Shown one piece after another: positions 1 through 64,000 of a stretch of DNA of 64,000 bases (positions are counted from its first letter, which is position 1; the number at the start of each line of letters is the position of its first letter). A program made the translations under genes and the position numbers. The notes beneath the pieces are model-generated. The model did no database searches, was not told where the DNA came from, and saw only the letters and a program-made list of their open reading frames with translations. The stretch is from Williamsia maris (GTDB taxonomy: Bacteria; Actinomycetota; Actinomycetes; Mycobacteriales; Mycobacteriaceae): the NCBI RefSeq assembly GCF_024171815.1, contig NZ_JAMTCJ010000003.1, forward strand, positions 930,001 through 994,000, in the 5' to 3' direction.

Positions 1-136
1 CGCGTCGCGCACGGCGCAGGTGGGCCACCTCGGCGGCGGCGTGGGCGGCCGCGTGGACCTCGGTCGCCTCGACGAGCCGTGCGCGCGCCGTGGCCAGTCG
101 GACCGAGGTGGTCGAACCGGTCTGGTCGTCGCTCAT
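1..136 (-). CDS. 5' end of an unidentified gene, cut by the window edge
   Basis: An ATG at 136-134 overlaps the TGA stop of the upstream gene (ATGA, 4-bp overlap) and the frame stays open to the window edge, giving 45 residues that begin MSDDQTGSTTSV. The visible part is rich in alanine, arginine and glutamate and looks like a charged helix or coiled coil. The coupling places it in the same transcript as the two Mce-associated membrane proteins upstream. N-terminal charged helices of this kind are common in Mce-associated proteins, so it may be another member, but no domain can be recognised from 45 residues. Confidence 0.55.
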   Translation of the reverse strand, partial: MSDDQTGSTTSVRLATARARLVEATEVHAAAHAAAEVAHLRRARR

Positions 137-768
137 CGGATCACGTCCAACGTCGCCACTCTCCACGTACCGTCGACCTTCTCCAGACGGGCGGCGATCA
201 CCCGGCCCGACGCGGATTCGTCCGACCCGACCCGTTCGGTCAGGTTGGCCGCGACGACGACATCGGCCGAGTCGGCGGTGACCACGCCGAGCCCTGTTCG
301 CGCGGGAGTGCAGCCCGTGGTCGATCGTGTTCCGTCCGAACCCGCTGCGGCAGAACCCGACCGGAGCCGCGCGCCGAGCTCACCGGTGGCCACCCGCAGG
401 GCGGCCGCGCGGTCGGCATCGGTCCCGGTGCGCAACGTCGTACAGACCAACTCCCCCGAGATCCGGCGGACATCCGCGCGATCGGCCGTCAGCGCACGGT
501 CGGCGCGCAGGTTCGTCACGGCGGTCGAGGCCAGGGCCGCCGAGGCCACCACGACGGCGACGATCACCGCGGCGGCGAGAAGTGGCGGCCCGCCGTTCCG
601 TCTGGACACGACGCCGTATCCGATCGCCGCGATCACGGTCAGCACCATCAGTGATGTCCACCAGCCCGGCCACCCGCGCAGTGCACCGAGTCCGATCACG
701 ACCGCGACACCGACCACCGGCGCGCCGATGGCGATCCACGCGTCGAGGATCCGTGCCCGGCGCGTCAC
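133..768 (-). CDS. Mce-associated-like membrane protein
   Basis: A 211-residue protein with a GTG start that overlaps the upstream stop by 4 bp. It has about three hydrophobic segments in the first 85 residues, then a soluble C-terminal domain with two cysteines (in the LVCTT and TTGCTP segments) and the ending DGTWRVATLDVIR. That layout, membrane anchor plus a small NTF2-like outer domain ending in a 'W.v..ldv' strand, is typical of proteins encoded with Mce lipid importers. No mce or yrbE gene is visible here, because the operon continues left of the window. Direct involvement in lipid uptake is inferred from family and neighbours only. Confidence 0.6.
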   Translation of the reverse strand: MTRRARILDAWIAIGAPVVGVAVVIGLGALRGWPGWWTSLMVLTVIAAIGYGVVSRRNGGPPLLAAAVIVAVVVASAALASTAVTNLRADRALTADRADVRRISGELVCTTLRTGTDADRAAALRVATGELGARLRSGSAAAGSDGTRSTTGCTPARTGLGVVTADSADVVVAANLTERVGSDESASGRVIAARLEKVDGTWRVATLDVIR

Positions 769-1349
769 GGCAGGAACTCCACGGCGGCGAGTCGTAGCGC
801 CCCGCCGTCCGGTTCGATCTGCACGCGGAGTCGAAACCGCCTGGGCTCGGCGGTGTCCCGAGCCGACGAGTTCGCGGCCACCCGTGTGGTCACCACCGAT
901 GTCACGAGCGCGCTGACCGTGTCACCTGTGCGACCGGCGATGGCGACGCCGTCCACGACCCCGGTGGCCACCGTCCCCAGACGTGCGACGAAGGCGCTGT
1001 AGGCGCCGGTCGACTGCGCGAACTCGTCGCGGAAGGTGCCGGTCGAGAGTTCGAGGATGCGTTGGGCGCGGTCGGGGTCGCGCGAGTCGGGGGTCAGCAG
1101 CAGCCCCACGGTGTCGGTGGCGAACGTGCGGTAGTCGGCGTCGGACCACGTGTCCCGCTGGGCCTGCCGGGCGACGGCGACGGCGGCCACGACGGCGAGG
1201 ACGACCACCACCGCCACCGCGGCGCCGAACCATCCACGGGCGCCGCCACCGGACCGCGGGTCCTCACCGGTGAGCCGATCGACCTCGTCGCGGGCGCGAG
1301 CGAGGTCGCGCCGCGCGGCACGTTCGGCCGCGAACGGGCTCTGCGCCAC
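765..1349 (-). CDS. Mce-associated membrane protein
   Basis: About 194 residues. I prefer the GTG at 1349 over the GTG at 1364 because a GGAGG sits 6 nt upstream of it. The order is a charged N-terminal helix (AERAARRDLARARDEVDRL), one strong transmembrane segment, and an outer NTF2-like domain with the pattern DADYRTFATDTVGLLLT and a C-terminal RLRVQIEPDGG strand. This matches the Mce-associated proteins that follow mce operons in mycobacteria, thought to stabilise the Mce lipid-import complexes in the envelope. It is the first gene of a minus-strand unit, divergent from the amino-acid permease, with 149 bp between the two starts. Confidence 0.7.
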   Translation of the reverse strand: MAQSPFAAERAARRDLARARDEVDRLTGEDPRSGGGARGWFGAAVAVVVVLAVVAAVAVARQAQRDTWSDADYRTFATDTVGLLLTPDSRDPDRAQRILELSTGTFRDEFAQSTGAYSAFVARLGTVATGVVDGVAIAGRTGDTVSALVTSVVTTRVAANSSARDTAEPRRFRLRVQIEPDGGALRLAAVEFLP

Positions 1350-1498
1350 CGGCCACCTCCACACTCACCCATCGCGCGGTTGCCCGGGAGGGCACCACGG
1401 GCGCCATCGTAGATGCCGTGATGGAGATGGTCCGGTTGCGCTGACACCCCGCGCGGCCGGTGGTTTCATTGGGCATTCGCTTCGACGAGGGGACACCC

Positions 1499-2995
1499 AT
1501 GTCTGCACGTCCGACCGGCCCGGCGCCACTCAACCCGGCACCGCTGTCCCGGTCGACCCTGCTCCGACGCAAACCGATCCCCACCGGCTGGGCGGTCGAG
1601 TCCGACACCGGCCTCAAACGCAACATCACCACGGTGCAGTTGGCGAGTTTCGGCATCGGGTCGACCATCGGCACCGGCATCTTCTTCGTCATGTCGGTCG
1701 CCGTGCCCGAGGCGGGTCCGTCGGTGATCATCTCGTTCGTCTTCGCGGGTATCGCCGCCGGGCTGGCGGCCCTCTGTTACGCCGAGATGGCCTCGGCCGT
1801 ACCGGTCTCGGGCTCGACCTACTCCTACGCCTACGCGACCCTCGGCGAGCTGACCGCGATGGCGGTCGCCGGATGTCTGCTGCTCGAGTACGGGGTGTCG
1901 ACGGCGGCGGTGTCGGTGGGCTGGAGCGGTTACCTCAACGAGCTGCTCGGGGACCTGAACATCCCGGAGATACCGCATGCGCTGAGCGCCGCCCCGTTCG
2001 ACTCCGACCCCGGTGTGGTGAACCTCCCCGCCATCATCCTGGTCGCGATGTGCGCGATGCTGCTGATCCGTGGCGCGAGTGAATCCGCGCGAGCGAACAC
2101 CGTCATGGTGGCCATCAAGCTCGCGGTTCTCACCATGTTCGTGGTCATCGCGTTCACCGCCTTCAACGACGACAACCTCACCCCGTTCTTCACCGACGGC
2201 GCACACGGGGTCACCCTGGCGGCGGGCACCATCTTCTTCTCCTTCATCGGTCTCGACACCATCTCCACAGCCGGCGAGGAGGTCAAGGATCCACAACGCA
2301 CGATGCCCAGGGCACTGCTCGCGGCTCTGGTCATCGTGGTGCTGGTCTATGTACTGGTGGCGTTGGCGGCCGTCGCGGCGCAGCCGACCGAGAACTTCGC
2401 GAAGCAGCAGAGTGCCGGTCTGGCCCAGATCCTGACCGACGTCACCGGCGAGACGTGGCCGTCGCTGATCCTGTCGGCGGGCGCGGTCATCTCGATCTTC
2501 TCGGTCACCCTGGTGACGCTGTACGGACAGACCCGCATCCTGTTCGCGATGGGTCGCGACGGCATGCTGCCGGAGTTCTTCACCAAGGTGAACCCGCGGA
2601 CGCTCACCCCGGTCAACAACACCGTCGTCGTGGCGATCGTGGTCGCGATCCTGGCCGGCTTCATCCCGCTGGACTACCTGGCCGACATGGTCTCGGTGGG
2701 CACACTGGTCGCGTTCATCGTCGTCAGTCTCGGTGTCATCATCCTGCGCAGGCGGCAACCCGACCTCACGCGTCCCTTCCGCGTCCCGCTCTACCCGGTG
2801 ACCCCGGTCCTCGCGATCGCCGCATGCGCGTACATCCTCTACGGGCTGCACTGGTACACCTTCGTGTTCTTCGGCATCTGGGTCGGCGCGGTCATCGCGT
2901 TCTATCTGCTCTGGGGACGTCACCACTCCGCGTTGAACAAGCCCGGCCCCGACGACGCCGGCCTGGGGACACCGACGACCGAGGCAGCCCCGTGA
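1499..2995 (+). CDS. APC-family amino acid permease (cationic amino acid transporter type)
   Basis: A 498-residue polytopic membrane protein with about 12-14 hydrophobic segments. The APC signature GIGSTIGTGIF lies at about residues 52-62 (first helix), followed by AGIAAGLAALCYAEMAS in helix 2, as in the CAT subfamily of the amino acid-polyamine-organocation superfamily. These proteins import amino acids with protons, often basic ones, but the substrate cannot be read from sequence. The start at 1499 is chosen because GAGGGG lies 7 nt upstream, whereas an earlier in-frame GTG at 1460 has no such site. Its stop overlaps the next gene (GTGA), so the two are translationally coupled. Confidence 0.85.
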   Translation: MSARPTGPAPLNPAPLSRSTLLRRKPIPTGWAVESDTGLKRNITTVQLASFGIGSTIGTGIFFVMSVAVPEAGPSVIISFVFAGIAAGLAALCYAEMASAVPVSGSTYSYAYATLGELTAMAVAGCLLLEYGVSTAAVSVGWSGYLNELLGDLNIPEIPHALSAAPFDSDPGVVNLPAIILVAMCAMLLIRGASESARANTVMVAIKLAVLTMFVVIAFTAFNDDNLTPFFTDGAHGVTLAAGTIFFSFIGLDTISTAGEEVKDPQRTMPRALLAALVIVVLVYVLVALAAVAAQPTENFAKQQSAGLAQILTDVTGETWPSLILSAGAVISIFSVTLVTLYGQTRILFAMGRDGMLPEFFTKVNPRTLTPVNNTVVVAIVVAILAGFIPLDYLADMVSVGTLVAFIVVSLGVIILRRRQPDLTRPFRVPLYPVTPVLAIAACAYILYGLHWYTFVFFGIWVGAVIAFYLLWGRHHSALNKPGPDDAGLGTPTTEAAP

Positions 2996-3867
2996 CCGTG
3001 GTCGTCGGGTATCGCCCGGGGTTCGGCGGCGAGGAGGCGCTGGAGCTGGGTATCGCCCTCGCCGCGGCGCTGGACCTGCGTCTGGAGATCGTGATCGCTC
3101 TCCCCCGGCCCTGGACCACCCCGTCGATGGCCAAGGTCGACGCCGAATTCGCCTCCTACGCGCAACGACTCGGTGACGACTCGGAACAGATCGCGCACGC
3201 CGCGCTCGCCCGGCACTCGGTGACCGCACCGGTCGGGATCCACCGCATCACCGAGCGCTCGGTGAGCGTCGCGTTGACCAAGGTCTCGGGTGATCTCGCG
3301 GCGCAGTTCCTCGTGATGGGCACCCGTCATCGCACCCGCGGGGGCTTCTCGCTCGGGTCGACGACGAGCCGGATGATCCACTCCAGCGAGATCCCACTCG
3401 CTCTGGCACCCCCCGACTACACCGCACCCCCGAACGGACTGACCGGCGTGACGTGCGCCTACTCGGCCACCGCCGACGGCGCGGACGTCGTCGCCGGTGC
3501 AACCTCCGTCGCGGCCTCGGCCGGGGTCCGATTGCGGGTGGCCAGCTTCGGGGTGGCGCCCGCGGACATGTATCCGCCCGAGGTCGGGCTCGACGCCGAA
3601 CGCGGCGTGCTCGCCGCCTGGGTGGACCAGACGAGCGCCGCCCAGTCCGTGCTGCGCACGTCCGGTCTCATCGACCCGTCGGTGTCCACCGTGATCGGGA
3701 CCGGCGCCGACTACACCGCAGCGCTGGCCGCGATCGATTGGCCCGCGGGCGAGGTCCTGGCCATCGGGACGACACCTCGCAGTCCGGTAAAGCGTGTGTT
3801 CCTCGGGTCGACGGCCACCCGGATCCTGGGCGGCGCAACCGTTCCGGTCATCGTCCTCCCGGGCTGA
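2992..3867 (+). CDS. Universal stress protein, two UspA domains
   Basis: A 291-residue protein with GTG start inside the permease stop (GTGA). It consists of two tandem Usp folds of about 145 residues. Each ends with the nucleotide-binding loop of the family: MGTRHRTRGGFSLGST in the first half and IGTTPRSPVKRVFLGST in the second. The glycines and the G-S/T ending suggest ATP binding rather than the UspA type that lacks it. A Usp fused operonically to an APC permease is a common actinobacterial pairing and suggests it modulates the transporter, but that is inference. It converges on the STAND gene with a 16-bp gap. Confidence 0.88.
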   Translation: MTVVVGYRPGFGGEEALELGIALAAALDLRLEIVIALPRPWTTPSMAKVDAEFASYAQRLGDDSEQIAHAALARHSVTAPVGIHRITERSVSVALTKVSGDLAAQFLVMGTRHRTRGGFSLGSTTSRMIHSSEIPLALAPPDYTAPPNGLTGVTCAYSATADGADVVAGATSVAASAGVRLRVASFGVAPADMYPPEVGLDAERGVLAAWVDQTSAAQSVLRTSGLIDPSVSTVIGTGADYTAALAAIDWPAGEVLAIGTTPRSPVKRVFLGSTATRILGGATVPVIVLPG

Positions 3868-3883
3868 GATACCGTTCCGCGCG

Positions 3884-6800
3884 TCAGCGACACGGGCTGA
3901 CGTAGTCGGCGGTGGGCAGGTAACGGGCCCACTCCTCCCGGGTCAGCAGCGCCGTGCCCGACGCACAGACCGACGCCGCGACCCGGTCGGGATCGATCGT
4001 CCACGACTGGATGACACCGGCCGCGCCGGTGGCCAGGACCGTGCGGTCGTCGGCACCGAACTGGACGTCGTAGATCCGACCCGGGTACGCCCGCAGCCGC
4101 GCGACGGCCGCGGGGTGCCCCCGGCGCGTCACGTCCCACAACCACAGGTCCCCGTCGGCCGCACCGGCCGCGACCAGACGACCGTCACGCGAGAACGCAC
4201 CGCCGTAGATCGTGCTGCTCGGACCGGTCATCTCGTCGACGACCGCCGGCCGCGTCGGGTCGGAGATGTCGACGACCTTGACCTGCTTGGTCGCGGAGGT
4301 GACCACGACCGAGCGCTGGTCGGGACTGAATCGGGCGGCGAGGGCCAGGGTGTCGAACATCTTCTCCCGGAACAGGATGCGCGGTGCCCGCCGGTCACTC
4401 AGGTCGAGCAACACGACGTACCCGCGCGGCGTCGTGACGATCGCGCGGGTACCCGCCTCGTCGAGGTTGGTCCATGCGACGCCGTCGCCGATGTCGACGG
4501 CCGCGGTCGCGGTGGGGGTGGCCGGGTCGGAGATGTCGACGACCGCGAACCGGTTCGACGACAACGTGCCGGCCACGACCAACTTCGACCGCTCGCTGAT
4601 GTCCACGGTCTCGGCCAGATCGGGCAGAACCTTGAGCGGCGGACCCGCCAGGACCGGTCGCGCGGGGTCGGAGTAGTCGGCGAGGAACACCTGACCGGTC
4701 ACCGACCCCGCCACCGCCAGCCGCCCCGAGGCGCCCAACGACAGCGAGGCGAACTTGTCACCGGCCGGCGGCGCCAGCAGCGGGCCGCGCCGGGTGATGT
4801 CGGCCCCCTCGTCGATCTGCCACTGCGACAGCGAGCCGTCGGGCGCTGCGTTGCCGCTGATGAAGTCGGTTCCACTCGCGTCGAACGCGAACTGGAACGT
4901 GGGATCGACGCCGGCCTGCACGCTCGGATCGCCCGGGCCCCACACCCGCAGATAGCCGTCCTCGGAGAGCGCGGCGACGTCATCGGCGACGAACACCGCC
5001 GAGCTCACGACCGCACCGCTCTTGAGCACTCGGTCGGGTTGGTTGCCCCGCAGATCCACCACCCGCGAGGTGTTGTCCGAACTCGCGCCGAGCAGCATTG
5101 CACCGTCCGAGCTGAAGTCGACGTCGTTGACGTAGCTCGCGAAGCCGGTCAGGTCACGGGTCAGGACCGGCCGGGCCGGGTCGGCGAGCGAGTACAGCTT
5201 GACGTCGCGTGAGTTGATCGCAGCCGCCAGATCACCGGTTGGTGAGAACGTCAGTGCCCGTGCCTCGACGTTGTCCGACCCGGGCAGCGGTATCGACGCG
5301 ATCCGTTCGATGCGATCGGCGGTCACGCGGTACAGGTCGACACGTTTGCTGCCGCCGCGGGCGGTGGCCAACAGAGAACCGTTGCGCGAGAGAGCGACGG
5401 CGGTGCCCTTGCCGGCCACGTCCGCGGGCAGCGCGACCGGTTCCCACCGCGTCGTACCGGGCCTGCCCGTCCCGCCGCCTGCGGTCATCACCTTGCGGAA
5501 GGCGAGCGTGCCCGCATTGTCGACCGCTGCGGTCACCAGATCGCCCGCCGGGCCGATCGCCAGGTCACGGATCGTCTCGGAGATGACGGGGGCGTCCTGG
5601 ATCGGACGGGGCCGGGTGCGATCGCTCAGATCCCAGATCGTCAGCGGCGCCGCGCCGGCGGTGTAGAGGGTCCGCGAATCCGCGCCGAACGCGACCGCGT
5701 ACAGCGGCAGCTCGCGGTCGGCCCCACCGAACTCGGCGAGCGAGCGCCCGACCCCGCCGGATCCGGATGCGAAGAGTCGGACCCGGTTGTCGGCGTTGAC
5801 CACGGCGATCATCGACCCGTCCGGCGACCGCGCGATGGATCCGGGCCCCGCCGCGGTGAAGTGACGCACCGGGATCGCCTCCGCGGACGCGTCGAGCACA
5901 CTCGACCTGGCCTCCATGGTCGGCGAGAGTCGGTACGCCGACATCGCCAACTGCACCGCGAGCGATGGGTCGGTGGCGCGGAGTTCGTCGGCCTGCACGG
6001 CGAGCTGCGCGCTCTGCGCGTCCCGACGGAGCTGATCGGTCGCGCGCTCCTGCGACACCGCCTCGGACTGGGCGACGATCGCGACGACGGCCGCGACCAG
6101 GGCGACCACCGCGAACACCGTGGCGGCCAGGGCCACCCGACGCAGCTGCCGCACGTGTCGACGCTGCGTGGACTCCCTGCGCTTCTCGCGGTCGACGGCC
6201 AGCTCGAGGAAACGCTCCTCGCGCGGACGCAGGCGTGACCCGTTCTCCGGCGCCGCGGCGAACTCGGTGAACGCGGCCAGGCGGCCGCCCAGCGGGAGCA
6301 GGTCGGGGCTGCGGTCGCCCTCCTCCCACATCTGCATCGCGGAGTGGAGTCGGCGGTGGATGACGAGGTTCGCGCGGTCCTCGTCGATCCATCCGGCCAG
6401 CCGCGGCCACGCCGAGAAGAGCGTCTCGTGGGTGATCTCGGCGTAGGTCTCGGCGACGGTGACCAACCGGGCCCCGGCGAACCGCTCGAGGACCTCCGCG
6501 GCCCGCCGCTGACGGACGTCGCGCTTGATGTTCGTGTTGGCCGTGGTGATGAACCCGAGCTCGTCGAGGGCGGCGCGTCGCCGGGTCGCGACCTCGTCGT
6601 CGACGTGGCTCATCGACAGCATCTGCCTGCGCGCGACCTGCTTCTCCGCATAGTCGAGCTCGGAGTAGACCTTCTCGGCGGTCTGTTCGACCGCGCCGCG
6701 GATCCGTCCGGTGGCGAGGTAGTCCGCGACGAAGAGTCGTCGCTTGTCCGACACCGACCACGTCGAGAGCAGGGCGTGCGAGAGCAACGGCAGCGACCCC

Positions 6801-7759
6801 GCGTACCCGACGGTGGCGCCCGCCGGCCGCAGATCGGCCAGCAGCAGCTCGACGAGATCGTCGGCGACGTCGAGCCCCGCGGCCCGCGCCGGGCCGACGA
6901 TGACCTCGCGCAGTCCGACGTCGTCGAGTCCGGGCACGAGGACATGCGCGTTCTGCAGAGCGGTCGCCAGGCGTGGGTTGCCCGCCACCGAGCCGTAGTG
7001 GTCGGCGCGGATGGCGAGCACGATCACCAGCTGCTCGACCCGCGCGCCCAGCGACAGCAGCGCGTCGGCGAACGCCATCCGGACCGTGGCCTCGTCGACG
7101 AGGGTCCACAGCTCCTCGAGTTGGTCGACGGCGAGGATGACCGGACCGTCCCCCTCAGGCAGTCCCGCGACCGCCTCGGCGACCGCGCCTGCCGGGTCGG
7201 CCGACGGGGTCATCAGGGCGTAGCGCCACCCGGCGAACGGCCCTTCCCCGCCGACCTGCGACAGCAGCCCGGCCCGCAGCATCGACGACTTCCCCGCGCC
7301 CGACGGACCGACCAGCGTGATGATCGGCGTGCGCTCGTGGCCGGCGACGACGGCGGTCGGCCGCTCGACCTGATCGAGCACCGTGTCGACGAGTCGCTCC
7401 ACGACGTCCTCGCGTCCGAAGAACCAGTCGGCGTCGTCGACCTGGAACGCCTCGAACCCGCGGTAGGGCGTCGGGGCGACGAGGGACCGGCGGGCGCCGG
7501 GCTTGCGGGCGCGGGCGGCCGCGGCCACCCACGCGTCCTGGTCGGCCGGCTCGGTGACCCCGCACACCGCCAGAACCGTCCGGAACACGCTCTCGTTGGC
7601 GGCCGTGGGGGCGTGCTTGCCGGTGAACCAGCCCGACAGGGTGCCCGCGATCGCCTGCGCGCGCGACGCCGTCTCACGGATCGACAGACCAGCGTCCTCC
7701 CGGATCTCGGTCAGCCCGCGGGCCAGATCCTCACGTGTCCGGACCTCGTCGGGCCTCAC
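3884..7759 (-). CDS. HTH-nSTAND NTPase with transmembrane helix and C-terminal beta-propeller
   Basis: A 1291-residue multidomain protein, GTG start with GAGAGG 9 nt upstream. Residues 6-65 are an XRE-type helix-turn-helix. Residues 100-125 carry the YRGFEAFQVDDADWFFGRE lead-in typical of novel STAND NTPases. Walker A is GPSGAGKS at 151-158 and Walker B VILAVDQLEEL at 207-217. A winged-helix/arm region follows to about 530, then one transmembrane helix at about 542-563 preceded by arginines (RRHVRQLRR). From about 630 to the end are WD40-like blades with a recurring SDPxRP motif. The positive-inside rule puts HTH and NTPase in the cytoplasm and the propeller outside. Role: a STAND switch linking an external or envelope signal to gene control. 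A defence role is possible but unproven. Confidence 0.85.
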   Translation of the reverse strand: MRPDEVRTREDLARGLTEIREDAGLSIRETASRAQAIAGTLSGWFTGKHAPTAANESVFRTVLAVCGVTEPADQDAWVAAAARARKPGARRSLVAPTPYRGFEAFQVDDADWFFGREDVVERLVDTVLDQVERPTAVVAGHERTPIITLVGPSGAGKSSMLRAGLLSQVGGEGPFAGWRYALMTPSADPAGAVAEAVAGLPEGDGPVILAVDQLEELWTLVDEATVRMAFADALLSLGARVEQLVIVLAIRADHYGSVAGNPRLATALQNAHVLVPGLDDVGLREVIVGPARAAGLDVADDLVELLLADLRPAGATVGYAGSLPLLSHALLSTWSVSDKRRLFVADYLATGRIRGAVEQTAEKVYSELDYAEKQVARRQMLSMSHVDDEVATRRRAALDELGFITTANTNIKRDVRQRRAAEVLERFAGARLVTVAETYAEITHETLFSAWPRLAGWIDEDRANLVIHRRLHSAMQMWEEGDRSPDLLPLGGRLAAFTEFAAAPENGSRLRPREERFLELAVDREKRRESTQRRHVRQLRRVALAATVFAVVALVAAVVAIVAQSEAVSQERATDQLRRDAQSAQLAVQADELRATDPSLAVQLAMSAYRLSPTMEARSSVLDASAEAIPVRHFTAAGPGSIARSPDGSMIAVVNADNRVRLFASGSGGVGRSLAEFGGADRELPLYAVAFGADSRTLYTAGAAPLTIWDLSDRTRPRPIQDAPVISETIRDLAIGPAGDLVTAAVDNAGTLAFRKVMTAGGGTGRPGTTRWEPVALPADVAGKGTAVALSRNGSLLATARGGSKRVDLYRVTADRIERIASIPLPGSDNVEARALTFSPTGDLAAAINSRDVKLYSLADPARPVLTRDLTGFASYVNDVDFSSDGAMLLGASSDNTSRVVDLRGNQPDRVLKSGAVVSSAVFVADDVAALSEDGYLRVWGPGDPSVQAGVDPTFQFAFDASGTDFISGNAAPDGSLSQWQIDEGADITRRGPLLAPPAGDKFASLSLGASGRLAVAGSVTGQVFLADYSDPARPVLAGPPLKVLPDLAETVDISERSKLVVAGTLSSNRFAVVDISDPATPTATAAVDIGDGVAWTNLDEAGTRAIVTTPRGYVVLLDLSDRRAPRILFREKMFDTLALAARFSPDQRSVVVTSATKQVKVVDISDPTRPAVVDEMTGPSSTIYGGAFSRDGRLVAAGAADGDLWLWDVTRRGHPAAVARLRAYPGRIYDVQFGADDRTVLATGAAGVIQSWTIDPDRVAASVCASGTALLTREEWARYLPTADYVSPCR

Positions 7760-7878
7760 CCCACCACCTCTCTGAACTGCACAAACAAACCCGACCGTAT
7801 GGACCTTCGTATGGACTTGTCAGAAACCGACCTCTCAGCTGGTACTCCGCAGTCTCACCAGAGATTATTGGTCACATC

Positions 7879-7890
7879 GCACATCTGTGC
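7879..7890. promoter_or_regulatory. Short inverted repeat upstream of the LuxR-type gene
   Basis: GCACA-TC-TGTGC is a perfect 5+5 inverted repeat 29 bp upstream of the ATG at 7920. The 160-bp divergent spacer also holds a 10-bp direct repeat (CGTATGGAC-type, about 7796-7815). Position suits an operator for the small regulator or for the divergent STAND gene, but arms of 5 bp can arise by chance. Confidence 0.25.
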
Positions 7891-7919
7891 AGGGAAAAGG
7901 GTTCCCGGGAGGAATTTTC

Positions 7920-8237
7920 ATGTCAATCGCTAATCATTTCGCGCTGCCGTCATCGACGACATCGTCTGAACAGATGAACCGGCAGCCGGTCTTGCGGGTG
8001 GTGGCCGGGGGGCGGCCCACCCTCTCGGCCCGCGAGGTCGAGGTGCTGCTGGCCTGGCTGGCCGCCGAGTCCAAGGCGCAGGCCGCCGACACACTGTTCA
8101 TCACCGCGTCGACGGTGAACACCCACCTGACGCGCATCCGCGCGAAGTACACCGCTGCGGGACGCCCGGCACGGTCGAAGGCCAACCTGTTCGCTCGCGC
8201 CATCCAGGACGGGTACACCCGGCTCGAGGACTGGTGA
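7920..8237 (+). CDS. Small LuxR/NarL-type helix-turn-helix protein
   Basis: A 105-residue protein. The ATG at 7920 has AGGAA 7 nt upstream, so an earlier in-frame start at 7887 is rejected. Residues 35-100 are a GerE/LuxR C-terminal HTH: LSAREVEVLLAWL, then TLFITASTVNTHLTRIRAKY as the recognition helix, and RAIQDGYTRLEDW at the end. There is no receiver or ligand domain, so it is a stand-alone DNA-binding domain. It is divergent from the STAND gene (160 bp apart) and ends at a strong bidirectional terminator. The pairing suggests functional linkage, for example as output or repressor of the STAND protein, which is inference. Confidence 0.8.
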   Translation: MSIANHFALPSSTTSSEQMNRQPVLRVVAGGRPTLSAREVEVLLAWLAAESKAQAADTLFITASTVNTHLTRIRAKYTAAGRPARSKANLFARAIQDGYTRLEDW

Positions 8238-8265
8238 CCTCGGAGCCGACACCGACGCCGAACTG

Positions 8266-8310
8266 ACGACAACGCCCCCGACCGGACGAACCGGTCGGGG
8301 GCGTTGTCGT
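8266..8310. terminator. Bidirectional intrinsic terminator-like hairpin
   Basis: A perfect 20-bp stem (8266-8285 with 8291-8310) and a 5-nt loop ACGAA lie between the convergent LuxR-type gene and the SDR gene. There is no T-tract, as is usual for actinobacterial terminators. The symmetry and position serve both strands. Confidence 0.85.
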
Positions 8311-8327
8311 GTGCGACACGAGACGGG

Positions 8328-9188
8328 TCAGAGCTTGCCGCTCGGGGTCGGGTTGCCGTTCACCCGCTTGAGGTACTCGGCGCGCGCGGTCGCGTCGTAG
8401 CTCATGAACAGCTTGTCCATCCCCGTCATCCGCAGCGACGCCCGCTTCATCGATCGCGGCATGATGCCGGTCGCGTGCACCCAGGACACCGACTTGGGAA
8501 CGGTGGCGTGCATCTTGTCGCCCTCGATGCTGGCCAGCACCTGCGCGGCCACCTGTGCCGGCGTGACCGTCTGGGTGAACTTGTTGGTCTTGATGCCCGA
8601 GATGAGACCGGTCTGGGTGAAGGTCGGGTTGACCGTCTTCACGCGGACCCCGGAATCAGCCAGCTCGGCGTCGGCGGCCTCGGAGAACGCGATCACGCCG
8701 GCCTTCGCCCCGTTGTAGATGGTGAGTCCCGGCACGGCGAGCCGTCCCGCGATCGACCCGATGTTGATGACCTGGCCGCCGCCGCGGGCGACCATCCGCT
8801 TCGCGGCGAGCTGGGTGCCGATGACGACGCCGAGCAGGTCGATGTCGAAGTTGCGGCGCACGACGTTGATGTCGTAGTTGAGCAGTGGGCCGGTGGGCAT
8901 GATGCCCGCGTTGTTGATCAGCACGTCGATCGGACCGGCCGATGCCTCGACCTCGTCCAGGAACTTCTCGAACGACGTGGGGTCGGTGACGTCGACCTCG
9001 AATCCATCGTGGCCGAGGTCAGCGGTCGCCTTGCCGACGGCGTCGGAGTCGATGTCGCCGATGACGACGGTCGCGCCGCGGTCCTGCAGGGTCTTGGCCG
9101 TCTCGAACCCGATGCCGCGGGCGGCGCCGGTGATCGCGATGACCAGTCCGCGCACGTCGGTGGTGGATTTCTTCGTGTTGCGGGGCAT
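8328..9188 (-). CDS. Short-chain dehydrogenase/reductase
   Basis: A 286-residue classical-type SDR. The cofactor loop TGAARGIG spans residues 20-27, NNAG is at 92-95, and the catalytic triad is Ser145 (NIGSIAG), Tyr158 and Lys162 (YNGAK). An acidic residue after the second strand (GDIDSD) points to NAD rather than NADP preference. It lacks the insertion of mycofactocin-coupled SDRs. The ATG has AGGAG 9 nt upstream. The C-terminal 60 residues (MPRSMKRASLR region) resemble the extended tail of mycobacterial SDRs acting on lipids or steroids. It lies 86 bp downstream of a TetR gene and a P450, suggesting joint oxidation of a hydrophobic substrate. Confidence 0.85.
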   Translation of the reverse strand: MPRNTKKSTTDVRGLVIAITGAARGIGFETAKTLQDRGATVVIGDIDSDAVGKATADLGHDGFEVDVTDPTSFEKFLDEVEASAGPIDVLINNAGIMPTGPLLNYDINVVRRNFDIDLLGVVIGTQLAAKRMVARGGGQVINIGSIAGRLAVPGLTIYNGAKAGVIAFSEAADAELADSGVRVKTVNPTFTQTGLISGIKTNKFTQTVTPAQVAAQVLASIEGDKMHATVPKSVSWVHATGIMPRSMKRASLRMTGMDKLFMSYDATARAEYLKRVNGNPTPSGKL

Positions 9189-9274
9189 GTGGGTACTCCT
9201 CTTGGGCGCACGGCGTTCGCCGGGCGATGGTTGGTCGAACGGATGGATTCGGGGTCAGGTCACCGGCGCGGCGG

Positions 9275-9877
9275 TCACCAGATCATGGGGGCGAGATGCC
9301 GTCTCGCGAACTCGCGGACGTACTCCGGTTCCTGTCGTCGCTCGTCGGTGGCCGGCGATTCCAACAGCGAGATCACCAACCGGACGACGATCTCCACCGC
9401 CTCGTGCAGCTCCTCGTCGGGGCGGGTGGCCCCGACACTGCGCAGGGCACGAACCGTTCGGGCCGTGACGACGTCGATGAACATCGCCGACACCGACGAC
9501 GACATGATCGCCTTCATCTCGGCGTCGTCGATGACCAGCCGGTGCATCAGCGGATCCTTCAGGATCATCTGCGCTCCGACCGAGAACGCCTCGGCGATGG
9601 CCTCTTTCGGGTCGAGCCCGACGATCGACGCCTCCAGGGTCCGCATACCGTCGAGGTACAGGCTGGTGGCGACGGCGAGGAGCAGCGCCTCCTTGTTCGG
9701 AAAACGTCGGTACAGCGTGCTCCGACTGACGCCCGCGCGTTTGGCCACCTCGTCGACCGAGGTGCGCCGCACGCCGACCTCGGTGAACTCGGCGGCGGCG
9801 GCGGTGACGATCGCACCCTCCTGATCGGACGGACTGTTGGTGTTCCGCGTCTTGCGCAGCGGTGACGGTTCGCCCAC
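9275..9877 (-). CDS. TetR-family transcriptional regulator
   Basis: A 200-residue protein starting at a GTG only 3 nt after the P450 stop. The N-terminal HTH reads TSVDEVAKRAGVSRSTLYRRFPNKEALL (about residues 39-66, given here in two parts: TSVDEVAKRAGVSR then STLYRRFPNKEALL), the classic TetR signature. The C-terminal 130 residues are the helical ligand and dimer domain. Being inside the P450-SDR unit, it most likely autoregulates that unit through the palindrome at 11241-11260 upstream of the P450. The inducer is unknown. Confidence 0.87.
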   Translation of the reverse strand: MGEPSPLRKTRNTNSPSDQEGAIVTAAAAEFTEVGVRRTSVDEVAKRAGVSRSTLYRRFPNKEALLLAVATSLYLDGMRTLEASIVGLDPKEAIAEAFSVGAQMILKDPLMHRLVIDDAEMKAIMSSSVSAMFIDVVTARTVRALRSVGATRPDEELHEAVEIVVRLVISLLESPATDERRQEPEYVREFARRHLAPMIW

Positions 9878-9880
9878 GGA

Positions 9881-11218
9881 CTACAGCCGCCGCAGCGTGA
9901 CGGGCAGGCCGTCCTTGGGGATCGGCAGCGAGCTGTAGTCCATCGGCAGCTCGTAGTCGGCGGGCACGCTCCAGTCGTAGTTGCGCAGGAGGTGATGCAT
10001 GATCGTCTTGATCTCCATCTGGCCGAAGTAGAGGCCGATGCACTTGTGCACGCCGCCACCGAACGGGCTCCACGCCATGCGGTGCTTCTTGTCCTCGGCG
10101 CGCTCCTTCGAGAAGCGGTCGGGATCGAAGCTCCACGGGTCGGAGTAGACCGACTCGTCATAGTGGTTCCACAGCGCGGTCAGCGTGACCATCGACCCCT
10201 TCGGCACGAAGAAGCCCTGGATCTCGGTGTCCTCGACCGCCATTCGCGGGTGCGCGGGCACCGGGGTGCACATGCGCAGCGACTCCTTGAAGATCGCGTC
10301 GAGCGCGGGCAGCTTGTTCAGGTCGTCGTAGCTGAGCTCCGGGCCCAGGGCCAGGGACTCCTCACGGGCCTTGGTGAGCCACTCGGGCGACTTGGCCATC
10401 CGGTAACACATCTGGGTCATCGAGATGGTCGACGTGTCGTGCGCGGCCATCAGGACGAAGATGAGGTGGTTGACCACGTCCTCGTCGGTGAAGGTCTGGC
10501 CCTCCTCGCTCTCCGCGCGGCACAGGACCGAGAACAGGTCGTCGGTCGCCGTGGCCCGCTTGGCCGGGATGTGCGAGTAGAAGAACTCCTCGAGGATCTT
10601 GCGGGAGCGGATGCCCTTCCACCAGCGGGTGCCGGGGACGGGCTTGCGGATCACGGCGACGCCGGCCTGCACGGTCTCCAGGAACGCCTTGTTGATGCGG
10701 TCGGCCTCGTCCTTGGGCAGCTCGAGACCCAGGAACACCTCCAGCGCGACGTCGAGGGTGAGTGCCTTGAACTCCTTGAACAGCAGGACCTCCCCGGTCG
10801 GGAAATCCTGCATGCGCTTGGCGATCATCGGCTGCATCAGGTCCATGTAGGACTTGAGCGCGGCCGTGCTGAACCCCTGCTGGAGGATCAGTCGGTGGCT
10901 GCGGTGCTCGTCGAAGTCGAGCAGCATCACGCCGCGGTTGAAGAACGGTCCGATGAGGTAGCTCCAGGCCGGGCCGTTGGCGAAGGCCTTCTTCTTGTTC
11001 ATCAGGACTTCCTCGGCGGCGGGCGCGCCGGAGGCGACGACCCACTTCTTGCCGAAGGCGCTCATACCCGAGATGCGGCCGAACTCCTCCTCGCGCTTGC
11101 GCTGGAATCCGAACGGGTCCTTGCGCATCCCGAGGACCGAACTGATCCCGCTCTTCTTCGAGAACTGGACTTCTTTGAGATCGCTGTCGGCCGGGATCTG
11201 TGAGTACGCGGTTGTCAT
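9881..11218 (-). CDS. Cytochrome P450
   Basis: A 445-residue soluble bacterial P450. The heme loop FGGGVHKCIG is at about 386-395, with Cys393 as the iron ligand. The ExxR motif is KESLR, and the I-helix oxygen-activation motif is AAHDTST, with His in place of the usual glycine beside the acidic residue. No ferredoxin or reductase gene is adjacent, so electrons must come from elsewhere. The heme loop resembles that of the CYP51 group, but the overall substrate is not predictable. ATG at 11218 has GGAGG 9 nt upstream. It is the first gene of the P450-TetR-SDR unit. Confidence 0.9.
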   Translation of the reverse strand: MTTAYSQIPADSDLKEVQFSKKSGISSVLGMRKDPFGFQRKREEEFGRISGMSAFGKKWVVASGAPAAEEVLMNKKKAFANGPAWSYLIGPFFNRGVMLLDFDEHRSHRLILQQGFSTAALKSYMDLMQPMIAKRMQDFPTGEVLLFKEFKALTLDVALEVFLGLELPKDEADRINKAFLETVQAGVAVIRKPVPGTRWWKGIRSRKILEEFFYSHIPAKRATATDDLFSVLCRAESEEGQTFTDEDVVNHLIFVLMAAHDTSTISMTQMCYRMAKSPEWLTKAREESLALGPELSYDDLNKLPALDAIFKESLRMCTPVPAHPRMAVEDTEIQGFFVPKGSMVTLTALWNHYDESVYSDPWSFDPDRFSKERAEDKKHRMAWSPFGGGVHKCIGLYFGQMEIKTIMHHLLRNYDWSVPADYELPMDYSSLPIPKDGLPVTLRRL

Positions 11219-11240
11219 GGCTGTGCACCTCCATTGGAAC

Positions 11241-11260
11241 AGATACCGATAATCGTATCT
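11241..11260. promoter_or_regulatory. Probable TetR operator upstream of the P450
   Basis: AGATAC and GTATCT are perfect inverted arms separated by 8 nt (CGATAATC), ending 22 bp upstream of the P450 ATG. This AT-rich palindrome stands out from its GC-rich surroundings and lies where a repressor would block the promoter. The likely binder is the TetR encoded immediately after the P450 (inference). Confidence 0.6.
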
Positions 11261-11285
11261 TTGAGGAGCGTCGCTGTCTACCAGG

Positions 11286-12260
11286 TCACACTTTCGACGA
11301 GGCCGCAGGATGTCCGGCGGCCAACATTCCGTGCACGCGGGCGAGGCGATCGAGCCACCACGCCCGCCGATCGTCGGAGGCGAGCGGGGCGCGCCCGTCC
11401 GGCGTGACGGCCCCGGTGAGCAGCGCCCCGTCGACGACCGGGATGGGCGGCGCCACGTCGGCGACGAACAGGTTGCCGGTCCCGAGGCCGCAGTCGAGCG
11501 GGGGCGTCGCGAGCGCGGCCGCGGTGGCCACTCCCGCGGAGATCCCGACCGCGGTGTCCAGCGCGCTCGAGATCACCACCCGCAGATCGATCTGTTCGGC
11601 CAGGGCCAACACGCGACGCATCCCGCCCAGTGGCGCCACCTTGAGCACCGCGACGTCGGCGGCACCGGCACGCACCACGCGCAGCGGGTCCTCGGCACGC
11701 CGGATGCTCTCGTCGGCGGCGATCGGGGTGCTCACCGCGGCACGTACCGCGGCCAGTTCCTCGATGGTCGCGCACGGCTGTTCGGCGTACTCCAACTCCC
11801 CCAGCGCCGTCAGCGCCCGGATGGCCTGATCGACCGACCACTTCCCGTTGGCGTCGACGCGGACCGTGGGGACGACCGCCCGCACGGCGTCGATCCGGGC
11901 GACCTCGTCGTCGAGCGAGTCACCGGGTTCGGCGACCTTCACCTTCGCCGTTCGCGCACCCGGATACCGCGCGAGGATCTCCGCCACGGCGTCGGCGGGG
12001 ACGGCGGGAACGGTCGCGTTGACCGCCACGCGATCGCGCAGCGCGGGCGGCGGGCCGGCGAACGCGGCCTCGATGCCGGCGGCCAGCCACCACGCGGCCT
12101 CGGCGTCGTCGTACTCGACGAACGCGCCGAACTCGCCCCATCCGTGCGGCCCACGGAAGATCATGGTCTCGCGAACGGTGATGCCGCGGAAGCGTTCACG
12201 CATCGGGAGCGCGACGACGACCGCGGTGTCCACGAGTGCACCGAGCGATGGGATCTGCAC
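11286..12260 (-). CDS. menC: o-Succinylbenzoate synthase
   Basis: Enolase-superfamily enzyme of menaquinone synthesis, converting SHCHC to o-succinylbenzoate. About 324 residues. Visible catalytic elements are TAKVKVAE (base lysine pair), the metal ligands VRVDANG, EYAEQP and IAADES, and the second lysine in AVLKVAPLGG, all in family order. The GTG at 12260 is preferred over the ATG at 12278 because a GGAGG lies 7 nt before it, inside what would otherwise be coding. The resulting N-terminus (VQIPSLGALVD) also matches mycobacterial MenC. It is divergent from the MpaB-like gene across an operator. No other men gene is adjacent in the window. Confidence 0.93.
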   Translation of the reverse strand: MQIPSLGALVDTAVVVALPMRERFRGITVRETMIFRGPHGWGEFGAFVEYDDAEAAWWLAAGIEAAFAGPPPALRDRVAVNATVPAVPADAVAEILARYPGARTAKVKVAEPGDSLDDEVARIDAVRAVVPTVRVDANGKWSVDQAIRALTALGELEYAEQPCATIEELAAVRAAVSTPIAADESIRRAEDPLRVVRAGAADVAVLKVAPLGGMRRVLALAEQIDLRVVISSALDTAVGISAGVATAAALATPPLDCGLGTGNLFVADVAPPIPVVDGALLTGAVTPDGRAPLASDDRRAWWLDRLARVHGMLAAGHPAASSKV

Positions 12261-12299
12261 GGTCCGGCCTCCTGTCATCGGTTGACGCGAGCGTAGCGT

Positions 12300-12327
12300 T
12301 TGAGACGAATGTTAGAGTTCGTCTCAA
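12300..12327. promoter_or_regulatory. 28-bp operator palindrome between menC and the MpaB-like gene
   Basis: Arms TTGAGACGAA (12300-12309) and TTCGTCTCAA (12318-12327) are perfect 10-bp inverted repeats with an 8-nt spacer. Long spaced palindromes of this type bind TetR-family dimers. It lies 40 bp from the menC start and 66 bp from the oxygenase start, so it could control either. No regulator gene is adjacent. Confidence 0.7.
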
Positions 12328-12393
12328 CTGTGGCCTGTACCCGAGGTCTCCACCGCCGAGCTGTCGCGATCACCAGCGAAGGGACGACCTCCG

Positions 12394-13341
12394 ATGACCC
12401 AGGACGTCGAGCACGCCTCACCTCCCGACTTCGACGCGCGGATCCGTGAGGCGACCCCCGTACTCAGCGACACCGACACCACCTCACCCGCACGGTCACA
12501 GTTGGGTCCGGAGACGCTGACGTGGAAGTTCTACGGGGACATGCGCGGACTGCTCGGGTTCCAACGCCTGGCCGGGACCGAGAACTGCATCGAGCAGCTC
12601 GGCCAGGGCGTGCTGGACCACTCGGTCATCTTCGGCGACTTCCTCGGTCGGGCCCGCCGCACCGGGCCGCCGATCATGCGGACGGTGTACCACCGCGATG
12701 CCGCGGAGTGGGGTCGCACGGTGCGCGACTTCCACCGTGACATCAAGGGCACGATCAGCGACGGCTCGCGGTACCACGCGTTGAACCCGGAGTTGTTCTA
12801 CTGGGCGCATGCGACTTTCGTCGATCAGGTGCTCTATGTGACCGACACCTTCATCCGCCGTCTCAGCCATGCCGAGAAGTCGCAGATCTTCGAGGAGAGC
12901 AAGATCTGGTACGCGCTGTACGGGATCAGCGCCCGCGATCAGCCGCAGACCTACGACGAGTTCTGCTCGTACTGGGAGTCGATGCTCGAGCGGTTCGTCC
13001 CGCACAAGACGATCGTCTACGCGACGGGATACATCCGGAAGGGCGTGCCCGGACCGCGTCGAGTGCCCGCGCCGGTCTGGCGGGTCGTCTCGGCTCCGCT
13101 GAACGCGTTCATCCGGACCGTGGTGGTCGGGACGCTGCCGCAGCAGATGCGCGACGTCTGCGACCTCGAGTGGAACGACCGGTTGCAGCGACGGTTCGAC
13201 CGGTTCGCCGCGTTCATGCGGCTCATCAACCCACTGGTGAACCGGCTGCCGCTCAAGGCGCTCTACACACCGTGGGCGTACGAGGCGTGGCGCGACGCCG
13301 GAGTCGATCCACGGCGGCTGCACAACAAGGTCGATCGCTGA
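12394..13341 (+). CDS. MpaB-family (DUF2236) oxygenase-like protein
   Basis: A 315-residue protein of the DUF2236 / oxygenase MpaB family, which includes latex-clearing protein (Lcp) relatives and fungal MpaB and is thought to hold a b-type heme in an all-helical fold. Family features are WKFYGDMRGLLGFQRL near residue 45, the HSVIFGDFLGRAR segment near 75, the helix YWAHATFVDQVLYV (about 133-146), and the C-terminal ALYTPWAYEAWRDAG. The catalytic role is not known for most members. The ATG follows a GAAGGGACGACC leader. It is divergent from menC and followed by a large nested hairpin. Confidence 0.8.
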   Translation: MTQDVEHASPPDFDARIREATPVLSDTDTTSPARSQLGPETLTWKFYGDMRGLLGFQRLAGTENCIEQLGQGVLDHSVIFGDFLGRARRTGPPIMRTVYHRDAAEWGRTVRDFHRDIKGTISDGSRYHALNPELFYWAHATFVDQVLYVTDTFIRRLSHAEKSQIFEESKIWYALYGISARDQPQTYDEFCSYWESMLERFVPHKTIVYATGYIRKGVPGPRRVPAPVWRVVSAPLNAFIRTVVVGTLPQQMRDVCDLEWNDRLQRRFDRFAAFMRLINPLVNRLPLKALYTPWAYEAWRDAGVDPRRLHNKVDR

Positions 13342-13350
13342 CCGTTCGAC

Positions 13351-13416
13351 GAACGCGCGCTCTGCGTTCACACGCGCGCCCAGGTTGGCGCGCGTCGGAA
13401 CGTTCGACGCGCGTTC
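13351..13416. terminator. Nested hairpin terminator after the MpaB-like gene
   Basis: Outer arms GAACGCGCG (13351-13359) and CGCGCGTTC (13408-13416) enclose a second stem, CGTTC...GAACG, and an innermost perfect 9-bp stem ACGCGCGCC/GGCGCGCGT with a 6-nt loop. It begins 9 bp after the stop codon and insulates the riboswitch transcript downstream. Confidence 0.65.
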
Positions 13417-13445
13417 TTCTAGGCCGAGGTTCGGTACGCTCGGCC

Positions 13446-13537
13446 CTGCGACTGGCGTAGGTGGTCGACCACCGGGAAGCGCAGCTCGAAGCATCGTCCG
13501 CCTGGGTGCTTCATCTCTCGAGATGAAGGACGCACCC
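13446..13537 (+). ncRNA. ZTP (pfl) riboswitch and its expression platform
   Basis: The leader of folD contains the conserved ZTP-aptamer blocks in order: GACTGGCG (13450-13457), ACCACCGGGAAGCG (13468-13481) and CCGCCTGGGT (13498-13507). P1 forms between CTGCG (13446-13450) and CGCAG (13480-13484), P2 is the GGTGG-TCGA-CCACC hairpin, and GGCG can pair with CGCC as the family pseudoknot. Downstream, GGGTGC (13504-13509) pairs with GCACCC (13532-13537) around TTCATCTC/GAGATGAA, hiding the AAGGA Shine-Dalgarno at 13526-13530. GGGT belongs to both structures, so ZTP binding should free the ribosome site and switch folD on. Confidence 0.9.
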
Positions 13538-14434
13538 ATGACAGCGCAGATCTTGGACGGCAGTTCCGTCGCCACGCAGATGCTCGCCTCCCTCCGATCG
13601 GCCATCGCTGACTCGGTCCTGCATCCAACGCTTGCAACGGTTCTCGTCGGTGACGATCCGGCGTCGCACACCTACGTAGGTATGAAGACCCGGCGCGCTG
13701 CCTCGGTCGGTATCGCGACGCGCGCAGTCACGGTCCCCGCGTCGGCGTCGACGGACGAAGTGGTCCAGGTGGTCGCAGCGCTCGACGCCGACCCCTACGT
13801 GCACGGAATCCTCGTGCAACACCCACTCCCGGCACAGGTCGACGAACGACGCGTCTTCGACACCATCGCCGATCGTAAAGACGTCGACGGCGTCACCAGC
13901 GCGTCCTTCGCATCGATGTCGTTGAACACCGGCGGCTTTCGAGGCTGCACGCCGGGCGGGATCCTCACCTTGCTCGACCATTTCGAGATCCCGCTGACCG
14001 GCCGGCGCGCGGTTGTCGTCGGACGTAGTCCGATCCTCGGTCTCCCGATGGGAATGCTCATGCTGGCACGTGACGCCACAGTCACCTATTGCCATTCCCG
14101 CACCTCCGACCTGGCACACCAGATCCGCGACGCCGAGGTCGTGATCGCAGCGGCGGGCTCACCACAACTCGTGAAGGCCGACTGGGTGGCGCGCGACGCG
14201 GTTGTCGTCGACGCGGGGTACCACCCCGGAGGGATCGGCGACGTCGAACCGGGCGCGGCAGAACGTGCCGGCTGGATCACCCCGGTGCCCGGAGGCGTCG
14301 GGCCGATGACCATTGCGACGCTCCTCACGCACACCGCTCGAGCCGCGGGGGTGGACGTCACGCCCGCAACAGACGCGACATCTCGAGTTCGGTCAGATGC
14401 GGGTGTGCCGGGTTCGTCGTCGAACGACCGGTGA
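13538..14434 (+). CDS. folD: Bifunctional methylenetetrahydrofolate dehydrogenase/cyclohydrolase
   Basis: A 298-residue FolD, interconverting methylene-, methenyl- and formyl-tetrahydrofolate in one-carbon metabolism. Visible motifs are HTYVGMKTRRAASVGI with the catalytic lysine, GILVQHPLP, KDVDGVTS, VVGRSPILGLPMG for NADP binding and PGGVGPMTI. The stretch after KDVDG departs from the usual FHP.N.G sequence, so this looks like a divergent paralogue rather than the housekeeping copy. The ATG at 13538 has AAGGA 7 nt upstream. An in-frame ATG at 13523 lies within the sequestering hairpin and is rejected. The C-terminus extends about 25 residues past the usual end and overlaps the convergent acetyltransferase by 77 bp. 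Control is by the ZTP riboswitch. Confidence 0.9.
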   Translation: MTAQILDGSSVATQMLASLRSAIADSVLHPTLATVLVGDDPASHTYVGMKTRRAASVGIATRAVTVPASASTDEVVQVVAALDADPYVHGILVQHPLPAQVDERRVFDTIADRKDVDGVTSASFASMSLNTGGFRGCTPGGILTLLDHFEIPLTGRRAVVVGRSPILGLPMGMLMLARDATVTYCHSRTSDLAHQIRDAEVVIAAAGSPQLVKADWVARDAVVVDAGYHPGGIGDVEPGAAERAGWITPVPGGVGPMTIATLLTHTARAAGVDVTPATDATSRVRSDAGVPGSSSNDR

Positions 14435-14846
14435 CCGCGAAAGCGTTGCGCTCGTAGAACCGTCGGGCACGGACATTGGTGGTGGCGACGTGCAGCAGCA
14501 TTCGCGAGGCCTGGGGCGTCGCCCAATCCGACATGCTCGTGAGAAGCATCCGGGCGACGCCGGTCCGGCGGTGTCGCGGCAGGACGTAGACGCCGTACAA
14601 CCAGGCATCGTCGCCGCTGACGCCCCCACGCATGGTGCCGGCCCAGGATCCGTCGTCGGCGACGGCGACAAGGCCCAGCGCCCGCTCGCCCTGCATCCGC
14701 GACAACCGGTCACGCCAGTCCCGTTCGGTGCAGGATCGCGCGTGGTCCAGGCTCTCGCCGAACGCCTGAGGGGTGTCGGCGAGGCCGGCAAGCCGTAGGT
14801 CGCTGTACTGCGCCCAGTCGTCGGAGCGCAGTCGGTGGATCCGCAT
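14358..14846 (-). CDS. GNAT-family N-acetyltransferase
   Basis: A 162-residue single GNAT domain. The acetyl-CoA binding signature is VYVLPRHRRTGVARMLL (about 92-108, R/Q-x-x-G-x-A type), followed by LHVATTNVRARRFYERNAF, the conserved last strand-helix with a Tyr that usually protonates the leaving thiol. The substrate is unknown. Small stand-alone GNATs act on antibiotics, polyamines or protein N-termini. Its 3' end overlaps folD tail-to-tail by 77 bp. A GTCGAT-N6-ATCGAC palindrome at 14879-14896 lies 33 bp upstream of its ATG and could be its operator. Confidence 0.85.
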   Translation of the reverse strand: MRIHRLRSDDWAQYSDLRLAGLADTPQAFGESLDHARSCTERDWRDRLSRMQGERALGLVAVADDGSWAGTMRGGVSGDDAWLYGVYVLPRHRRTGVARMLLTSMSDWATPQASRMLLHVATTNVRARRFYERNAFAVTGRSTTNPAHPHLTELEMSRLLRA

Positions 14847-14901
14847 GGGACGTGACGCTAGATTCCAGCCCGGCTGACGTCGATCGATTTATCGACGCCC
14901 T

Positions 14902-16407
14902 CTACTGCTGACGGAACACGGCCAGTTCGTCGGCCCGCGGATCGACCACGACGGCGTCGGCGCCGAGCGACGCGTCGCCGAACGTGCGCACCGGGCGATT
15001 CGTTCCGACGCGGTCCCACCCGGGATCTCCGGTCGTCGCGAACCGGACCCACGTCGAGTGCATCTCGTCGGCCAGTTCCTGGGGCGGCGTGGGGCCGGTC
15101 AGCTGCGACGACCCGTTCAGGGTGTCGAAGACGAACGCCAACTCCAGCGCGTGGCAGGCCCGCAGGTCGCGGACCGGGGTCGGCCACGCGAACTCGTACT
15201 GCCAGGCCGGCTGGTCCCGGGTCGCGATCGCGTCGACGAGATCGGCTGTGCCGGAGCGGAACGAGTAGTCGGTGAACATGGCACACATGACGTCACCGGG
15301 CGACTCGTCGGGCCGGTTGCGTGAGTAGGTGGCGACCGCGTCGGCGCCGACGCCGAGTCGACCGACGATGCCGGGCAGCATCTCGGCGGTGACGACGGCG
15401 GCGAGACCGGTCGGGACGAGGAAGAATCGCATCTCTTCCCGCGTCGTGCCCGCGAGCACCTCGACGCCGCGACCGGCGCCGGCCCGGATGGCGTCGATCG
15501 GGAGGGCGGGCAGGATGTCGCCGTCGATGGTCGGGAACATGCTCATCACCCCGAGCCCGCGGGCGATGGTGCTCGCGCCCCACCGGCTCGGGTTCGGATC
15601 GCCGACGAGGGCCAGGCCGAGCGCGTCCTGCGCCCGCTGGAGTTCTGCCGTGGGCAGGTCGGCGACACCGACGACGGTGGGCGGCAGGCCCAGTGTCTCG
15701 GTGAACTCGCTCGCGACGAGTCGGGCGTCACCCAGGTCAGACGCCGACACCGCGTTGCCGCTCTGCACGATCGCCCGGCGGAACAGACCCTCCGCACGGG
15801 GCGAGGCGAGCAGCGCGGCGATGCTCATCGCGCCCGCCGATTCGCCGAACACGGTGACCTGGTCGGGATCGCCACCGAAGTCGGCGACGTTGTCGCGCAC
15901 CCATTCCAGTGCCGCGATCTGATCGCGCAGCCCGCGGTTGTCGGGCGCGCCGGCCAAACTCAGGAACCCGAGTGCGCCGAGGCGGTAGTTGATGCCGACG
16001 ACCACGACACCGTCGCGGGCGAAGGCGGCGCCGTCATAGGTGGGCAGCCGGTGGGTACCCCGGGTGAACGCTCCGCCATGGATCCACACCATGACGGGGA
16101 GTCGGCCGGTACCCGGTTCCGGCGTCCACACCGAGAGGTTCAGCGACTCGTCGCCGTCGACGATCACGCTCGGGAGCAGCTCGGAGCTGGGCGCCGGGTA
16201 GGGCCCCTGTGGCGGGGTCGGACCGTGCTCGGTCGCCGGCCGTTCACCCTCCCAGGGCTCGACCGCGCTCGGTGCCGCGAACCGGGCGGCACCGACGAGC
16301 GGCCCGGCGTACGGGATGCCGAGGAAGGCGTGCACCACCGAGTCGCCGACGCTGACCCGTCGTCCGCGGACCACACCTGCTCTGGTCGTCACCCGGACTC
16401 CGGTCAT
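14902..16407 (-). CDS. Type B carboxylesterase
   Basis: About 501 residues with the alpha/beta-hydrolase features of the carboxylesterase/cholinesterase family. These are the oxyanion-hole HGGAFTRG at about 110-117, the nucleophile elbow FGESAGAMS with Ser190, the FLGIPYAGP entry motif, and AFVFDTLNG plus W..FATTGDPGW near the C-terminus, which is typical of bacterial p-nitrobenzyl esterases. No signal peptide is evident, so it is probably cytoplasmic. The ATG at 16407 is chosen. GTG at 16443 is a plausible alternative, and the frame is open further upstream but would run into the divergent monooxygenase gene. The physiological ester is unknown. Confidence 0.88.
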   Translation of the reverse strand: MTGVRVTTRAGVVRGRRVSVGDSVVHAFLGIPYAGPLVGAARFAAPSAVEPWEGERPATEHGPTPPQGPYPAPSSELLPSVIVDGDESLNLSVWTPEPGTGRLPVMVWIHGGAFTRGTHRLPTYDGAAFARDGVVVVGINYRLGALGFLSLAGAPDNRGLRDQIAALEWVRDNVADFGGDPDQVTVFGESAGAMSIAALLASPRAEGLFRRAIVQSGNAVSASDLGDARLVASEFTETLGLPPTVVGVADLPTAELQRAQDALGLALVGDPNPSRWGASTIARGLGVMSMFPTIDGDILPALPIDAIRAGAGRGVEVLAGTTREEMRFFLVPTGLAAVVTAEMLPGIVGRLGVGADAVATYSRNRPDESPGDVMCAMFTDYSFRSGTADLVDAIATRDQPAWQYEFAWPTPVRDLRACHALELAFVFDTLNGSSQLTGPTPPQELADEMHSTWVRFATTGDPGWDRVGTNRPVRTFGDASLGADAVVVDPRADELAVFRQQ

Positions 16408-16473
16408 CGATTCGTCCGCACTCACCGCGTCGTCATTGCTCACCACCTCACCATGCCATGCGAGAGTGACCCG

Positions 16474-16770
16474 GTGATCGTCGAACATGCGCTGCTGCAG
16501 GTGACACCGGGCCGGGGTGAGGAGTTCCGCGCGGCGTTCGCGGAGGCGAAGTCCATCATCGCCGGTATGCCCGGTTTCTCGAATCTGCGTCTGTCGCGGG
16601 GCATCGAGAGCCCGGACACCTACCTGCTGCTGGTCGAGTGGCAGACGGTGGCCGACCACACCGAGGGCTTCCGCGGGTCACCGGGGTACCAGCGATGGCG
16701 CGCACTGCTCCACCACTTCTACGAGCCGTTCCCCGTCGTCGAGCATTTCGACCCGGTCGACGGGGTGTGA
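16474..16770 (+). CDS. Antibiotic-biosynthesis-monooxygenase-domain protein
   Basis: About 98 residues of ferredoxin-like ABM fold: VIVEHALLQVTPGRGEEF, then MPGFSNLRLSRG and TYLLLVEWQTVADHTEGFR, ending WRALLHHFYEPFP. Members are cofactor-free monooxygenases or heme-degrading enzymes acting as dimers, though many are uncharacterised. The GTG at 16474 gives the usual family N-terminus and has GAGAG about 5 nt upstream. An ATG at 16453 is the alternative. It is divergent from the esterase and its stop lies 4 bp from the end of the convergent acyl-CoA synthetase gene. Confidence 0.8.
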   Translation: MIVEHALLQVTPGRGEEFRAAFAEAKSIIAGMPGFSNLRLSRGIESPDTYLLLVEWQTVADHTEGFRGSPGYQRWRALLHHFYEPFPVVEHFDPVDGV

Positions 16771-16774
16771 GCCA

Positions 16775-18361
16775 TCAGGCCGAGGGCAGGTACTCCGCGC
16801 GCAGTTGCTTCTTGAGCAGCTTGCCCGCCTCGGTCCGCGGCAACTGCGCGACGAAGTCGACGCTGCGGGGACACTTGAACGTGGCGATGTGCGACCGGCA
16901 GTGCGCGATGAGTACAGCCGCGAGATCGTCTGTGGCCGAATCGGGATCGACGAGCTGGATCACCGCGCGGACCTCTTCGCCGAGGTCGTCGTGGGGCACG
17001 CCGATCACCGCGGCATCGAGGACGGCGGGGTGCTCGATGAGGACGTTCTCGGCTTCCTGCGGGTAGATGTTCACGCCACCGGAGATGATGAGGAACGACG
17101 ACCGATCGGTCAGGTACAGGTATCCGTCGGCATCGAGACGACCGACGTCACCGACACTGCGCCACCCGTCGGAATTGGTGGTCTCCTGCTCCTTGGTCTG
17201 GTCACCGAGGTAGGAGAACGGCGGCGAGTTCTCCGCCCAGATCGCCCCGACCTCGCCCACCGGCAGTTCGACACCCTCGTCGTCGCAGATGTGCAGGGTG
17301 CCTATCAGCGACTTGCCGACCGAGCCCGGGTGGGCGAGCCAGTCGTCGGCGCCGATGAAGGTGAACCCGGCCAACTCCGACGACGACCAGTACTCGAAGA
17401 CGATGGGGCCCCACCAGTCGATCATCGCGCGCTTCACCTCGATCGGGCACGGGGCCGCGGCGTGGACGACACCGGCGAGACTGGACACGTCGAACGACAG
17501 TCGTTGCTGCTCGGGAAGTTTCAGCATGCGGACGAACATCGTCGGGACGAACTGACCCGTCTGGACCTTGTACGTCTCGATCGCACGCAACGCCTCGACC
17601 GGGTCGAACCGTTCCATGACCACGACCGTGCCGCCGAGGCGCAACGCTCCCATGGACCAGCCGATGGGTGCCGAGTGGTAGAGCGGCGCCGGCGACAGGT
17701 AGACCGTTCCCTCCTGCGCGCCGATTCCCCGGAGGAACAGCACGAGGGGGTCGGCCTCCGCCGGTACCGGGTCATCGGCGAGCGGGCGTCGGATTCCCTT
17801 GGGACGCCCGGTGGTCCCGGAGGAGTACTGCAGCAGGTCACCTTCGCCGGTGGCCGTCGGGATGGTGGTGTCGGCCGACGCCAGCTCGGTGTCGTAGTCG
17901 CGGTACCCGTCGATCGCGCCGAACTGCGCGAGGCGATGTGTCACCGTGGGGACGAGGTCGTCGGTCAGCTGGGACGATGCGTCGAGGTTCGCGCTGGCGA
18001 CGAGTACCTGTGCGGCACAGTCGTTCACGATGTAGGCGATCTCGTGCGCGGTGAGGTGACGATTCACCGGGGTGAAGTAGAACCCGCCGAGACGGCAGGC
18101 CCAGAACACCTCGTGGAAGCGGTGCGAGTTCTCCGACAGCATCGCGACGACGTCGCCGCGCTGCAGCCCGTAGGACGTGAACAGGTTGGCCAGTCGCACC
18201 GCGCGGTCGGCGAGCTCGGCGTAGGTGGTCGTGACACCAGAACCGGCCATGACGACGGCGACACGATCCGGATCCGACGCCGCCCAGGTCACGGGGTTGT
18301 TGGTCCAGCCGCCGAGCGGGGTTTCGGGGGTGGCAGCGTCAGGTGCGGATTCGTCGGCCAT
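16775..18361 (-). CDS. Acyl-CoA synthetase (AMP-forming, FadD type)
   Basis: A 528-residue ANL-superfamily ligase that activates a carboxylate as acyl-AMP and then thioesterifies CoA. Motifs in order are the phosphate loop YSSGTTGRPKG, VFEYWSSSELAG in the substrate domain, the adenylation aspartate region GWRSVGDVGRLDADGYL, and the C-terminal catalytic lysine in TEAGKLLKKQL. The ATG at 18361 has AAGGAG 13 nt upstream, a long but acceptable spacing. It lies 94 bp downstream of mftD but has its own palindromic operator, so it is probably a separate unit. The substrate class (fatty acid, sterol side chain or aromatic acid) is not determinable. Confidence 0.88.
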   Translation of the reverse strand: MADESAPDAATPETPLGGWTNNPVTWAASDPDRVAVVMAGSGVTTTYAELADRAVRLANLFTSYGLQRGDVVAMLSENSHRFHEVFWACRLGGFYFTPVNRHLTAHEIAYIVNDCAAQVLVASANLDASSQLTDDLVPTVTHRLAQFGAIDGYRDYDTELASADTTIPTATGEGDLLQYSSGTTGRPKGIRRPLADDPVPAEADPLVLFLRGIGAQEGTVYLSPAPLYHSAPIGWSMGALRLGGTVVVMERFDPVEALRAIETYKVQTGQFVPTMFVRMLKLPEQQRLSFDVSSLAGVVHAAAPCPIEVKRAMIDWWGPIVFEYWSSSELAGFTFIGADDWLAHPGSVGKSLIGTLHICDDEGVELPVGEVGAIWAENSPPFSYLGDQTKEQETTNSDGWRSVGDVGRLDADGYLYLTDRSSFLIISGGVNIYPQEAENVLIEHPAVLDAAVIGVPHDDLGEEVRAVIQLVDPDSATDDLAAVLIAHCRSHIATFKCPRSVDFVAQLPRTEAGKLLKKQLRAEYLPSA

Positions 18362-18395
18362 CGGTGTCGGGGCTCCTTTGCCACAGTCGAGTCGT

Positions 18396-18421
18396 TGGAA
18401 CAAATGTCAATATATGTCCCA
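18396..18421. promoter_or_regulatory. Imperfect 26-bp palindrome upstream of the acyl-CoA synthetase
   Basis: On the minus strand TGGGACA and TGTTCCA (one mismatch) flank an AT-rich 12-bp centre, 35 bp upstream of the ATG at 18361. Nine of thirteen base pairs are symmetric. Size, AT content and position fit a TetR-type operator over the promoter. Confidence 0.5.
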
Positions 18422-18455
18422 ACTGCTCAGTAGTCCAGAGCGATCGCTCGGTTGT

Positions 18456-19643
18456 CTATGCGGTGGTCACCCCGAAACGCTTCTCGAAGCCGTCGGGGAT
18501 GATGATGTCGTCGCGAGAGAGTTCGTGGATGCTTTTGCGGCCCAATCCCATCAGGGCGGAGTCGATGCCGCCGCGCAGGATGTCGAGGACGTTCTCGACG
18601 CCGGCCTGTCCGTTCGCGGCGAGTCCCCAGAGGTAGGCACGGCCGATCATGACGGCGTCGGCGCCGAGGGCGAGGGCTTTGACGACGTCGCTGCCGCGGC
18701 GGATGCCGCCGTCGAGCAGGACCTGCATGTCGGTGCCGACGGCGTCGGCGATCGGACCGAGCATCCGGATCGTGGCCGGGGTGCCGTCGAGGTTGTTGCC
18801 GCCGTGGTTCGACACCGACAGCGCGGTGGCCCCGATGTCCCGGGCACGTTTGGCGTCGTCGAGGCGCGTGATGCCCTTGACCATGAACGGTCCTCCCCAC
18901 TGTTCGCGGAGCCAGGCGAGGTCCTCCCAGGACGGTGGCGCGGTCTGCATCCACTGCCCGTAGGCCCCGAAGAACGTCGGCCCGGTCTGTCCCTTGTCGA
19001 CGACGTTGGGGGCCGTGAGGTCGGGGATGATGGGCTTGCCCTTGTTGAACCAGTCCCACGCGTAGCGCGGCTTGACCGCGATCTCCGGGGCCAGCTTGAG
19101 CAGCGCCTTGAGGTCGACCTTCTCCGGGATCTCCGGGCTGCCCCAATCGCGACCCATCGAGAACGACCAGTCGGTCGTCACGATGAGTCCCTTCGCACCC
19201 GCAGCTCGAGCACGCTCGGCACGTTTGAGGATGTCCTCGCGGGAGTTGAGCCAGTAGATCTGGAAGAACGTCTGCGGGTTCGCGGCCGCGACATCCTCGA
19301 CCGGCTTGGACGCAAAGCTGCTCAACCCCATGGCCGTTCCGCGTGCCGCGGAAGCACGGGCGACCGCGACCTCACCGTCCTTGTCGACGGCCTGGACCCC
19401 GGTCGGCGAGATCATCACCGGAAGCGAGATCTCCTGGCCCATGATCGACGTCGACAGCTCCCGCTCGGCATGCGCGCCCACGACGTGCGGTGCGAAGCCG
19501 ATCTCACCGAACGCCTCGACGTTGTCCTGCAGCGTGATGCCTTTCTCGCTGCCGGCGACAAGTGCGGAGTACACAGATCTGGGCAGGCGTTTCTTCGCCC
19601 GACGCTGCGCTTCGAGGACAGTCTCGAACCAGGGGTTGGCCAT
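18456..19643 (-). CDS. mftD: Mycofactocin system protein MftD
   Basis: A 395-residue FMN-dependent enzyme of the lactate-dehydrogenase/glycolate-oxidase fold. In mycofactocin synthesis MftD oxidatively deaminates AHDP to pre-mycofactocin, creating the redox-active alpha-keto amide. The N-terminus MANPWFETVLEAQRRAKKRL is characteristic of MftD. FMN-phosphate binding is visible in LLDGGIRRGSDVVKALALGA and MIGR. The catalytic His loop reads SNHGGNNLDG, with N-N where classical alpha-hydroxyacid oxidases have R-Q, consistent with a different substrate. It follows mftC by 48 bp in the mftABCD order, and mftE does not follow it here. Confidence 0.95.
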   Translation of the reverse strand: MANPWFETVLEAQRRAKKRLPRSVYSALVAGSEKGITLQDNVEAFGEIGFAPHVVGAHAERELSTSIMGQEISLPVMISPTGVQAVDKDGEVAVARASAARGTAMGLSSFASKPVEDVAAANPQTFFQIYWLNSREDILKRAERARAAGAKGLIVTTDWSFSMGRDWGSPEIPEKVDLKALLKLAPEIAVKPRYAWDWFNKGKPIIPDLTAPNVVDKGQTGPTFFGAYGQWMQTAPPSWEDLAWLREQWGGPFMVKGITRLDDAKRARDIGATALSVSNHGGNNLDGTPATIRMLGPIADAVGTDMQVLLDGGIRRGSDVVKALALGADAVMIGRAYLWGLAANGQAGVENVLDILRGGIDSALMGLGRKSIHELSRDDIIIPDGFEKRFGVTTA

Positions 19644-19691
19644 GGGGGTTCAACTACTTTCGTGAGGGATCAGATGTCGACGCGGCGGGCG

Positions 19692-20906
19692 TCAGACGGG
19701 GGCGAACCCTGCGAGGGGGTTCTCGTCGCAGTCACGCGACGGGGGCCGTGTCATCAAGGTCAGGGGCACGCCGCGGGAGTGGTCCTTGTTGGCCGTCGGT
19801 GCGGTGCGCTCGCCGGCGAGCAAAGCCTCGCCGAAACCCTGCACGCATTCGGGGTCGGGACCCGCCAGTGGCAGTCCGGTGAAGAACTTCGCCGCCATGC
19901 AGCCACCGCGGCAGGCATCGAAGTGCGCACACTTGGTGCACGCGCCCGCGTTCTGCGGCTCACGGAGCTCGAGGAACAGCTCCGACTGCTGCCAGATGGT
20001 CTGAAAACCGCCGTCGGACTGGATGTTCCCGGCGAGGAAGTTCTCGTGGATCGCGAACGGGCACGCATACACGTCACCGATCGGATCGATCAGACACACG
20101 ACGCGGCCCGCGCCACACAGGTTGAGGCCGGGGAGCCCACCCGAACCCGGCTCCGCGAACGCCGCGAGGTGGAAGAACGAGTCACCGGTCAGCACACCCT
20201 CACCGTTCGCGACGAGCCAGTCGTAGAGCTCGCGCTGTTGTCCTGGCAGTGGATGCAGGTCATCCCACACATCCGCGCCGCGTCCCGACGGACGCAGACG
20301 CGTGATGCGCAGCGTCGCACCGAAGTTGTCGGCCAGCGCCTTGAACTCGTCGAGTTGGGACACGTTGTGACGGGTCACCACCACTGAGATCTTCGCGTCG
20401 GCAAACCCCGCATCCGCAAGGTTCTGCAACGCTTTGATCGCCATGTCGAACGAACCCGGCCCGCGCACAGCGTCGTTGACCTCCGCGGTGGCACCGTCGA
20501 GGGAGATCTGCACATCCACGTAGTCCGACGCCGCCAACCGCTGGGCGACCGCTTTGTCGATCTTCAACCCGTTGGTGGAGAACTTCACCCCCACCTGATG
20601 GCTCGTGGCGTAATCGACCAGCTCCCAGAAGTCCGGACGCACCGTCGGCTCACCACCACCGATGTTCACATAGAACACCTGCATCCGCTGCAACTCATCG
20701 ATGATCGCCTTGCACTGCGCGGTGTCGAGCTCGCGCGGGTCACGCTTACCCGACGACGACAGGCAGTGCACACACGACAGATTGCAGGCGTACGTCAACT
20801 CCCACGTCAAACAGATCGGGGCATCGAGCCCCTTCTCGAACTGATCGACGAGACGGCCCACCGCCGGCGGCGGAGACGAGGCGGGACGGTCGAGCGTGGT
20901 GGTCAT
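19692..20906 (-). CDS. mftC: Mycofactocin radical SAM maturase MftC
   Basis: A 404-residue radical SAM/SPASM enzyme that oxidatively decarboxylates the C-terminal tyrosine of MftA and then crosslinks Val and Tyr. The [4Fe-4S] motif CNLSCVHC gives Cys41, Cys45 and Cys48. GGGEPT follows as the SAM-binding loop. The SPASM domain has the auxiliary-cluster cysteines CGAGRVVCLIDPIGDVYAC and CTKCAHFDACRGGC. The ATG at 20906 has AGGAG 7 nt upstream. Upstream in-frame codons overlap mftB and are not used. It sits 8 nt after mftB, so it is cotranslated with its peptide chaperone. Confidence 0.97.
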   Translation of the reverse strand: MTTTLDRPASSPPPAVGRLVDQFEKGLDAPICLTWELTYACNLSCVHCLSSSGKRDPRELDTAQCKAIIDELQRMQVFYVNIGGGEPTVRPDFWELVDYATSHQVGVKFSTNGLKIDKAVAQRLAASDYVDVQISLDGATAEVNDAVRGPGSFDMAIKALQNLADAGFADAKISVVVTRHNVSQLDEFKALADNFGATLRITRLRPSGRGADVWDDLHPLPGQQRELYDWLVANGEGVLTGDSFFHLAAFAEPGSGGLPGLNLCGAGRVVCLIDPIGDVYACPFAIHENFLAGNIQSDGGFQTIWQQSELFLELREPQNAGACTKCAHFDACRGGCMAAKFFTGLPLAGPDPECVQGFGEALLAGERTAPTANKDHSRGVPLTLMTRPPSRDCDENPLAGFAPV

Positions 20907-20914
20907 GCGGACTC

Positions 20915-21244
20915 CTACGGTGCCGGGGTGGGGACGATGGTCTCCGAGCGCGCCAGCGACCGCAGCGCGTCGAGATACATCGGTTGGTCGGCCGCGCCGA
21001 TGCCGGAGGCGTCCAACGCGGCGTGTGCGCTGGGGTGGTCGGCGAGGGAGCGGACCAGATCGACGACGATCAGGTTCTTGAGGAACGACAGCTTGCGCGT
21101 CCCGAAGTGATACAGCAGGGCACCGAACGGTTCCGGGCGCAGGGCCACGCTCGGGTTGAGCACCCACGCGGCCGAAGCGTCGAACACCCTCGGACCATCC
21201 GTGGCACCAGTGGTGTCCGACGTCTCGGCCGTGTCGACGCTCAT
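20915..21244 (-). CDS. mftB: Mycofactocin precursor-peptide chaperone MftB
   Basis: A 109-residue PqqD-like RiPP recognition element that binds MftA and presents it to MftC. The recognisable core runs from WVLNPSVALRPEPFGALLYHF through TRKLSFLKNLIVVDLVRSL (the winged beta-sheet plus helices). The N-terminal 35 residues (SVDTAETSDTTGATDG) are low-complexity and probably disordered. The ATG at 21244 lies 1 nt after the mftA stop codon, indicating tight coupling, and mftC begins 8 nt downstream. Confidence 0.95.
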   Translation of the reverse strand: MSVDTAETSDTTGATDGPRVFDASAAWVLNPSVALRPEPFGALLYHFGTRKLSFLKNLIVVDLVRSLADHPSAHAALDASGIGAADQPMYLDALRSLARSETIVPTPAP

Positions 21245-21245
21245 G

Positions 21246-21368
21246 TCAGTAGACGCCGCACATACCGTCGATCGAGACCTCTTCGACAAGGCTCTCGGTG
21301 ACCAGCTCGGCAGAATCGCCGACGGGCGCGGTGACGTCGGTGGACGGGGTGGAGGTGTTCTCGGCCAT
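21246..21368 (-). CDS. mftA: Mycofactocin precursor peptide MftA
   Basis: A 40-residue ribosomal precursor. The C-terminal core IDGMCGVY is the invariant family ending, and the last Val-Tyr pair is what MftC and MftD convert into the cofactor. The leader TESLVEEVSIDG is the MftB-binding part, and the first 20 residues are variable and Thr/Ser-rich. The ATG at 21368 has AGAGGA 6 nt upstream. It is the first gene of the cluster, divergent from mftM over a 262-bp spacer that contains several CCGNNCGG boxes. Confidence 0.96.
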   Translation of the reverse strand: MAENTSTPSTDVTAPVGDSAELVTESLVEEVSIDGMCGVY

Positions 21369-21630
21369 GATGGTCCTCTCGATCGGGCTGTGATGTGCGC
21401 TCAGACTAGGAGCGTTCGATCGGCCTGCGGGTCCGTCCGGGCACCGAACCCACCGTTCGGAACGCCGACCCACCCGATCGGGTAGGTGACCCACCCGCCA
21501 CCAGGCCGCGATCGACCATCGAGCCGGTCGGACTCCGTCCGGACCCGCGCACTCGACGGGACGGTGAACCTACCGTCGGTAGAACGGCTGGAGCGCAACA
21601 GCTCAGGCTCTTCACAGAAGTGAGACGGAC
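21369..21630. promoter_or_regulatory. mftA-mftM divergent promoter region with CCGNNCGG boxes
   Basis: This 262-bp spacer has no gene. It contains CCGTCCGG (21433-21440), CCGTTCGG (21453-21460) and CCGATCGG (21474-21481), starting 20 and 21 bp apart, and two further boxes at 21524-21531 and 21535-21542. The first lies in GTCCGTCCGGGCA (21431-21443), which matches 12 of 13 bases of the site upstream of the alcohol dehydrogenase at 25718-25730. The ACCCACCC words at 21469 and 21490 flank the third box. Helically phased sites suggest cooperative binding by one regulator. Confidence 0.5.
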
Positions 21631-22479
21631 GTGACGCTCACCGCACCCCCGGTCGCTCGTCGGCTCGACTCCTTCGCCCCGACACCGCCCGGCGTCTGGG
21701 ACCGTGGCGCCGTCCACGTTCGTCGCGACCGCGGCCGGCGCACCGGATCGATCGACGCGCGACGCCACGGGGACGACATCCTGCTGCGGCACAACCTGAC
21801 CGGAGCCCATCTGTCAGACAGCCTGGTCGGCCGCACCACATCGGCGATCGCGGATGCGGGCGGCGGACGGGCCGAGTTCGAGGTCGCGATGGTGGGGTTG
21901 GTCCGGACCACCATCGACGATCCGGGCGAGGCCTGGACGGCGTTCTACCGCAACTCGCTGGACGAGTTGCTCAGCGGCGCCGCCCCGTTCGCCCCCATCC
22001 ACGAACGCGCCATCGCGACCGTGGTCGGATCGGTGCTCGACCTCGGCTCGTGCTTCGGCTTCTTCCCCCTGCGCATGGCGGCCGCCGATCCGACCCGAAG
22101 GGTGGTCGCCACCGATCTGCACGCTGACACCATGGCTCTGCTCGACGCCGTCGCCCCGCGTCTGGGCGTCACGATCGAGACCGTCCCGTGCGACGCCGCG
22201 TCGCTCCCGTTCCCGGACAGGTCGTTCGACACCGTCACCGCGCTGCATCTGCTCGAGCACGTGGACCGCGCGACGGGGCGCCGCGTGCTCGCCGAGGCGT
22301 GTCGCGTCGCCCGGCAGCGGGTCATCGTCGCGGTCCCCTACGAGACCGAACCCGCCGCCTGCCACGGACACGTGCGGTGCTTCGACCGCTCCGAGCTGCA
22401 CTGTGCCGGTCTCGAACTCGGCCACGACTTCCTCGTCACCGACCACCACGGCGGGTGGCTCACGATCGACGTGGGGTGA
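21631..22479 (+). CDS. mftM: Mycofactocin-associated SAM methyltransferase (MftM type)
   Basis: A 282-residue class I methyltransferase. The SAM loop is VLDLGSCFGFFPL (about 130-142), followed by VVATDLHADTM (motif II), VPCDAASLPFPDRSFDTVTALHLLEHV (here the D.VTALH.LEH motif) and a C-terminal Rossmann half with CHGHVRCFDRSEL. Location directly divergent from mftA and overall length fit MftM, which O-methylates the second glucose of the oligosaccharide chain on mycofactocin. The GTG at 21631 has GAGACGG upstream. It ends 9 bp from the convergent response regulator. The call rests on context plus family, because many actinobacterial methyltransferases share these motifs. Confidence 0.8.
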   Translation: MTLTAPPVARRLDSFAPTPPGVWDRGAVHVRRDRGRRTGSIDARRHGDDILLRHNLTGAHLSDSLVGRTTSAIADAGGGRAEFEVAMVGLVRTTIDDPGEAWTAFYRNSLDELLSGAAPFAPIHERAIATVVGSVLDLGSCFGFFPLRMAAADPTRRVVATDLHADTMALLDAVAPRLGVTIETVPCDAASLPFPDRSFDTVTALHLLEHVDRATGRRVLAEACRVARQRVIVAVPYETEPAACHGHVRCFDRSELHCAGLELGHDFLVTDHHGGWLTIDVG

Positions 22480-22488
22480 GCCGACGGC

Positions 22489-23121
22489 TCAGATCAGGCC
22501 GGCCTTGCTGGCCTCGTAGACCGCCTCGGCGCGTCGTCGGACGCCCAGCTTCCGCATGATGTTGCTGACGTGGAATTTCGCGGTGGTCGCGGAGATGAAC
22601 AGCGACGAGCCGATCTGCGCGTTGGACAGTCCGGTCGCGAGGAGTTTGAGCACCTCGAGCTCCCGATCACTGAGCCGGTTGTCGGCGGTGGCCCCGCTGG
22701 TCAGCGACCGCACCATGGCCGACGCGCTGCGGGAGTCGAAGGCCGATTCACCGCGGGAGACGGCACGGATCGCCCGGACCAGCTCGGTCGTGTCCACGTC
22801 CTTGACGACGTAACCGCGCGCACCCGCGTGCACCGCCTCGACCACGAGGCGTTCGTCGAGCGACGTCGTCAGCACCAGCAGACCCATCAGCGGGTGCGAC
22901 CGGGACAGCTCGGCGCACAGCGCGAGCCCTTCGAAATCCGAACCGGCGGAGAGCTTCAGGTCGATCAGCACGACGTCTGGGACGAGGTGCCCGGCCACGA
23001 CGACCGCCTCTTCCTTGGTGGCGGCCTCGCCGACGATGGTCAGGTCGGGTTCGCGTTCGAGGACCGACCGCAACCCCTCACGCAGGATGGCGTGGTCGTC
23101 GACCAGCGCGATGGTCGTCAC
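22489..23121 (-). CDS. NarL/LuxR response regulator (MnoR/MadR-like)
   Basis: A 210-residue response regulator. The receiver has the acidic pair DDH at 8-10, phosphoacceptor Asp54 in VVLIDLKLS, Thr at LVLTT and Lys in VVKD. The GerE-type HTH is at about 145-205 with LSDRELEVLKLLATGLSNAQIG and ISATTAKFHVSNIMRKLGV. The GTG at 23121 overlaps the kinase stop (GTGA). The same kinase-regulator arrangement next to a methanol dehydrogenase gene is described in Mycobacterium smegmatis as MnoS/MnoR, a regulator of methylotrophic alcohol oxidation. The likely targets are the CCGNNCGG palindromes upstream of mno, the alcohol dehydrogenase and mftA (inference). Confidence 0.85.
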   Translation of the reverse strand: MTTIALVDDHAILREGLRSVLEREPDLTIVGEAATKEEAVVVAGHLVPDVVLIDLKLSAGSDFEGLALCAELSRSHPLMGLLVLTTSLDERLVVEAVHAGARGYVVKDVDTTELVRAIRAVSRGESAFDSRSASAMVRSLTSGATADNRLSDRELEVLKLLATGLSNAQIGSSLFISATTAKFHVSNIMRKLGVRRRAEAVYEASKAGLI

Positions 23122-24461
23122 GACGCGTCCTCGCCGTCGTGGACCTCGGGCCGTGCGGCCGTCAGCGGGATGGTGGCGACGACCCGGACGCCACCGAGAC
23201 GCGAACGCCGGACCCGGAACTCGCCGCCGGCGTCGGCGACCCGATCGGCCATGTTGACCAGTCCCCGATGCATGCCGCCGAGGTCACCGCGACGCGCGAC
23301 GCCGAGTACCGACCGCAACGCGCCGGGCTCACCGCACCCGTCGTCGTCGACGGCGAGGCTCACCTGATGGGTGTCGTAGCGGAGCTGGATGCGGGCGCGG
23401 GTCGCCTCGGCGTGCACCGCGGTGTTGAACAGCGCCTCCCCCGCGACCCGCAGCAGGGTGTGGTCGAGGTCGCCGGGCAGCTCGACCGGGGTACCCCCGA
23501 CATCGACGGTCACGGTCAGCTCACCGGGCATGTGCACCACGCCGAGCTGGGCCAACATGTCCGGTAGCGACGACTTGTGGTGGTCGGCAGAGTGTTCGAG
23601 AGCGTAGATGGCCGACCGCAACTGGTCGACGGCCCGGCGCGTCAGTTCCTTGGCGAGGTCGAGTCGTTCACGGCGCTCGTCGGCGGGGATGTCGTTGCGG
23701 CACACCTCGATCTGCATGCCCGCCGACAGCACGGCCTGCGTCACGCTGTCGTGCAGCTCACGGGCGATCCGGTGCCGCTCCTCGTCGAGGACCCGATTGC
23801 GTTGCGCGGCTCCGAGTTCGCGTTGGGTGGCCTCGAGCTCGGCGTTGCGCGACTCGAGATCGGCGGCGGTGCGTCGTGCGTGCTCGAGCACCGCCGAGTT
23901 CTGCAACGCGACCGCCGTCTGCGACGCCAGGATGCTGACGACCGCGGCGTCGGTGGCGTCGATCGGACGACGCGTCCACGCGGCGAGCGCCCCGACATGC
24001 CCACCGCCGAGGGCCAGTGGGACACAGACGAAACGGTTCTCGGCGACGACCTCGTCGGCGATGCGGGCCCGACGGATGTTGTCCAGCAGGTCGACGACGT
24101 CGTCGGGCAGCGGCGGCCCCTCGACATCGCCGACGAGATACGGGGTGCCGTCGGGGCCGAGGACGAGACACCGCGGACCGGCGTCGACGAACGTGCCGTC
24201 GGCGAGTGCGAACACCGCCCACTGGGCGTCGAGGTGCACCCGGGCGGCCTCGACCACCTCGCAGATGAGACGTTCGGGTCCGTCGGACGTGCGCACCAGC
24301 GCGCCGGCGATCAGCCCGAGCGACGAGAGTGTCCGCTCCAACCGCGCCGTCGCCCCGCGGTACTGCGGGTAGAACGTGGACTTACCGGTGCGCAGCCCGG
24401 TCAGCCGCGTGAGGTCGCTCTGGTCGGCCATCGCCGCCACGAGCTCGGAGACGTCGGCCAT
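23118..24461 (-). CDS. Sensor histidine kinase with GAF domain (MnoS/MadS-like)
   Basis: A 447-residue kinase with no transmembrane segment, so it is a cytoplasmic sensor. A GAF domain spans about 70-205 (WAVFALADGTFVDAG to ILASQTAVALQNS). A coiled coil follows (ADLESRNAELEATQRELGAA), then the HisKA_3 phosphoacceptor helix RHRIARELHDSVTQAV, and the HATPase DDDGCGEPGAL and GLVNMADRV near the C-terminus. The ATG at 24461 sits 1 nt after the alcohol dehydrogenase stop, and its own stop overlaps the regulator. Coupling to the dehydrogenase genes suggests it senses alcohol or redox state. Confidence 0.85.
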   Translation of the reverse strand: MADVSELVAAMADQSDLTRLTGLRTGKSTFYPQYRGATARLERTLSSLGLIAGALVRTSDGPERLICEVVEAARVHLDAQWAVFALADGTFVDAGPRCLVLGPDGTPYLVGDVEGPPLPDDVVDLLDNIRRARIADEVVAENRFVCVPLALGGGHVGALAAWTRRPIDATDAAVVSILASQTAVALQNSAVLEHARRTAADLESRNAELEATQRELGAAQRNRVLDEERHRIARELHDSVTQAVLSAGMQIEVCRNDIPADERRERLDLAKELTRRAVDQLRSAIYALEHSADHHKSSLPDMLAQLGVVHMPGELTVTVDVGGTPVELPGDLDHTLLRVAGEALFNTAVHAEATRARIQLRYDTHQVSLAVDDDGCGEPGALRSVLGVARRGDLGGMHRGLVNMADRVADAGGEFRVRRSRLGGVRVVATIPLTAARPEVHDGEDAS

Positions 24462-24462
24462 C

Positions 24463-25680
24463 TCAGAGAGCGACCCGGAAGAGTGCCTCGGCGTCGGTGA
24501 GCGAGACCGGTCGCGGGTTCGTCGCCATGCACGCGTCACGTAGGGCGGACGCGGCCAGGCGTGGGATGTCGGCCTCGCGCACCCCGAGCTGTCCGAGGTG
24601 GCGGGGCACCCCGACGCGGCGGGCCAGCGCCTCGACCGCGTCGGCGACGGCGAGCGCCGCCTCGTCGGCCGGTCCGCGCGCCTCGTCGAGTCCCAGACCC
24701 AGCGCGATGGTCACGAACGGCGCCGGGTCCGCGGCTGCGTTGAAGCGGATCACGTGCGGGAGCAGGACCCCGTTGATCACGCCGTGCGGCAGGTCGAGCA
24801 GGCCGCCGACCTGGTGGCTCAACGCGTGCGCGGCGCCGAGTATGGCGTTGGTGAACGCCAGCCCGGCGTCGAGACTCGCCTGCGCCATCACCGAACGCGC
24901 ACCGACGGCCAGCGGGTCGGTGATGCATGCCCCCAACGACCCCATGACGGTGTTCACCGCGCGCAGGGCGTGGTGGTCGGTGAGCGGGTTATGCGCGCGG
25001 GAGACGAACGCCTCGATGCCGTGCGTCAACGCATCGAGACCGGTTGCGGCACTGAGCCACTCCGGCATCGTGGTGAGCAGTCGCGGGTCGATGACGGTGA
25101 TGTCGGGCACCAGGGCCCGACCGAGGATGGTGACCTTGGTGTCGCGGGTGGTGTCGGTGACGATGCAGAACTGCGACACGTCCGCACCGGTACCCGCGGT
25201 GGTCGGCACCATGACCAGCGGCGGGATGGGGCCGAGGACACGATCCACCCCCTCGTAGTCGAGGATCCGTCCACCGACACCGGCGAGGATCGCGATGCCC
25301 TTGGCGGCGTCCATCACCGATCCGCCACCCAGCGCGACCAGCACGTCACACCCGGCCGCCTGGTACACCTCGTGGCCCGCGGCGATCTCGTGGTCCTTCG
25401 GGTTGGGCGTCAGCGCGCTCCACACCGTGGGCTCGAGCCCGCAGGCGCGCAGGTGCGCCTCGACCTCGCTCATCCACCCGGCCTCGATCAGACCCGGATC
25501 GGTCACCAACAGCGGGCGCATACCCCCGAGTCGGACGGCCGCGTGCGCGGCCTCGACCGTCGAGTCGACGCCGAAGACGATCTCCGGGGCGTGGAACTTG
25601 ACCACCCGCCCCTGATCGGCGAAGGCACTCGAGACACCGGTCGCCGCCTGTGCATGCACAGCAGCCACCCCGGAACCCAT
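24463..25680 (-). CDS. Group III (iron-type) alcohol dehydrogenase
   Basis: A 405-residue metal-dependent alcohol dehydrogenase. NAD(H) binding is by GGGSVMDAAKG. The metal ligands fall in GLDALTHGIEAF, GAAHALSHQVGG and LPHGVINGVLLPH, giving the Asp and three His of this superfamily. Orthologous neighbourhoods in mycobacteria annotate it as 1,3-propanediol or lactaldehyde dehydrogenase type. The true substrate is not known. The ATG at 25680 begins MGSGVAAV. It follows the Ni/Co transporter by 59 bp, and that gap contains a 22-bp palindrome, so it may have its own regulated promoter inside the larger mno-to-regulator transcript. Tightly bound NAD with mycofactocin as acceptor is possible. Confidence 0.87.
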   Translation of the reverse strand: MGSGVAAVHAQAATGVSSAFADQGRVVKFHAPEIVFGVDSTVEAAHAAVRLGGMRPLLVTDPGLIEAGWMSEVEAHLRACGLEPTVWSALTPNPKDHEIAAGHEVYQAAGCDVLVALGGGSVMDAAKGIAILAGVGGRILDYEGVDRVLGPIPPLVMVPTTAGTGADVSQFCIVTDTTRDTKVTILGRALVPDITVIDPRLLTTMPEWLSAATGLDALTHGIEAFVSRAHNPLTDHHALRAVNTVMGSLGACITDPLAVGARSVMAQASLDAGLAFTNAILGAAHALSHQVGGLLDLPHGVINGVLLPHVIRFNAAADPAPFVTIALGLGLDEARGPADEAALAVADAVEALARRVGVPRHLGQLGVREADIPRLAASALRDACMATNPRPVSLTDAEALFRVAL

Positions 25681-25712
25681 GTGACCCAGCTTACAACCGC
25701 GCGACCTCAAAC

Positions 25713-25734
25713 CACCTGTCCGTTCGGGCAGGTG
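25713..25734. promoter_or_regulatory. 22-bp palindrome upstream of the alcohol dehydrogenase
   Basis: Arms CACCTGtCCG and CGGgCAGGTG surround a TT centre (one mismatched pair). Its core CTGTCCGTTCGGGCAG matches the element upstream of mno at 31172-31187 in 13 of 16 bases. It lies 33 bp upstream of the dehydrogenase ATG and 6 bp after the transporter stop, so it could act as a regulator site, as a transcript hairpin, or as both. Confidence 0.6.
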
Positions 25735-25739
25735 AGGCC

Positions 25740-26882
25740 TCACCGGCCCGAGGGCGAGCGGGCGCCGACCACCCCGGCGTCCAGGGCGTCGAAGCGGTCG
25801 TCGACCTTCGCCACCTTGTAGTAGATCAGGGCCCCGATCCACACCACGAAGAACGTCCCCACGACGAACTGTCCGACGCGTTCGAGGTTGATCGCCGCGA
25901 CGACGTCCCAGATCCCGCCGGCCAGACCGAACTCGTCGCCGAGCAGCGACAGTAGCTGCAAGGTGCCGATGACGAACGCCAGGAAGACCGACAACCCGGT
26001 CATCGTGATGTTGTAGTAGATCTTGCGGACCGGGGTGACGAACGCCCACCCGTAGGCCTTCGACATGAACACCCCGTCGATGGTGTCCATCGTGGTCATC
26101 CCCGCGGCGAAGAGCACCGGCAGCGCGATGATCGCCAGCGGGGGCAGTCCCCCGGCGATGGCCGTGGTGCCCGCGACCGCGAGCAATCCGACCTGGGTGG
26201 CGGTGTCGAAGCCGAGTCCGAACAGCAGTCCGAGCGGATACATCTGCCACGAGTGGTTGATCAGCTTGTCGTAGCGTCCGCGGAACAGCCGATTCATCAG
26301 GCCGCGCTTGGCCAGCAGTTCGTCGAGGGAGTCGTCGGAGAACTCACCGCGCTTGGCTCGCCGCCAGACCTTCACGATGCCGTAGAGCACCATGATGTTC
26401 AGCGCGGCGATCAGGTAGAGGAACGTGCCCGACACCAGGGTGCCGACGATCCCGCCCGGCCCGGAGAACGCCTCCTGGAACGCGGTGGCCTTCGCGGCGA
26501 CGATCGCGATCGCGCCGACGAACACCAGGACCACCGTCGAGTGGCCGAGGGAGAAGAACAACCCGACGGCCAGGGGCCGCTTGCCCTTCTGCAGCAGGAA
26601 GCGCGTGGTGTCGTCGATGGCGGCGATGTGGTCGGCGTCGAAGGCGTGGCGCATGCCCAGTGTGTAGGCCAGCAGGCCCGCGCCGGCGTAGACCAGGGTC
26701 CCGTCGGAACCGGTGAGGTTGTGGATGCGCGGGATCGAGTTGTAGTGGGCGAACAGGCCCCACCCGATCAGGTGCAGCACCACGAGGAACCCGACGATCA
26801 TCGCCAACCGCGGGATCTCGTCGCGGGTGAAGCGGCTCATCGGCACCGCCGGATCGTCCTTCTCGGCAACGGTCGTGGTCAT
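25740..26882 (-). CDS. NiCoT-family nickel/cobalt transporter
   Basis: A 380-residue membrane permease with about eight hydrophobic helices. The family signature RHAFDADHIAAIDDTTR lies in helix II, and LGFDTATQV and GMTTMDTIDGVFM give the other conserved metal-path segments. NiCoT proteins import Ni2+ and/or Co2+ with high affinity. The HAFDADH form is shared by Ni- and Co-preferring members, so selectivity is open. The ATG at 26882 overlaps the vWA stop (ATGA), tying metal uptake to the MoxR/vWA pair upstream. There is no urease or hydrogenase gene nearby, so the metal's client must be something else in this operon. Confidence 0.9.
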   Translation of the reverse strand: MTTTVAEKDDPAVPMSRFTRDEIPRLAMIVGFLVVLHLIGWGLFAHYNSIPRIHNLTGSDGTLVYAGAGLLAYTLGMRHAFDADHIAAIDDTTRFLLQKGKRPLAVGLFFSLGHSTVVLVFVGAIAIVAAKATAFQEAFSGPGGIVGTLVSGTFLYLIAALNIMVLYGIVKVWRRAKRGEFSDDSLDELLAKRGLMNRLFRGRYDKLINHSWQMYPLGLLFGLGFDTATQVGLLAVAGTTAIAGGLPPLAIIALPVLFAAGMTTMDTIDGVFMSKAYGWAFVTPVRKIYYNITMTGLSVFLAFVIGTLQLLSLLGDEFGLAGGIWDVVAAINLERVGQFVVGTFFVVWIGALIYYKVAKVDDRFDALDAGVVGARSPSGR

Positions 26883-28408
26883 CGTCCTACCTGTTCTTCC
26901 GCCAGCGCGTCGGCCGTGCTGGTGAGTCCGGTGAGGTCGCGTACGACGCGAACTCGTTGACAGTATTCGGCGTATTGCGGGAGATCGCAGGACCCGAGCC
27001 CCCACGAGTACCTCGGCTCAGGTGTGAGCCAGATCGTCTCGCGGGCGCGACGGGTGATCTCGGCGAAGGCCTCGACGTTCGGGTCGAGCCCGTTGCTGCG
27101 TCCGTCGGCCAGCACCAGCACCGTCGTCCGCCGGCTGACGGCGTTGCCGTGCTCCTCCAGGAACTGCCCGAACGCGGCGCCGTGATCGGAGTTCGCGTCG
27201 ACGTCGATGACGTCGCCACCGAACACCAACCCGAGCGCCTTCTCCACGGAGTGGTCGCTGAACAGGTCGGTCACCTCGGCGAGCTCGGAGACGAAGACGA
27301 AGGTGCGCACCTGACTCACCAGGTCCTGCAGGCCGTGGACCAGATGGAGGGTGAAGCGTGCGGTGGCGCGGACCGACAGACTCACGTCGGCGAGCAGCAC
27401 CAACCGCGGCTTGTCCTCGCTGCGCGCCACGGTCACCGGTCGGAACGGCACGCCGTCGTAGCGCATGTTGTGCCGCATGGTGCGCGACGAGTCGACCCGT
27501 CCACGGGCCCCGGCCTTCCGCCGATGGGTCAGCGCACCGTGCAGGCTCTGGGTGAGTCGGCGCAGGACCTCCTCGAGTTCGGCTCGCTCGTGCTCACCGA
27601 CATGGTCGACGGTGGCGACGGCCTTCTCCTCGTGTCCCTCGATGATCCGATTGTCCAGCGCCAACAGCGATTCGAGATGCTTCTTGAGCGCGGCGGGCAG
27701 GTTCTCCAGCACCCCGGCCAGTCGCCTGCGCAGATCCGCGGCGTCGTCGGTGACGTCGGTCTGGGCGTCGTCGGCAACGTCGTCGAGCCACCCGAACAGC
27801 GCGTCCTGCTGCGCGATGGAGAGGTCGGCGTCGACACGGGTCCCGCTGGAGGTGGAGATGTCTCCGGGGGCCGACGCCCCGCGCAGGTGGTCGGTCTCGA
27901 TCTGGACCCGGTTGCCCTCCCCCAGCACCGACACCGCGTCCTGGGAGAACACGATCTCGTCGGTCATCGAGGCCAGGTCGATCTTGTTGGCCTCCTGATG
28001 CAGGTTGTACTGCGTCGCGAGGTCATCGGGATCGAAGTACTCGCGGATGTCCGACGGCGCACCGTGTTCGTGTCCCTGCTGCGGCAGCTGGCCCGGTTCC
28101 TCCGACAGTGTGAACTGCTCGAGCGTCCCCTCGTCGGACAGGTCGTCGTGGCTGTGGGTGTGCCCGTGGTCGTCGGCGTCCGGCTGGACCCGGACGAGCG
28201 CGAAGAAGAGGTCGAAGACGTCGTCGAAGATCGCGTCGCCGTCGATGTCCTTGACCAACGCGTTGCGAAGCGCCTCCTTGAGCACCGACCGGTTCGTGAG
28301 CACCCCGGGCAGCGCGGCGGCGTTCATCGCGTCGATGGTCTCCGGGGTGGAGATCCGCAGCCCACGCAGACGCAGCAGTCGGACGAAGCGGTGCAGGCTC
28401 TGCTCCAC
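26879..28408 (-). CDS. vWA-domain protein, CoxE/NorD-like partner of the MoxR ATPase
   Basis: A 509-residue protein. The C-terminal third is a von Willebrand A domain with MIDAS residues DVSLS at 341-345 and VLVLADGRSNG later. The N-terminal two thirds is an acidic helical region. Two histidine clusters are visible, DDHGHTHSHDD at about 79-89 and QGHEHG at 111-116. MoxR AAA+ ATPases act with vWA partners to insert or exchange metals and cofactors in client enzymes (CoxD/CoxE, NorQ/NorD, CbbQ/CbbO). It starts 3 nt after the MoxR stop and overlaps the NiCoT start, so the three are made together. The client is probably a metal alcohol dehydrogenase in the same operon (inference). Confidence 0.85.
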   Translation of the reverse strand: MEQSLHRFVRLLRLRGLRISTPETIDAMNAAALPGVLTNRSVLKEALRNALVKDIDGDAIFDDVFDLFFALVRVQPDADDHGHTHSHDDLSDEGTLEQFTLSEEPGQLPQQGHEHGAPSDIREYFDPDDLATQYNLHQEANKIDLASMTDEIVFSQDAVSVLGEGNRVQIETDHLRGASAPGDISTSSGTRVDADLSIAQQDALFGWLDDVADDAQTDVTDDAADLRRRLAGVLENLPAALKKHLESLLALDNRIIEGHEEKAVATVDHVGEHERAELEEVLRRLTQSLHGALTHRRKAGARGRVDSSRTMRHNMRYDGVPFRPVTVARSEDKPRLVLLADVSLSVRATARFTLHLVHGLQDLVSQVRTFVFVSELAEVTDLFSDHSVEKALGLVFGGDVIDVDANSDHGAAFGQFLEEHGNAVSRRTTVLVLADGRSNGLDPNVEAFAEITRRARETIWLTPEPRYSWGLGSCDLPQYAEYCQRVRVVRDLTGLTSTADALAEEQVGR

Positions 28409-28411
28409 TGA

Positions 28412-29677
28412 TCAGTCCTTGTTCGTCGACGGCGACTTCTTGGGACCGAATCCACGCGCGAAGGACGATTTCCTGGGCGACGACGTCGACGGCGCGGGCT
28501 CGGCGCCGGTGCTGGCCCCGTAGTAGTTGTCGCTGTGCCTTCCGGGGGTGTCCTTGGCCGCGCGCACCGCCTGCCCCGAGGGGCCGGCGTCGTCGTGATC
28601 GTGATCGTGGTCGTGCCCCGGACCGTGCTCGTGCGCCCCGTGGCCGTGATCGTGGCCGTGACTGTGGCCGTGGGCGTGCTCGTCGATGACCGCATTCGGA
28701 TCGATGAGCCGCGGGATGACGGCCGTGGCCTTGGTGACGTCCTTGTCGTACTTCACCACCACCGAGACGGTGTCGTTGAGCAGTTTCGGGGTCAGCTCGG
28801 TGGCGCCGAGGACGGCCAGGGTCCGGGCCCAGTCGACGGTCTCGGAGATGCTCGGCGACTTGCGCAGATCGAGATCGCGCAGTCCGCGGACGACGTCGAC
28901 GAGTTGCGCGGCGAGCGACTGCGCGAGCCCGGTGTCCTTCGAGACGACGATCTCGAGCTCGCGCTCGGCCGTCGGATACCCCAGGAAGCTGTGCAGGCAA
29001 CGGCGTTTGAGCGCCGCGGACAGGTCGCGGGTGTTGTTCGACGTCAGCACCACGTAGGGCCGGATCTTCGCGACGAACGTACCGATCTCGGGCACCGACA
29101 CCTGGTTCTCACCGAGCAGCTCGAGCAGCACCGCCTCGAGGGCCTCGTCGGCCCGGTCCACCTCGTCGATGAGCAACACGACCGGTTCCGGGGAGCGGAT
29201 GGCCTCCAGCAGCGGTCGCGGGGCCAGGAACCGCTCGGAGAAGAACACGCTCTCCTGCGCCGAGATCCGGTCCACCGCCTCACCGAGGGTGTCGGCGTCG
29301 GCGACGAGCTGACCGATCTTCTCCTTGAGCACCTGGGTGTAGAGCAACTGCTTGCCGTAGTCCCACTCGTACAGCGCCTTGGTCTCGTCCTGGCCCTCGT
29401 AGCACTGCAGGCGCAGCAACCGTCGCCCGGTGACCTGCGCCAGCGCCTTGGCCAGTTCCGTCTTGCCCACACCGGCCGGCCCCTCGAGCAGGACCGGCTT
29501 GTCGAGTCGGGTCTGCAGGAAGACCGTGGTCGCGAGTCGCTCGTCGATGATGTACCCGGTCTCGCCGAACCGTGCGGTGACGTCCTCCACGGAGTCGAAA
29601 TCGTGCACGGGCAGGGACTCGAGATCGGTGCTGGGAGCGGGCTTCTCGTCGACGGGGGCGACGTTGTCAGGCGACAC
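28412..29677 (-). CDS. MoxR-type AAA+ ATPase with histidine-rich C-terminal tail
   Basis: A 421-residue AAA+ protein. Walker A GPAGVGKT is at 66-73, Walker B VVLLIDEVDRAD with Asp171-Glu172, sensor 1 LTSNNTRDLS at 211-220, and the lid domain ends near 330. Residues 334-361 contain 13 histidines alternating with Gly, Asp and Ala, a stretch like the nickel-storing tails of HypB and UreE. A Ser/Pro/Lys tail follows. Such a tail is not usual in MoxR proteins. With the NiCoT permease and vWA partner it suggests an ATP-driven metal loader. It lies 84 bp downstream of mno and 3 nt upstream of the vWA gene. Confidence 0.9.
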   Translation of the reverse strand: MSPDNVAPVDEKPAPSTDLESLPVHDFDSVEDVTARFGETGYIIDERLATTVFLQTRLDKPVLLEGPAGVGKTELAKALAQVTGRRLLRLQCYEGQDETKALYEWDYGKQLLYTQVLKEKIGQLVADADTLGEAVDRISAQESVFFSERFLAPRPLLEAIRSPEPVVLLIDEVDRADEALEAVLLELLGENQVSVPEIGTFVAKIRPYVVLTSNNTRDLSAALKRRCLHSFLGYPTAERELEIVVSKDTGLAQSLAAQLVDVVRGLRDLDLRKSPSISETVDWARTLAVLGATELTPKLLNDTVSVVVKYDKDVTKATAVIPRLIDPNAVIDEHAHGHSHGHDHGHGAHEHGPGHDHDHDHDDAGPSGQAVRAAKDTPGRHSDNYYGASTGAEPAPSTSSPRKSSFARGFGPKKSPSTNKD

Positions 29678-29761
29678 GGATCGGCCTTCCTCGGTGGTGT
29701 GTGCGTGGGGGTGGAGCCGGCGCCCCGCCTGCTCGGGCGGGGCGCCGGAGTACGGGACTGC

Positions 29762-31054
29762 TCAGCCGATCAGGTCGTCGAGGTCGCCGACCATCGAGTG
29801 CTCGACCACCGGGAACACGGTCTCGAAGGTGCACTCCTTGAGGTTGCCCGGCGTGCACGCGTCCCCGAGGACGTGATTGGTGATGCGGGCGACGTCCTTC
29901 TCGTCGCCGGCGATCGTCTTGGCGTTCTCGTAGTACTTGGTCGGTCCGGTGCCGAGCCGGTTCTTGCTGTAGCTGTCGGCGTGGACGTCGACGAAGCGCT
30001 CCGGGATGCCCACATCACGCAGCAACTGGATCGCCGCCTCGAGGGCCGCGTGGGACGCGCGCTGATCGGACATGCCGTGGGTGTCGATGCCCATGGCGAC
30101 GGCGATGTCGGCGAACTTGCGGTAGTCCGCGGTCATGTTGAACGCCCACACCCGGGGCAGCGCGATGGCGTTGTTCAGGCCGTGATGGGTGTCGTAGAAG
30201 GCACTGATCGCGTGGCTGATCGAGTGGATGATGCCGAGGCCACCGGAGTTGAAGGCCTGGGCGGCGATGTACTGCGCGTACATCATCCCCTCGCGCCCGG
30301 GCAGGTCCTCACCGTTCCAGGTGGCCGCGCGCAGGTTCTCCACGGTCATCTTGATGGCGTGCAGCGCGTTGCCCTTCGACGGTTCGAAGTTCAGCCGCGA
30401 GACGTAGGGCTCGCTGGCGTGGGCGAGCACGTCGAACCCGCACTGTGCGGTGTAGTCGGTGGGGCACGTGTAGTAGAGCACCGGGTCGTCGATGGCCAGG
30501 GTGGTCACGCTGGCGTCGTCGAACGCCACGTACTTGTGCGGGTTGTCCGGGTCGGTGGTGGTGTCGGTGATGACGTAGGCCCACGACGTCTCCGAACCCG
30601 TTCCGGCCGTGGTGGACACGGCGATGTGCGGCGGGTTCTTGGGGTTCTCGCTCTTGTTGAACCCCTCGAACTCGTTGACGTTGCGACCGTCGTGGGCCAC
30701 CGCGATCCGGGCGCCCTTGCACGCGTCGTGGCTCGAGCCGCCGCCGATGGAGACGAAGCTGTCGCACTTGGCCTCGGAGTACATCGAGACCGCGTCCATG
30801 ACGTTGTAGTCCTTGGGGTTGGACTCGACCTTGTCGTAGACCACCACCTCGAGACCGTGGTAGCGCATCGACTCGACGATGTTGTGCACGGTGTCGGTGC
30901 CGCGCAGGCCCGACGTCATGACGAGGGTCTTCTTGAAGCCGAGCTTGAGGGCCTCGGGCCCGATCATCTCGTGGGCTCCGGGACCCATCATCGCGCGGGG
31001 GAAGGGGTGGAACTCTTTGATGGGGAACGGCTTGAGTAGGTCGTCGACCTGCAT
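29762..31054 (-). CDS. mno: NDMA-type methanol/alcohol dehydrogenase (group III metal ADH)
   Basis: A 430-residue decameric-type methanol:NDMA oxidoreductase of actinomycetes, which oxidises methanol and other alcohols with tightly bound NAD(P) and passes electrons to an external acceptor now believed to be mycofactocin. The dinucleotide site is VSIGGGSSHDACKG. Metal ligands lie in CGFDVLAHASEPY, GIIHSISHAISAF and YDTHHGLNNAIALP. The N-terminus MQVDDLLKPFPIKEFHPFPR is typical. The ATG at 31054 has AAAGGA 6 nt upstream. It heads the operon with MoxR, vWA, NiCoT, a second ADH and the two-component system, and a palindrome at 31172-31187 lies in its promoter region. Confidence 0.93.
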   Translation of the reverse strand: MQVDDLLKPFPIKEFHPFPRAMMGPGAHEMIGPEALKLGFKKTLVMTSGLRGTDTVHNIVESMRYHGLEVVVYDKVESNPKDYNVMDAVSMYSEAKCDSFVSIGGGSSHDACKGARIAVAHDGRNVNEFEGFNKSENPKNPPHIAVSTTAGTGSETSWAYVITDTTTDPDNPHKYVAFDDASVTTLAIDDPVLYYTCPTDYTAQCGFDVLAHASEPYVSRLNFEPSKGNALHAIKMTVENLRAATWNGEDLPGREGMMYAQYIAAQAFNSGGLGIIHSISHAISAFYDTHHGLNNAIALPRVWAFNMTADYRKFADIAVAMGIDTHGMSDQRASHAALEAAIQLLRDVGIPERFVDVHADSYSKNRLGTGPTKYYENAKTIAGDEKDVARITNHVLGDACTPGNLKECTFETVFPVVEHSMVGDLDDLIG

Positions 31055-31171
31055 GACTTGTCCTTTGCACGACGGGCCCGCGAGTGACGCGGTTGACTCG
31101 ACCGACGTTAAGGACCGTGACGCGCGCCATAGGACGTTCCGACGCCGAACTGTCGGCTCCGCAGCCGAGAA

Positions 31172-31187
31172 CTGCCCGATCGGACAG
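31172..31187. promoter_or_regulatory. CTGCCCGATCGGACAG palindrome upstream of mno
   Basis: A 16-bp near-perfect palindrome with core CCGATCGG lies 118 bp upstream of the mno ATG. Beside it is a TCGGCT-CCGC-AGCCGA inverted repeat (about 31154-31169). The element shares the CTGnCCGnnCGGnCAG pattern with 25716-25731, which supports common control by the encoded response regulator. Confidence 0.55.
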
Positions 31188-31238
31188 CGACACCCCTGTC
31201 CTGACCGCGGCCGCGGTCCCGTCCGACCCGTCACACGC

Positions 31239-31274
31239 GAGAACGCCCGACCCCTGGTGGGATCGGGCGTTCTC
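31239..31274 (-). terminator. Terminator hairpin after tuf
   Basis: GAGAACGCCCGA (31239-31250) and TCGGGCGTTCTC (31263-31274) form a perfect 12-bp stem that extends by four more pairs, including one G-U, toward a 4-nt loop. It lies 35 bp after the tuf stop and ends the str operon before the mno promoter. Confidence 0.85.
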
Positions 31275-31284
31275 GGTGGTGCGT

Positions 31285-31303
31285 TCCCGCGCTACGCGCG
31301 GGA
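31285..31303 (-). terminator. First of two tandem hairpins after tuf
   Basis: TCCCGCGC-TAC-GCGCGGGA is a perfect 8-bp stem 6 bp after the tuf stop codon, immediately before the larger hairpin at 31239-31274. Tandem hairpins suit termination or 3'-end stabilisation of a very abundant mRNA. Confidence 0.6.
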
Positions 31304-31308
31304 GGGTG

Positions 31309-32499
31309 TCACTTGGTGATCTTGGTGACGCGGCCGGCACCGACGGTGCGGCCACCCTCACGGATCGCGAAGCGCAGGCCCTCGTCCATGGCGACCGGCT
31401 GGATCAGCTTGACGCTCATCTCGGTGTTGTCACCGGGCATGACCATCTCGGTGCCCTCGGGCAGGGTCACGACGCCCGTCACGTCAGTCGTACGGAAGTA
31501 GAACTGGGGACGGTAGTTGTTGAAGAACGGGGTGTGGCGACCGCCCTCGTCCTTCGACAGGATGTACGCCTGGCCCTCGAACTCGGTGTGCGGGGTCGTG
31601 GTGCCGGGCTTGATGACGACCTGGCCGCGCTCGACGTCCTCACGCTTGAGTCCACGCAGCAGCAGACCGGCGTTGTCGCCCGCCTCTGCCGAGTCGAGCA
31701 GCTTGTGGAACATCTCGATACCGGTGACGGTCGACTTGGTCGACTTCTCCTTGATGCCCACGATCTCGACATCCTCGTTCACGTTGACCGAACCGCGCTC
31801 GACACGACCGGTGACGACGGTGCCACGACCGGTGATCGTGAAGACGTCCTCGACGGGCATGAGGAAGGGCTTCTCTGTCTCGCGGACGGGGTCCGGAACC
31901 GAGTCGTCGACGGCCTGCATGAGCTCGGCGATGGCCTCGCCCCACTTCTCGTCACCCTCGAGGGCCTTGAGAGCGGAGACCTTGACGACCGGCGCATCCT
32001 CGTCGAAGTCCTGGGCGGCCAGCAGTTCGCGGACCTCCATCTCGACGAGCTCGATGATCTCCTCGTCGTCGACCATGTCGGCCTTGTTCAGTGCGACGAG
32101 GATGTACGGCACGCCGACCTGGCGGGCGAGCAGCACGTGCTCACGCGTCTGGGGCATCGGGCCGTCGGTGGCGGCGACGACGAGAATCGCACCGTCCATC
32201 TGGGCCGCACCGGTGATCATGTTCTTGATGTAGTCGGCGTGACCGGGGGCGTCGACGTGCGCGTAGTGACGCTTCTCGGTCTGGTACTCGACGTGGGAGA
32301 TGTTGATCGTGATACCACGAGCCTTCTCCTCCGGCGCCTTGTCGATCTGGTCGAACGCGAACGCGGCGTTGAGGTCCGGGTACTTGTCGTGCAGAACCTT
32401 GGTGATGGCCGCGGTCAGCGTGGTCTTGCCGTGGTCGACGTGACCGATCGTGCCGATGTTGACGTGCGGCTTGTTCCGCTCGAACTTCGCCTTACCCAC
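31309..32499 (-). CDS. tuf: Elongation factor Tu
   Basis: A 396-residue translational GTPase that delivers aminoacyl-tRNA to the ribosome. G1 is GHVDHGKT, the switch region EKARGITI, G3 DAPGHADY and G4 NKAD, all intact. Domains II and III follow with [13 protein letters not shown] and GGRHTPF. Length and sequence are normal for actinobacteria. The ATG is preceded by AGGAGG about 6 nt upstream. It is the last gene of the rpsL-rpsG-fusA-tuf operon, 104 bp after fusA, a gap large enough for an extra tuf promoter, as is common. Confidence 0.99.
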
Positions 32500-32603
32500 T
32501 TGATGTCCTCCTGGACTGTTGTTGCGCCTGAGACCTTCTCAGAGGCAAGAAGTTTGTACTAGCTGTCTGTGCGCCGCGGCGGTTGCCCCGGCACGGTGGC
32601 GAA

Positions 32604-34709
32604 TTACTCGCCCGTCGCCTTCGCGATGATTTCCTTCGCCACGTTCGCCGGAACCTCAGCGTACGAGTCGAACACCATGGAGTAGTTCGCCCGGCCCTGA
32701 GTCCTCGACCGGAGGTCTCCGATGTAGCCGAACATCTCCGACAGCGGGACCTGCGCCTTGACGATACGGGCACCGCTGCGCTCCTCCATGGCCTGGATCT
32801 GGCCACGGCGTGAGTTGAGGTCACCGATCACATCGCCCATGTAGTCCTCGGGCGTGATGACCTCGACGGCCATCAACGGTTCGAGGATGACGGGGCCGGC
32901 CATGCGGGCGGCCTCCTTCAGTGCCTGCGAACCGGCGATCTTGAACGCCATCTCCGAGGAGTCGACGTCGTGGTACTGGCCGTCGAGAAGCGAGAACTTC
33001 AGGTTGACCAGCGGGTAGCCGGCGAGCACGCCGTACTGCATGGCGTCCTGCGCACCGGCATCCACCGACGGGATGTACTCACGCGGGACACGACCACCGG
33101 AGACCGCGTTGACGAACTCGTAGGTCGCGCCGTCCTCGGCGTCGACCAACGGCTCGAGCTTGACGACGACCTTCGCGAACTGGCCCGATCCACCCGTCTG
33201 CTTCTTGTGGGTGAAGTCGTGCTTCTCGACCGTCTTGCGGATGGTCTCGCGGTAGGCCACCTGCGGCTTGCCAACGTTGGCCTCGACCTTGAACTCCCGC
33301 TTCATGCGGTCGACCAGGATGTCGAGGTGCAGCTCGCCCATACCGCCGATGACGGTCTGGCCGGTGTCCTCGTCCAGCTTCACCGAGAAGGTCGGATCCT
33401 CTTCGGCGAGCTTCTGGATCGCGGTGCCCAGCTTCTCCTGGTCGGACTTGGTCTTGGGCTCGATCGAGACCTGGATGACCGGGTCCGGGAAGGTCATCGA
33501 CTCGAGGATGACCTGGTTCTGCGGATCGCAGAGGGTGTCACCCGTCGTCGTGTCCTTGAGACCGATCACCGCGTAGATGTGACCCGCCGACGCGGTCGCG
33601 ATCGCGTTCTCCTTGTTGGAGTGCATCTGGAAGAGCTTGCCCAGACGCTCCTTCTTGCCCTTGGTCGAGTTGATGACCTGGGCACCGGAGTCGACCTTGC
33701 CCGAGTACACCCGGACGTAGGTCAGCTTGCCGAAGAAGGGGTGCGTCGCGATCTTGAACGCCAGCGCCGAGAACGGCTCGTCCGAGGACGGCTTGCGGGT
33801 GAGGATCTTCTCCTCGTCGCCGGGCGCGTGGCCCTGCACCGACTCGACGTCCAGCGGGGACGGGAGGTAGTCGATCACGGCGTCGAGCATGGGCTGCACA
33901 CCCTTGTTCTTGAACGCCGAACCGCACAGCACCGGGTAGATCTCGGAGTTCACCGTCATCTTGCGGATGGCGGCCTTGACCTCGTCGATCGTCAGCGGCT
34001 CGCCGCCGAAATGCTTCTCCAGCAGGGCCTCGTCGGACTCGGCGACGGTCTCGAGGAGCTCCTCGCGGTACTGCTCAGCGCTCTCGAGCAGCTCCTCGGG
34101 GATGTCGATGGTCTCGTAGGACTCACCGAGCTTGGTCTCGCCGCGCCAGACCTTGGCCTTCATCTCGACCAGGTCGACGATGCCCTCGAAGCCGCCTTCG
34201 GAGCCGATCGGCAGCTGGATCACCAACGGCTTGGCGCCGAGGCGGTCCTTGATGGTCTGCACGGTGTAGTAGAAATCCGCACCGAGCTTGTCCATCTTGT
34301 TGACGAAGCAGATACGCGGCACGTCGTACTTGTCGGCCTGTCGCCAGACCTGCTCCGACTGCGGCTCGACACCCTCTTTGCCGTCGAACACCGCGACCGC
34401 GCCGTCGAGCACGCGCAGCGACCGCTCGACCTCGACGGTGAAGTCGACGTGACCGGGGGTGTCGATGATGTTGATCTGGTTGTCGTTCCAGAAGCAGGTG
34501 GTGGCAGCAGAGGTGATCGTGATGCCACGCTCCTGCTCCTGCTCCATCCAGTCCATGGTGGCTGCGCCGTCGTGGACCTCACCGATCTTGTAGGAGATAC
34601 CGGTGTAGAAGAGGATGCGCTCGGTGGTGGTGGTCTTGCCGGCATCGATGTGGGCCATGATGCCGATGTTGCGGACCTTGTTGAGGTCGGTCAGCACGTC
34701 CTGTGCCAC
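32604..34709 (-). CDS. fusA: Elongation factor G
   Basis: A 701-residue translocase GTPase that moves tRNAs and mRNA after peptide transfer and, with RRF, recycles ribosomes. G1 is AHIDAGKTT, switch EQERGITI, G3 DTPGHVDF and G4 NKMDKLG. All five domains are present, with the domain IV tip around [12 protein letters not shown] and domain V ending in ATGE. It lies 89 bp after rpsG. Nothing in the sequence suggests it is the FusB/LepA or EF-G2 paralogue, as it sits in the canonical str position. Confidence 0.99.
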
Positions 34710-34798
34710 TTATCTGCCTCGCTTTTTCGCGTAGAGATCTTCGGGGTTGATGGACGGCCCGACGGTGACCCGGATGGATCACCGTCAGACCGCAGCTG

Positions 34799-35269
34799 TC
34801 ACCAGCGGTAGTGCGCGAACGCCCGGTTGGCCTCAGCCATCTTGTGGGTGTCCTCACGGCGCTTGACTGCGGCACCGAGACCGTTGCTGGCATCGAGCAG
34901 TTCGTTGGCCAGGCGCTCGACCATCGTCTTCTCGCGACGCTGCCGGCTGAACGTGACCAGCCAGCGGAGGGCGAGGGTGTTGGCGCGGTTGGGCTTGACC
35001 TCGATGGGCACCTGGTAGGTGGCACCACCGACGCGGCGGCTCTTGACCTCGAGGGCGGGCTTGACGTTGTCGAGCGCGCGCTTGAGCGTGATGACCGGAT
35101 CGGTGCCGGTCTTCTCGCGAGCCTGCTCGAGCGCCTGGTAGACGATGCGCTCGGCGGTCGACTTCTTGCCGTCCAGGAGGATCTTGTTCACCAGCTGGGT
35201 GACCAGCGGCGAGCTGTAGACCGGGTCGTTGACGAGGGGGCGCTTCGGGGCGGGTCCTTTACGTGGCAT
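34799..35269 (-). CDS. rpsG: 30S ribosomal protein S7
   Basis: A 156-residue primary-binding protein that organises the 16S rRNA 3' major domain and contacts the E-site tRNA. Recognisable features are the [11 protein letters not shown] basic tail, the [14 protein letters not shown] hairpin, and the C-terminal [13 protein letters not shown]. The ATG overlaps the rpsL stop by one base (TGATG), giving translational coupling. In E. coli S7 represses its operon; whether it does here is unknown. Confidence 0.99.
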
Positions 35270-35643
35270 CAGCCCTTCTCCTTCTTCGCGCCGTACTTGC
35301 TGCGTCCCTGCTTGCGGGCCTTGACGCCCTGGGTGTCGAGCGAACCGCGGATGACCTTGTAACGCACACCCGGGAGGTCCTTCACACGACCACCGCGGAC
35401 GAGCACCATCGAGTGCTCCTGCAGGTTGTGGCCTTCACCGGGGATGTAGGCGGTCACCTCGACCGAGCTGGTGAGGCGCACGCGGGCGACCTTACGCAGA
35501 GCGGAGTTCGGCTTCTTGGGGGTTGTCGTGTACACGCGAGTGCACACACCGCGGCGCTGCGGGCTGCCCTTGAGCGCTGCCGTCTTCTGCTTGGCAGGCT
35601 TGTCGTGGCGGCCCTTGCGGACCAGCTGGTTGATAGTTGGCAC
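35269..35643 (-). CDS. rpsL: 30S ribosomal protein S12
   Basis: A 124-residue decoding-centre protein. The GTG start at 35643 has AGAGGA 10 nt upstream. The conserved loops [12 protein letters not shown] (including the lysine mutated in streptomycin resistance, wild-type here) and [10 protein letters not shown] are intact, as is the [11 protein letters not shown] segment. It is the first gene of the str operon, whose promoter must lie in the 35644-36061 spacer. Confidence 0.99.
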
Positions 35644-36061
35644 TGAAAGTCAATCCTCTGTGTTGGCGTTCGTGATGTGTCTCTGTGGTTGGTGCTCCGG
35701 ACAGACATTCGGATCGATGAGATCCGAGGTCTCCACAGATCGCCCCATCAGGCCCGAAAGCGCTGATCAGTCGTTGTTTCGCTCCCCCACTACCGGGCGT
35801 GTCGGACACGCTGGCGAGTGGGTTGGCACCTCAGTTCGTCGCATACGCTCGAAGCCGGGAATCCCGACGGCGAATGTGGGCATACGAACTCGCCCGGCAG
35901 TTGCCAGGCACCAGCGGTCAACTGTACCGACAGCGCCAGGTGAGGTCAAAAATCGCACGGGACGTCAGCCGGTGTTCAGATGAACGCCATGCCGGGGTCA
36001 TCGATTCCCGACGTCCCGGGGTGATCGGCATCGACTAGTTAGTGCCACTAATGTCGTTGTC
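35644..36061. promoter_or_regulatory. Divergent spacer between rpsL and a glycosyltransferase; str promoter region
   Basis: This 418-bp stretch shows no convincing gene. A short open frame at 35799-36038 lacks a ribosome site and any recognisable motif. It should contain the str operon promoter (minus strand) and, at its right end, the glycosyltransferase promoter. I see no clear consensus -35/-10 pair for rpsL by eye. Confidence 0.5.
36039..36051. promoter_or_regulatory. TTAGTG-C-CACTAA operator overlapping a leaderless promoter
   Basis: A perfect 6+6 inverted repeat around one base, directly followed by and overlapping TAATGT (36049-36054), a good -10 hexamer 7 bp before the GTG at 36062. 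A MarR- or TetR-type repressor bound here would cover the -10 of the glycosyltransferase gene. Confidence 0.55.
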
Positions 36062-37186
36062 GTGGATCTCCTCTTCTCCTCACTCGCGGCCTACGGCCAC
36101 ACCTTCCCGCTGATCCCGCTGGCGCGTGCCGCGCAGCAGGCCGGCCATCGCGTCCACTGGGCGACCGGCGACGGGATGCACCGCGTCCTGGGCGAACTCG
36201 GCTTCGAGACCGCGACCGCGGGTACCTCGATCGCCGACGCCTTCGAGCAGGTGGTCGCGGCCGACGGATCGGTGTCGTCCACGGCGGAGCTCAAGGCGAA
36301 CACCGAGGGGCACCGGGACCTGATCGACCGGGCGTTCGGCGAGATCATCCCGCGGTCGTTCGCGACCGACCTCGCGCCGATCCTCGACCGGGTCCGGCCG
36401 GACGCGGTCATCGCCGAGGCGGGCAACTTCGGAGCCGTCGAGGCTGCGGGTGCCGCCGGGATCCCGGTCGTCGTCCACGGCATCGGACGGGGGTTCGGGT
36501 TCGGCCGCGACATCGCCGACGCACCCCTGCTCGACATCTTCCCCGCATCGCTCCAGGAGCCCGCCGTGGTGCGCCGCGCCGGTCGCATCCCGTTGCGTCC
36601 GACCGCCTTCGCCCCCGACGGCCCGCTGCCCGCCGTCGTCACCGACGACTCCGATCTCCGTCCCCTCGTCTACGTGACGCTGGGTACCGAGTTCGGCGAC
36701 GCACGGATCCTCGCCGCCGCGGTCACCTCGATCGCGTCGCTGGGCGTGCGCGTGTTGTTGGCCCTCGGGCCGTCGGTCTCGCGTGAGGCGCTCGGTGTCG
36801 TCCCCGAGGCGGTACACGTGGCCGACTGGGTTCCGCAGGCGGCCGTGCTCCCGCACGCCTCGGCGATCGTCCACCACGGCGGCGCGGGGACCACGCTGGC
36901 CGCGCTCGCCGCCGGCCTGCCACAACTCGTGCTCCCCCAGGGTGCCGACCAGTTCCGCAACGCCGACGCCGTGGTCTCCGGGGGCCTCGGTCGAGCGCTG
37001 CTCGGCGCCCAGACCACGCCGCTCGGCATCCGGTCGGCGGTCGAGGAGCTGCTCGACCCGGCCGCGTTGATCACCCGCGCCTGCGCGGTGATGGTCGACG
37101 AGATCGAGGCCATGCCCTCGCCGCAGGCGGTCGTGGCCGACCTTCCCGCCCTGCTCACACGACACACCGACGCCGCCTCGGCCTAG
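36062..37186 (+). CDS. GT1-family (UGT-like) glycosyltransferase
   Basis: A 374-residue GT-B fold enzyme. The N-terminal acceptor domain starts MDLLFSSLAAYGHTFPLIPLARAAQQAGH, typical of macrolide- and sterol-type UGTs. The C-terminal donor domain has YVTLGTEFGD, VADWVPQAAVLPHASAIVHHGGAGTT and GLPQLVLPQGADQF, the nucleotide-sugar motif with the diagnostic HGGAGT. The acceptor is unknown; relatives glycosylate antibiotics and lipids. The GTG start has no Shine-Dalgarno but sits 7 bp after a -10-like TAATGT, suggesting a leaderless mRNA. A palindromic repeat 20 bp after its stop can serve as terminator. Confidence 0.85.
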   Translation: MDLLFSSLAAYGHTFPLIPLARAAQQAGHRVHWATGDGMHRVLGELGFETATAGTSIADAFEQVVAADGSVSSTAELKANTEGHRDLIDRAFGEIIPRSFATDLAPILDRVRPDAVIAEAGNFGAVEAAGAAGIPVVVHGIGRGFGFGRDIADAPLLDIFPASLQEPAVVRRAGRIPLRPTAFAPDGPLPAVVTDDSDLRPLVYVTLGTEFGDARILAAAVTSIASLGVRVLLALGPSVSREALGVVPEAVHVADWVPQAAVLPHASAIVHHGGAGTTLAALAAGLPQLVLPQGADQFRNADAVVSGGLGRALLGAQTTPLGIRSAVEELLDPAALITRACAVMVDEIEAMPSPQAVVADLPALLTRHTDAASA

Positions 37187-37205
37187 CGCCCGGCGAACCG
37201 CGTCT

Positions 37206-37263
37206 CCGCGCCGAACTCACGAATCCGCGTCGTGCCCGGCGCGGATTCGTGAGTTGGGCGCGG
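37206..37263. repeat. Palindromic repeat, copy 1 (left of the AbiEi/DUF559-like gene)
   Basis: A 58-bp hairpin with arms around AACTCACGAATCCGCG and CGCGGATTCGTGAGTT. The right 26 bases (37238-37263) are identical to 38269-38294. The left arm matches copy 2 with a few changes. It lies between the glycosyltransferase stop and the start of the next gene and may also terminate transcription. Confidence 0.85.
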
Positions 37264-37274
37264 GTTCTGTTCCG

Positions 37275-38234
37275 ATGGCACCGAATCGGTCCCCGCTGCG
37301 TCCGAGTGAGGTGAATTCATTCCCCATCGATCGTCATGGCCTCGTCCACCGCAGCAACGCAGTCCAGAGCGGGCACACCGACGCACAGCTCGCCAGGGCC
37401 GTCGCCGCAGGCGAACTCACCCGCGTCATGCGCGGCGTCTTCACCCACCGCTCAGATCGGACGCCCGAACAAGCCCACCGATTGATGGGCATCGCCACCG
37501 GGTCACCAGACGGTTCGGTTGTGGTGAGTCATCAGAGCGCGGCGACGCTGCACCGACTCGAGATGCTCCGACCTCAGCTCCGGCGCGTCCATCTCACCGT
37601 CGGAAACGGCGTGAAAGCGCATCGGACCGCGGTCCGACACGAGCACGAAGCACACCTGGCGGATCACGAGGTCACGACCATCGACGGCGTGCTGGTCACG
37701 TCGCTCGAGCGCACGGCTGTCGACGTCGCCCGCACGACCAGCATGGGTTTTGCGGGGGCCCTTGCTGTTCTGGACTCGGCGTTGCGGCTGGGTGCCGATC
37801 GGAGCGTGATGGCGTCGATGATGCTGACCGCGCGCCGTGGGGTCGCCCAGGCCCGGCGGGCGTTACACCACGCCGACGGCAACGCCGAGAACCCCGGCGA
37901 ATCGTGGAGCCGAGCGCAGATGATCAACGCGGGTCTGCCGCCGGCACGCCTACAACACAGATTTCGTTCGTCGACAGGCGAACTGCTCGCACGAACCGAT
38001 TTCGATTGGGCGGGGCTCCTGGTCGGCGAGTTCGACGGGATGGTCAAGTACCAGAAGCTTCTCCGGCCCGGGGAGACACCATTCGACGCGATGCGACGCG
38101 AGAAGGAACGCGAGGACGCGTTGCGGCGCGCGGGGATCATGGTGATCCGATGGACCTGGACAGATCTGGAGCGTGGCCGCGTTGTGCCCATGGTTCGCGA
38201 TTGGCTCCTCAGGTTCCGACTCGTTACAGCCTGA
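37275..38234 (+). CDS. AbiEi-like winged-helix plus DUF559/Vsr-like nuclease-fold protein
   Basis: A 319-residue protein, taking the ATG at 37275 (GTG at 37311 is the alternative). Residues about 20-75 (HTDAQLARAVAAGELTRVMRGVFTH) are the winged-helix domain found at the N-terminus of type IV antitoxin AbiEi proteins. The middle part (ATGSPDGSVVVSHQSAATLHRL) continues that family. The C-terminus has GEFDGMVKY, then EREDALRRAGIMVIRWTWTDL, the E/D-x-K and hydrophobic strand pattern of Vsr/DUF559 PD-(D/E)XK-fold proteins. No AbiEii toxin gene is adjacent. Function is unknown. Such genes are abundant in actinomycetes. It is bracketed by two copies of one palindromic repeat. Confidence 0.75.
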   Translation: MAPNRSPLRPSEVNSFPIDRHGLVHRSNAVQSGHTDAQLARAVAAGELTRVMRGVFTHRSDRTPEQAHRLMGIATGSPDGSVVVSHQSAATLHRLEMLRPQLRRVHLTVGNGVKAHRTAVRHEHEAHLADHEVTTIDGVLVTSLERTAVDVARTTSMGFAGALAVLDSALRLGADRSVMASMMLTARRGVAQARRALHHADGNAENPGESWSRAQMINAGLPPARLQHRFRSSTGELLARTDFDWAGLLVGEFDGMVKYQKLLRPGETPFDAMRREKEREDALRRAGIMVIRWTWTDLERGRVVPMVRDWLLRFRLVTA

Positions 38235-38235
38235 A

Positions 38236-38294
38236 CCCGCGCTCAACTCACGAACCCGCATCATGCGCGGCGCGGATTCGTGAGTTGGGCGCGG
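38236..38294. repeat. Palindromic repeat, copy 2 (right of the AbiEi/DUF559-like gene)
   Basis: It begins 2 bp after the stop codon of the gene. Arms contain AACTCACGAACCCGC and GCGGATTCGTGAGTT. The right 26 bases are identical to copy 1. Same orientation as copy 1, so the two form a direct pair of hairpins around one gene. Confidence 0.85.
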
Positions 38295-38335
38295 ACGCGT
38301 ACCCGCGCCGCGGATGTCCGAATGAGGTGTAGAAC

Positions 38336-39976
38336 GTGGGTGTGGCCCACGACACAGTTGTCCGGACACCGAGCCCCGGCGACTCACCCGCGCCTCGCGA
38401 CGAGATCGCCCGATCCTGGGAGCGGTCGCGGAGCAGCGGACTGCGCCCGACCGACTCCCTCGAGCAGTTCTCCGTGTCCGATGTCGACCGCCGCAGCCGC
38501 CTGCTCGCCGCCGCCGAACCCGTCCTCGACCGCATGGAGTCGATGCTGGCGCGCACCCGCTACTGCGTCCTGCTCTCCGATCGCGACGCGCGGCTGGTCG
38601 ACCTGCGCTTCGGCTCGCACCAGGTACGTGACGCGGTCACCGCGACCGGCACCGTCCTGGGACGGCCGTTCAGCGAGGAGACCTCGGGAACCAACTCGAT
38701 CGCGACGGTGCACGAACTGCGTGTCCCGGTCGCCGTCCGCGGCGACGAGCACTACATCGACGCGATGAAGGGGTTCAGCTGCTACGGCCACCCGTTGATC
38801 CATCCGGTGACCCGCCGTATCGAGGGCGTTCTCGACATCACGTACCTCGTCGACGAGGACAACCCGCTGCTGCAGCCACTGCTCGTGCAGTCGGCCACCG
38901 ACATCCAGAGCCGACTCCTCGAGGAGACCCGCTGGAGCGAGCAGTTGTTGTTCGCCGCGTTCCAACGCAGCAACGCCGCGCGCCGGGGTGCCCCGGTGAT
39001 CGCGATGGCCGACGAGATCCTGCTCGAGAACACCAGCGCGTCGGCGCTGATCTGCGCGGAGGACCACGCCGCCCTGCGCGCGCAGATCGAGGGCTCGACG
39101 CGCCGCGACGGCACCATCGAGTCGATGTCGCTGCGCGGCGGGCAACCCGTGCGCATCCGTTGGGAGCGTCCGGTGTCCGGGGCCGGGGTCGTCGTGGAGA
39201 TCGACATGGTCGACGCCCCCACGGTCATCGATGCGATGGCCCGACGTCCCAGCGCGCGCACGGCGGCGGTGATCGGCGAGCCGGGCTCGGGTCGGACCAC
39301 CGCGCTGACCGAGTGGGCCGGCGCGTGCCCCGTCGACCGATTCGATGCCGCGGACCTCGCCGTCGGCGACCCGACCGGGTGGCTGACCGGCATCGTCTCC
39401 CGGCTCGACGACGGCGACGCCACGGTCGTCGTCGAGAACGTGCACCTGCTCGCCGAACTCATGGCCTGCGCGCTCACCGCCGCGATCGCGACAGGGGTCG
39501 CGCGGGTGGGGATCTCGTCGAACCCACTCGGCGACACCGCCTTCGAACGCAGGCGTCTGGTGACGGGGTGCCGGGAGCAGACCACGATGACGCCGCTGCG
39601 GCTGCGGCGCCACGAGATCCCGTCGATTGCCCGGACGATGCTGGCCCGACACGGCCACGACCTGCACTTCACACCCGCGGCGATCACCGCGCTGGTCGGC
39701 TATGACTGGCCGGGGAACCTCGCCGAGTTGTCCGACGAGATCGACGACCTCGTCGGACAACGATCCGCAGGGGCGATCACCGACCGGGACCTGATCCGGC
39801 CGACGCGACCGACCCCCACGGACTGCGACCGCAACCCCATCGACACCGCGCTGCACGAGGCGATCACCAACGAGCTGCACCGGCACGGTGGCAACAAGAA
39901 GGCCACCGCCGACCACCTCGGGATCAGCCGGACCACGCTCTACAAGCGGATGCGCGACCTGCACATCCCCGGCTGA
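38336..39976 (+). CDS. AcoR-like transcriptional activator (GAF - degenerate AAA - Fis HTH)
   Basis: A 546-residue regulator. Residues 1-60 (RDEIARSWERSRSSGL) and a GAF domain at about 60-200 with RPFSEETSGTNSI and FSCYGHPLIHPVTRRIEGVLD match AcoR-type activators of alcohol and acetoin catabolism. The AAA module keeps a P-loop, GEPGSGRTT (about 316-324), but Walker B is VVVENVH and the GAFTGA loop that contacts sigma-54 is absent, as expected in an actinobacterium. A Fis-type HTH with HLGISRTTLYKRMRDL ends the protein. GTG start with GAGG 8 nt upstream. It probably activates the downstream aldehyde and alcohol dehydrogenase genes. Confidence 0.85.
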   Translation: MGVAHDTVVRTPSPGDSPAPRDEIARSWERSRSSGLRPTDSLEQFSVSDVDRRSRLLAAAEPVLDRMESMLARTRYCVLLSDRDARLVDLRFGSHQVRDAVTATGTVLGRPFSEETSGTNSIATVHELRVPVAVRGDEHYIDAMKGFSCYGHPLIHPVTRRIEGVLDITYLVDEDNPLLQPLLVQSATDIQSRLLEETRWSEQLLFAAFQRSNAARRGAPVIAMADEILLENTSASALICAEDHAALRAQIEGSTRRDGTIESMSLRGGQPVRIRWERPVSGAGVVVEIDMVDAPTVIDAMARRPSARTAAVIGEPGSGRTTALTEWAGACPVDRFDAADLAVGDPTGWLTGIVSRLDDGDATVVVENVHLLAELMACALTAAIATGVARVGISSNPLGDTAFERRRLVTGCREQTTMTPLRLRRHEIPSIARTMLARHGHDLHFTPAAITALVGYDWPGNLAELSDEIDDLVGQRSAGAITDRDLIRPTRPTPTDCDRNPIDTALHEAITNELHRHGGNKKATADHLGISRTTLYKRMRDLHIPG

Positions 39977-40005
39977 GCGAGAACGTCCAGAATCTGAACA
40001 CCCAT

Positions 40006-40029
40006 CCACAGTGACGGCTATCACAGTGG
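40006..40029. promoter_or_regulatory. Inverted repeat in the aldehyde dehydrogenase leader
   Basis: CCACAGTGA (40006-40014) and TCACAGTGG (40021-40029) form an inverted repeat with one mismatched pair around a 6-bp centre, ending 4 bp before the ATG at 40034. It may be a binding site for the AcoR-like activator or an RNA hairpin masking the start. Confidence 0.45.
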
Positions 40030-40033
40030 ACAG

Positions 40034-41497
40034 ATGACTGTTACCACCGACAAACCAGCGCACACCGACACGTTGTTCATCGACGGCGGGTGGGCGACGC
40101 CCCATTCGTCGTCACGGATCGAGGTCCGTTCGGCCAGCACCGAGGAGATCATCGGTTCCGTCCCGGAGGCCGACGAGGCCGACGTCGACGATGCGGTCGC
40201 GGCCGCGAACCGCGCGTTCGCCGACACCGACGGGTGGAGTCACTGGGATCCGTCGCGCCGCGCCGACGCTCTCGACCGGCTCGCCGACGAGTACGAGAAG
40301 CGCGCCGAGGACCTCGCGCAGGCCGTCTCGTCGCAGAACGGCATGCCGATCTCCATCGCACGCCAACTCGAGGGCGGGTTCCCGATCGCGCTGATGCGCT
40401 ACTACGCCGGGCTCGCGCGGACGAACTCGTTCGAGGAGACCAACCCGCATATGCTCGGCGGCACCACCACGGTGACACGCGAGCCGATCGGCGTGGTCGG
40501 CGCGATCGTCCCGTGGAACTTCCCCCTGACGCTGGCGGCGTTCAAGTACGCACCGGCGCTCGCCGCCGGCTGCACCCTGGTCATCAAGCCGTCACCCGAG
40601 ACCGTTCTCGATTCGGTCATCTTCGCCGAAGCCGTTGTCGCAGCCGGGATCCCGGCCGGAGTCATCAACATCGTCCCCGGGGGCCGCGAGGTCGGCGCCT
40701 ACCTCGTCGGCCATCCCGGCATCGACAAGGTCGCCTTCACCGGATCGACCGCCGCCGGCCGCACCATCGCCGAACAGTGCGGCCGACTGCTCCGCCCGGT
40801 CACCCTGGAACTCGGCGGCAAGTCCGCGACGATCATCCTCGACGACGCGAACCTCGACCTCGCCACGATCGGCGAGAACCTCTTCGGCGCGACGTTCCTC
40901 AACAACGGCCAGACCTGCTTCCTCGGTACCCGCGTGCTCGCACCACGGAGCCGCTACGACGAGGTCGTGGGCATGTTCGAGGCGTTCGCCAACTCCCTCG
41001 CGGTGGGTGACGCACTCGACCCGGCCACCCAGATCGGCCCGATGGCCAGTGCGCGCCAACGTGATCGCGTCGAGGGCTACATCGCGAAGGGCAGCGGCGA
41101 CGGTGCGCGACTCGTGACCGGCGGCGGTCGGCCGAGCGACCTCGACAAGGGCTGGTTCGTGCAGCCGACGATCTTCGCCGACGTCGACAACCACCACACC
41201 ATCGCGCAGGAGGAGATCTTCGGTCCGGTGCTGTCGGTCATCCCCTACGGCGAGGAGTCCGAGGCGATCTCGTTGGCCAACGACACCGACTTCGGGCTCG
41301 GGGGCTCGGTGTGGACGGCCGACGACGACCACGGACTCGAGGTCGCACGCAAGATCCGCACCGGGACCATCGGCGTCAACCGCTACATGGTCGATCCCTC
41401 CGCGCCGTTCGGCGGCGTCAAGGACAGCGGAATCGGCCGTGAACTCGGGCCCGACGCCATGCACGCCTACCAGGCGATCAAGTCCATCTACCGCTGA
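40034..41497 (+). CDS. NAD(P)-dependent aldehyde dehydrogenase
   Basis: A 487-residue enzyme of the ALDH superfamily that oxidises an aldehyde to the acid. Catalytic Cys295 lies in NNGQTCFLG and general base Glu259 in LELGGKS. The NAD region has IVPWNFPLT and AFTGSTAAG, and PFGGVKDSGIGRELG closes the C-terminus. The ATG at 40034 is 57 bp after the AcoR-like gene and its stop is 50 bp before the alcohol dehydrogenase. The pair can carry an alcohol to a carboxylic acid in two steps. The substrate is not specified by sequence. Confidence 0.93.
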   Translation: MTVTTDKPAHTDTLFIDGGWATPHSSSRIEVRSASTEEIIGSVPEADEADVDDAVAAANRAFADTDGWSHWDPSRRADALDRLADEYEKRAEDLAQAVSSQNGMPISIARQLEGGFPIALMRYYAGLARTNSFEETNPHMLGGTTTVTREPIGVVGAIVPWNFPLTLAAFKYAPALAAGCTLVIKPSPETVLDSVIFAEAVVAAGIPAGVINIVPGGREVGAYLVGHPGIDKVAFTGSTAAGRTIAEQCGRLLRPVTLELGGKSATIILDDANLDLATIGENLFGATFLNNGQTCFLGTRVLAPRSRYDEVVGMFEAFANSLAVGDALDPATQIGPMASARQRDRVEGYIAKGSGDGARLVTGGGRPSDLDKGWFVQPTIFADVDNHHTIAQEEIFGPVLSVIPYGEESEAISLANDTDFGLGGSVWTADDDHGLEVARKIRTGTIGVNRYMVDPSAPFGGVKDSGIGRELGPDAMHAYQAIKSIYR

Positions 41498-41547
41498 CCG
41501 CACCCACCGACCGTCAACCGATGTACCGATAAGGGAGGACTTCGACG

Positions 41548-42660
41548 ATGAAGACCAAAGCAGCAGTACTTTTCGACGCGGGTAAGCCGTTCGAGATCCT
41601 GGAACTCGACCTCGACAAGCCCAAGGCCGGTGAGGTGCTGATCAAGTTCACCGCGGCCGGGTTGTGTCACTCCGATCTCCATCTCACCGACGGTGATCTG
41701 CCGCCCCGCTTCCCGATGGTCGGCGGCCACGAGGGCGCAGGCATCATCGAGGAGGTCGGTGAGGGCGTCACCAAGGTGAAGCCGGGCGATCACGTGGTGT
41801 GCAGTTTCATCCCGAACTGCGGAACGTGCCGCTACTGCTCGACCGGACGACAGTCCCTGTGTGACGTGGGCGCCACCATCCTGGACGGGTGCCTGCCGGA
41901 CGGGACCTACCGATTCCACGCCGGCGGTGAGGATTTCGGTGGGATGTGCATGCTCGGGACGTTCTCCGAACGCGCGGTGATCTCGCAGTACTCGGTGGTC
42001 AAGGTCGACGACTGGTTGCCGCTGGAGAAGGCCGTGCTCGTCGGCTGTGGCGTTCCCACCGGATGGGGTTCGGCGGTGTACTCCGGGAACGTCCGCGCCG
42101 GCGACATCGTCGTCATCTACGGCATCGGCGGAATCGGCATCAACTCCGTACAGGGCGCGATCCACGCCGGCGCCAAGTACGTCGTGGTCGTCGACCCGAT
42201 CGCCTTCAAACGCGACACCGCCATCGAGTTCGGCGCCTCGCACGCCTTCGCCTCGGCCGCCGAGGCCCAGGAGAAGATCACCGAACTCAGCTGGGGTCAG
42301 GGCGCCGACTGCGCGATCGTGACCGTCGGAACCGTGGACGAGGACGTCGTCTCGGCGGCCATCGGCGCCGTCGGCAAGGGCGGCATCGTGGTCCTCACCG
42401 GACTGTCGAACCCCGCGAACTTCACGGTGCACTGGCCCGGGATCGACCTGACGCTGAACGAGAAGACCATCAAGGGCAGTCTCTTCGGGTCGGCCAACCC
42501 GCAGTACGACATCGTCCGACTGCTCCGTCTGTACGACGCGGGTCAGCTCAAGCTCGACGAGCTGGTCACCTCTACGTACACCCTCGAGCAGGTCAACGAG
42601 GGATACCAGGACCTCCGCGACGGCAAGAACATCCGCGGCGTCATCCTCCACGACGACTGA
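41548..42660 (+). CDS. NDMA-dependent zinc alcohol dehydrogenase (mycofactocin-linked type)
   Basis: A 370-residue MDR-superfamily alcohol dehydrogenase. Catalytic zinc ligands are Cys40, His61 and Glu62. Structural zinc cysteines are 91, 94, 97 and 105 (CGTCRYC..). NAD is bound by [12 protein letters not shown]. The [20 protein letters not shown] start and the MCMLGTFSE and [12 protein letters not shown] segments are those of the NDMA-dependent subfamily, in which NAD does not leave the enzyme and reoxidation needs an external acceptor, linked in actinobacteria to mycofactocin. ATG with GGGAGGA 9 nt upstream. It is followed by a strong terminator, so the aldehyde/alcohol pair is a two-gene unit. 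Confidence 0.92.
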
Positions 42661-42679
42661 CGCGTACCGCAGGGTGGAT

Positions 42680-42714
42680 GTGTCCCGGATCGCCGACTCG
42701 GCGGTCCGGGACAC
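42680..42714 (+). terminator. Terminator after the NDMA-dependent alcohol dehydrogenase
   Basis: GTGTCCCGGA (42680-42689) pairs with TCCGGGACAC (42705-42714), extended by a T-G pair and CGCC/GGCG to a 5-nt loop, about 15 bp in total. It begins 19 bp after the stop codon. Confidence 0.85.
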
Positions 42715-42723
42715 ACTCATACC

Positions 42724-42757
42724 TGACACCTGTCCAGACAGTATTCTTGACACTTGT
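42724..42757 (+). promoter_or_regulatory. Promoter and TGACACYTGT direct repeats before the amidohydrolase
   Basis: TGACACCTGT (42724-42733) and TGACACTTGT (42748-42757) are direct repeats 24 bp apart. TATTCT at 42742-42747 between them is a reasonable -10 element. Its start point would fall at about 42755, next to an in-frame GTG at 42756, so the gene may be leaderless and controlled by a regulator bound at the repeats. Confidence 0.45.
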
Positions 42758-42773
42758 GCGGATCAGCGGTTCC

Positions 42774-44570
42774 ATGGCTTGTGTGACCTACGACACGATC
42801 ATCCGCAACGGCCGGTGGTTCGACGGGACCGGCGGCCCCTCGGGCATCCGGGACATCGGCATCAGCGACGGCCGCATCGCGTCGATCAGCACGACCCCCC
42901 TCGACGATTCCGGTTGCGACCGGGTCATCGATGCCGCCGGCAAGTGGGTACTGCCCGGCATGGTCGACATCCACACCCACTACGACGTGGAGATACTCGC
43001 CGGACCGTCGCTGTCGGAGTCGTTGCGCCACGGGGTCACCACGATCATGGTCGGGTCCTGTTCGCTGTCGACGATCCACGTCGACGGCACCGACGCGGGT
43101 GACCTGTTCGGCCGCGTCGAGGCGATCCCGCGCGAACACGTCATCGACGCCGTCGACCGGCACAAGACCTGGGTGAACTGCGAGGAGTACATCTCCGCGC
43201 TCGAGGCCCGCCCCCTCGGGCCGAACGTCGCGGCCTTCATCGGCCACTCGGACATGCGCGCCGCGACCATGGGTCTCGATCGCGCGACCCGAAAGGACCA
43301 GCGGCCCAACGCCCACGAGCAGACCCAGATGGAACGCTGGCTCAACGACGCGCTCGACGCCGGCTTCATCGGTATGTCGTCCCAGCAGCTGCTGTTCGAC
43401 AAGCTCGACGGCGACATCTGCCGGTCCCGCACCCTCCCCTCGACCTACGCCAGGCCGCGTGAGCTGCGTCGCCTGAAGTCGTTGCTGCGCAACCGCGATC
43501 GTGTGCTGCAGTCGGGGCCGGACCTGAAGAACCCACTGAACGTCGCCTCGCAACTGGTGCAGTCGTTGGGGATCGGCCGGCGCCCACTCAAGACGAGCCT
43601 GCTCTCCGCGGCCGACATCAAGGCCAACCCGCAGGCGATCCGCATCATCGGCCCCCTCGCCCGACTGATCAACCGGCTGGGCGGCAACTTCCGGTGGCAG
43701 CATCTACCGGTCCCGTTCGAGGTCTACGCCGACGGCATCGATCTGGTGATCTTCGAGGAGTTCGGTTCGGGCGCCGCCGCATTGCACCTGAGCGACGAGA
43801 TGGCGCGCAACGAACTGCTCCGCGACGAGGGCTACCGTCGCCGTTTCCGGAAGGACTACGAGAGCAGGTTCGGGACCAGGGTGTGGCACCGCGACTTCTT
43901 CGACGCCGAGATCGTCGCGTGCCCGGACCCCGCGGTGATCGGCAAGTCGTTCGGCCAGGTCGGCGTCGATCGCGGCGGCGTCCATCCCGTCGACGCGTTC
44001 CTCGACCTCGCCCTGGAACACGGGAAGGCGCTGCGGTGGCGCACGACGATCTCCAACCACCGCCCCGAACTGCTCCGGAAGATGGCCGCCGAACCGGGTA
44101 TCCAGATGGGGTTCTCCGACGCCGGGGCGCATCTGCGCAACATGGCGTTCTACAACTTCGGGCTCCGGTTGCTGCGGCATGTGCGCGACGCCGAGCTCGC
44201 GGGTACGCCGTTCCTGTCGATGGAGCAGGCGGTGCACCGGCTCACCGGCGAGCTCGCCGACTGGTACCGGATCGACGCGGGCCATTTGCGGGTCGGTGAC
44301 CGCGCGGATCTCTTCATCCTGGATCCGGACCGGCTCGACGACTCGCTGGACAGCTACCACGAGGAGGTCGTCGCCCAGTACGGCGATCTGTCACGCATGG
44401 TCAACCGCAACGACCCGACCGTCGAGGCCGTGTTCGTGGGCGGTGAACCGGTGTTCGTCGGCGGCGAACCGACCGAGGTACTCGGCCGCCGACGCACCGG
44501 CCGCTTCCTGCGCGCCGACGCCACGCCGGCCGCCTCCACCTCGACGAGAGCGGTCAGCAATGTCGGTTGA
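42774..44570 (+). CDS. Amidohydrolase, N-acyl-D-amino-acid deacylase-like
   Basis: A 598-residue metallo-amidohydrolase. The beta-barrel metal motif is VDIHTHYD, the N-terminal small domain reads TYDTIIRNGRWFDGTGG, the late acidic/metal motif is GFSDAGAHLRNM, and the C-terminal HLRVGDRADLFILDPD is the family's closing strand. Relatives hydrolyse N-acyl-D-amino acids or dihydropyrimidine-like rings, but this large actinobacterial subgroup is uncharacterised. The ATG at 42774 is used here. GTG at 42756, just after a -10-like TATTCT, would be a leaderless alternative adding MRISGS. It overlaps the next gene by 11 bp. Confidence 0.8.
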   Translation: MACVTYDTIIRNGRWFDGTGGPSGIRDIGISDGRIASISTTPLDDSGCDRVIDAAGKWVLPGMVDIHTHYDVEILAGPSLSESLRHGVTTIMVGSCSLSTIHVDGTDAGDLFGRVEAIPREHVIDAVDRHKTWVNCEEYISALEARPLGPNVAAFIGHSDMRAATMGLDRATRKDQRPNAHEQTQMERWLNDALDAGFIGMSSQQLLFDKLDGDICRSRTLPSTYARPRELRRLKSLLRNRDRVLQSGPDLKNPLNVASQLVQSLGIGRRPLKTSLLSAADIKANPQAIRIIGPLARLINRLGGNFRWQHLPVPFEVYADGIDLVIFEEFGSGAAALHLSDEMARNELLRDEGYRRRFRKDYESRFGTRVWHRDFFDAEIVACPDPAVIGKSFGQVGVDRGGVHPVDAFLDLALEHGKALRWRTTISNHRPELLRKMAAEPGIQMGFSDAGAHLRNMAFYNFGLRLLRHVRDAELAGTPFLSMEQAVHRLTGELADWYRIDAGHLRVGDRADLFILDPDRLDDSLDSYHEEVVAQYGDLSRMVNRNDPTVEAVFVGGEPVFVGGEPTEVLGRRRTGRFLRADATPAASTSTRAVSNVG

Positions 44571-45003
44571 CGACACGGTCCTGGGCCTCTGGAACGCGCT
44601 GTCGCAACGGGATTGGGAGGCCGTCAAGACCTACCTGTCCGACGACTGCATCTACATCGACATGCCCGTCGGGCCCACCCTGGCCGCCCGGGGACCCGAC
44701 GACATCGTCAAGCGCCTGAAGGTGGGTCTCGAGGCGTTGGCGAAGTACGAGAACCATCCGGGCCTGGTGGTGAGCAACGGCTCCGACGTGATGTTCGAGC
44801 ACTCCGAGTCGTGGGCGTGGGTCACCGGCGAGGCCGCGGAGCTGCCGTTCGTGTCGGTGCACCGGGTCGTCGACGGTCGGGTCACCCTGTGGAAGGACTA
44901 CTGGGACTTCAACGCCATCCTCGGCAGTGCGCCCTCGTCGTGGATGGACGACTTCGCCGGCGCGGACGTCTCCTGGGTTTTCGACGCCACCGACCACATC
45001 TGA
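44560..45003 (+). CDS. SnoaL/limonene-epoxide-hydrolase-like NTF2-fold protein
   Basis: A 147-residue NTF2-like protein: MSVDDTVLGLWNALSQRDWEAVKTYLSDDCIYIDMPVG, given here as the segments VLGLWNALSQRDW, TYLSDDCIYIDMPVG and VTLWKDYWDFNAIL. The pattern of an N-terminal helix pair, the D..Y.DMP.G strand and a late W.DYWD matches limonene-1,2-epoxide-hydrolase-like and SnoaL polyketide-cyclase-like families, which act by acid-base chemistry in a cone-shaped pocket. The start overlaps the amidohydrolase stop by 11 bp, so the two are cotranslated and likely share a pathway. Substrate unknown. Confidence 0.75.
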   Translation: MSVDDTVLGLWNALSQRDWEAVKTYLSDDCIYIDMPVGPTLAARGPDDIVKRLKVGLEALAKYENHPGLVVSNGSDVMFEHSESWAWVTGEAAELPFVSVHRVVDGRVTLWKDYWDFNAILGSAPSSWMDDFAGADVSWVFDATDHI

Positions 45004-45021
45004 GAGGCCTATGGTCGAGGG

Positions 45022-45393
45022 ATGGCACGTACACAGCTCACCCCGGGACCTGACCACCCCATCACCGTGACCCCCACCGGGCACCGCGTGACGGTGTCCG
45101 TCGGCGGTGTCACGGTCGCGGAGACCGATGCGGCGTTGACGCTGCAGGAGTCGTCGTATCCCGCGGTCCAGTACATCCCGATCGGCGACGTCGACCCCGC
45201 GTCGCTGCAGTCGTCGGACACCACGACGTACTGCCCGTACAAGGGCGATGCGTCGTACTACGACCTCTCGGTCCGCGGGACCACACAGTCCGACACCGTC
45301 TGGGTCTACACCGAGCCCTACGGCGCGGTCGCCGACATCAAGGACCACGTCGCCTTCTACCCGGATCGCGTCGAGATCACCGTCGCCGACTGA
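45022..45393 (+). CDS. DUF427-domain protein
   Basis: A 123-residue beta-barrel protein of the DUF427 family. Conserved elements are TGHRVTVSVGGVTVAETDAALTL, then SYPAVQYIP, TTYCPYKGDASYYDL (the family hallmark CPYKG.A.Y) and the C-terminal VAFYPDRVEI. Function is not established. It lies 18 bp after the SnoaL-like gene and is probably the last member of that small operon. The ATG at 45022 has GAGGG about 9 nt upstream. Confidence 0.85.
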   Translation: MARTQLTPGPDHPITVTPTGHRVTVSVGGVTVAETDAALTLQESSYPAVQYIPIGDVDPASLQSSDTTTYCPYKGDASYYDLSVRGTTQSDTVWVYTEPYGAVADIKDHVAFYPDRVEITVAD

Positions 45394-45527
45394 CCGTCAT
45401 CACCTCCGCGCGACCGGTCGGACATCGGTTGCGGGAAGGTTCGACGGCGCCATGGCGTTTGTGAGAACTGGCGCGCTCGGTACCCGGGCGCGGCCATATC
45501 CGTCGACCCAGACTTCGGGGGACCTCC

Positions 45528-46469
45528 ATGAGTCAGACGGTCATCGTCACCGGACGCGAACGGTCGTCGAGCCAGGACGGCAGACGAGACGCGACATGGC
45601 TGATCGCCGTGTCCGCGGCGCTGTGGGGTCTCGACGGCCTGCTGCGCAAGCCGCTCACGTCCGACCTCGCCGCCGGCACGATCGTGTTGTGGGAGCACAT
45701 CATCCCGATCGTCGTGCTCGCACCGTTCCTGCCGTCCGCGATCCGTGCTTTCCTGCGGCTCGGTCTGCGCGACAAGGCCGCGGTGGCGGTCATCGGCGTC
45801 GGGTCGTCGGCCGTGGCGACGGCGCTGTTCACCCGGGCGTTCGCGATCGCCGGGAGCAGCGGCGACTTCATCACCCCACTCGTGCTGCAGAAGCTGCAGC
45901 CGGTCCTCGCCATCGCCCTGGCGGTGCTGATCCTCGGCGAGCGCCTGCGTCCCCGCTTCGGGCTCTATGTGCTCCCCGCCCTCGTCGGCACCTGGCTGCT
46001 CGCCTTCGCCGACCCGCTGCACCTGAGTGCGTCCGAACTCGAGCCGGCGATGCTGGCGCTCGGAGCCGCCGCGCTGTGGGCCGCCGGCACCGTCCTCGGA
46101 CGGATGGTGTCGCCGTCGCTGACACCCCGCGACCTCACCACCCTGCGGCTCGGGTTCGGCACGATCGGTGCCCTCGGCGTCGTCGGGGTGACCGGCGCGC
46201 CCGTGCTGCCGACGTGGGACGACGCGGTGGGTCTCGTCCTGCTGGCCCTCATCCCGGGGCTGCTCGCGCTGACGCTGTACTACCGTGCACTGCAGTCGAC
46301 CCCGGCGTCCCGAGCGACGTTGGCCGAGCTGGCCTTCCCGGCCACCGCCGCCGTCGTCGGAGCGCTCGTGCTGGGCACCAGCCTGACCTGGTCGCAGTGG
46401 ACGGGTCTCGGGGTCGTCGCCTTGACTGTCACCGCGATGGGCATCCGCGAGGCCCGCGCTTCGCACTGA
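45528..46469 (+). CDS. EamA-family (DMT superfamily) transporter
   Basis: A 313-residue inner-membrane protein with ten predicted helices in two EamA repeats of about 145 residues (WLIAVSAALWGLDGLLRKPL opens the first; LEPAMLALGAAALWAAGTVLGR opens the second). The motif QKLQPVLAIALAVLILGERL ends repeat one, and the second has the parallel TTRATLAELAFPATAAVVGA-like segment. Such proteins export metabolites or amino acids, and the substrate is unknown. ATG with GACCTCC just upstream. It is transcribed alone and converges on the propeller gene with a 34-bp gap. Confidence 0.87.
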   Translation: MSQTVIVTGRERSSSQDGRRDATWLIAVSAALWGLDGLLRKPLTSDLAAGTIVLWEHIIPIVVLAPFLPSAIRAFLRLGLRDKAAVAVIGVGSSAVATALFTRAFAIAGSSGDFITPLVLQKLQPVLAIALAVLILGERLRPRFGLYVLPALVGTWLLAFADPLHLSASELEPAMLALGAAALWAAGTVLGRMVSPSLTPRDLTTLRLGFGTIGALGVVGVTGAPVLPTWDDAVGLVLLALIPGLLALTLYYRALQSTPASRATLAELAFPATAAVVGALVLGTSLTWSQWTGLGVVALTVTAMGIREARASH

Positions 46470-46503
46470 GGCCACCTCGCGGTCGAGACCGTCAGCACCT
46501 GAC

Positions 46504-47889
46504 TCAGGCCGGATCGGGGCCCTTCCGGGCGCGCCACACCGACACCGAGTCCTTCGTCGACCGGACGATGTCTCCGCCCGCGGCGGACACAGAGGTGTAT
46601 CCATCAACCCCATCGCCCGGCGAGTCCACGGACCACACGATCCGTCCGGTGACGGTGTCGACCGAGTTCATCCCGGCGATGTCACCGAACACGAAATAGC
46701 GGCCGTCGGTGATGCCGGTGCGGACATAGAACGCGCCCGGCAACGGTGTCGTCCACGCGCGCCGACCGGTGCGCGCGTCCATACCGATCAGGTTTCCGTC
46801 CAGGGACGCCGCGATCAGGTTGTCGCCGACGACGGCGGGCGCGATGCCACCCGTCGATTTGCCCCAGTCGAGCACCTGGTCGCGCCACAGAAGCGCACCG
46901 GTGATCGGGTCGAACACACCGTCCCCCATCACGATGGGAACGAACGGCGCCCCGAGGACCTGAGGTTGCGCCGAGCCGCCCGGCAGGCTGAGGTCCTGGG
47001 ACCGAACAACCGATCCGTTGTCGTCGAGCAGACGCTCGATCCCCTGGGGATAGGTCTCCGAGCGGAAAAGGGTGTCGCTGATCGAGGTGACGATGCCGTC
47101 GGCGGCGAAGCGCCGCACCCCGGTGTCGAGGGAGTACACCGCCGAGGCGAACCCGATGTTCTGGTCGGCGGTCGCCCGGGCGATGAACACCTTCCGGTCG
47201 GGCACCACGTCGGTGATCGACTCCCCAGGGCCGGCGTCGGTGATGGTCCGAACGGTCGCGGTCGGCGCAGCGAGGATGCCCGTGGCCAGGACGAGCGCCG
47301 TCGACGGACCGGACTCCCGGGTGCCGCTCACATAGGTCGCGTCGCCGGCCACTTCGACTCCCGAGACGGTGAAGTCCGGAGCGGCCTCACCATGAACACG
47401 CCCGGTCATGGTGTCGACGACGATCACCCGCGTCGGCGACCAGCAGGCGATCGACTTCCCGATGCGGGTTGCCGTGCAGTTCTTCACCGGACCTACCGGG
47501 CGCTTCCACGTCGGCGAGCCGTCGCTCCTGTCGATCCCGACGAGTGTCACGTCGGCGACGATGTTGAACTCGCGTGGTGGCCCCACGGCCGCGATGAGGT
47601 CCCCGGACGAGTCGAGCAGCATCCCGGACCCGTTCGTGCTGGTGTCCGGGGTCGAGACGGGCAGAAGGACCTCACCCGGACTGCTCGTCAACCTCGCCAA
47701 GTCGAGTGTCCAGAGCGGGGTCGGTCGGACGCCGAATCCGAGTGAGCGCTCGCGGTCGCTTCTGGAGCGGTCGTCATGGTTGCGACCGAGCACGAAGGTG
47801 GTCGCACCCGCGGCAATGGCCAATAGTGCGACGAGCCCGACGACCATGGCTCTCCTGGTTCTCGACGACAGTGTCGGGACTCGGGTCAC
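46504..47889 (-). CDS. Membrane-anchored PQQ-like beta-propeller protein, copy 2
   Basis: A 461-residue protein starting at a GTG that overlaps the upstream stop (GTGA). Residues about 12-32 are a single N-terminal transmembrane anchor (MVVGLVALLAIAAGATTFVL). The rest is an extracytoplasmic propeller with PQQ-type blades, for example VTLVGIDRSDGSPTWKRPVG, NLIGMDARTGRRAWTTPLPG and SVDTVTGRIVWSVD. It shares the linker SLGFGVRPTPLWTLDL and overall plan with the gene upstream, so the two are tandem duplicates. PQQ-like repeats do not by themselves mean PQQ binding, and many are scaffolds. Function unknown. Confidence 0.75.
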   Translation of the reverse strand: MTRVPTLSSRTRRAMVVGLVALLAIAAGATTFVLGRNHDDRSRSDRERSLGFGVRPTPLWTLDLARLTSSPGEVLLPVSTPDTSTNGSGMLLDSSGDLIAAVGPPREFNIVADVTLVGIDRSDGSPTWKRPVGPVKNCTATRIGKSIACWSPTRVIVVDTMTGRVHGEAAPDFTVSGVEVAGDATYVSGTRESGPSTALVLATGILAAPTATVRTITDAGPGESITDVVPDRKVFIARATADQNIGFASAVYSLDTGVRRFAADGIVTSISDTLFRSETYPQGIERLLDDNGSVVRSQDLSLPGGSAQPQVLGAPFVPIVMGDGVFDPITGALLWRDQVLDWGKSTGGIAPAVVGDNLIAASLDGNLIGMDARTGRRAWTTPLPGAFYVRTGITDGRYFVFGDIAGMNSVDTVTGRIVWSVDSPGDGVDGYTSVSAAGGDIVRSTKDSVSVWRARKGPDPA

Positions 47890-49283
47890 GACACCGGCTC
47901 TTTCCGGGCACGCCACACCGAGATGTTGCCGCGTAGTCCGTTGACGAGGATGTCGCCGTCGCCCGTCCCAGAGATGCCGGGCGGTGTCGATTCCACGGTC
48001 GGCAGCCGGACGTTCCACAGCACCCGGCCGTCGGAGACACGCACCGAGTGCATGCCGGTGTTGTCGCCGACTATCAGGTGCGTGCCGTCGGTTGCGGTGT
48101 CACTCACGAAATAGGCGTTGGGCCAGGGCGTGGTCCACAGACGACGTCCGGTGCGTACCTCGAGGCCGACGAGCGCGCGTTCGACGGGCGAGGCGACCAC
48201 CAGAACACTCCCGACCACGGCCCGGGTCGTGCTCTGCGGGCTTGTGTTCCATTCCAGGACCGGATCACTCCAGAGGCGGGCTCCGGTGTCCGGGTCGTGA
48301 ACAGCGGTCCCCACAATCGTCGGAACGAACGATGCATCCGTGGTGATCGGGGACGCAAAGGCGTTGGTGGCCGCACCCGGCAGGGTCGTCACGCGCGAGC
48401 CGTCGCCCCGCAACAAGAACTTGGTCCGCCGGGCGAAACTGTCCGCCAGGAACATGCCGTTCCCGACGAACCGCAGATCGCCGTCCGCGCTGAACCGAGC
48501 CGCACCGCTGTCGAGGTCGTAAGCGGTGTTGATGTACTGCGGCACCCCACCGACGGTGTCGGACACGGTGAAGGCGTTGCTCGACGGCCGGATCTCGGCC
48601 ACACGGGCATCGGTTCCGCGCACCTCGATGGTGCGCCGGAACCGCTCGACCGAGGAACCCACGGGGGCGGCGGTGAAGATCAACGTCCGCCGCTTTCCGG
48701 CGTCCTTCAGACCGTCGACGAACGCAGTGCCGTCGATGATGTCGACGTAGGAGATCGAGAAGTCGGTCTCTTCGGTTCGCAGCACCCGTCCGTTCGAGGT
48801 GTCGACGAATGCGATCCGACGGTCCGTCCAACATCCGACGACTGTCGCGGCGACGCGGTCGGTGCAGTGGTCGACCCGCCCCACCGGACTTCGCCAGTCC
48901 ACTGACCCGTTCTGGCGGTCGATGCCGACCAGCGTGACGTCGCCGACCTTCGGTCCGGTGGAGAGATCCGGCTGTTCCGGTCGAGCCACCGCTGCGATGA
49001 TATGTGTGGGCGAATCCATGACGGAACCGAATCCGTATGTCTGGTCCAACGTCTCGGGCGCGCTCAGCAGAACCGCACCCGGCTCGTCCGTCAAGCGCTT
49101 GACGTCGAGTGTCCAGAGCGGGGTCGGTCGAACGCCGAAGCCGAGCGATCGCATCCGGTCGGCCTCGCGGGACTGGTCGTGGTCGCGCCCGACCTTCCAC
49201 GTGATGGTGGCCGAGGCAATTGTCGCCACCGCGACCAGAAGGATCACAAGCCCACGTTTGCTGTTCACAGATAGGGACGGCAC
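47886..49283 (-). CDS. Membrane-anchored PQQ-like beta-propeller protein, copy 1
   Basis: A 465-residue paralogue of the downstream gene with the same order: one N-terminal transmembrane helix (LVILLVAVATIASATITWKV), the linker SLGFGVRPTPLWTLDV and a propeller with blades such as VTLVGIDRQNGSVDWRSPVG, ALVGLEVRTGRRLWTTPWP and SVRVSDGRVLWNVRLP. Two cysteines in HCTDRVAATVVGCW are at the same place as CTATRIGKSIACW in copy 2 and may form a disulfide outside the cell. It is divergent from the PhyH-family gene with 104 bp between. Role unknown. Confidence 0.75.
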   Translation of the reverse strand: MPSLSVNSKRGLVILLVAVATIASATITWKVGRDHDQSREADRMRSLGFGVRPTPLWTLDVKRLTDEPGAVLLSAPETLDQTYGFGSVMDSPTHIIAAVARPEQPDLSTGPKVGDVTLVGIDRQNGSVDWRSPVGRVDHCTDRVAATVVGCWTDRRIAFVDTSNGRVLRTEETDFSISYVDIIDGTAFVDGLKDAGKRRTLIFTAAPVGSSVERFRRTIEVRGTDARVAEIRPSSNAFTVSDTVGGVPQYINTAYDLDSGAARFSADGDLRFVGNGMFLADSFARRTKFLLRGDGSRVTTLPGAATNAFASPITTDASFVPTIVGTAVHDPDTGARLWSDPVLEWNTSPQSTTRAVVGSVLVVASPVERALVGLEVRTGRRLWTTPWPNAYFVSDTATDGTHLIVGDNTGMHSVRVSDGRVLWNVRLPTVESTPPGISGTGDGDILVNGLRGNISVWRARKEPVS

Positions 49284-49387
49284 CGGGGCAACCTATCCCG
49301 GGATCCCCCGGAAAGTTCGCACAAGTAGCAAACCCGGCGCGAAAACCGTTTGCCGAGCGGTGGACCGTCGCCCGAGACTGGTCGGCG

Positions 49388-50155
49388 ATGACCCTCACCG
49401 CCACAGAGATCGAGACCTTCGTCCGCGACGGGTACGTCGCCGTCCGAGGCGCGGTGGACCGCGCGTCGATCGAGGAGTGCCGCAGGCAACTGTGGGATCT
49501 CATGCCCGAGGACCCATCTGATCCGAGCACCTGGACCGAGCCCGTGCGACGGATCGACAGCCCGGTCACCGCGCCCTTCATGAGAGCCGCGCAGTCTTCC
49601 GCTCTCACCGAGGCCTACGACCAACTCGTCGGACCGAGCCGCTGGCGGCAGCGGGTCGAGCTCGGGAACGTCGCGATTCGCTTCCCCACCGGCGGCGAGT
49701 CGAACGACACCGGATGGCACATCGACGCAAGCTATCTGCCGCCCGGAGCGAGCCGCTACTTCGTCAACGTCTCGTCGCGCGACCGCGGGTTGCTGATGTT
49801 GTTCCTGCTCTCCGACGTCAGCGCGGACGACGCTCCGACACGTCTCAAAGTCGGATCACACCAGGATGTCCCGCGATTCCTGGCGCCCCGTGGTGACGAC
49901 GGGGTCGACATGTTCGAACTGTGCGGCGTGATGGACGCCGACGGCGCCCTCGACTCCCCCGACCGCGCAGAAGCACTGGCCACCGGCATCGCGGGCGACG
50001 TTTTCCTCTGCCATCCGTTCCTCGTCCACGCCGCGCAGTCGCATCGCGGCAGACAGCCGCGGTTTCTGTCCCAGCCCGGCCTGATGCTCACCGATCAGTT
50101 CGATCTGGGTAACCCTCGGAGTCCCGTGGAACGGGCCATCGTCGCGTCACTGTGA
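49388..50155 (+). CDS. Phytanoyl-CoA dioxygenase (PhyH) family protein
   Basis: A 255-residue Fe(II)/2-oxoglutarate-type oxygenase. The facial triad is visible as TGWHIDASY (His and Asp) and the distal His in CHPFLVHAAQSH, followed by the 2-oxoglutarate-binding arginine region RGRQPRFLSQPG. The N-terminal IETFVRDGYVAVRGAVD is the usual PhyH opening. Substrates range from fatty acyl-CoAs to small metabolites, and none is indicated here. The ATG at 49388 follows GACTGGTCGGCG, with weak ribosome-site character. Its 3' end is next to a 21-bp tandem repeat. Confidence 0.85.
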   Translation: MTLTATEIETFVRDGYVAVRGAVDRASIEECRRQLWDLMPEDPSDPSTWTEPVRRIDSPVTAPFMRAAQSSALTEAYDQLVGPSRWRQRVELGNVAIRFPTGGESNDTGWHIDASYLPPGASRYFVNVSSRDRGLLMLFLLSDVSADDAPTRLKVGSHQDVPRFLAPRGDDGVDMFELCGVMDADGALDSPDRAEALATGIAGDVFLCHPFLVHAAQSHRGRQPRFLSQPGLMLTDQFDLGNPRSPVERAIVASL

Positions 50156-50166
50156 TCGCCACCGTC

Positions 50167-50238
50167 CAATTGGCGTCGCTACGTGCCCAACCAGGGTCGT
50201 CACGTGCCCAACTGGCGTGGTTACGTGCCCAACTGGCG
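50167..50238. repeat. 21-bp tandem repeat, about 3.4 copies
   Basis: Units begin at 50167, 50188, 50209 and 50230 (partial). Each has the form CAAnnnGnGTnGnnACGTGCC, and units 1 and 3 are closest. The period is exactly 21 bp. It fills most of the convergent spacer between the PhyH gene and the TetR gene. It contains the repeated word ACGTGCCCAA three times. Confidence 0.85.
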
Positions 50239-50251
50239 GAACAGGGACGGG

Positions 50252-50875
50252 TCAGTTCAGGGCTGCAGCAAGTACTTCCGACCACGTGGCGACGACCTGC
50301 TTGCGACGGGCGGAGTCGTCGGACAGTGTGTCGGCCAGGCCGAGGCCGCGTGCCATGTCGAGGGTGGCCTGCACCAGCCGGTGCACGGCCGGATCGTCGG
50401 TGTCGCCGGCGATTGCCTGCACGGTCATCCGGTGCGCCGCGCGGGCGAACTTCCGCTCCAACGGACGGATCAGATCGCGCAGACCCGGGTCCGACGCCGC
50501 GGCGCTCCACACCTGCAGCGCCGCCTTGAACTGCGTGCCGGTGTAGATGTCGACGGCACGGGTGACCGCGGCCTCGACGCGACCGGGTCCCTCGGGCAGC
50601 GTCTCGTACATCACCGACGCGCGGCCGGTGAGCTCGTCGAACGTCTGCTCCAGCGTCGCGGTGATCAGGCTCTCGCGGGTGGGGAAATGATGTTGTGCCG
50701 CACCACGCGACACCCCCGCCCGCTCGGCGACCACCGACACCGTCGACGCCGACCACCCCTCGGTGGCCAACACGTCGATCGTCGCCGAGATCAACCGCTC
50801 ACGCGTGGCGCGCGACCGGTCCTGCTGCGGCTTGCGGATCGGGGTGGGCGGTCGCCCGGCGTCGCGGAACATCAC
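50252..50875 (-). CDS. TetR-family regulator of the acyl-CoA operon
   Basis: A 207-residue TetR protein. The HTH reads STVSVVAERAGVSRGAAQHHF followed by PTRESLI (about residues 43-70). Start codons GTG (50875) and ATG (50872) are adjacent and overlap the enoyl-CoA hydratase stop. As the last gene of the operon running from 60251 it probably autoregulates it, comparable in role to AtuR or LiuR in other bacteria. The best operator candidate is CAAGCA-N4-TGCTTG at 60285-60300 in the operon promoter. The ligand is presumably an acyl-CoA intermediate (inference). Confidence 0.85.
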   Translation of the reverse strand: MMFRDAGRPPTPIRKPQQDRSRATRERLISATIDVLATEGWSASTVSVVAERAGVSRGAAQHHFPTRESLITATLEQTFDELTGRASVMYETLPEGPGRVEAAVTRAVDIYTGTQFKAALQVWSAAASDPGLRDLIRPLERKFARAAHRMTVQAIAGDTDDPAVHRLVQATLDMARGLGLADTLSDDSARRKQVVATWSEVLAAALN

Positions 50876-51672
50876 GTCGCCGCCGGTTCACCGACAGCCC
50901 ACCGCGGCGGGCGCTTCTCGAGGAACGCGGTCATGCCCTCCCGGGCCTCGTCGGAGGCGAACAGAGCCGCCGACTCCCGGGTGCGATCCTCGGCGAACCG
51001 CTCGAACTCGGCGCGGATCTGCGCGGTGGCAACCTTCTTCGACTCCCGCAGTCCCTGCGGGGAGCCCTTGCCGATGGCGTCCAGGATGTCTCGAGCGGTC
51101 GACGCCAGGGCGTCGGCGTCGGCCGCGGCAACGGTGATCAGGCCCATCGACTCGGCCTCGGCGGCGCCGAAGCGCTCGCCGGTGACGAAGTAGCGACCGA
51201 CCGACCGTGACGTCATCCGCGACAGCAGCGTCAGCGAGATCACCGACGGAGCCAGACCCAGACGCGCCTCGGTCAGGGCGAAGGTGCTCGCCGGTCCGGC
51301 GACGACGACGTCACACGCTCCGAGCAACCCGATGCCACCGGCCCGGACGTGCCCGTCGACGCGGGCAACCACCGGCCGCGGCAACTCCAGGATCGTCCGC
51401 ATGACCGACACCATGGCCTTCGCGCCCGCGGCCGAGGCCTCCTCCGGCGACATGCCCGAACCGAGGGCACCGGCGAGATCGGCTCCCGCACAGAATGTCC
51501 CACCGGTGTGGGTCAGCACGACGGACCGCACCGCGGGGTCGTCCCCGGCCGTGGCGAGGTGCTCGAGCAGCTGCGCGACGAGATCGGCCGAGAGCGCGTT
51601 GCGATTCGACGGCGAGTCGAGGGTGATCGTCGCGACGCCGGCCGAGGACTCGAGCGTGACCAGGGTTGTCAT
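50872..51672 (-). CDS. Enoyl-CoA hydratase/isomerase family protein
   Basis: A 266-residue crotonase. The CoA and oxyanion segments are SNRNALSADL, GGTFCAGADLAG and HVRAGGIGLLGACDVVVAG. In the second glutamate region the sequence is FALTEARLGLAP, so one of the two catalytic acids of classical hydratases is present and the other position is uncertain. In Atu pathways the cognate enzyme (AtuE) hydrates isohexenylglutaconyl-CoA. The ATG at 51672 (MTTLVTLESS) is preferred to the upstream codon at 51681. It lies 52 bp after the acyl-CoA dehydrogenase, with a short 18-bp repeat in between. Confidence 0.88.
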   Translation of the reverse strand: MTTLVTLESSAGVATITLDSPSNRNALSADLVAQLLEHLATAGDDPAVRSVVLTHTGGTFCAGADLAGALGSGMSPEEASAAGAKAMVSVMRTILELPRPVVARVDGHVRAGGIGLLGACDVVVAGPASTFALTEARLGLAPSVISLTLLSRMTSRSVGRYFVTGERFGAAEAESMGLITVAAADADALASTARDILDAIGKGSPQGLRESKKVATAQIRAEFERFAEDRTRESAALFASDEAREGMTAFLEKRPPRWAVGEPAAT

Positions 51673-51685
51673 GGGTGACACCCTG

Positions 51686-51739
51686 CCATCATCGCGACCG
51701 GGGCCATCAACACGACCGGAACCATCAGTACGACTTGGG
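51686..51739. repeat. 18-bp direct repeat, three units
   Basis: Units starting CCATCA at 51686, 51704 and 51722 share the pattern CCATCAnnnCGACCGGnn with increasing divergence. The third runs into the last codons of the acyl-CoA dehydrogenase. Origin by slippage is likely. Confidence 0.6.
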
Positions 51740-52921
51740 CAGACCGAGGCTGGTCTGCGCCACGAAGTTGAGCACCATCTCGCGACTCACCGGCGCCACC
51801 CGGGCCACGCGGCACAGGTTGAGCAGCGGCGCGATGCCGTACTCGCTGGACAAGCCGTTGCCGCCCATCGACTGCACGGCCTGGTCGACGATCTTCACGC
51901 ACGCCTCGGCGGCGGCGTACTTGCTCATGTTGGCCGGCTCGGCGGCGCCCCAGTCGTCACCCGCGTCGTACATGGTGGCGGCCTTCTGCATCATCAGCTT
52001 GGCCATCTCCATCTCGATCTTGCCCTGCGCCAACGGATGCGCGATCGCCTGGTGCGCGCCGATCGGCGTCTTCCAGACGGTGCGGTTCTTGACGTAGTCG
52101 ACCGCCTTGTCCAGAGCAAAGCGCGCCATGCCCAGGGCCGACGCCGCGGCCATGATCCGTTCCGGGTTCAGACCCGCGAACAGCTGTCCCAACGCCGCGT
52201 CGGCCGATCCGACCAGCGCCGTCGACGGCAGGCGGACGTCGTCGAGGAACAGCTGGAACTGCTTCTCCGGGTTGATCAACTCCATGTCGATCTGCTTGTA
52301 CTCGAAGTTCGGGGTGTCGGTGGGCACGATGAACAACGCCGGCTTGAGCTTGCCGGTCTTCGCGTCCTCGGTGCGCGCGACGATGAGGACCGCCTGCGCC
52401 TGATCGACGCCGGAGATCCAGACCTTGCGGCCGGTCAGCAGCCAGTCGTCGCCGTCGCGCCGGGCGGTCGTGGTGATCTGGTGCGAGTTCGACCCGGCCT
52501 CGGGCTCGGTGATGCCGAACGCCATGGTGACGCTGCCGTCGGACAGACCGGGCAGCCACTGCTGCTTCTGATCGTCGGTGCCGAAACGAGCGATGATGTT
52601 GCCGCAGATCGCCGGTGAGACCACCATCATCAGCAGCCCGACACCGTTCGCGGCCAGCTCCTCCATCACGATCGCGAGCTCATAGATACCCGCGCCGCCA
52701 CCGCCGTACTCCTCGGGGAGGTTGACACCCAGGAACCCGAGCTTGCCGGCCTCGGCCCACAGCTCGTCGGTCTTCTTGCCGGTGCGGGCGCACTCCATGA
52801 AGTACTGCTGGCCGTACCGCTTGCCCAGTGCGGCCACCGAGGCACGCAGCGCCGCGCGCTCCTCGGTCTCCACGAACGGATTCACGGGGGTCTCGGTCAC
52901 GCGCTCAGATGTTGCGGTCAT
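51725..52921 (-). CDS. Acyl-CoA dehydrogenase (second in operon)
   Basis: A 398-residue flavoprotein that desaturates an acyl-CoA at alpha-beta. FAD-contact segments are MAFGITEPEAGSNSH and WLLTGRKVWISGVDQA, and the C-terminal domain has QSMGGNGLSSEYG with the NGL/G region close to the catalytic base in many family members. It is rather long at the N-terminus (PFVETEERAALRASV). Overlap with the biotin carboxylase stop is 4 bp (ATGA). Two different acyl-CoA dehydrogenases flank the carboxylase pair, consistent with desaturation before and after carboxylation in a branched-chain or terpenoid route. Confidence 0.9.
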   Translation of the reverse strand: MTATSERVTETPVNPFVETEERAALRASVAALGKRYGQQYFMECARTGKKTDELWAEAGKLGFLGVNLPEEYGGGGAGIYELAIVMEELAANGVGLLMMVVSPAICGNIIARFGTDDQKQQWLPGLSDGSVTMAFGITEPEAGSNSHQITTTARRDGDDWLLTGRKVWISGVDQAQAVLIVARTEDAKTGKLKPALFIVPTDTPNFEYKQIDMELINPEKQFQLFLDDVRLPSTALVGSADAALGQLFAGLNPERIMAAASALGMARFALDKAVDYVKNRTVWKTPIGAHQAIAHPLAQGKIEMEMAKLMMQKAATMYDAGDDWGAAEPANMSKYAAAEACVKIVDQAVQSMGGNGLSSEYGIAPLLNLCRVARVAPVSREMVLNFVAQTSLGLPKSY

Positions 52922-54969
52922 GCTGTCTCCTCGGTCGTGCTGTCACTGCTGATGACGGCGAGCACATCGCCCACCGCGAGTTGTTGTCCGGCCACGACGG
53001 CCAGTTCGGCCACCACCCCGTCTGCGGGTGCGTGCACCGTGTGTTCCATCTTCATCGCCTCCAGCCACAACAACGGCTGGCCCTGCGTCACCGCGTCGCC
53101 GATCTCGACCGCGATCCGGATGACCGATCCCGGCATGGGCGCCAGCAACGATCCCGGCTTGCCGACCGCGGACGGGTCGATGAAACGAGGGACGTCACGC
53201 AGGGTCACCGACGTCGCGTCGGAGTCCACGTAGGTCACCGCGCGGTGCTGCGCGTCGACGTACCGGGCGACGGCGAACCGCCGTCGGACTCCGTCGACCT
53301 CGAGGGTCACCGATGACGACGACGCCTCCACCAGCGACACCGACGGATCGTCGGGCAGGTCGACGGAGTCACGGCCGGCGCGGTAACGCACCGAGATCGC
53401 GGTGTCGACATCGGCTACCGGATCGGATCCGTCCGGCACGAACCGCTTGGTCTGGTACTGCGAGTGCAGGTTCCGCCATCCCGACGGGACCCCGCGCTGC
53501 ACCGTGGCGCGGTCGCGGTTTGTCGCGGCACCGGATGCCGCCGCGGCGACCGCGGCGAGTCGGACCTCGGATGCGTCGGCCAGCGGCCGCGAGAGCACCG
53601 GCAGGCCGATCTGGTCGATGAACCCGGTGTCGGTGTCACCGGAGCGGAACACGCTGTGCCGCAAAATGGTGACGAGCAGGTCGCGGTTGGTGCCGGGTCC
53701 GTGGACGGTCGCCCGCGCCAACGCGCCTGCGAGCATGGCCGCCGCGCGGGTGCGGTCCGGGGCCCAGCTGATGACCTTGGCGAGCATCGGGTCGTAGAAG
53801 ACCGAGATCTCGCTGCCCGCCTCGATCCCGGAGTCGACGCGGATCCCCGGTCGCTCGAGTCGGTCGAAGGTCACGTCCGCGGGCAGGTCGATGTCGAAGA
53901 CCGTGCCCGACTGCGGTGACCAGTTCGCGGCCGGGTCCTCGGCGTAGAGCCGGGCCTCGATCGAGTGGCCGGTGATCGGCGGCGGGGTGTCGCCGAGCGG
54001 TTCGCCGTCGGCGACCCGGATCTGCCATTCGACGAGGTCGAGACCGGTGGTCGCTTCGGTGACCGGATGCTCCACCTGCAGACGGGTGTTCATCTCCAGG
54101 AAGTAGAAGCGTCCGGAGCCGTCGGCGAGGAACTCCACGGTGCCTGCGCCGACGTAACCGATGGCCGACGCCGCGTTGCGCGCCGCGTCGAACAGACGGT
54201 CCCGCAGATCGCCGCCGATCCGCTCGACGAGCGGTGCGGGCGCCTCCTCGATGATCTTCTGGTGCCGACGCTGGATGGAGCATTCCCGCTCCCCCACCGT
54301 CCACACGCGGCCGTGCTGATCGGCCAACACCTGCACCTCGATGTGGTGTCCGCGTTCGACGTACGGCTCGCAGAACACCGTCGGATCGCCGAAGGCCGAC
54401 TCGGCCTCCCGGGCAGCGGCCGCCACCTCGGTGGTGAGGTCGGCGATGTCGCGGACGATGCGCATGCCGCGCCCGCCACCACCGGCCGACGCCTTGATGA
54501 GTACGGGCAGGTCGGAGGCGGTCAGGGTGGCCGGGTCGAGGTCGCCGAGAATCGGTACGTCCGAGCCGGACATGATCGCCTTGGCGTTGACCTTCGACCC
54601 CATCGACGTGATCGACGACGGCGGCGGGCCGATCCACGCGATGCCTGCATCGATCACCGATTGCGCGAAAGCGGCGTTCTCGGAGAGGAATCCGTATCCG
54701 GGGTGGATCGCGTCGGCGCCTGCGGACTTGGCCGCCGCGATGATGGCGTCGGCGTCGAGGTAGGTCGCCGCGGACGTCTCGCCGGGGAGCCGGACCGCAC
54801 GGTCGGCGGCCGCGACGTGGGGGGCGTCGGCGTCGGGGTCGGAGAAGACCGCGACGGTGGACAGCCCCATTCGCTCACAGGTCGCGAACACACGTCGGGC
54901 GATCTCGCCGCGGTTGGCGACGAGGACCGAGGTGATCGACGAATCGTTGGTGGTCACTGTGCCGTTCAC
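52918..54969 (-). CDS. Biotin carboxylase/BCCP alpha subunit of an acyl-CoA carboxylase
   Basis: A 683-residue alpha subunit with biotin carboxylase (1-450), a linker domain and a C-terminal biotinyl domain. ATP grasp is marked by IKASAGGGGRGMRIV, catalytic residues by ERECSIQRRHQKIIEEAPAP and FLEMNTRLQVEHPVTE. The biotin attachment is EAMKMEH with Lys640. The GTG at 54969 overlaps the beta subunit stop (GTGA). It fits the 3-methylcrotonyl-CoA/geranyl-CoA/propionyl-CoA carboxylase class. Operon context with AtuA favours a methylcrotonyl- or geranyl-like substrate, but sequence alone does not settle it. Confidence 0.92.
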   Translation of the reverse strand: MNGTVTTNDSSITSVLVANRGEIARRVFATCERMGLSTVAVFSDPDADAPHVAAADRAVRLPGETSAATYLDADAIIAAAKSAGADAIHPGYGFLSENAAFAQSVIDAGIAWIGPPPSSITSMGSKVNAKAIMSGSDVPILGDLDPATLTASDLPVLIKASAGGGGRGMRIVRDIADLTTEVAAAAREAESAFGDPTVFCEPYVERGHHIEVQVLADQHGRVWTVGERECSIQRRHQKIIEEAPAPLVERIGGDLRDRLFDAARNAASAIGYVGAGTVEFLADGSGRFYFLEMNTRLQVEHPVTEATTGLDLVEWQIRVADGEPLGDTPPPITGHSIEARLYAEDPAANWSPQSGTVFDIDLPADVTFDRLERPGIRVDSGIEAGSEISVFYDPMLAKVISWAPDRTRAAAMLAGALARATVHGPGTNRDLLVTILRHSVFRSGDTDTGFIDQIGLPVLSRPLADASEVRLAAVAAAASGAATNRDRATVQRGVPSGWRNLHSQYQTKRFVPDGSDPVADVDTAISVRYRAGRDSVDLPDDPSVSLVEASSSSVTLEVDGVRRRFAVARYVDAQHRAVTYVDSDATSVTLRDVPRFIDPSAVGKPGSLLAPMPGSVIRIAVEIGDAVTQGQPLLWLEAMKMEHTVHAPADGVVAELAVVAGQQLAVGDVLAVISSDSTTEETA

Positions 54970-56564
54970 ATCCGGAAGACGCCGAAGTTGGAGGTTCCCT
55001 CGACCGGCGCGGTGTCGATCGCCGAGAGGGTGATGCCCAGGACGGTGCGGGTGTCGCGGGGGTCGATGACCCCGTCGTCGTAGAGCATCCCGGACAGGAA
55101 CGCCGGCAGCGACTGTTCCTCGATCTGCGCCTCGATCACCGCGCGCATCCCGCGGTCGGCCTCTTCGTCGACGGTTCCGCCGCGGGCCTCGGTGGCCGCG
55201 CGCGAGACCAGCGAGATGACCCCGGACAGCTGCGCGGCGCCCATGACGGCCGATTTGGCACTGGGCCAGGCGAACAGGAAACGCGGGTTGAACGCGCGGC
55301 CGCACATACCGTAGTGGCCGGCGCCGTAGCTGGCGCCGATCAGCAGGGAGATGTGCGGGACCGTCGAGTTCGACACCGCGTTGATCATCATCGAGCCGTG
55401 CTTGATGATGCCGTTCTGCTCGTACTCCTTGCCGACCATGTAGCCGGTGGTGTTGTGCAGGAACAACAACGGGGTGTTGCTGCGGTTGGCGAGCTGGATG
55501 AACTGGGTGGCCTTCTGCGACTCGGCGGAGAAGAGCACACCCTGCGCGTTGGCCAGGATGCCCACCGGGTAGCCGTGGACGCGGGCCCAGCCGGTACACA
55601 GCGACGACCCGTACTCGGCCTTGAACTCGTCGAAGTCGCTGTCGTCGACGATCCGGGCGATGACCTCCCGCGGATCGAACGGGATCTTGAGGTCGCCGGG
55701 GACGATGCCGATGAGTTCGTCGGTGTCGTAGCGGGGTTCGACGGGTGCGGCCAGCGGACCGGGGCCGACCTTGCGGTGGTTCAGACGGGAGACGATGCGG
55801 CGGCCGATGCGGATGGCGTCCTGCTCGTCGCGCGCGTAGTAGTCGGCGAGACCGGACTGCCGGGCGTGCATCAACGCACCGCCCAACGACTCGTCGTCGC
55901 TCTCCTCGCCGGTGGCCATCTTCACCAGCGGCGGCCCGCCGAGGAACACCTTGGACTGGTTCTCGATCATCACGGTGTGATCGGACATGCCGGGGACGTA
56001 GGCGCCGCCCGCGGTCGAGTTGCCGAATACCAGTGCGATGGTGGGGATCCCGGCCGCGGAGAGCTGGGTGATGTCACGGAACATCCGACCACCCGGGATG
56101 AAGACGTCCTTCTGGGTGGGCAGGTCGGCGCCACCGGACTCCACCAGCGAGATGCACGGGAGGCGGTTCTCCATCACGATCTCGTTGGCGCGGAACCCCT
56201 TGCGCAGGGTCCACGGGTTGGACGTGCCACCACGCACGGTGGGGTCGTTGGCGACGATCATGCACTCGACGCCCTCGACGACACCGATCCCGATGATCAT
56301 CGACGCACCGACCTGGAAGTCCGAACCGTACGCGGCGAGCGGACACAGTTCGAGGAAGGCGCTGTCGGCGTCGATCAGCAACTCGATGCGCTCACGGGCC
56401 AGCAGCTTGCCGCGCTCGTGGTGACGGGCAACCTTCTTCTCGCCGCCGCCGGCGAGTGCCTTGGTGAACTCGGCGTCGAGCCCGGCCAACTTCTCCTGCA
56501 TCGTCTGCGCCGCGTCGACGAACTCCGGCGCGGACCGGTCGATCACCGATCGCAGTGCCGTCAC
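54966..56564 (-). CDS. Carboxyltransferase beta subunit of an acyl-CoA carboxylase
   Basis: A 532-residue crotonase-fold carboxyltransferase. The two oxyanion regions are SGGADLPTQKDVF...GNSTAGGAYVPGMSD and LHNTTGYMVGKEYEQNGIIKHG...GASYGAGHYGMCGRAF. This closely follows MCC/GCC beta subunits rather than propionyl-CoA ones. It transfers CO2 from biotin to the gamma carbon of an alpha-beta-unsaturated, beta-methyl acyl-CoA. The GTG at 56564 overlaps the first acyl-CoA dehydrogenase stop. The residue that separates methylcrotonyl from geranyl substrates in the literature could be checked by alignment. Confidence 0.92.
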   Translation of the reverse strand: MTALRSVIDRSAPEFVDAAQTMQEKLAGLDAEFTKALAGGGEKKVARHHERGKLLARERIELLIDADSAFLELCPLAAYGSDFQVGASMIIGIGVVEGVECMIVANDPTVRGGTSNPWTLRKGFRANEIVMENRLPCISLVESGGADLPTQKDVFIPGGRMFRDITQLSAAGIPTIALVFGNSTAGGAYVPGMSDHTVMIENQSKVFLGGPPLVKMATGEESDDESLGGALMHARQSGLADYYARDEQDAIRIGRRIVSRLNHRKVGPGPLAAPVEPRYDTDELIGIVPGDLKIPFDPREVIARIVDDSDFDEFKAEYGSSLCTGWARVHGYPVGILANAQGVLFSAESQKATQFIQLANRSNTPLLFLHNTTGYMVGKEYEQNGIIKHGSMMINAVSNSTVPHISLLIGASYGAGHYGMCGRAFNPRFLFAWPSAKSAVMGAAQLSGVISLVSRAATEARGGTVDEEADRGMRAVIEAQIEEQSLPAFLSGMLYDDGVIDPRDTRTVLGITLSAIDTAPVEGTSNFGVFRM

Positions 56565-57721
56565 GCCTGGTACCCCAACCGTTTTGCCGCCAGACCGGTG
56601 AGGATCTCGGTGGTGCCGCCGCCGATGCCCAGGATGCGCATGTCGCGGTACTGGCGCTCGATCTCCGACTCGGCCATGTAGCCCAGTCCGCCGAACAGCT
56701 GCACGGCCTTGTTCGCGACCCACTCGCCGGTCTCGACGGCGGTGTTCTTGGCGAAGCAGACCTCGGCGATGAGGTCGTCAGAGCTCGTGACCTTCCGGTC
56801 GACGACGGCGCGCGTGTACGTCCGTGCGATGTCGATGCGACGGGCCATCTCGGTGACGCTGTCCTGTACGGACTGGCGTGCGATGAGCGGCTTGCCGAAG
56901 GTCTCACGGGTGCGCACCCACTCGAGGGTGAGGTCGAGGCAGCGTTGCGCGCTGGCGTAGGCCTGGGTCGCCAGACCGGCACGCTCGGTGACGAAGCCGG
57001 CCGCGATCTGGGCGAAGCCGGTGTTCTCCGCGCCGACGAGGTTGCCGACCGGCACGCGGGCGTCGACGAAACTCAGTTCCGCGGTGTCCGAACAGCGCCA
57101 GCCCATCTTGTCGAGTTTACGACTGACCGAGAAGCCCGGGGTGTCGGTGTCCACGACGAGCAGGGACACCCCGCCGGCACCCGATCCGCCGGTGCGCACG
57201 GCGGTGACGATGAAGTCGGCCCGGACCGCGGAGGTGATGTAGGTCTTGGCTCCGTTGACCACGTAGTGGTCGCCGTCGCGGACCGCCGAGGTCGTGAGGT
57301 GACCGACGTCGCTGCCGCCACCGGGCTCGGTGATCGCGAGGCTGCCGATCTTCTCGCCTGCGAGGGTGGGACGCACCCATCGGTCGATCTGGTCGGCGTC
57401 GCCCGCGGCCACGAGGTGCGGCAGCGCGATGCCGTGGGTGAACAGCGATGCGTAGATGCCGCCGGCGGCGCCGCGTTCGTGCAGCACCTCGCCGGCGATG
57501 GTGGCGTCGATCAGGTCGCCGCCGGATCCGCCGACCGCCTCGGGGAACCCCAGGCCGAGAAGGCCCAGCTTGGACGCCTCACGATGCAGTTCGCGCGGGA
57601 TGAGTCCGTCACGCTCCCACTCCGCCTGATGCGGCAGGATGTGCCGCTCGACGAATCCACCGACCGTGCTGCGCAGTTCGCGCCGCTCCGGGGTACTCCA
57701 CGCGGGTGTCGCAAGACTCAT
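56561..57721 (-). CDS. Acyl-CoA dehydrogenase (first in operon)
   Basis: A 386-residue acyl-CoA dehydrogenase. FAD segments are LAITEPGGGSDVGHL and YVVNGAKTYITSA, and the C-terminal part holds KAVQLFGGLGYMAESEIERQYRDMRI with the typical arginine and glycine pattern. The sequence resembles citronellyl-CoA, isovaleryl-CoA and long-chain type dehydrogenases, without a residue that identifies the chain. The ATG at 57721 directly abuts the AtuA stop, with no gap. With the carboxylase it forms the core of the pathway. Confidence 0.9.
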   Translation of the reverse strand: MSLATPAWSTPERRELRSTVGGFVERHILPHQAEWERDGLIPRELHREASKLGLLGLGFPEAVGGSGGDLIDATIAGEVLHERGAAGGIYASLFTHGIALPHLVAAGDADQIDRWVRPTLAGEKIGSLAITEPGGGSDVGHLTTSAVRDGDHYVVNGAKTYITSAVRADFIVTAVRTGGSGAGGVSLLVVDTDTPGFSVSRKLDKMGWRCSDTAELSFVDARVPVGNLVGAENTGFAQIAAGFVTERAGLATQAYASAQRCLDLTLEWVRTRETFGKPLIARQSVQDSVTEMARRIDIARTYTRAVVDRKVTSSDDLIAEVCFAKNTAVETGEWVANKAVQLFGGLGYMAESEIERQYRDMRILGIGGGTTEILTGLAAKRLGYQA

Positions 57722-59452
57722 TCAGATGACCTCGAATCGATCGGGGATGTCGACCACGCGGGCGCGTAGCCATTCGCCGAGACCCTTGCCCTGCGGGTCG
57801 AAGCGGACGTTGTCGGCGACGCCGCGACCGAGGATGGCCTCGATCACGAAGTTGACCGCCAGCAGGTTCGGGAAACGGTGACGGGTGACGGTGAGGTCGG
57901 CGGTCTCGGGCAGCAGTTGCGCGAGCAGGTCGACGGTGAGGATCTCGTCGAGCCAGTCGAAGTGCTCCGGATCTCTTACCCACACACCGATGTTGGCGCT
58001 GCCGCCCTTGTCGCCGCTGCGCGCACCGGCGATCAGTCCGAGTGGCGCCGGGCTGGTCGGCCCCCAGTCACGCGCCGGGCGCGGGGGTTCGTCGACCAGG
58101 GGGGCGAGCGGTCCGCGGACCGGGCTCGGCGGGATCTGGGTGACCGTGCCGTCGGACAGGGTGACGCGGTGCTCGACGGTGTCGGCGGCGACGTACCCCG
58201 GCTCGAACACCCCGTACGGGCTGCCCTTGCCGGGAGGGGCCGTCATGCTGAAACCGGGGTAGCTGGCCAACGCCAACTCCACGGCGGCCGAGGAGAACTC
58301 GCGACCGACGGTGTCGGCGTCGCGACTCTTGCCCACGCAGCGCAGCAGCGCCGACGACTGGGCCTCGGTGACGCCGTCGGCACGGTCGGTGCGCGAGAGC
58401 TCCCAGGTGAGTTGTTCGGGCTTGGTGGCCAGCGACGACTCGAACTGCTCGGTGACCAGTCGGGCCTTCTCCTCGACGTCGAGGCCGGTGAGGATCATGG
58501 TGACCTCGTTGCGGAACCCGGCGAGGGTGTTGAGGGAGACCTTGACCGACTCCGGCGGGATCTCGCCGCGCACACCGCTGATCAACACGCGGTCGGTGCC
58601 CTGCTGTGACAACGCGACGGTGTCGAGGCGGGTGGTGACGTCGGGTCCGAGGTATCGGGGACCGGTGATCTCGTAGAGCAACTGCGCGGTGACCGTGCCG
58701 ACCGTCACGGCTCCACCGGTCGCGCGGTGCTTGGTGATGACCGAACTGCCGTCGGCCGCGATCTCCGCGATGGGGAAGCCCGGACGGGACAGATCACCGA
58801 TCTCGGTGAAGAACGCGTAGTTGCCGCCGGTCGCCTGGGTACCGCACTCGATGACGTGCCCGGCGACGACGGCTCCGGCGAGCTGGTCGAGATCGTCGGG
58901 CTGCCAATCGAAGTGGTGTGCAGCAGGGCCGACCGCGAGCGACGCATCGGTGATCCGACCGGTGACGACGACGTCGGCGCCGGCGTCGAGGGCCGCCTTG
59001 ATGCCGAAGGCGCCGAGGTAGGCGTTGGCGGTCAGGGGCTCGCCGAGGCCGAGCTCGGGGGCGCGGGAGATGAGGTCGTCACCGTCGACATACGCGATGG
59101 ACACGTCGACGCCGAGTTCGTCGGCGAGTTCGGTCAGCTTGTCCGCCAACCCCTTCGGGTTCAGCCCACCCGCGTTGGTGACGATGCGGACCTTGCGCTC
59201 GACGGCGATGGTCAGGCACTCGCGCATCTGACGGACGAAGGTCGAGGCGTATCCCCGTGCAGGGTCGCGGAGTCGGTCGCGGCCCAGGATGAGCATCGTC
59301 AGCTCGGCGAGGTAGTCGCCGGTGAGGTAGTCGAGGTCGCCACCCTCGAGCATCTCGCGCATGGCGGTGAAGCGGTCACCGTAGAAGCCGGACGCGTTGC
59401 CGACGCGCACGCAGGGAGCGGTGCGGGGTACGGCGGGGACAGAGGTGGTCAT
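57722..59452 (-). CDS. AtuA-like (DUF1446) acyclic terpene utilisation protein
   Basis: A 576-residue protein of the AtuA family. Landmarks are [20 protein letters not shown] at the start, [34 protein letters not shown] and [19 protein letters not shown], and the C-terminal [20 protein letters not shown] marks the fused AtuA-C ferredoxin-like domain. AtuA is required for citronellol/geraniol catabolism in Pseudomonas, with an unsettled biochemical role. The ATG at 59452 overlaps the stop of the preceding frameshifted gene. Its presence is the main reason to read the operon as terpene-like or methyl-branched acyl-CoA catabolism. Confidence 0.9.
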
Positions 59453-60251
59453 GCGGTACTCATCTCGGTCGATCGGGGCGCGCGCCCCGGTCCGGGCGGT
59501 CCGGCGAAACACTGTGCGATACGGATCCACTGCGCGGCGTCGTCGCCGTGCACGGACAGGTCGAGGTCGGCGGGTGCGCGACGTTGCGTCACCAGCCGGC
59601 AGAAATCGATGGCCGGGCCGGTCACGCGGTCGGTGGCGTCGTCGGGTCCCCAGGTCCACAGCGAACCGTCGTGGGCGGTCAGTTCGACGCGGAACTCGGC
59701 GGTCGGCGGGGTGCGGCCGTTGACGACGTAGGCGAAGTCGCGGGTGCGGACACCGATGTGCGCGACGGCGCGGATGCGCGACGTCGGCTCCACGGTGACC
59801 CCGAGTGTGTCGGCGACGTCGAGTCCGTGGGCCCAGAGCTCCATGATGCGGGCGGTCGCCATCGACGCCGCCGACATGGGCGGGCCGAACCAGCTCAGCT
59901 TGGTCCCGGACGGGACGGCGACGAGCGCGGTCGCCAGCTCGGCACGGTTCGTGCGCCACGCGGCGAGGATGTCGGCAGGCGCGTCCGCGGCGGCCAGCTC
60001 CGCGGCGGCGTCGACGAAGCCTGCGGGGTCGGCGGCACCCGGGCGAGGACGTCGACGAACGCGTCGGGATCAGCCGCGGACAGAGTGGCGACCCGGTCGG
60101 TCCAGGACAGGTGCCCGATCTGATGGGCGATGGTCCAGCCGACGGCGGGCGTGAGCGTGCGCCAGGTGTCGTCGCCGAGGTCCGCGACCAGGGCGTCGAG
60201 CGACTCCCCCTCAGCGACCATGTCGGCAACCAGGGACTCCACAGCGGTCAT
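59449..60251 (-). pseudogene. TIGR03084-family (DinB/maleylpyruvate-isomerase-like) protein, frameshifted
   Basis: The family reading begins MTAVESLVADMVAEGESLDAL at 60251, with the metal-site motif WTIAHQIGHLSWTDR, and continues to about 60035 ([12 protein letters not shown]). There the frame breaks. Homology resumes one frame over with [15 protein letters not shown], runs through [11 protein letters not shown] and [24 protein letters not shown] and ends at 59449. A single base change in length near 60034-60040 restores a protein of about 267 residues. Members are thought to be mycothiol- or metal-dependent. It is first in the operon and its stop overlaps atuA. It is either a real pseudogene or a sequencing error. 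Confidence 0.8.
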
Positions 60252-60284
60252 GGCACACAGCGTCACAGGTGTGCCAATAAAAAG

Positions 60285-60300
60285 CAAGCACGCATGCTTG
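60285..60300. promoter_or_regulatory. CAAGCA-N4-TGCTTG operator of the AtuA operon
   Basis: A perfect 6+6 inverted repeat with 4-bp centre CGCA in an AT-rich stretch, 34 bp upstream of the ATG at 60251. It suits binding by the TetR protein encoded at the far end of the operon. Spacing differs from the CAAG-N2-CTTG site of KstR2. Confidence 0.65.
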
Positions 60301-60341
60301 TTTTGACAGCGAACCCGCAGGATCCCTGCGGGCGGCTCAGA

Positions 60342-61274
60342 TCAGCCGAAGGTGAGGTCGGCGGTGGCGCGGGCCAGCAGGGTGCCGTCGGCCTGCGTGA
60401 GCACGGCCGACACCGACCCGAGCCGTCGTCCGACCCGCTCGGTGCGGGTGGTGACGACGAGCTCCCCCGCGTCCACCGGCGGCGACCGGAAGAAGTTCAC
60501 CGCGAAGTCGATCATGGTGTAGTTCTGGCCCGCGGCGGTGTGCTGCTGACCGGCGAGCGAGCACGCCTGCGCGGTGATCGCCGCGATCACGCCGCCGTGC
60601 ATGGTGCCCAGCGGGTTGGCCATCCACGACTGCGGCGAGCACACGACCGTCGGCCCGTCGTCCCCGCCACGAGCCGTCAGCGACAGCAGTTCGGCGATGG
60701 GGCCGCTCGAGAGTCGTTCCCGGGTGATCGCCTCGACGATCTGGCGTCCGGTCAGGGCGGGGTCGATGCGCGGCGGCAGGTCGGTGTCGGAACCCATGGT
60801 GTCCGGGACGGTCGCGCGCTCGCCGGCACCGGTGTCGGAGGCGTCGCGGCCGCGGGCGAGCAACTCGGGGTCGAAGGTGCGCGCGGTCCGGGCGTTGCGG
60901 ACCAGCACCGACGCGTACAGCTCGTCGGCTGCTCCGGTGACGTCGACGGTGGTCAGCCCGAACATGTCGTGTCGGTCGCGCACGGTGGCCGTCGCAGTGA
61001 GCAGTCCGTGGGCGGGCACACGGTCGCCCGTGGTCGCGAAGGCCAGGCGCGCCTGGACGACGCCGAACTCGGGACCGGTGCGGACGACGAACGGTCCGCC
61101 ACCGACGGTGTCGACGAGGACCGCGTAGGCGCTGAGCTCGATGCGACCCCGGTGATCGGTGACCGCAGGCCCCATCCGCTGCTGCAGTGTCGCGGTCGGT
61201 TCACTCGCGGCAGGTCCGCCCACGCCGAAAGCGGTCAGGGCGTTGCCGTCGATCACCCGGCTGGTCGATGTCAT
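60342..61274 (-). CDS. PaaI-family thioesterase, two hotdog domains
   Basis: A 310-residue protein with two tandem hotdog folds. The N-terminal one runs from about 20 to 150 (TLQQRMGPAVTDHRGRIELSAYAVLVD), and the C-terminal one from about 180, with NPLGTMHGGVIAAITAQACSLAG and TMIDFAVNFFRSPP. The N-P-x-G-x-x-HGG pattern is the PaaI/4HBT active-site region. It hydrolyses acyl- or aryl-CoA thioesters. It lies upstream of and in the same direction as the AtuA operon, with 90 bp and an operator between them, so it may contribute CoA recycling. ATG at 61274. It is divergent from the next gene. Confidence 0.82.
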   Translation of the reverse strand: MTSTSRVIDGNALTAFGVGGPAASEPTATLQQRMGPAVTDHRGRIELSAYAVLVDTVGGGPFVVRTGPEFGVVQARLAFATTGDRVPAHGLLTATATVRDRHDMFGLTTVDVTGAADELYASVLVRNARTARTFDPELLARGRDASDTGAGERATVPDTMGSDTDLPPRIDPALTGRQIVEAITRERLSSGPIAELLSLTARGGDDGPTVVCSPQSWMANPLGTMHGGVIAAITAQACSLAGQQHTAAGQNYTMIDFAVNFFRSPPVDAGELVVTTRTERVGRRLGSVSAVLTQADGTLLARATADLTFG

Positions 61275-61326
61275 GGCTAAACTCCTATCGCAAACAGTTG
61301 GTCAACAGCGACGCGGGAGGTGGCGA

Positions 61327-61698
61327 ATGAGGGCGAGAACACACTCGGTCGCGCATCTGCCTGCGACCTCCACGTTTGCGACGCTCGTGCTGACGGCGGC
61401 GTGGTGGCTGACGATGATCGGTCTCACCGGGCCGGCGACACCCCACGCGGGCGCGCTTGCGATCTCGGTCGCGCTCGGCGTCGCCGTCGTCTCGGTGGCC
61501 GCACACCCGCACATCCGTCACGCCTTCACCCACTGGGTTCTGCGCCGCGTGTCCTCCGCGCGGCAGGGGCTTGCGTTCGACGTCGCCCATCGATGGCGCG
61601 TCGTCGCTCGTTCGGTGTCCGGACCACGGACCTACGACCTCGCACTGCTCCAGATGTCGCTTCCGCGCGCACCGGGCGGGAATCCGACCACCGCCTGA
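61327..61698 (+). CDS. Small membrane protein of an ABC unit, unidentified
   Basis: A 123-residue protein with two hydrophobic helices (about 12-33 and 38-58), then a basic soluble tail (HWVLRRVSSARQGLAFDVAHRW). ATG at 61327 with GGGAGG 8 nt upstream. I do not recognise the family. It precedes the ABC ATPase gene by 65 bp in the same direction, so it may be a subunit of that transporter. Confidence 0.6.
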   Translation: MRARTHSVAHLPATSTFATLVLTAAWWLTMIGLTGPATPHAGALAISVALGVAVVSVAAHPHIRHAFTHWVLRRVSSARQGLAFDVAHRWRVVARSVSGPRTYDLALLQMSLPRAPGGNPTTA

Positions 61699-61763
61699 AC
61701 TCGGCTTTCGCTGCGGCAGGCGGTTCTTCGTGACCCCGCCCGCCACACATCGGAAGTCCACTC

Positions 61764-62375
61764 ATGCTCTTCATCGATCATCTCTGCCTGTCCACTGACG
61801 ACACCGACCTCATCACCGACCTGACGCTGCAACTCCCTCCCGGCGAGTGCCTCGCCGTGGTCGGCCCGAACGGCTCGGGTAAATCCACCCTGCTCCGGAC
61901 CATCGCCGGACTTCGCAGGCCCGACTCGGGCAAGGTCCGCGTTGGCGGAATCATTGCCGACGACAGCGATCCTGCGTTCCGCGCAGCCGTGTCGGTCGAA
62001 CTCGGTGACGACGCCACCTTCGCCGAACTGACCGTCCTCGAACACCTGCGCCTGATCACTGCTGCCCACGAGATCGAGGCCGCGCACGCCCTCGAGATAC
62101 TCGCCGATTCCGGGATCGGCGATCTGGCCGACCGGTTCCCGCACACGTTGTCGACGGGTCAGCGGCAACGATTCACACTGTGCGCCGTGTTCATTCGCCC
62201 CGGCGACCTGATCGTCATCGACGAACCGGAGTCCGGTCTCGACACCGACGGCCGCGCGTGGGTGGCGGATCGGATCGACCGAGCGACCACAGCCGGCGCA
62301 TCGGTCGTGATCGCGACCCACAGCCCTGAGCTCGTCACGCAGTGCGCCGACCAGACGGTGACGGTGGGGCGATGA
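61764..62375 (+). CDS. ABC transporter ATP-binding protein
   Basis: A 203-residue nucleotide-binding domain. Walker A is GPNGSGKST at 34-42, the signature is LSTGQRQR (a variant of LSGGQ), Walker B is LIVIDEPESGLD, and the H-loop is ATHSPE. It is short, as in ATPases of exporters that pair with separate membrane subunits. ATG with GGAAG 8 nt upstream. Its stop overlaps the next membrane protein (ATGA), the likely permease. Substrate unknown. Confidence 0.88.
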   Translation: MLFIDHLCLSTDDTDLITDLTLQLPPGECLAVVGPNGSGKSTLLRTIAGLRRPDSGKVRVGGIIADDSDPAFRAAVSVELGDDATFAELTVLEHLRLITAAHEIEAAHALEILADSGIGDLADRFPHTLSTGQRQRFTLCAVFIRPGDLIVIDEPESGLDTDGRAWVADRIDRATTAGASVVIATHSPELVTQCADQTVTVGR

Positions 62376-63538
62376 GAATCGACACCGACGACCTGCCCGG
62401 AGTGGTCATGACAGGTGCCGTGGTCGCCGGACTGGGGTGGTACTTCCTACAACCCGAACGCGTGGCCGGCGTCGTGGGCGTCGCATCAGGTCTGGGCTCG
62501 CCGACCCCGGTTCTCGTCGGGTGGACCGTTGCGCTGTGCGCACTGATCGTCGGCACCGCTCTGTGGTGGTGGGGACCGATACGGGTCTCGCGTGCCGAGG
62601 CGATGTGGAAGCTGTCCGGCCCCGGTGAGCGCGGGCCCGTGCTGCGTGCGCGGCGCATGCGTGCGTCGATGGTCGCCGTCATGGGTTGTCTGGTGGTGGC
62701 GGTGGTCGCATCGATCCTGGACTGGTCGAGCGCGCCGGTTCTGCTCGGTACGGCCGCGACGTGCGCCGTCACTCTGATGACTGCGGCCAGTTGGCGTCAA
62801 CATCGTTCCAGCGAGGCTCTTTTCGAGCACACCGATCGTGGAGCCCGCCGGTCGGTGGAACGGCTGCACCGCGACGTCATCGCACCGGATGACGGATTCA
62901 TCGCCGCTGCGCGCCTGGCCGTGGTGACGATGGACCTCGGATGGCTCAGTACGGCGCGTGTGGTCCGGTGGGAGCGCGGAAACGCCCGGTCGCGTAGTCG
63001 CGTCCTCCCTCTGGGGCGTGCCCGCGCGTGCCTGGCCGCCGATCTCGCCCGACTGCGTCGTCGCCCTCGTGACCTCGTCGTGTTCATGGTGGTCGTCGCC
63101 GTCGGACTCGCGATGTCGCAGACGCTGTACCTCACCTCGATCGCCCCCGCTGTTGCCGTCGTCCTCGCGTATCGCGCGGGGTGCGCGGTGTCCGGCGGAC
63201 TGCGCCGACTCACCGAGGAGCCGGCCCTGCGTCGCGCACTCGGCGGATCGCGTCTCGTCGTCACCGCGGTGCACAGCGTCGTCCCCGTCGGCGCCGTACT
63301 GCTCTGGTGCCTGGTCGCCTCCCTCACCTGGCACCTGTCCGTGGTCGCGCTGCTGGTGGTGGCCATCGGAGCGGCGTCCGCCGTCGTTCGCCGCGCCACC
63401 CGACCCGATCTGCCCTTCGACGCGCCGGTGTACGTCACGGGTCAGGGTGGCGCGACGCAGCCACTCCTGCTGCTCGCGATGGCCCGCGGTCCGGCGGCCG
63501 TGGTGCTCACCGGCCTGATCGCGACGGTCATCGGCTGA
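62372..63538 (+). CDS. Integral membrane protein, probable ABC permease partner
   Basis: A 388-residue protein with about eight hydrophobic segments in two halves (TGAVVAGLGWYFL; LVGWTVALCALIVGTALWWW; later LVVFMVVVAVGLAMSQTLYL and VPVGAVLLWCLVASLTWHL). A central cytoplasmic stretch contains RRLHR-type basic residues. The ATG at 62372 overlaps the ATPase stop, which is the main reason to call it the transporter's membrane subunit. It resembles DUF6297-type actinobacterial proteins. It ends just before a 19-bp palindrome. Confidence 0.65.
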   Translation: MRIDTDDLPGVVMTGAVVAGLGWYFLQPERVAGVVGVASGLGSPTPVLVGWTVALCALIVGTALWWWGPIRVSRAEAMWKLSGPGERGPVLRARRMRASMVAVMGCLVVAVVASILDWSSAPVLLGTAATCAVTLMTAASWRQHRSSEALFEHTDRGARRSVERLHRDVIAPDDGFIAAARLAVVTMDLGWLSTARVVRWERGNARSRSRVLPLGRARACLAADLARLRRRPRDLVVFMVVVAVGLAMSQTLYLTSIAPAVAVVLAYRAGCAVSGGLRRLTEEPALRRALGGSRLVVTAVHSVVPVGAVLLWCLVASLTWHLSVVALLVVAIGAASAVVRRATRPDLPFDAPVYVTGQGGATQPLLLLAMARGPAAVVLTGLIATVIG

Positions 63539-63551
63539 GTCCGGGGCGTTG

Positions 63552-63596
63552 ATCGGTAGCAGTTCGTGTCGGTGGGCGACACGAACTGCTACCGAT
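63552..63596. repeat. Perfect 19-bp inverted repeat over the stop codon of the DUF559 gene
   Basis: Arms ATCGGTAGCAGTTCGTGTC (63552-63570) and its exact complement (63578-63596) with a 7-nt loop. The right arm contains the TAG stop (63589-63591) of the minus-strand DUF559 gene. It works as a bidirectional terminator between convergent genes and may also be a mobile palindrome. Confidence 0.85.
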
Positions 63597-64000
63597 TGCG
63601 AGCGAGTGCGGCGCGGATCTGTGAGACGACATACTGCGGCCGGTCGGTGAGGTCGGCCCAGGTGAATCGCAGAATGGTCCACCCGTTGGCCACGAGAATG
63701 TTCTGCCGCGTCCGGTCGTGTTGGAAGGCGCGGGCGTCGGAATGGAACGCCATCCCGTCGATCTCCACCAACACTTTCTCGGCGTCGAATACGACGTCGA
63801 CTGGGAAGCCGCAGACCTCCTTGTTGGCGGACCACCCGCCGATCGCGGCACCGCGTAACAACCGGACGAGTAGTCGTTCCGCCTCCGAACGGGCTCCCGA
63901 GGCCGACCGGCGCAGCATGTCACCGGTGACCTTCGAGCCACGACATCCCGGATACCGAGCGTGGGCGGCGAGTAATTGCTCGAGAGACACCCGCCCGCGC
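63589..64000 (-). CDS. DUF559 (Vsr-like nuclease fold) protein, C-terminal part, cut by the window edge
   Basis: The frame is open to the edge. The codons before the GTG at 63990 read R-G-R, matching the family's internal RGRVSLEQL segment, so this is the 3' half of a gene of about 290 codons rather than a complete small gene. Visible motifs are SEAERLLVRLL, the catalytic-type VDVVFDAEKVLVEIDGMAFH and ARAFQHDRTRQNILVANGW, and the closing TILRFTWADLTDRPQYV. The E/D and H pattern is the PD-(D/E)XK-like core shared with Vsr mismatch endonuclease. Function in actinomycetes is unknown. A perfect palindrome covers its stop. Confidence 0.85.
   Translation of the reverse strand, partial: RGRVSLEQLLAAHARYPGCRGSKVTGDMLRRSASGARSEAERLLVRLLRGAAIGGWSANKEVCGFPVDVVFDAEKVLVEIDGMAFHSDARAFQHDRTRQNILVANGWTILRFTWADLTDRPQYVVSQIRAALARNR

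Follow-up and report, generated by a model that had tools for sequence, protein, structure and literature searches.

Why does an importer for nickel or cobalt stand in one operon with alcohol dehydrogenases and a MoxR/vWA pair, and which metal might that pair handle? Nicotinoprotein methanol dehydrogenases of actinobacteria are usually assumed to hold zinc, magnesium or iron, and to our knowledge the way in which MoxR/vWA pairs recognize and load metals is unexplained for most of their clients. The original prediction, made from a 64,000-nucleotide stretch of Williamsia maris DNA (hereafter the window), proposed that the pair encoded behind a methanol dehydrogenase (Mno) loads a transition metal, perhaps nickel or cobalt, into Mno or into a second alcohol dehydrogenase.

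The claimed series of seven genes on the minus strand (22489-31054) was borne out in its order: mno, moxR, vWA, nicT, a second Fe-type alcohol dehydrogenase gene (ADH2), mnoS/madS and mnoR/madR. The first gene, mno (29762..31054; ATG at 31054, end at 29762), encodes an NDMA/mycofactocin-linked methanol (alcohol) dehydrogenase of the type called B below. It is followed by moxR (28412..29677), encoding a type B MoxR-kind AAA+ ATPase (Pfam AAA_5), by vWA (26879..28408), encoding a CoxE/NorD/CbbO-like partner (Pfam VWA_CoxE, 118 bits), and by nicT (25740..26882, start at 26882), whose product is a NiCoT-family Ni/Co importer scoring 466.6 bits with NF052500 (cut-off 450) and 350 with TIGR00802 (cut-off 333). 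ADH2 (24463..25680) encodes an ErcA-like group III (Fe-type) enzyme that matches Pfam Fe-ADH and stays below the NF041833 cut-off (461 of 550 bits). The last two genes specify an MnoS/MadS-type sensor histidine kinase (23118..24461, ATG at 24461; NF047786, 560 bits against 500) and an MnoR/MadR-type response regulator (22489..23121; NF047785, 337 bits against 300). Several junctions had been described as overlapping or 1-3 nt long, and four are, namely MoxR/vWA (3 nt), vWA/NicT (ATGA overlap), ADH2/kinase (1 nt) and kinase/regulator (GTGA overlap). The other two are looser: Mno/MoxR has a gap of 84 nt, in which visual inspection showed a GC-rich inverted repeat, and NicT/ADH2 one of 59 nt.

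The series adjoins mycofactocin genes. These are mftM, the mycofactocin oligosaccharide methyltransferase gene (21631..22479, plus strand; NF041255, 331 bits against 200); a candidate mftA precursor peptide gene (21246..21494, minus strand), an ORF whose C-terminus IDGMCGVY we take to be the mftA motif; mftC, for the radical SAM maturase (minus-strand ORF 19692..21167, with the true start further downstream; TIGR03962, 638 bits against 265); and mftD, for pre-mycofactocin synthase (18456..19643, minus strand; TIGR03966, 700 bits against 471). The upstream neighbour of the mno operon is tuf (31309..32499, minus strand), recognized as EF-Tu from its sequence. No Ni/Co or cobalamin riboswitch was found in the whole window at the gathering threshold; the sole riboswitch match is a ZTP riboswitch at 13438-13514.

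Mno loci fall into two deep types, A (35 loci) and B (the window and 34 others), a division that the original prediction did not raise; between the types, Mno sequences share about 60% identity. L065, a partial MoxR beside a 67% Mno, was excluded from both counts. Through Mno-family searches we fetched 55 other loci, 35 of type A and 20 of type B, while the remaining 14 of the 34 came from a scan with six seed peptides, HDHDHDHD among them. MoxR and then vWA lie downstream of mno in all 55, so the arrangement in the window is not due to chance. Of the neighbours that the original prediction expected to recur beside mno in other genomes, MoxR and vWA do so, and NicT alone does not.

In Mycobacterium smegmatis, the mno operon MSMEG_6242-6236 is described as encoding Mno/Mdo, an AAA ATPase, a hypothetical protein, a 1,3-propanediol dehydrogenase, MnoS, a SAM methyltransferase and MnoR (PMC11303327, PMC6529628, PMC11778925, PMC7174638). 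The window shares with these descriptions the order Mno, AAA ATPase, ADH2, MnoS and MnoR, a methyltransferase in the cluster, the regulator families and the mycofactocin link, whereas NicT is not named in them. We set this operon as type A from its published description, with the hypothetical protein MSMEG_6240 taken as the vWA protein from its position; compared with it, the window has a Mno that is roughly 60% identical to type A and a different, histidine-rich MoxR/vWA pair. MadA appears in a review as a mycofactocin-dependent alcohol dehydrogenase of Rhodococcus jostii RHA1 (PMC13210347). Of the NCBIfam Mad models, MadS and MadR are exceeded in the window, while its MoxR stays under MadB (NF047784, 385.8 bits of 475) and its vWA under MadC (NF047783, 272.1 bits of 600).

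The two proteins form a recognizable pair, in which an AAA+ ATPase with Walker A at residue 66 and Walker B at residue 168 adjoins a CoxE-type vWA protein with a MIDAS-type motif (DxSxS at residue 341). The best fold matches of MoxR, from a low-confidence model (pLDDT 57), are NorQ and CbbQ. For vWA, the C-terminal part adopts the vWA fold in a model of likewise low confidence (pLDDT 60); NorD and CbbO are absent among the fold matches listed for it, and no solved structure matched it by sequence. The combination of AAA+ MoxR with CoxE-type vWA is that of NorQ/NorD, CbbQ/CbbO and CoxD/CoxE. Different from these are the presumed client, a soluble group III alcohol dehydrogenase, and the histidine-rich MoxR tail, which none of the other complete MoxR homologues, 53 in number, carries. 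NorQ and NorD are required for non-haem iron insertion into nitric oxide reductase, according to a title cited in PMC12657314, a paper which itself reports a hexamer, ATPase activity and MoxR-vWA binding for the MSMEG_0748/0751 pair.

The C-terminal tail of the window's MoxR (residues 334-366; 28580..28678, minus strand) contains 13 histidines. Its partner carries a first motif, DDHGHTHSHDD (28142..28174, minus strand), inside a stretch (residues 73-118) that is modelled with low confidence, and a second, QQGHEHG (28061..28081, minus strand). Counting a segment as histidine-rich when at least 5 His fall within 40 residues, we found such segments in both proteins at 29 of the 35 type B loci, in neither at five and partially at one; among the 20 type B loci found through Mno, the corresponding numbers are 16, 3 and 1. 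The MoxR tail is present in 28 of the 34 type B loci besides the window. Type A pairs are plain, and an in-frame recount gave 0/35 for MoxR and 0/35 for vWA, the L105 vWA being readable only from about residue 124. The extensions are probably of the metal-binding kind. HypB, UreE, CooJ and SlyD are nickel chaperones with histidine-rich parts, and the shared idea is a histidine-rich extension on a metal-delivering protein, here found on an AAA+ ATPase, MoxR, and on the vWA protein paired with it. Literature searches of limited coverage returned nothing pairing MoxR with "histidine-rich", and mycofactocin together with MoxR in a prophage study; the nickel mentioned in one mycofactocin paper belongs to a purification column (PMC5264612). 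The coincident segments, which together with the CbiMNQO importer described below are the weightiest evidence gathered here, were not mentioned in the original prediction.

Conservation sets the vWA motifs apart from random repeats, and the five type B loci that lack them lack the MoxR tail as well. Since the trait changed just two or three times on the tree, this coincidence is not demonstrably independent of descent, and an independent-pairs test of the MoxR tail against the vWA loop was not significant with so few changes. Both features of the motifs weigh against another reading, in which the pair remodels Mno mechanically in the style of CbbQ/CbbO for Rubisco, freeing an inhibited site, inserting the tightly held NAD(P) or docking mycofactocin, while the histidine-rich parts act as a metal buffer or are low-complexity tails. 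This reading draws strength from the type A pair, which exists without histidine-rich parts, so that the basic work needs none, and from the description of mycofactocin-associated dehydrogenases as nicotinoproteins with non-exchangeable NAD (PMC3023750, PMC5264612). We consider it unlikely.

As for the client, the window's Mno scores 651 bits with TIGR04266 (NDMA-dependent methanol dehydrogenase; cut-off 625) and belongs to that family. Its metal ligands are D208, H212, H277 and H291, the group III D/H/H/H set. The alignment covered 63 Mno rows (the window, 27 of type B and 35 of type A; L158-L164 excluded), and 62 of them keep these columns; the remaining row, L118, was read out of frame. The aligned rows gave no ligand difference between type A Mno and the type B Mno of loci with or without histidine-rich parts that could serve as a clue to the metal. 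Because the ligands are alike in both types, they do not favour nickel or cobalt over zinc, iron, manganese or magnesium. What had been proposed as loading of a metal, perhaps nickel or cobalt, is supported as a metal-handling role, through the coincident histidine-rich segments, but not in its choice of metal. Among characterized enzymes, the group III methanol dehydrogenase of Cupriavidus necator is reported to prefer nickel (PMC8741260), which favours the proposal, and BmMDH2 to hold manganese (PMC12926040), which speaks against it. Zinc is favoured by the description of Bacillus methanolicus Mdh as holding zinc with magnesium (PMC3602061), by the ability of type III alcohol dehydrogenases to bind zinc, cobalt or manganese (PMC12926040), and by M. 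smegmatis mno transcripts, which drop in a zur mutant and when zinc is in excess (PMC7174638). It may be that zinc, or some other common divalent metal, is what the histidine-rich pair handles on behalf of Mno, and that the Ni/Co importers are coincidental or serve urease or B12; we hold this to be improbable on the whole.

The importers bear directly on this question. Nine of the 35 type B loci, each of them histidine-rich, have a Ni/Co importer beside mno, against 0 of 35 type A loci; the proposed link between Ni/Co import and mno is thus real but belongs to a minority, with no importer beside mno at the other 26 type B loci. Three arrangements occur. NicT overlaps vWA by ATGA in two genera; it is divergent and upstream of mno in G006; and in three genomes of genus g9 the genes ArsR-CbiM-PDGLE-CbiQ-CbiO, specifying a CbiMNQO importer absent from the original prediction, lie upstream and co-directional. 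G006 and g9 form a single Mno clade (support 100/97), so unrelated importers occupy the same upstream slot. The importer at L174 matches the Pfam models for CbiM, CbiQ and PDGLE and the NCBIfam model for CbiQ; its CbiM, with a best score of 159 against 219, does not reach the NCBIfam equivalog cut-offs, and family membership therefore does not settle nickel versus cobalt. Compared with known NiCoT and ECF CbiMNQO importers, for which the NicT models are matched, it is the setting in or beside an alcohol dehydrogenase operon that differs.

At type B loci the Ni/Co importers come from two unrelated families and occur in four genera, against none at 35 type A loci, which weighs against zinc. The same is true of g9, in which each of the three sampled type B genomes has its only CbiM match directly before mno, while none of the three sampled type A-only genomes has one. 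On the side of zinc, urease is encoded in 8/8 members of the window's genus and in 9/9 genomes with an importer beside mno (5/12 other type B genomes tested), so the importers may serve urease; moreover, the only NicT of G079, which also has urease, is the mno-linked copy, and NicT persists without Mno. Clustering of neighbours at 34 type B loci, limited to the best 40 clusters, assessed by eye from the beginning of each sequence, and blind to singly occurring genes, gave CbiM-type genes at three loci as the other metal genes. The fetched mno flanks of 14 named genomes contained neither CbiM nor NicT; in the five of these genomes examined for it, CbiM lies on a contig other than that of mno, a further CbiM of G510 falling outside this check. 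Anywhere in the genome, NicT or CbiM was found in 30/30 type B genomes with histidine-rich or partial pairs, 23/34 type A-only genomes and 2/5 genomes whose type B pair lacks histidine-rich parts. We rejected this profile as proof, as NicT in two of those last five leaves the discrimination unclean, and both B12 and urease confound any count of importers across whole genomes.

The remark that neither urease nor hydrogenase is in sight applies to the window as far as examined, but the genome does encode urease (G000:C4:93371); a genome-wide search for the NiFe-hydrogenase large subunit was negative. NicT is probably not a dedicated importer but one that urease uses as well. As a dedicated and generally conserved partner it could not be upheld, being present at 6 of 70 Mno loci (five in the operon, one divergent); a dedicated importer would occur only with Mno, and the Mno-less congeners G018 and G094 keep an orthologous NicT directly behind tuf; no vWA remnant was seen by eye in three frames ahead of that NicT. 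NicT could be a plain bystander, an old importer for urease or B12 that was linked to tuf before the mno genes settled around it. Such a history would fit G018 and G094, the P450 gene that lies further on in the window and in L154 alike (Pfam), and the Mno-less G103, whose NicT lies 3.4 kb from tuf and is basal in the NicT tree. However, G036, from a genus other than the window's and the same as that of G103, has the order mno-moxR-vWA-NicT with the same ATGA overlap and no tuf beside it in the fetched stretch. Its NicT is basal to the NicT group of the window's genus, including G018 and G094, so the cassette may predate the Mno-less form. The bystander history would also leave the CbiMNQO importer in g9 and NicT in G006 unexplained, and we find it decidedly unlikely.

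Our preferred reading, held tentatively and at somewhat less than an even chance, is that type B represents a distinct branch of mycofactocin-linked methanol dehydrogenases whose own MoxR/vWA pair is a histidine-rich metallochaperone, with nickel or cobalt likelier than zinc. In this metallochaperone model, alcohol would turn on the operon through the linked MnoS/MnoR pair, and a divalent metal, more probably nickel or cobalt than zinc, would enter the cell, through NicT in the window's case and through CbiMNQO in that of a different genus. The metal would be gathered and held by the histidine-rich MoxR tail and vWA loop. A MoxR hexamer, with vWA as adaptor in the manner of NorQ/NorD, could then open the Mno oligomer with ATP, and the D208/H212/H277/H291 site would receive the metal, mycofactocin serving as the electron acceptor. 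The stronger version is possible but rather doubtful: type B Mno would be a nickel (or cobalt) enzyme, MoxR/vWA an ATP-driven metallochaperone in which an AAA+ ring carries the metal on histidine-rich tails, and the operon would have acquired importers on three or more occasions.

The type B and type A loci offer a natural split between pairs with and without histidine-rich parts whose clients have identical ligands, which makes the metal question directly testable. If the model is true, nickel or cobalt would join bacterial methanol and ethanol oxidation.

The seven genes of the mno operon lie on the minus strand at 22489-31054, in the order and at the coordinates originally given: mno (ATG at 31054), the genes for MoxR, vWA, NicT and the Fe-type alcohol dehydrogenase ADH2, and those for a MnoS/MadS-type kinase and a MnoR/MadR-type regulator. 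Reading the junctions directly, we confirmed the tight ones, namely 3 nt between MoxR and vWA, an ATGA overlap of vWA and NicT at 26882-26879, 1 nt between ADH2 and kinase and a GTGA overlap of kinase and regulator; Mno/MoxR (84 nt) and NicT/ADH2 (59 nt) are looser. A GC-rich inverted repeat without a T run, found by eye between mno and moxR (29678-29761), could possibly set mno expression higher than that of moxR.

Much of this arrangement has a precedent in M. smegmatis, where MSMEG_6242-6236 are described as Mno, an AAA ATPase, a hypothetical protein, 1,3-propanediol dehydrogenase, MnoS, a SAM methyltransferase and MnoR, forming an operon under MnoSR control (PMC11303327, PMC7174638). The order Mno-AAA-(vWA)-ADH-MnoSR was therefore already known. 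MSMEG_6242 is reported to be required for growth on ethanol and to be linked to mycofactocin (PMC6529628, PMC11778925). NCBIfam names the relatives Mad; the kinase and regulator here score above the MadS and MadR cut-offs, and MoxR and vWA score below those of MadB and MadC.

Upstream (5') of the operon are tuf, fusA and two ribosomal protein genes, all identified from sequence, and downstream (3') are mftM on the plus strand, a candidate mftA, mftC and mftD. The window's own genome carries mftC twice, at 19692-21167 in the window and about 25 kb away outside it (G000:C3:923451-924476). Two copies also occur in G062, G079 and the genomes G024, G067 and G050, whose loci lack the histidine-rich segments treated below; a single copy occurs in G094, G044, G107, G036 and G006, and searches gave no match in G018, G103 and the fragmented G120. 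The mno locus of the window's genus seems to bear its own second mycofactocin set. Elsewhere in the window, a ZMP/ZTP riboswitch (13438-13514, plus strand) marks the beginning of a FolD-like reading frame, and two neighbouring minus-strand proteins with propeller-like repeats (46504-49283), clearly alike by eye, are apparently a tandem duplication.

For comparison, TIGR04266 gave 49 matches over the cut-off in 48 of 121 genomes of the family, and matches in 15 of 394 genomes of the class. We took the regions around the 48 family matches besides the window (47 genomes, G038 having two) and around seven further type B matches from the class sample, leaving out that sample's type A genome G487, and added 14 loci found by MoxR in a scan of genome contigs. 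The resulting 35 type A loci, 34 type B loci and the type B window fall into two deep types (support 100/100 in a tree with 12 of the 35 type A rows), with 58-65% (type A) and 73-97% (type B) identity to the window Mno. Every one of the 55 loci found through Mno has MoxR and then vWA after mno in the same orientation, so this part of the predicted neighbourhood was borne out, but NicT stands at only 6 of the 35 type B loci. The 14 scan loci share this order, but MoxR was what they were found by.

The two types differ in histidine content. Of the 33 residues in the C-terminal tail of the window MoxR, 13 are His, and the window vWA bears two histidine motifs. When a stretch of 40 residues with 5 or more His is counted as histidine-rich, 29 of 35 type B loci, the window included, have both segments, five have neither (L011, L014, L139, L140, L141) and one is partial (L164; MoxR 4 His, vWA 5 His). 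One of the six scan seeds was HDHDHDHD, a bias toward histidine-rich loci; when only the 20 type B loci that the Mno searches gave are counted, 16 have both, one is partial and three have neither. No type A locus has either segment (MoxR 0/35, vWA 0/35; read in frame with type A queries, the L105 vWA only from about residue 124), nor does the tail occur in any of 53 complete MoxR homologues among 55 read from other scan loci. In AlphaFold models of low overall confidence, the vWA motifs (residues 73-118; model pLDDT 60) and nearly all of MoxR 334-421, tail included (model pLDDT 57), are low-confidence stretches, as flexible arms would be. On the tree, the joint occurrence of the two segments reflects no more than 2-3 changes, and its independence from common descent cannot be demonstrated. 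Mno positions 7, 23, 233 and 237 track the five loci with neither segment.

Ni/Co import genes recur beside type B mno. NicT is at the locus in all four Mno-bearing genomes of the window's genus (eight searched), in G036 of a different genus, with the same vWA/NicT ATGA overlap, and in G006 (50% identical), where it and ADH2-kinase-regulator are divergent, upstream of mno. In three genomes of another genus, g9 (G090, G038, G104), mno is immediately preceded, in the same orientation, by genes for an ArsR/SmtB regulator, CbiM, a PDGLE/CbiN-like protein, CbiQ and a CbiO-like ATPase. Family tests covered five cassette proteins in L174, three in L175 and two in L176, the rest being assigned by tblastn apart from the L176 CbiO, which was read as an ORF. 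ArsR and CbiQ exceed NCBIfam cut-offs, CbiO scores 215 (L174) and 201 (L175) against the TIGR01166 cut-off of 212, and CbiM meets Pfam but falls short of the NCBIfam equivalogs. In a CbiM search of 70 Mno genomes, only these three had it within 3 kb of Mno; the type A-only g9 genomes G008, G057 and G117 gave no CbiM match. The 14 named genomes, whose contig numbers could not be paired with names, were judged by their fetched flanks, which held neither NicT nor CbiM. G038, carrying both types (L126 and L143) with the CbiMNQO cassette only at its type B locus, is a natural test case. In total, a NicT or CbiM gene accompanies mno at 9 of 35 type B loci and at 0 of 35 type A loci, the type A stretches spanning 11-15 kb with about 3 kb upstream; for 9/30 histidine-rich or partial loci versus 0/35, Fisher's test without kinship correction gives 4.5e-4. 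As G006 and g9 form one Mno clade (100/97) and the window's genus and G036 another (99/94), parsimony gives three importer recruitments.

NicT was originally taken as a dedicated importer beside the alcohol dehydrogenases, an idea which fails. An orthologue lies directly behind tuf in two Mno-less congeners, G018 and G094 (L154, L155), with no mno genes found within about 15 kb; Mno-less G103 has NicT 3.4 kb from tuf. Urease is present in all eight genus members, the window's genome included, in 9/9 genomes with an importer beside mno and in 5/12 other type B genomes tested, and the only NicT of G079 is the mno-linked one. NicT therefore serves more than Mno. NiFe hydrogenase was found in none of the eight genus members (8 of 26 genomes tested have one). 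In the NicT tree, G018 and G094 nest in the window genus group (87/97), with G036 and G103 outside, which would fit loss of mno with NicT kept, although its polarity is not fixed because G103 is Mno-less. A P450 gene lies further along in L154, as in the window at 9881-11218.

As to the metal, Mno ligands are identical in both types and so do not discriminate. For relatives, Zn with Mg (PMC3602061) and Mn (PMC12926040) have been reported, and Ni for C. necator Mdh (PMC8741260). In M. smegmatis, excess zinc and a zur mutation are both reported to lower mno transcripts (PMC7174638), which hints at metal control without identifying the cofactor. NicT or CbiM occurs somewhere in 30/30 genomes with histidine-rich or partial type B loci, 23/34 with type A only and 2/5 with neither segment (weak matches, E near 1e-3, excluded; NicT matches below the curated cut-off, for instance those of G119 and G008, included), counts confounded by B12 and urease.

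The idea that MoxR/vWA loads metal into Mno or the second dehydrogenase has thus gained support from the histidine-rich pair and the importer linkage, while losing its dedicated NicT. The histidine-rich MoxR/vWA pair of type B is probably of the metallochaperone type, and the locus is a variation on the known mno/MoxR/vWA arrangement, with this pair plus repeated recruitment of Ni/Co import.
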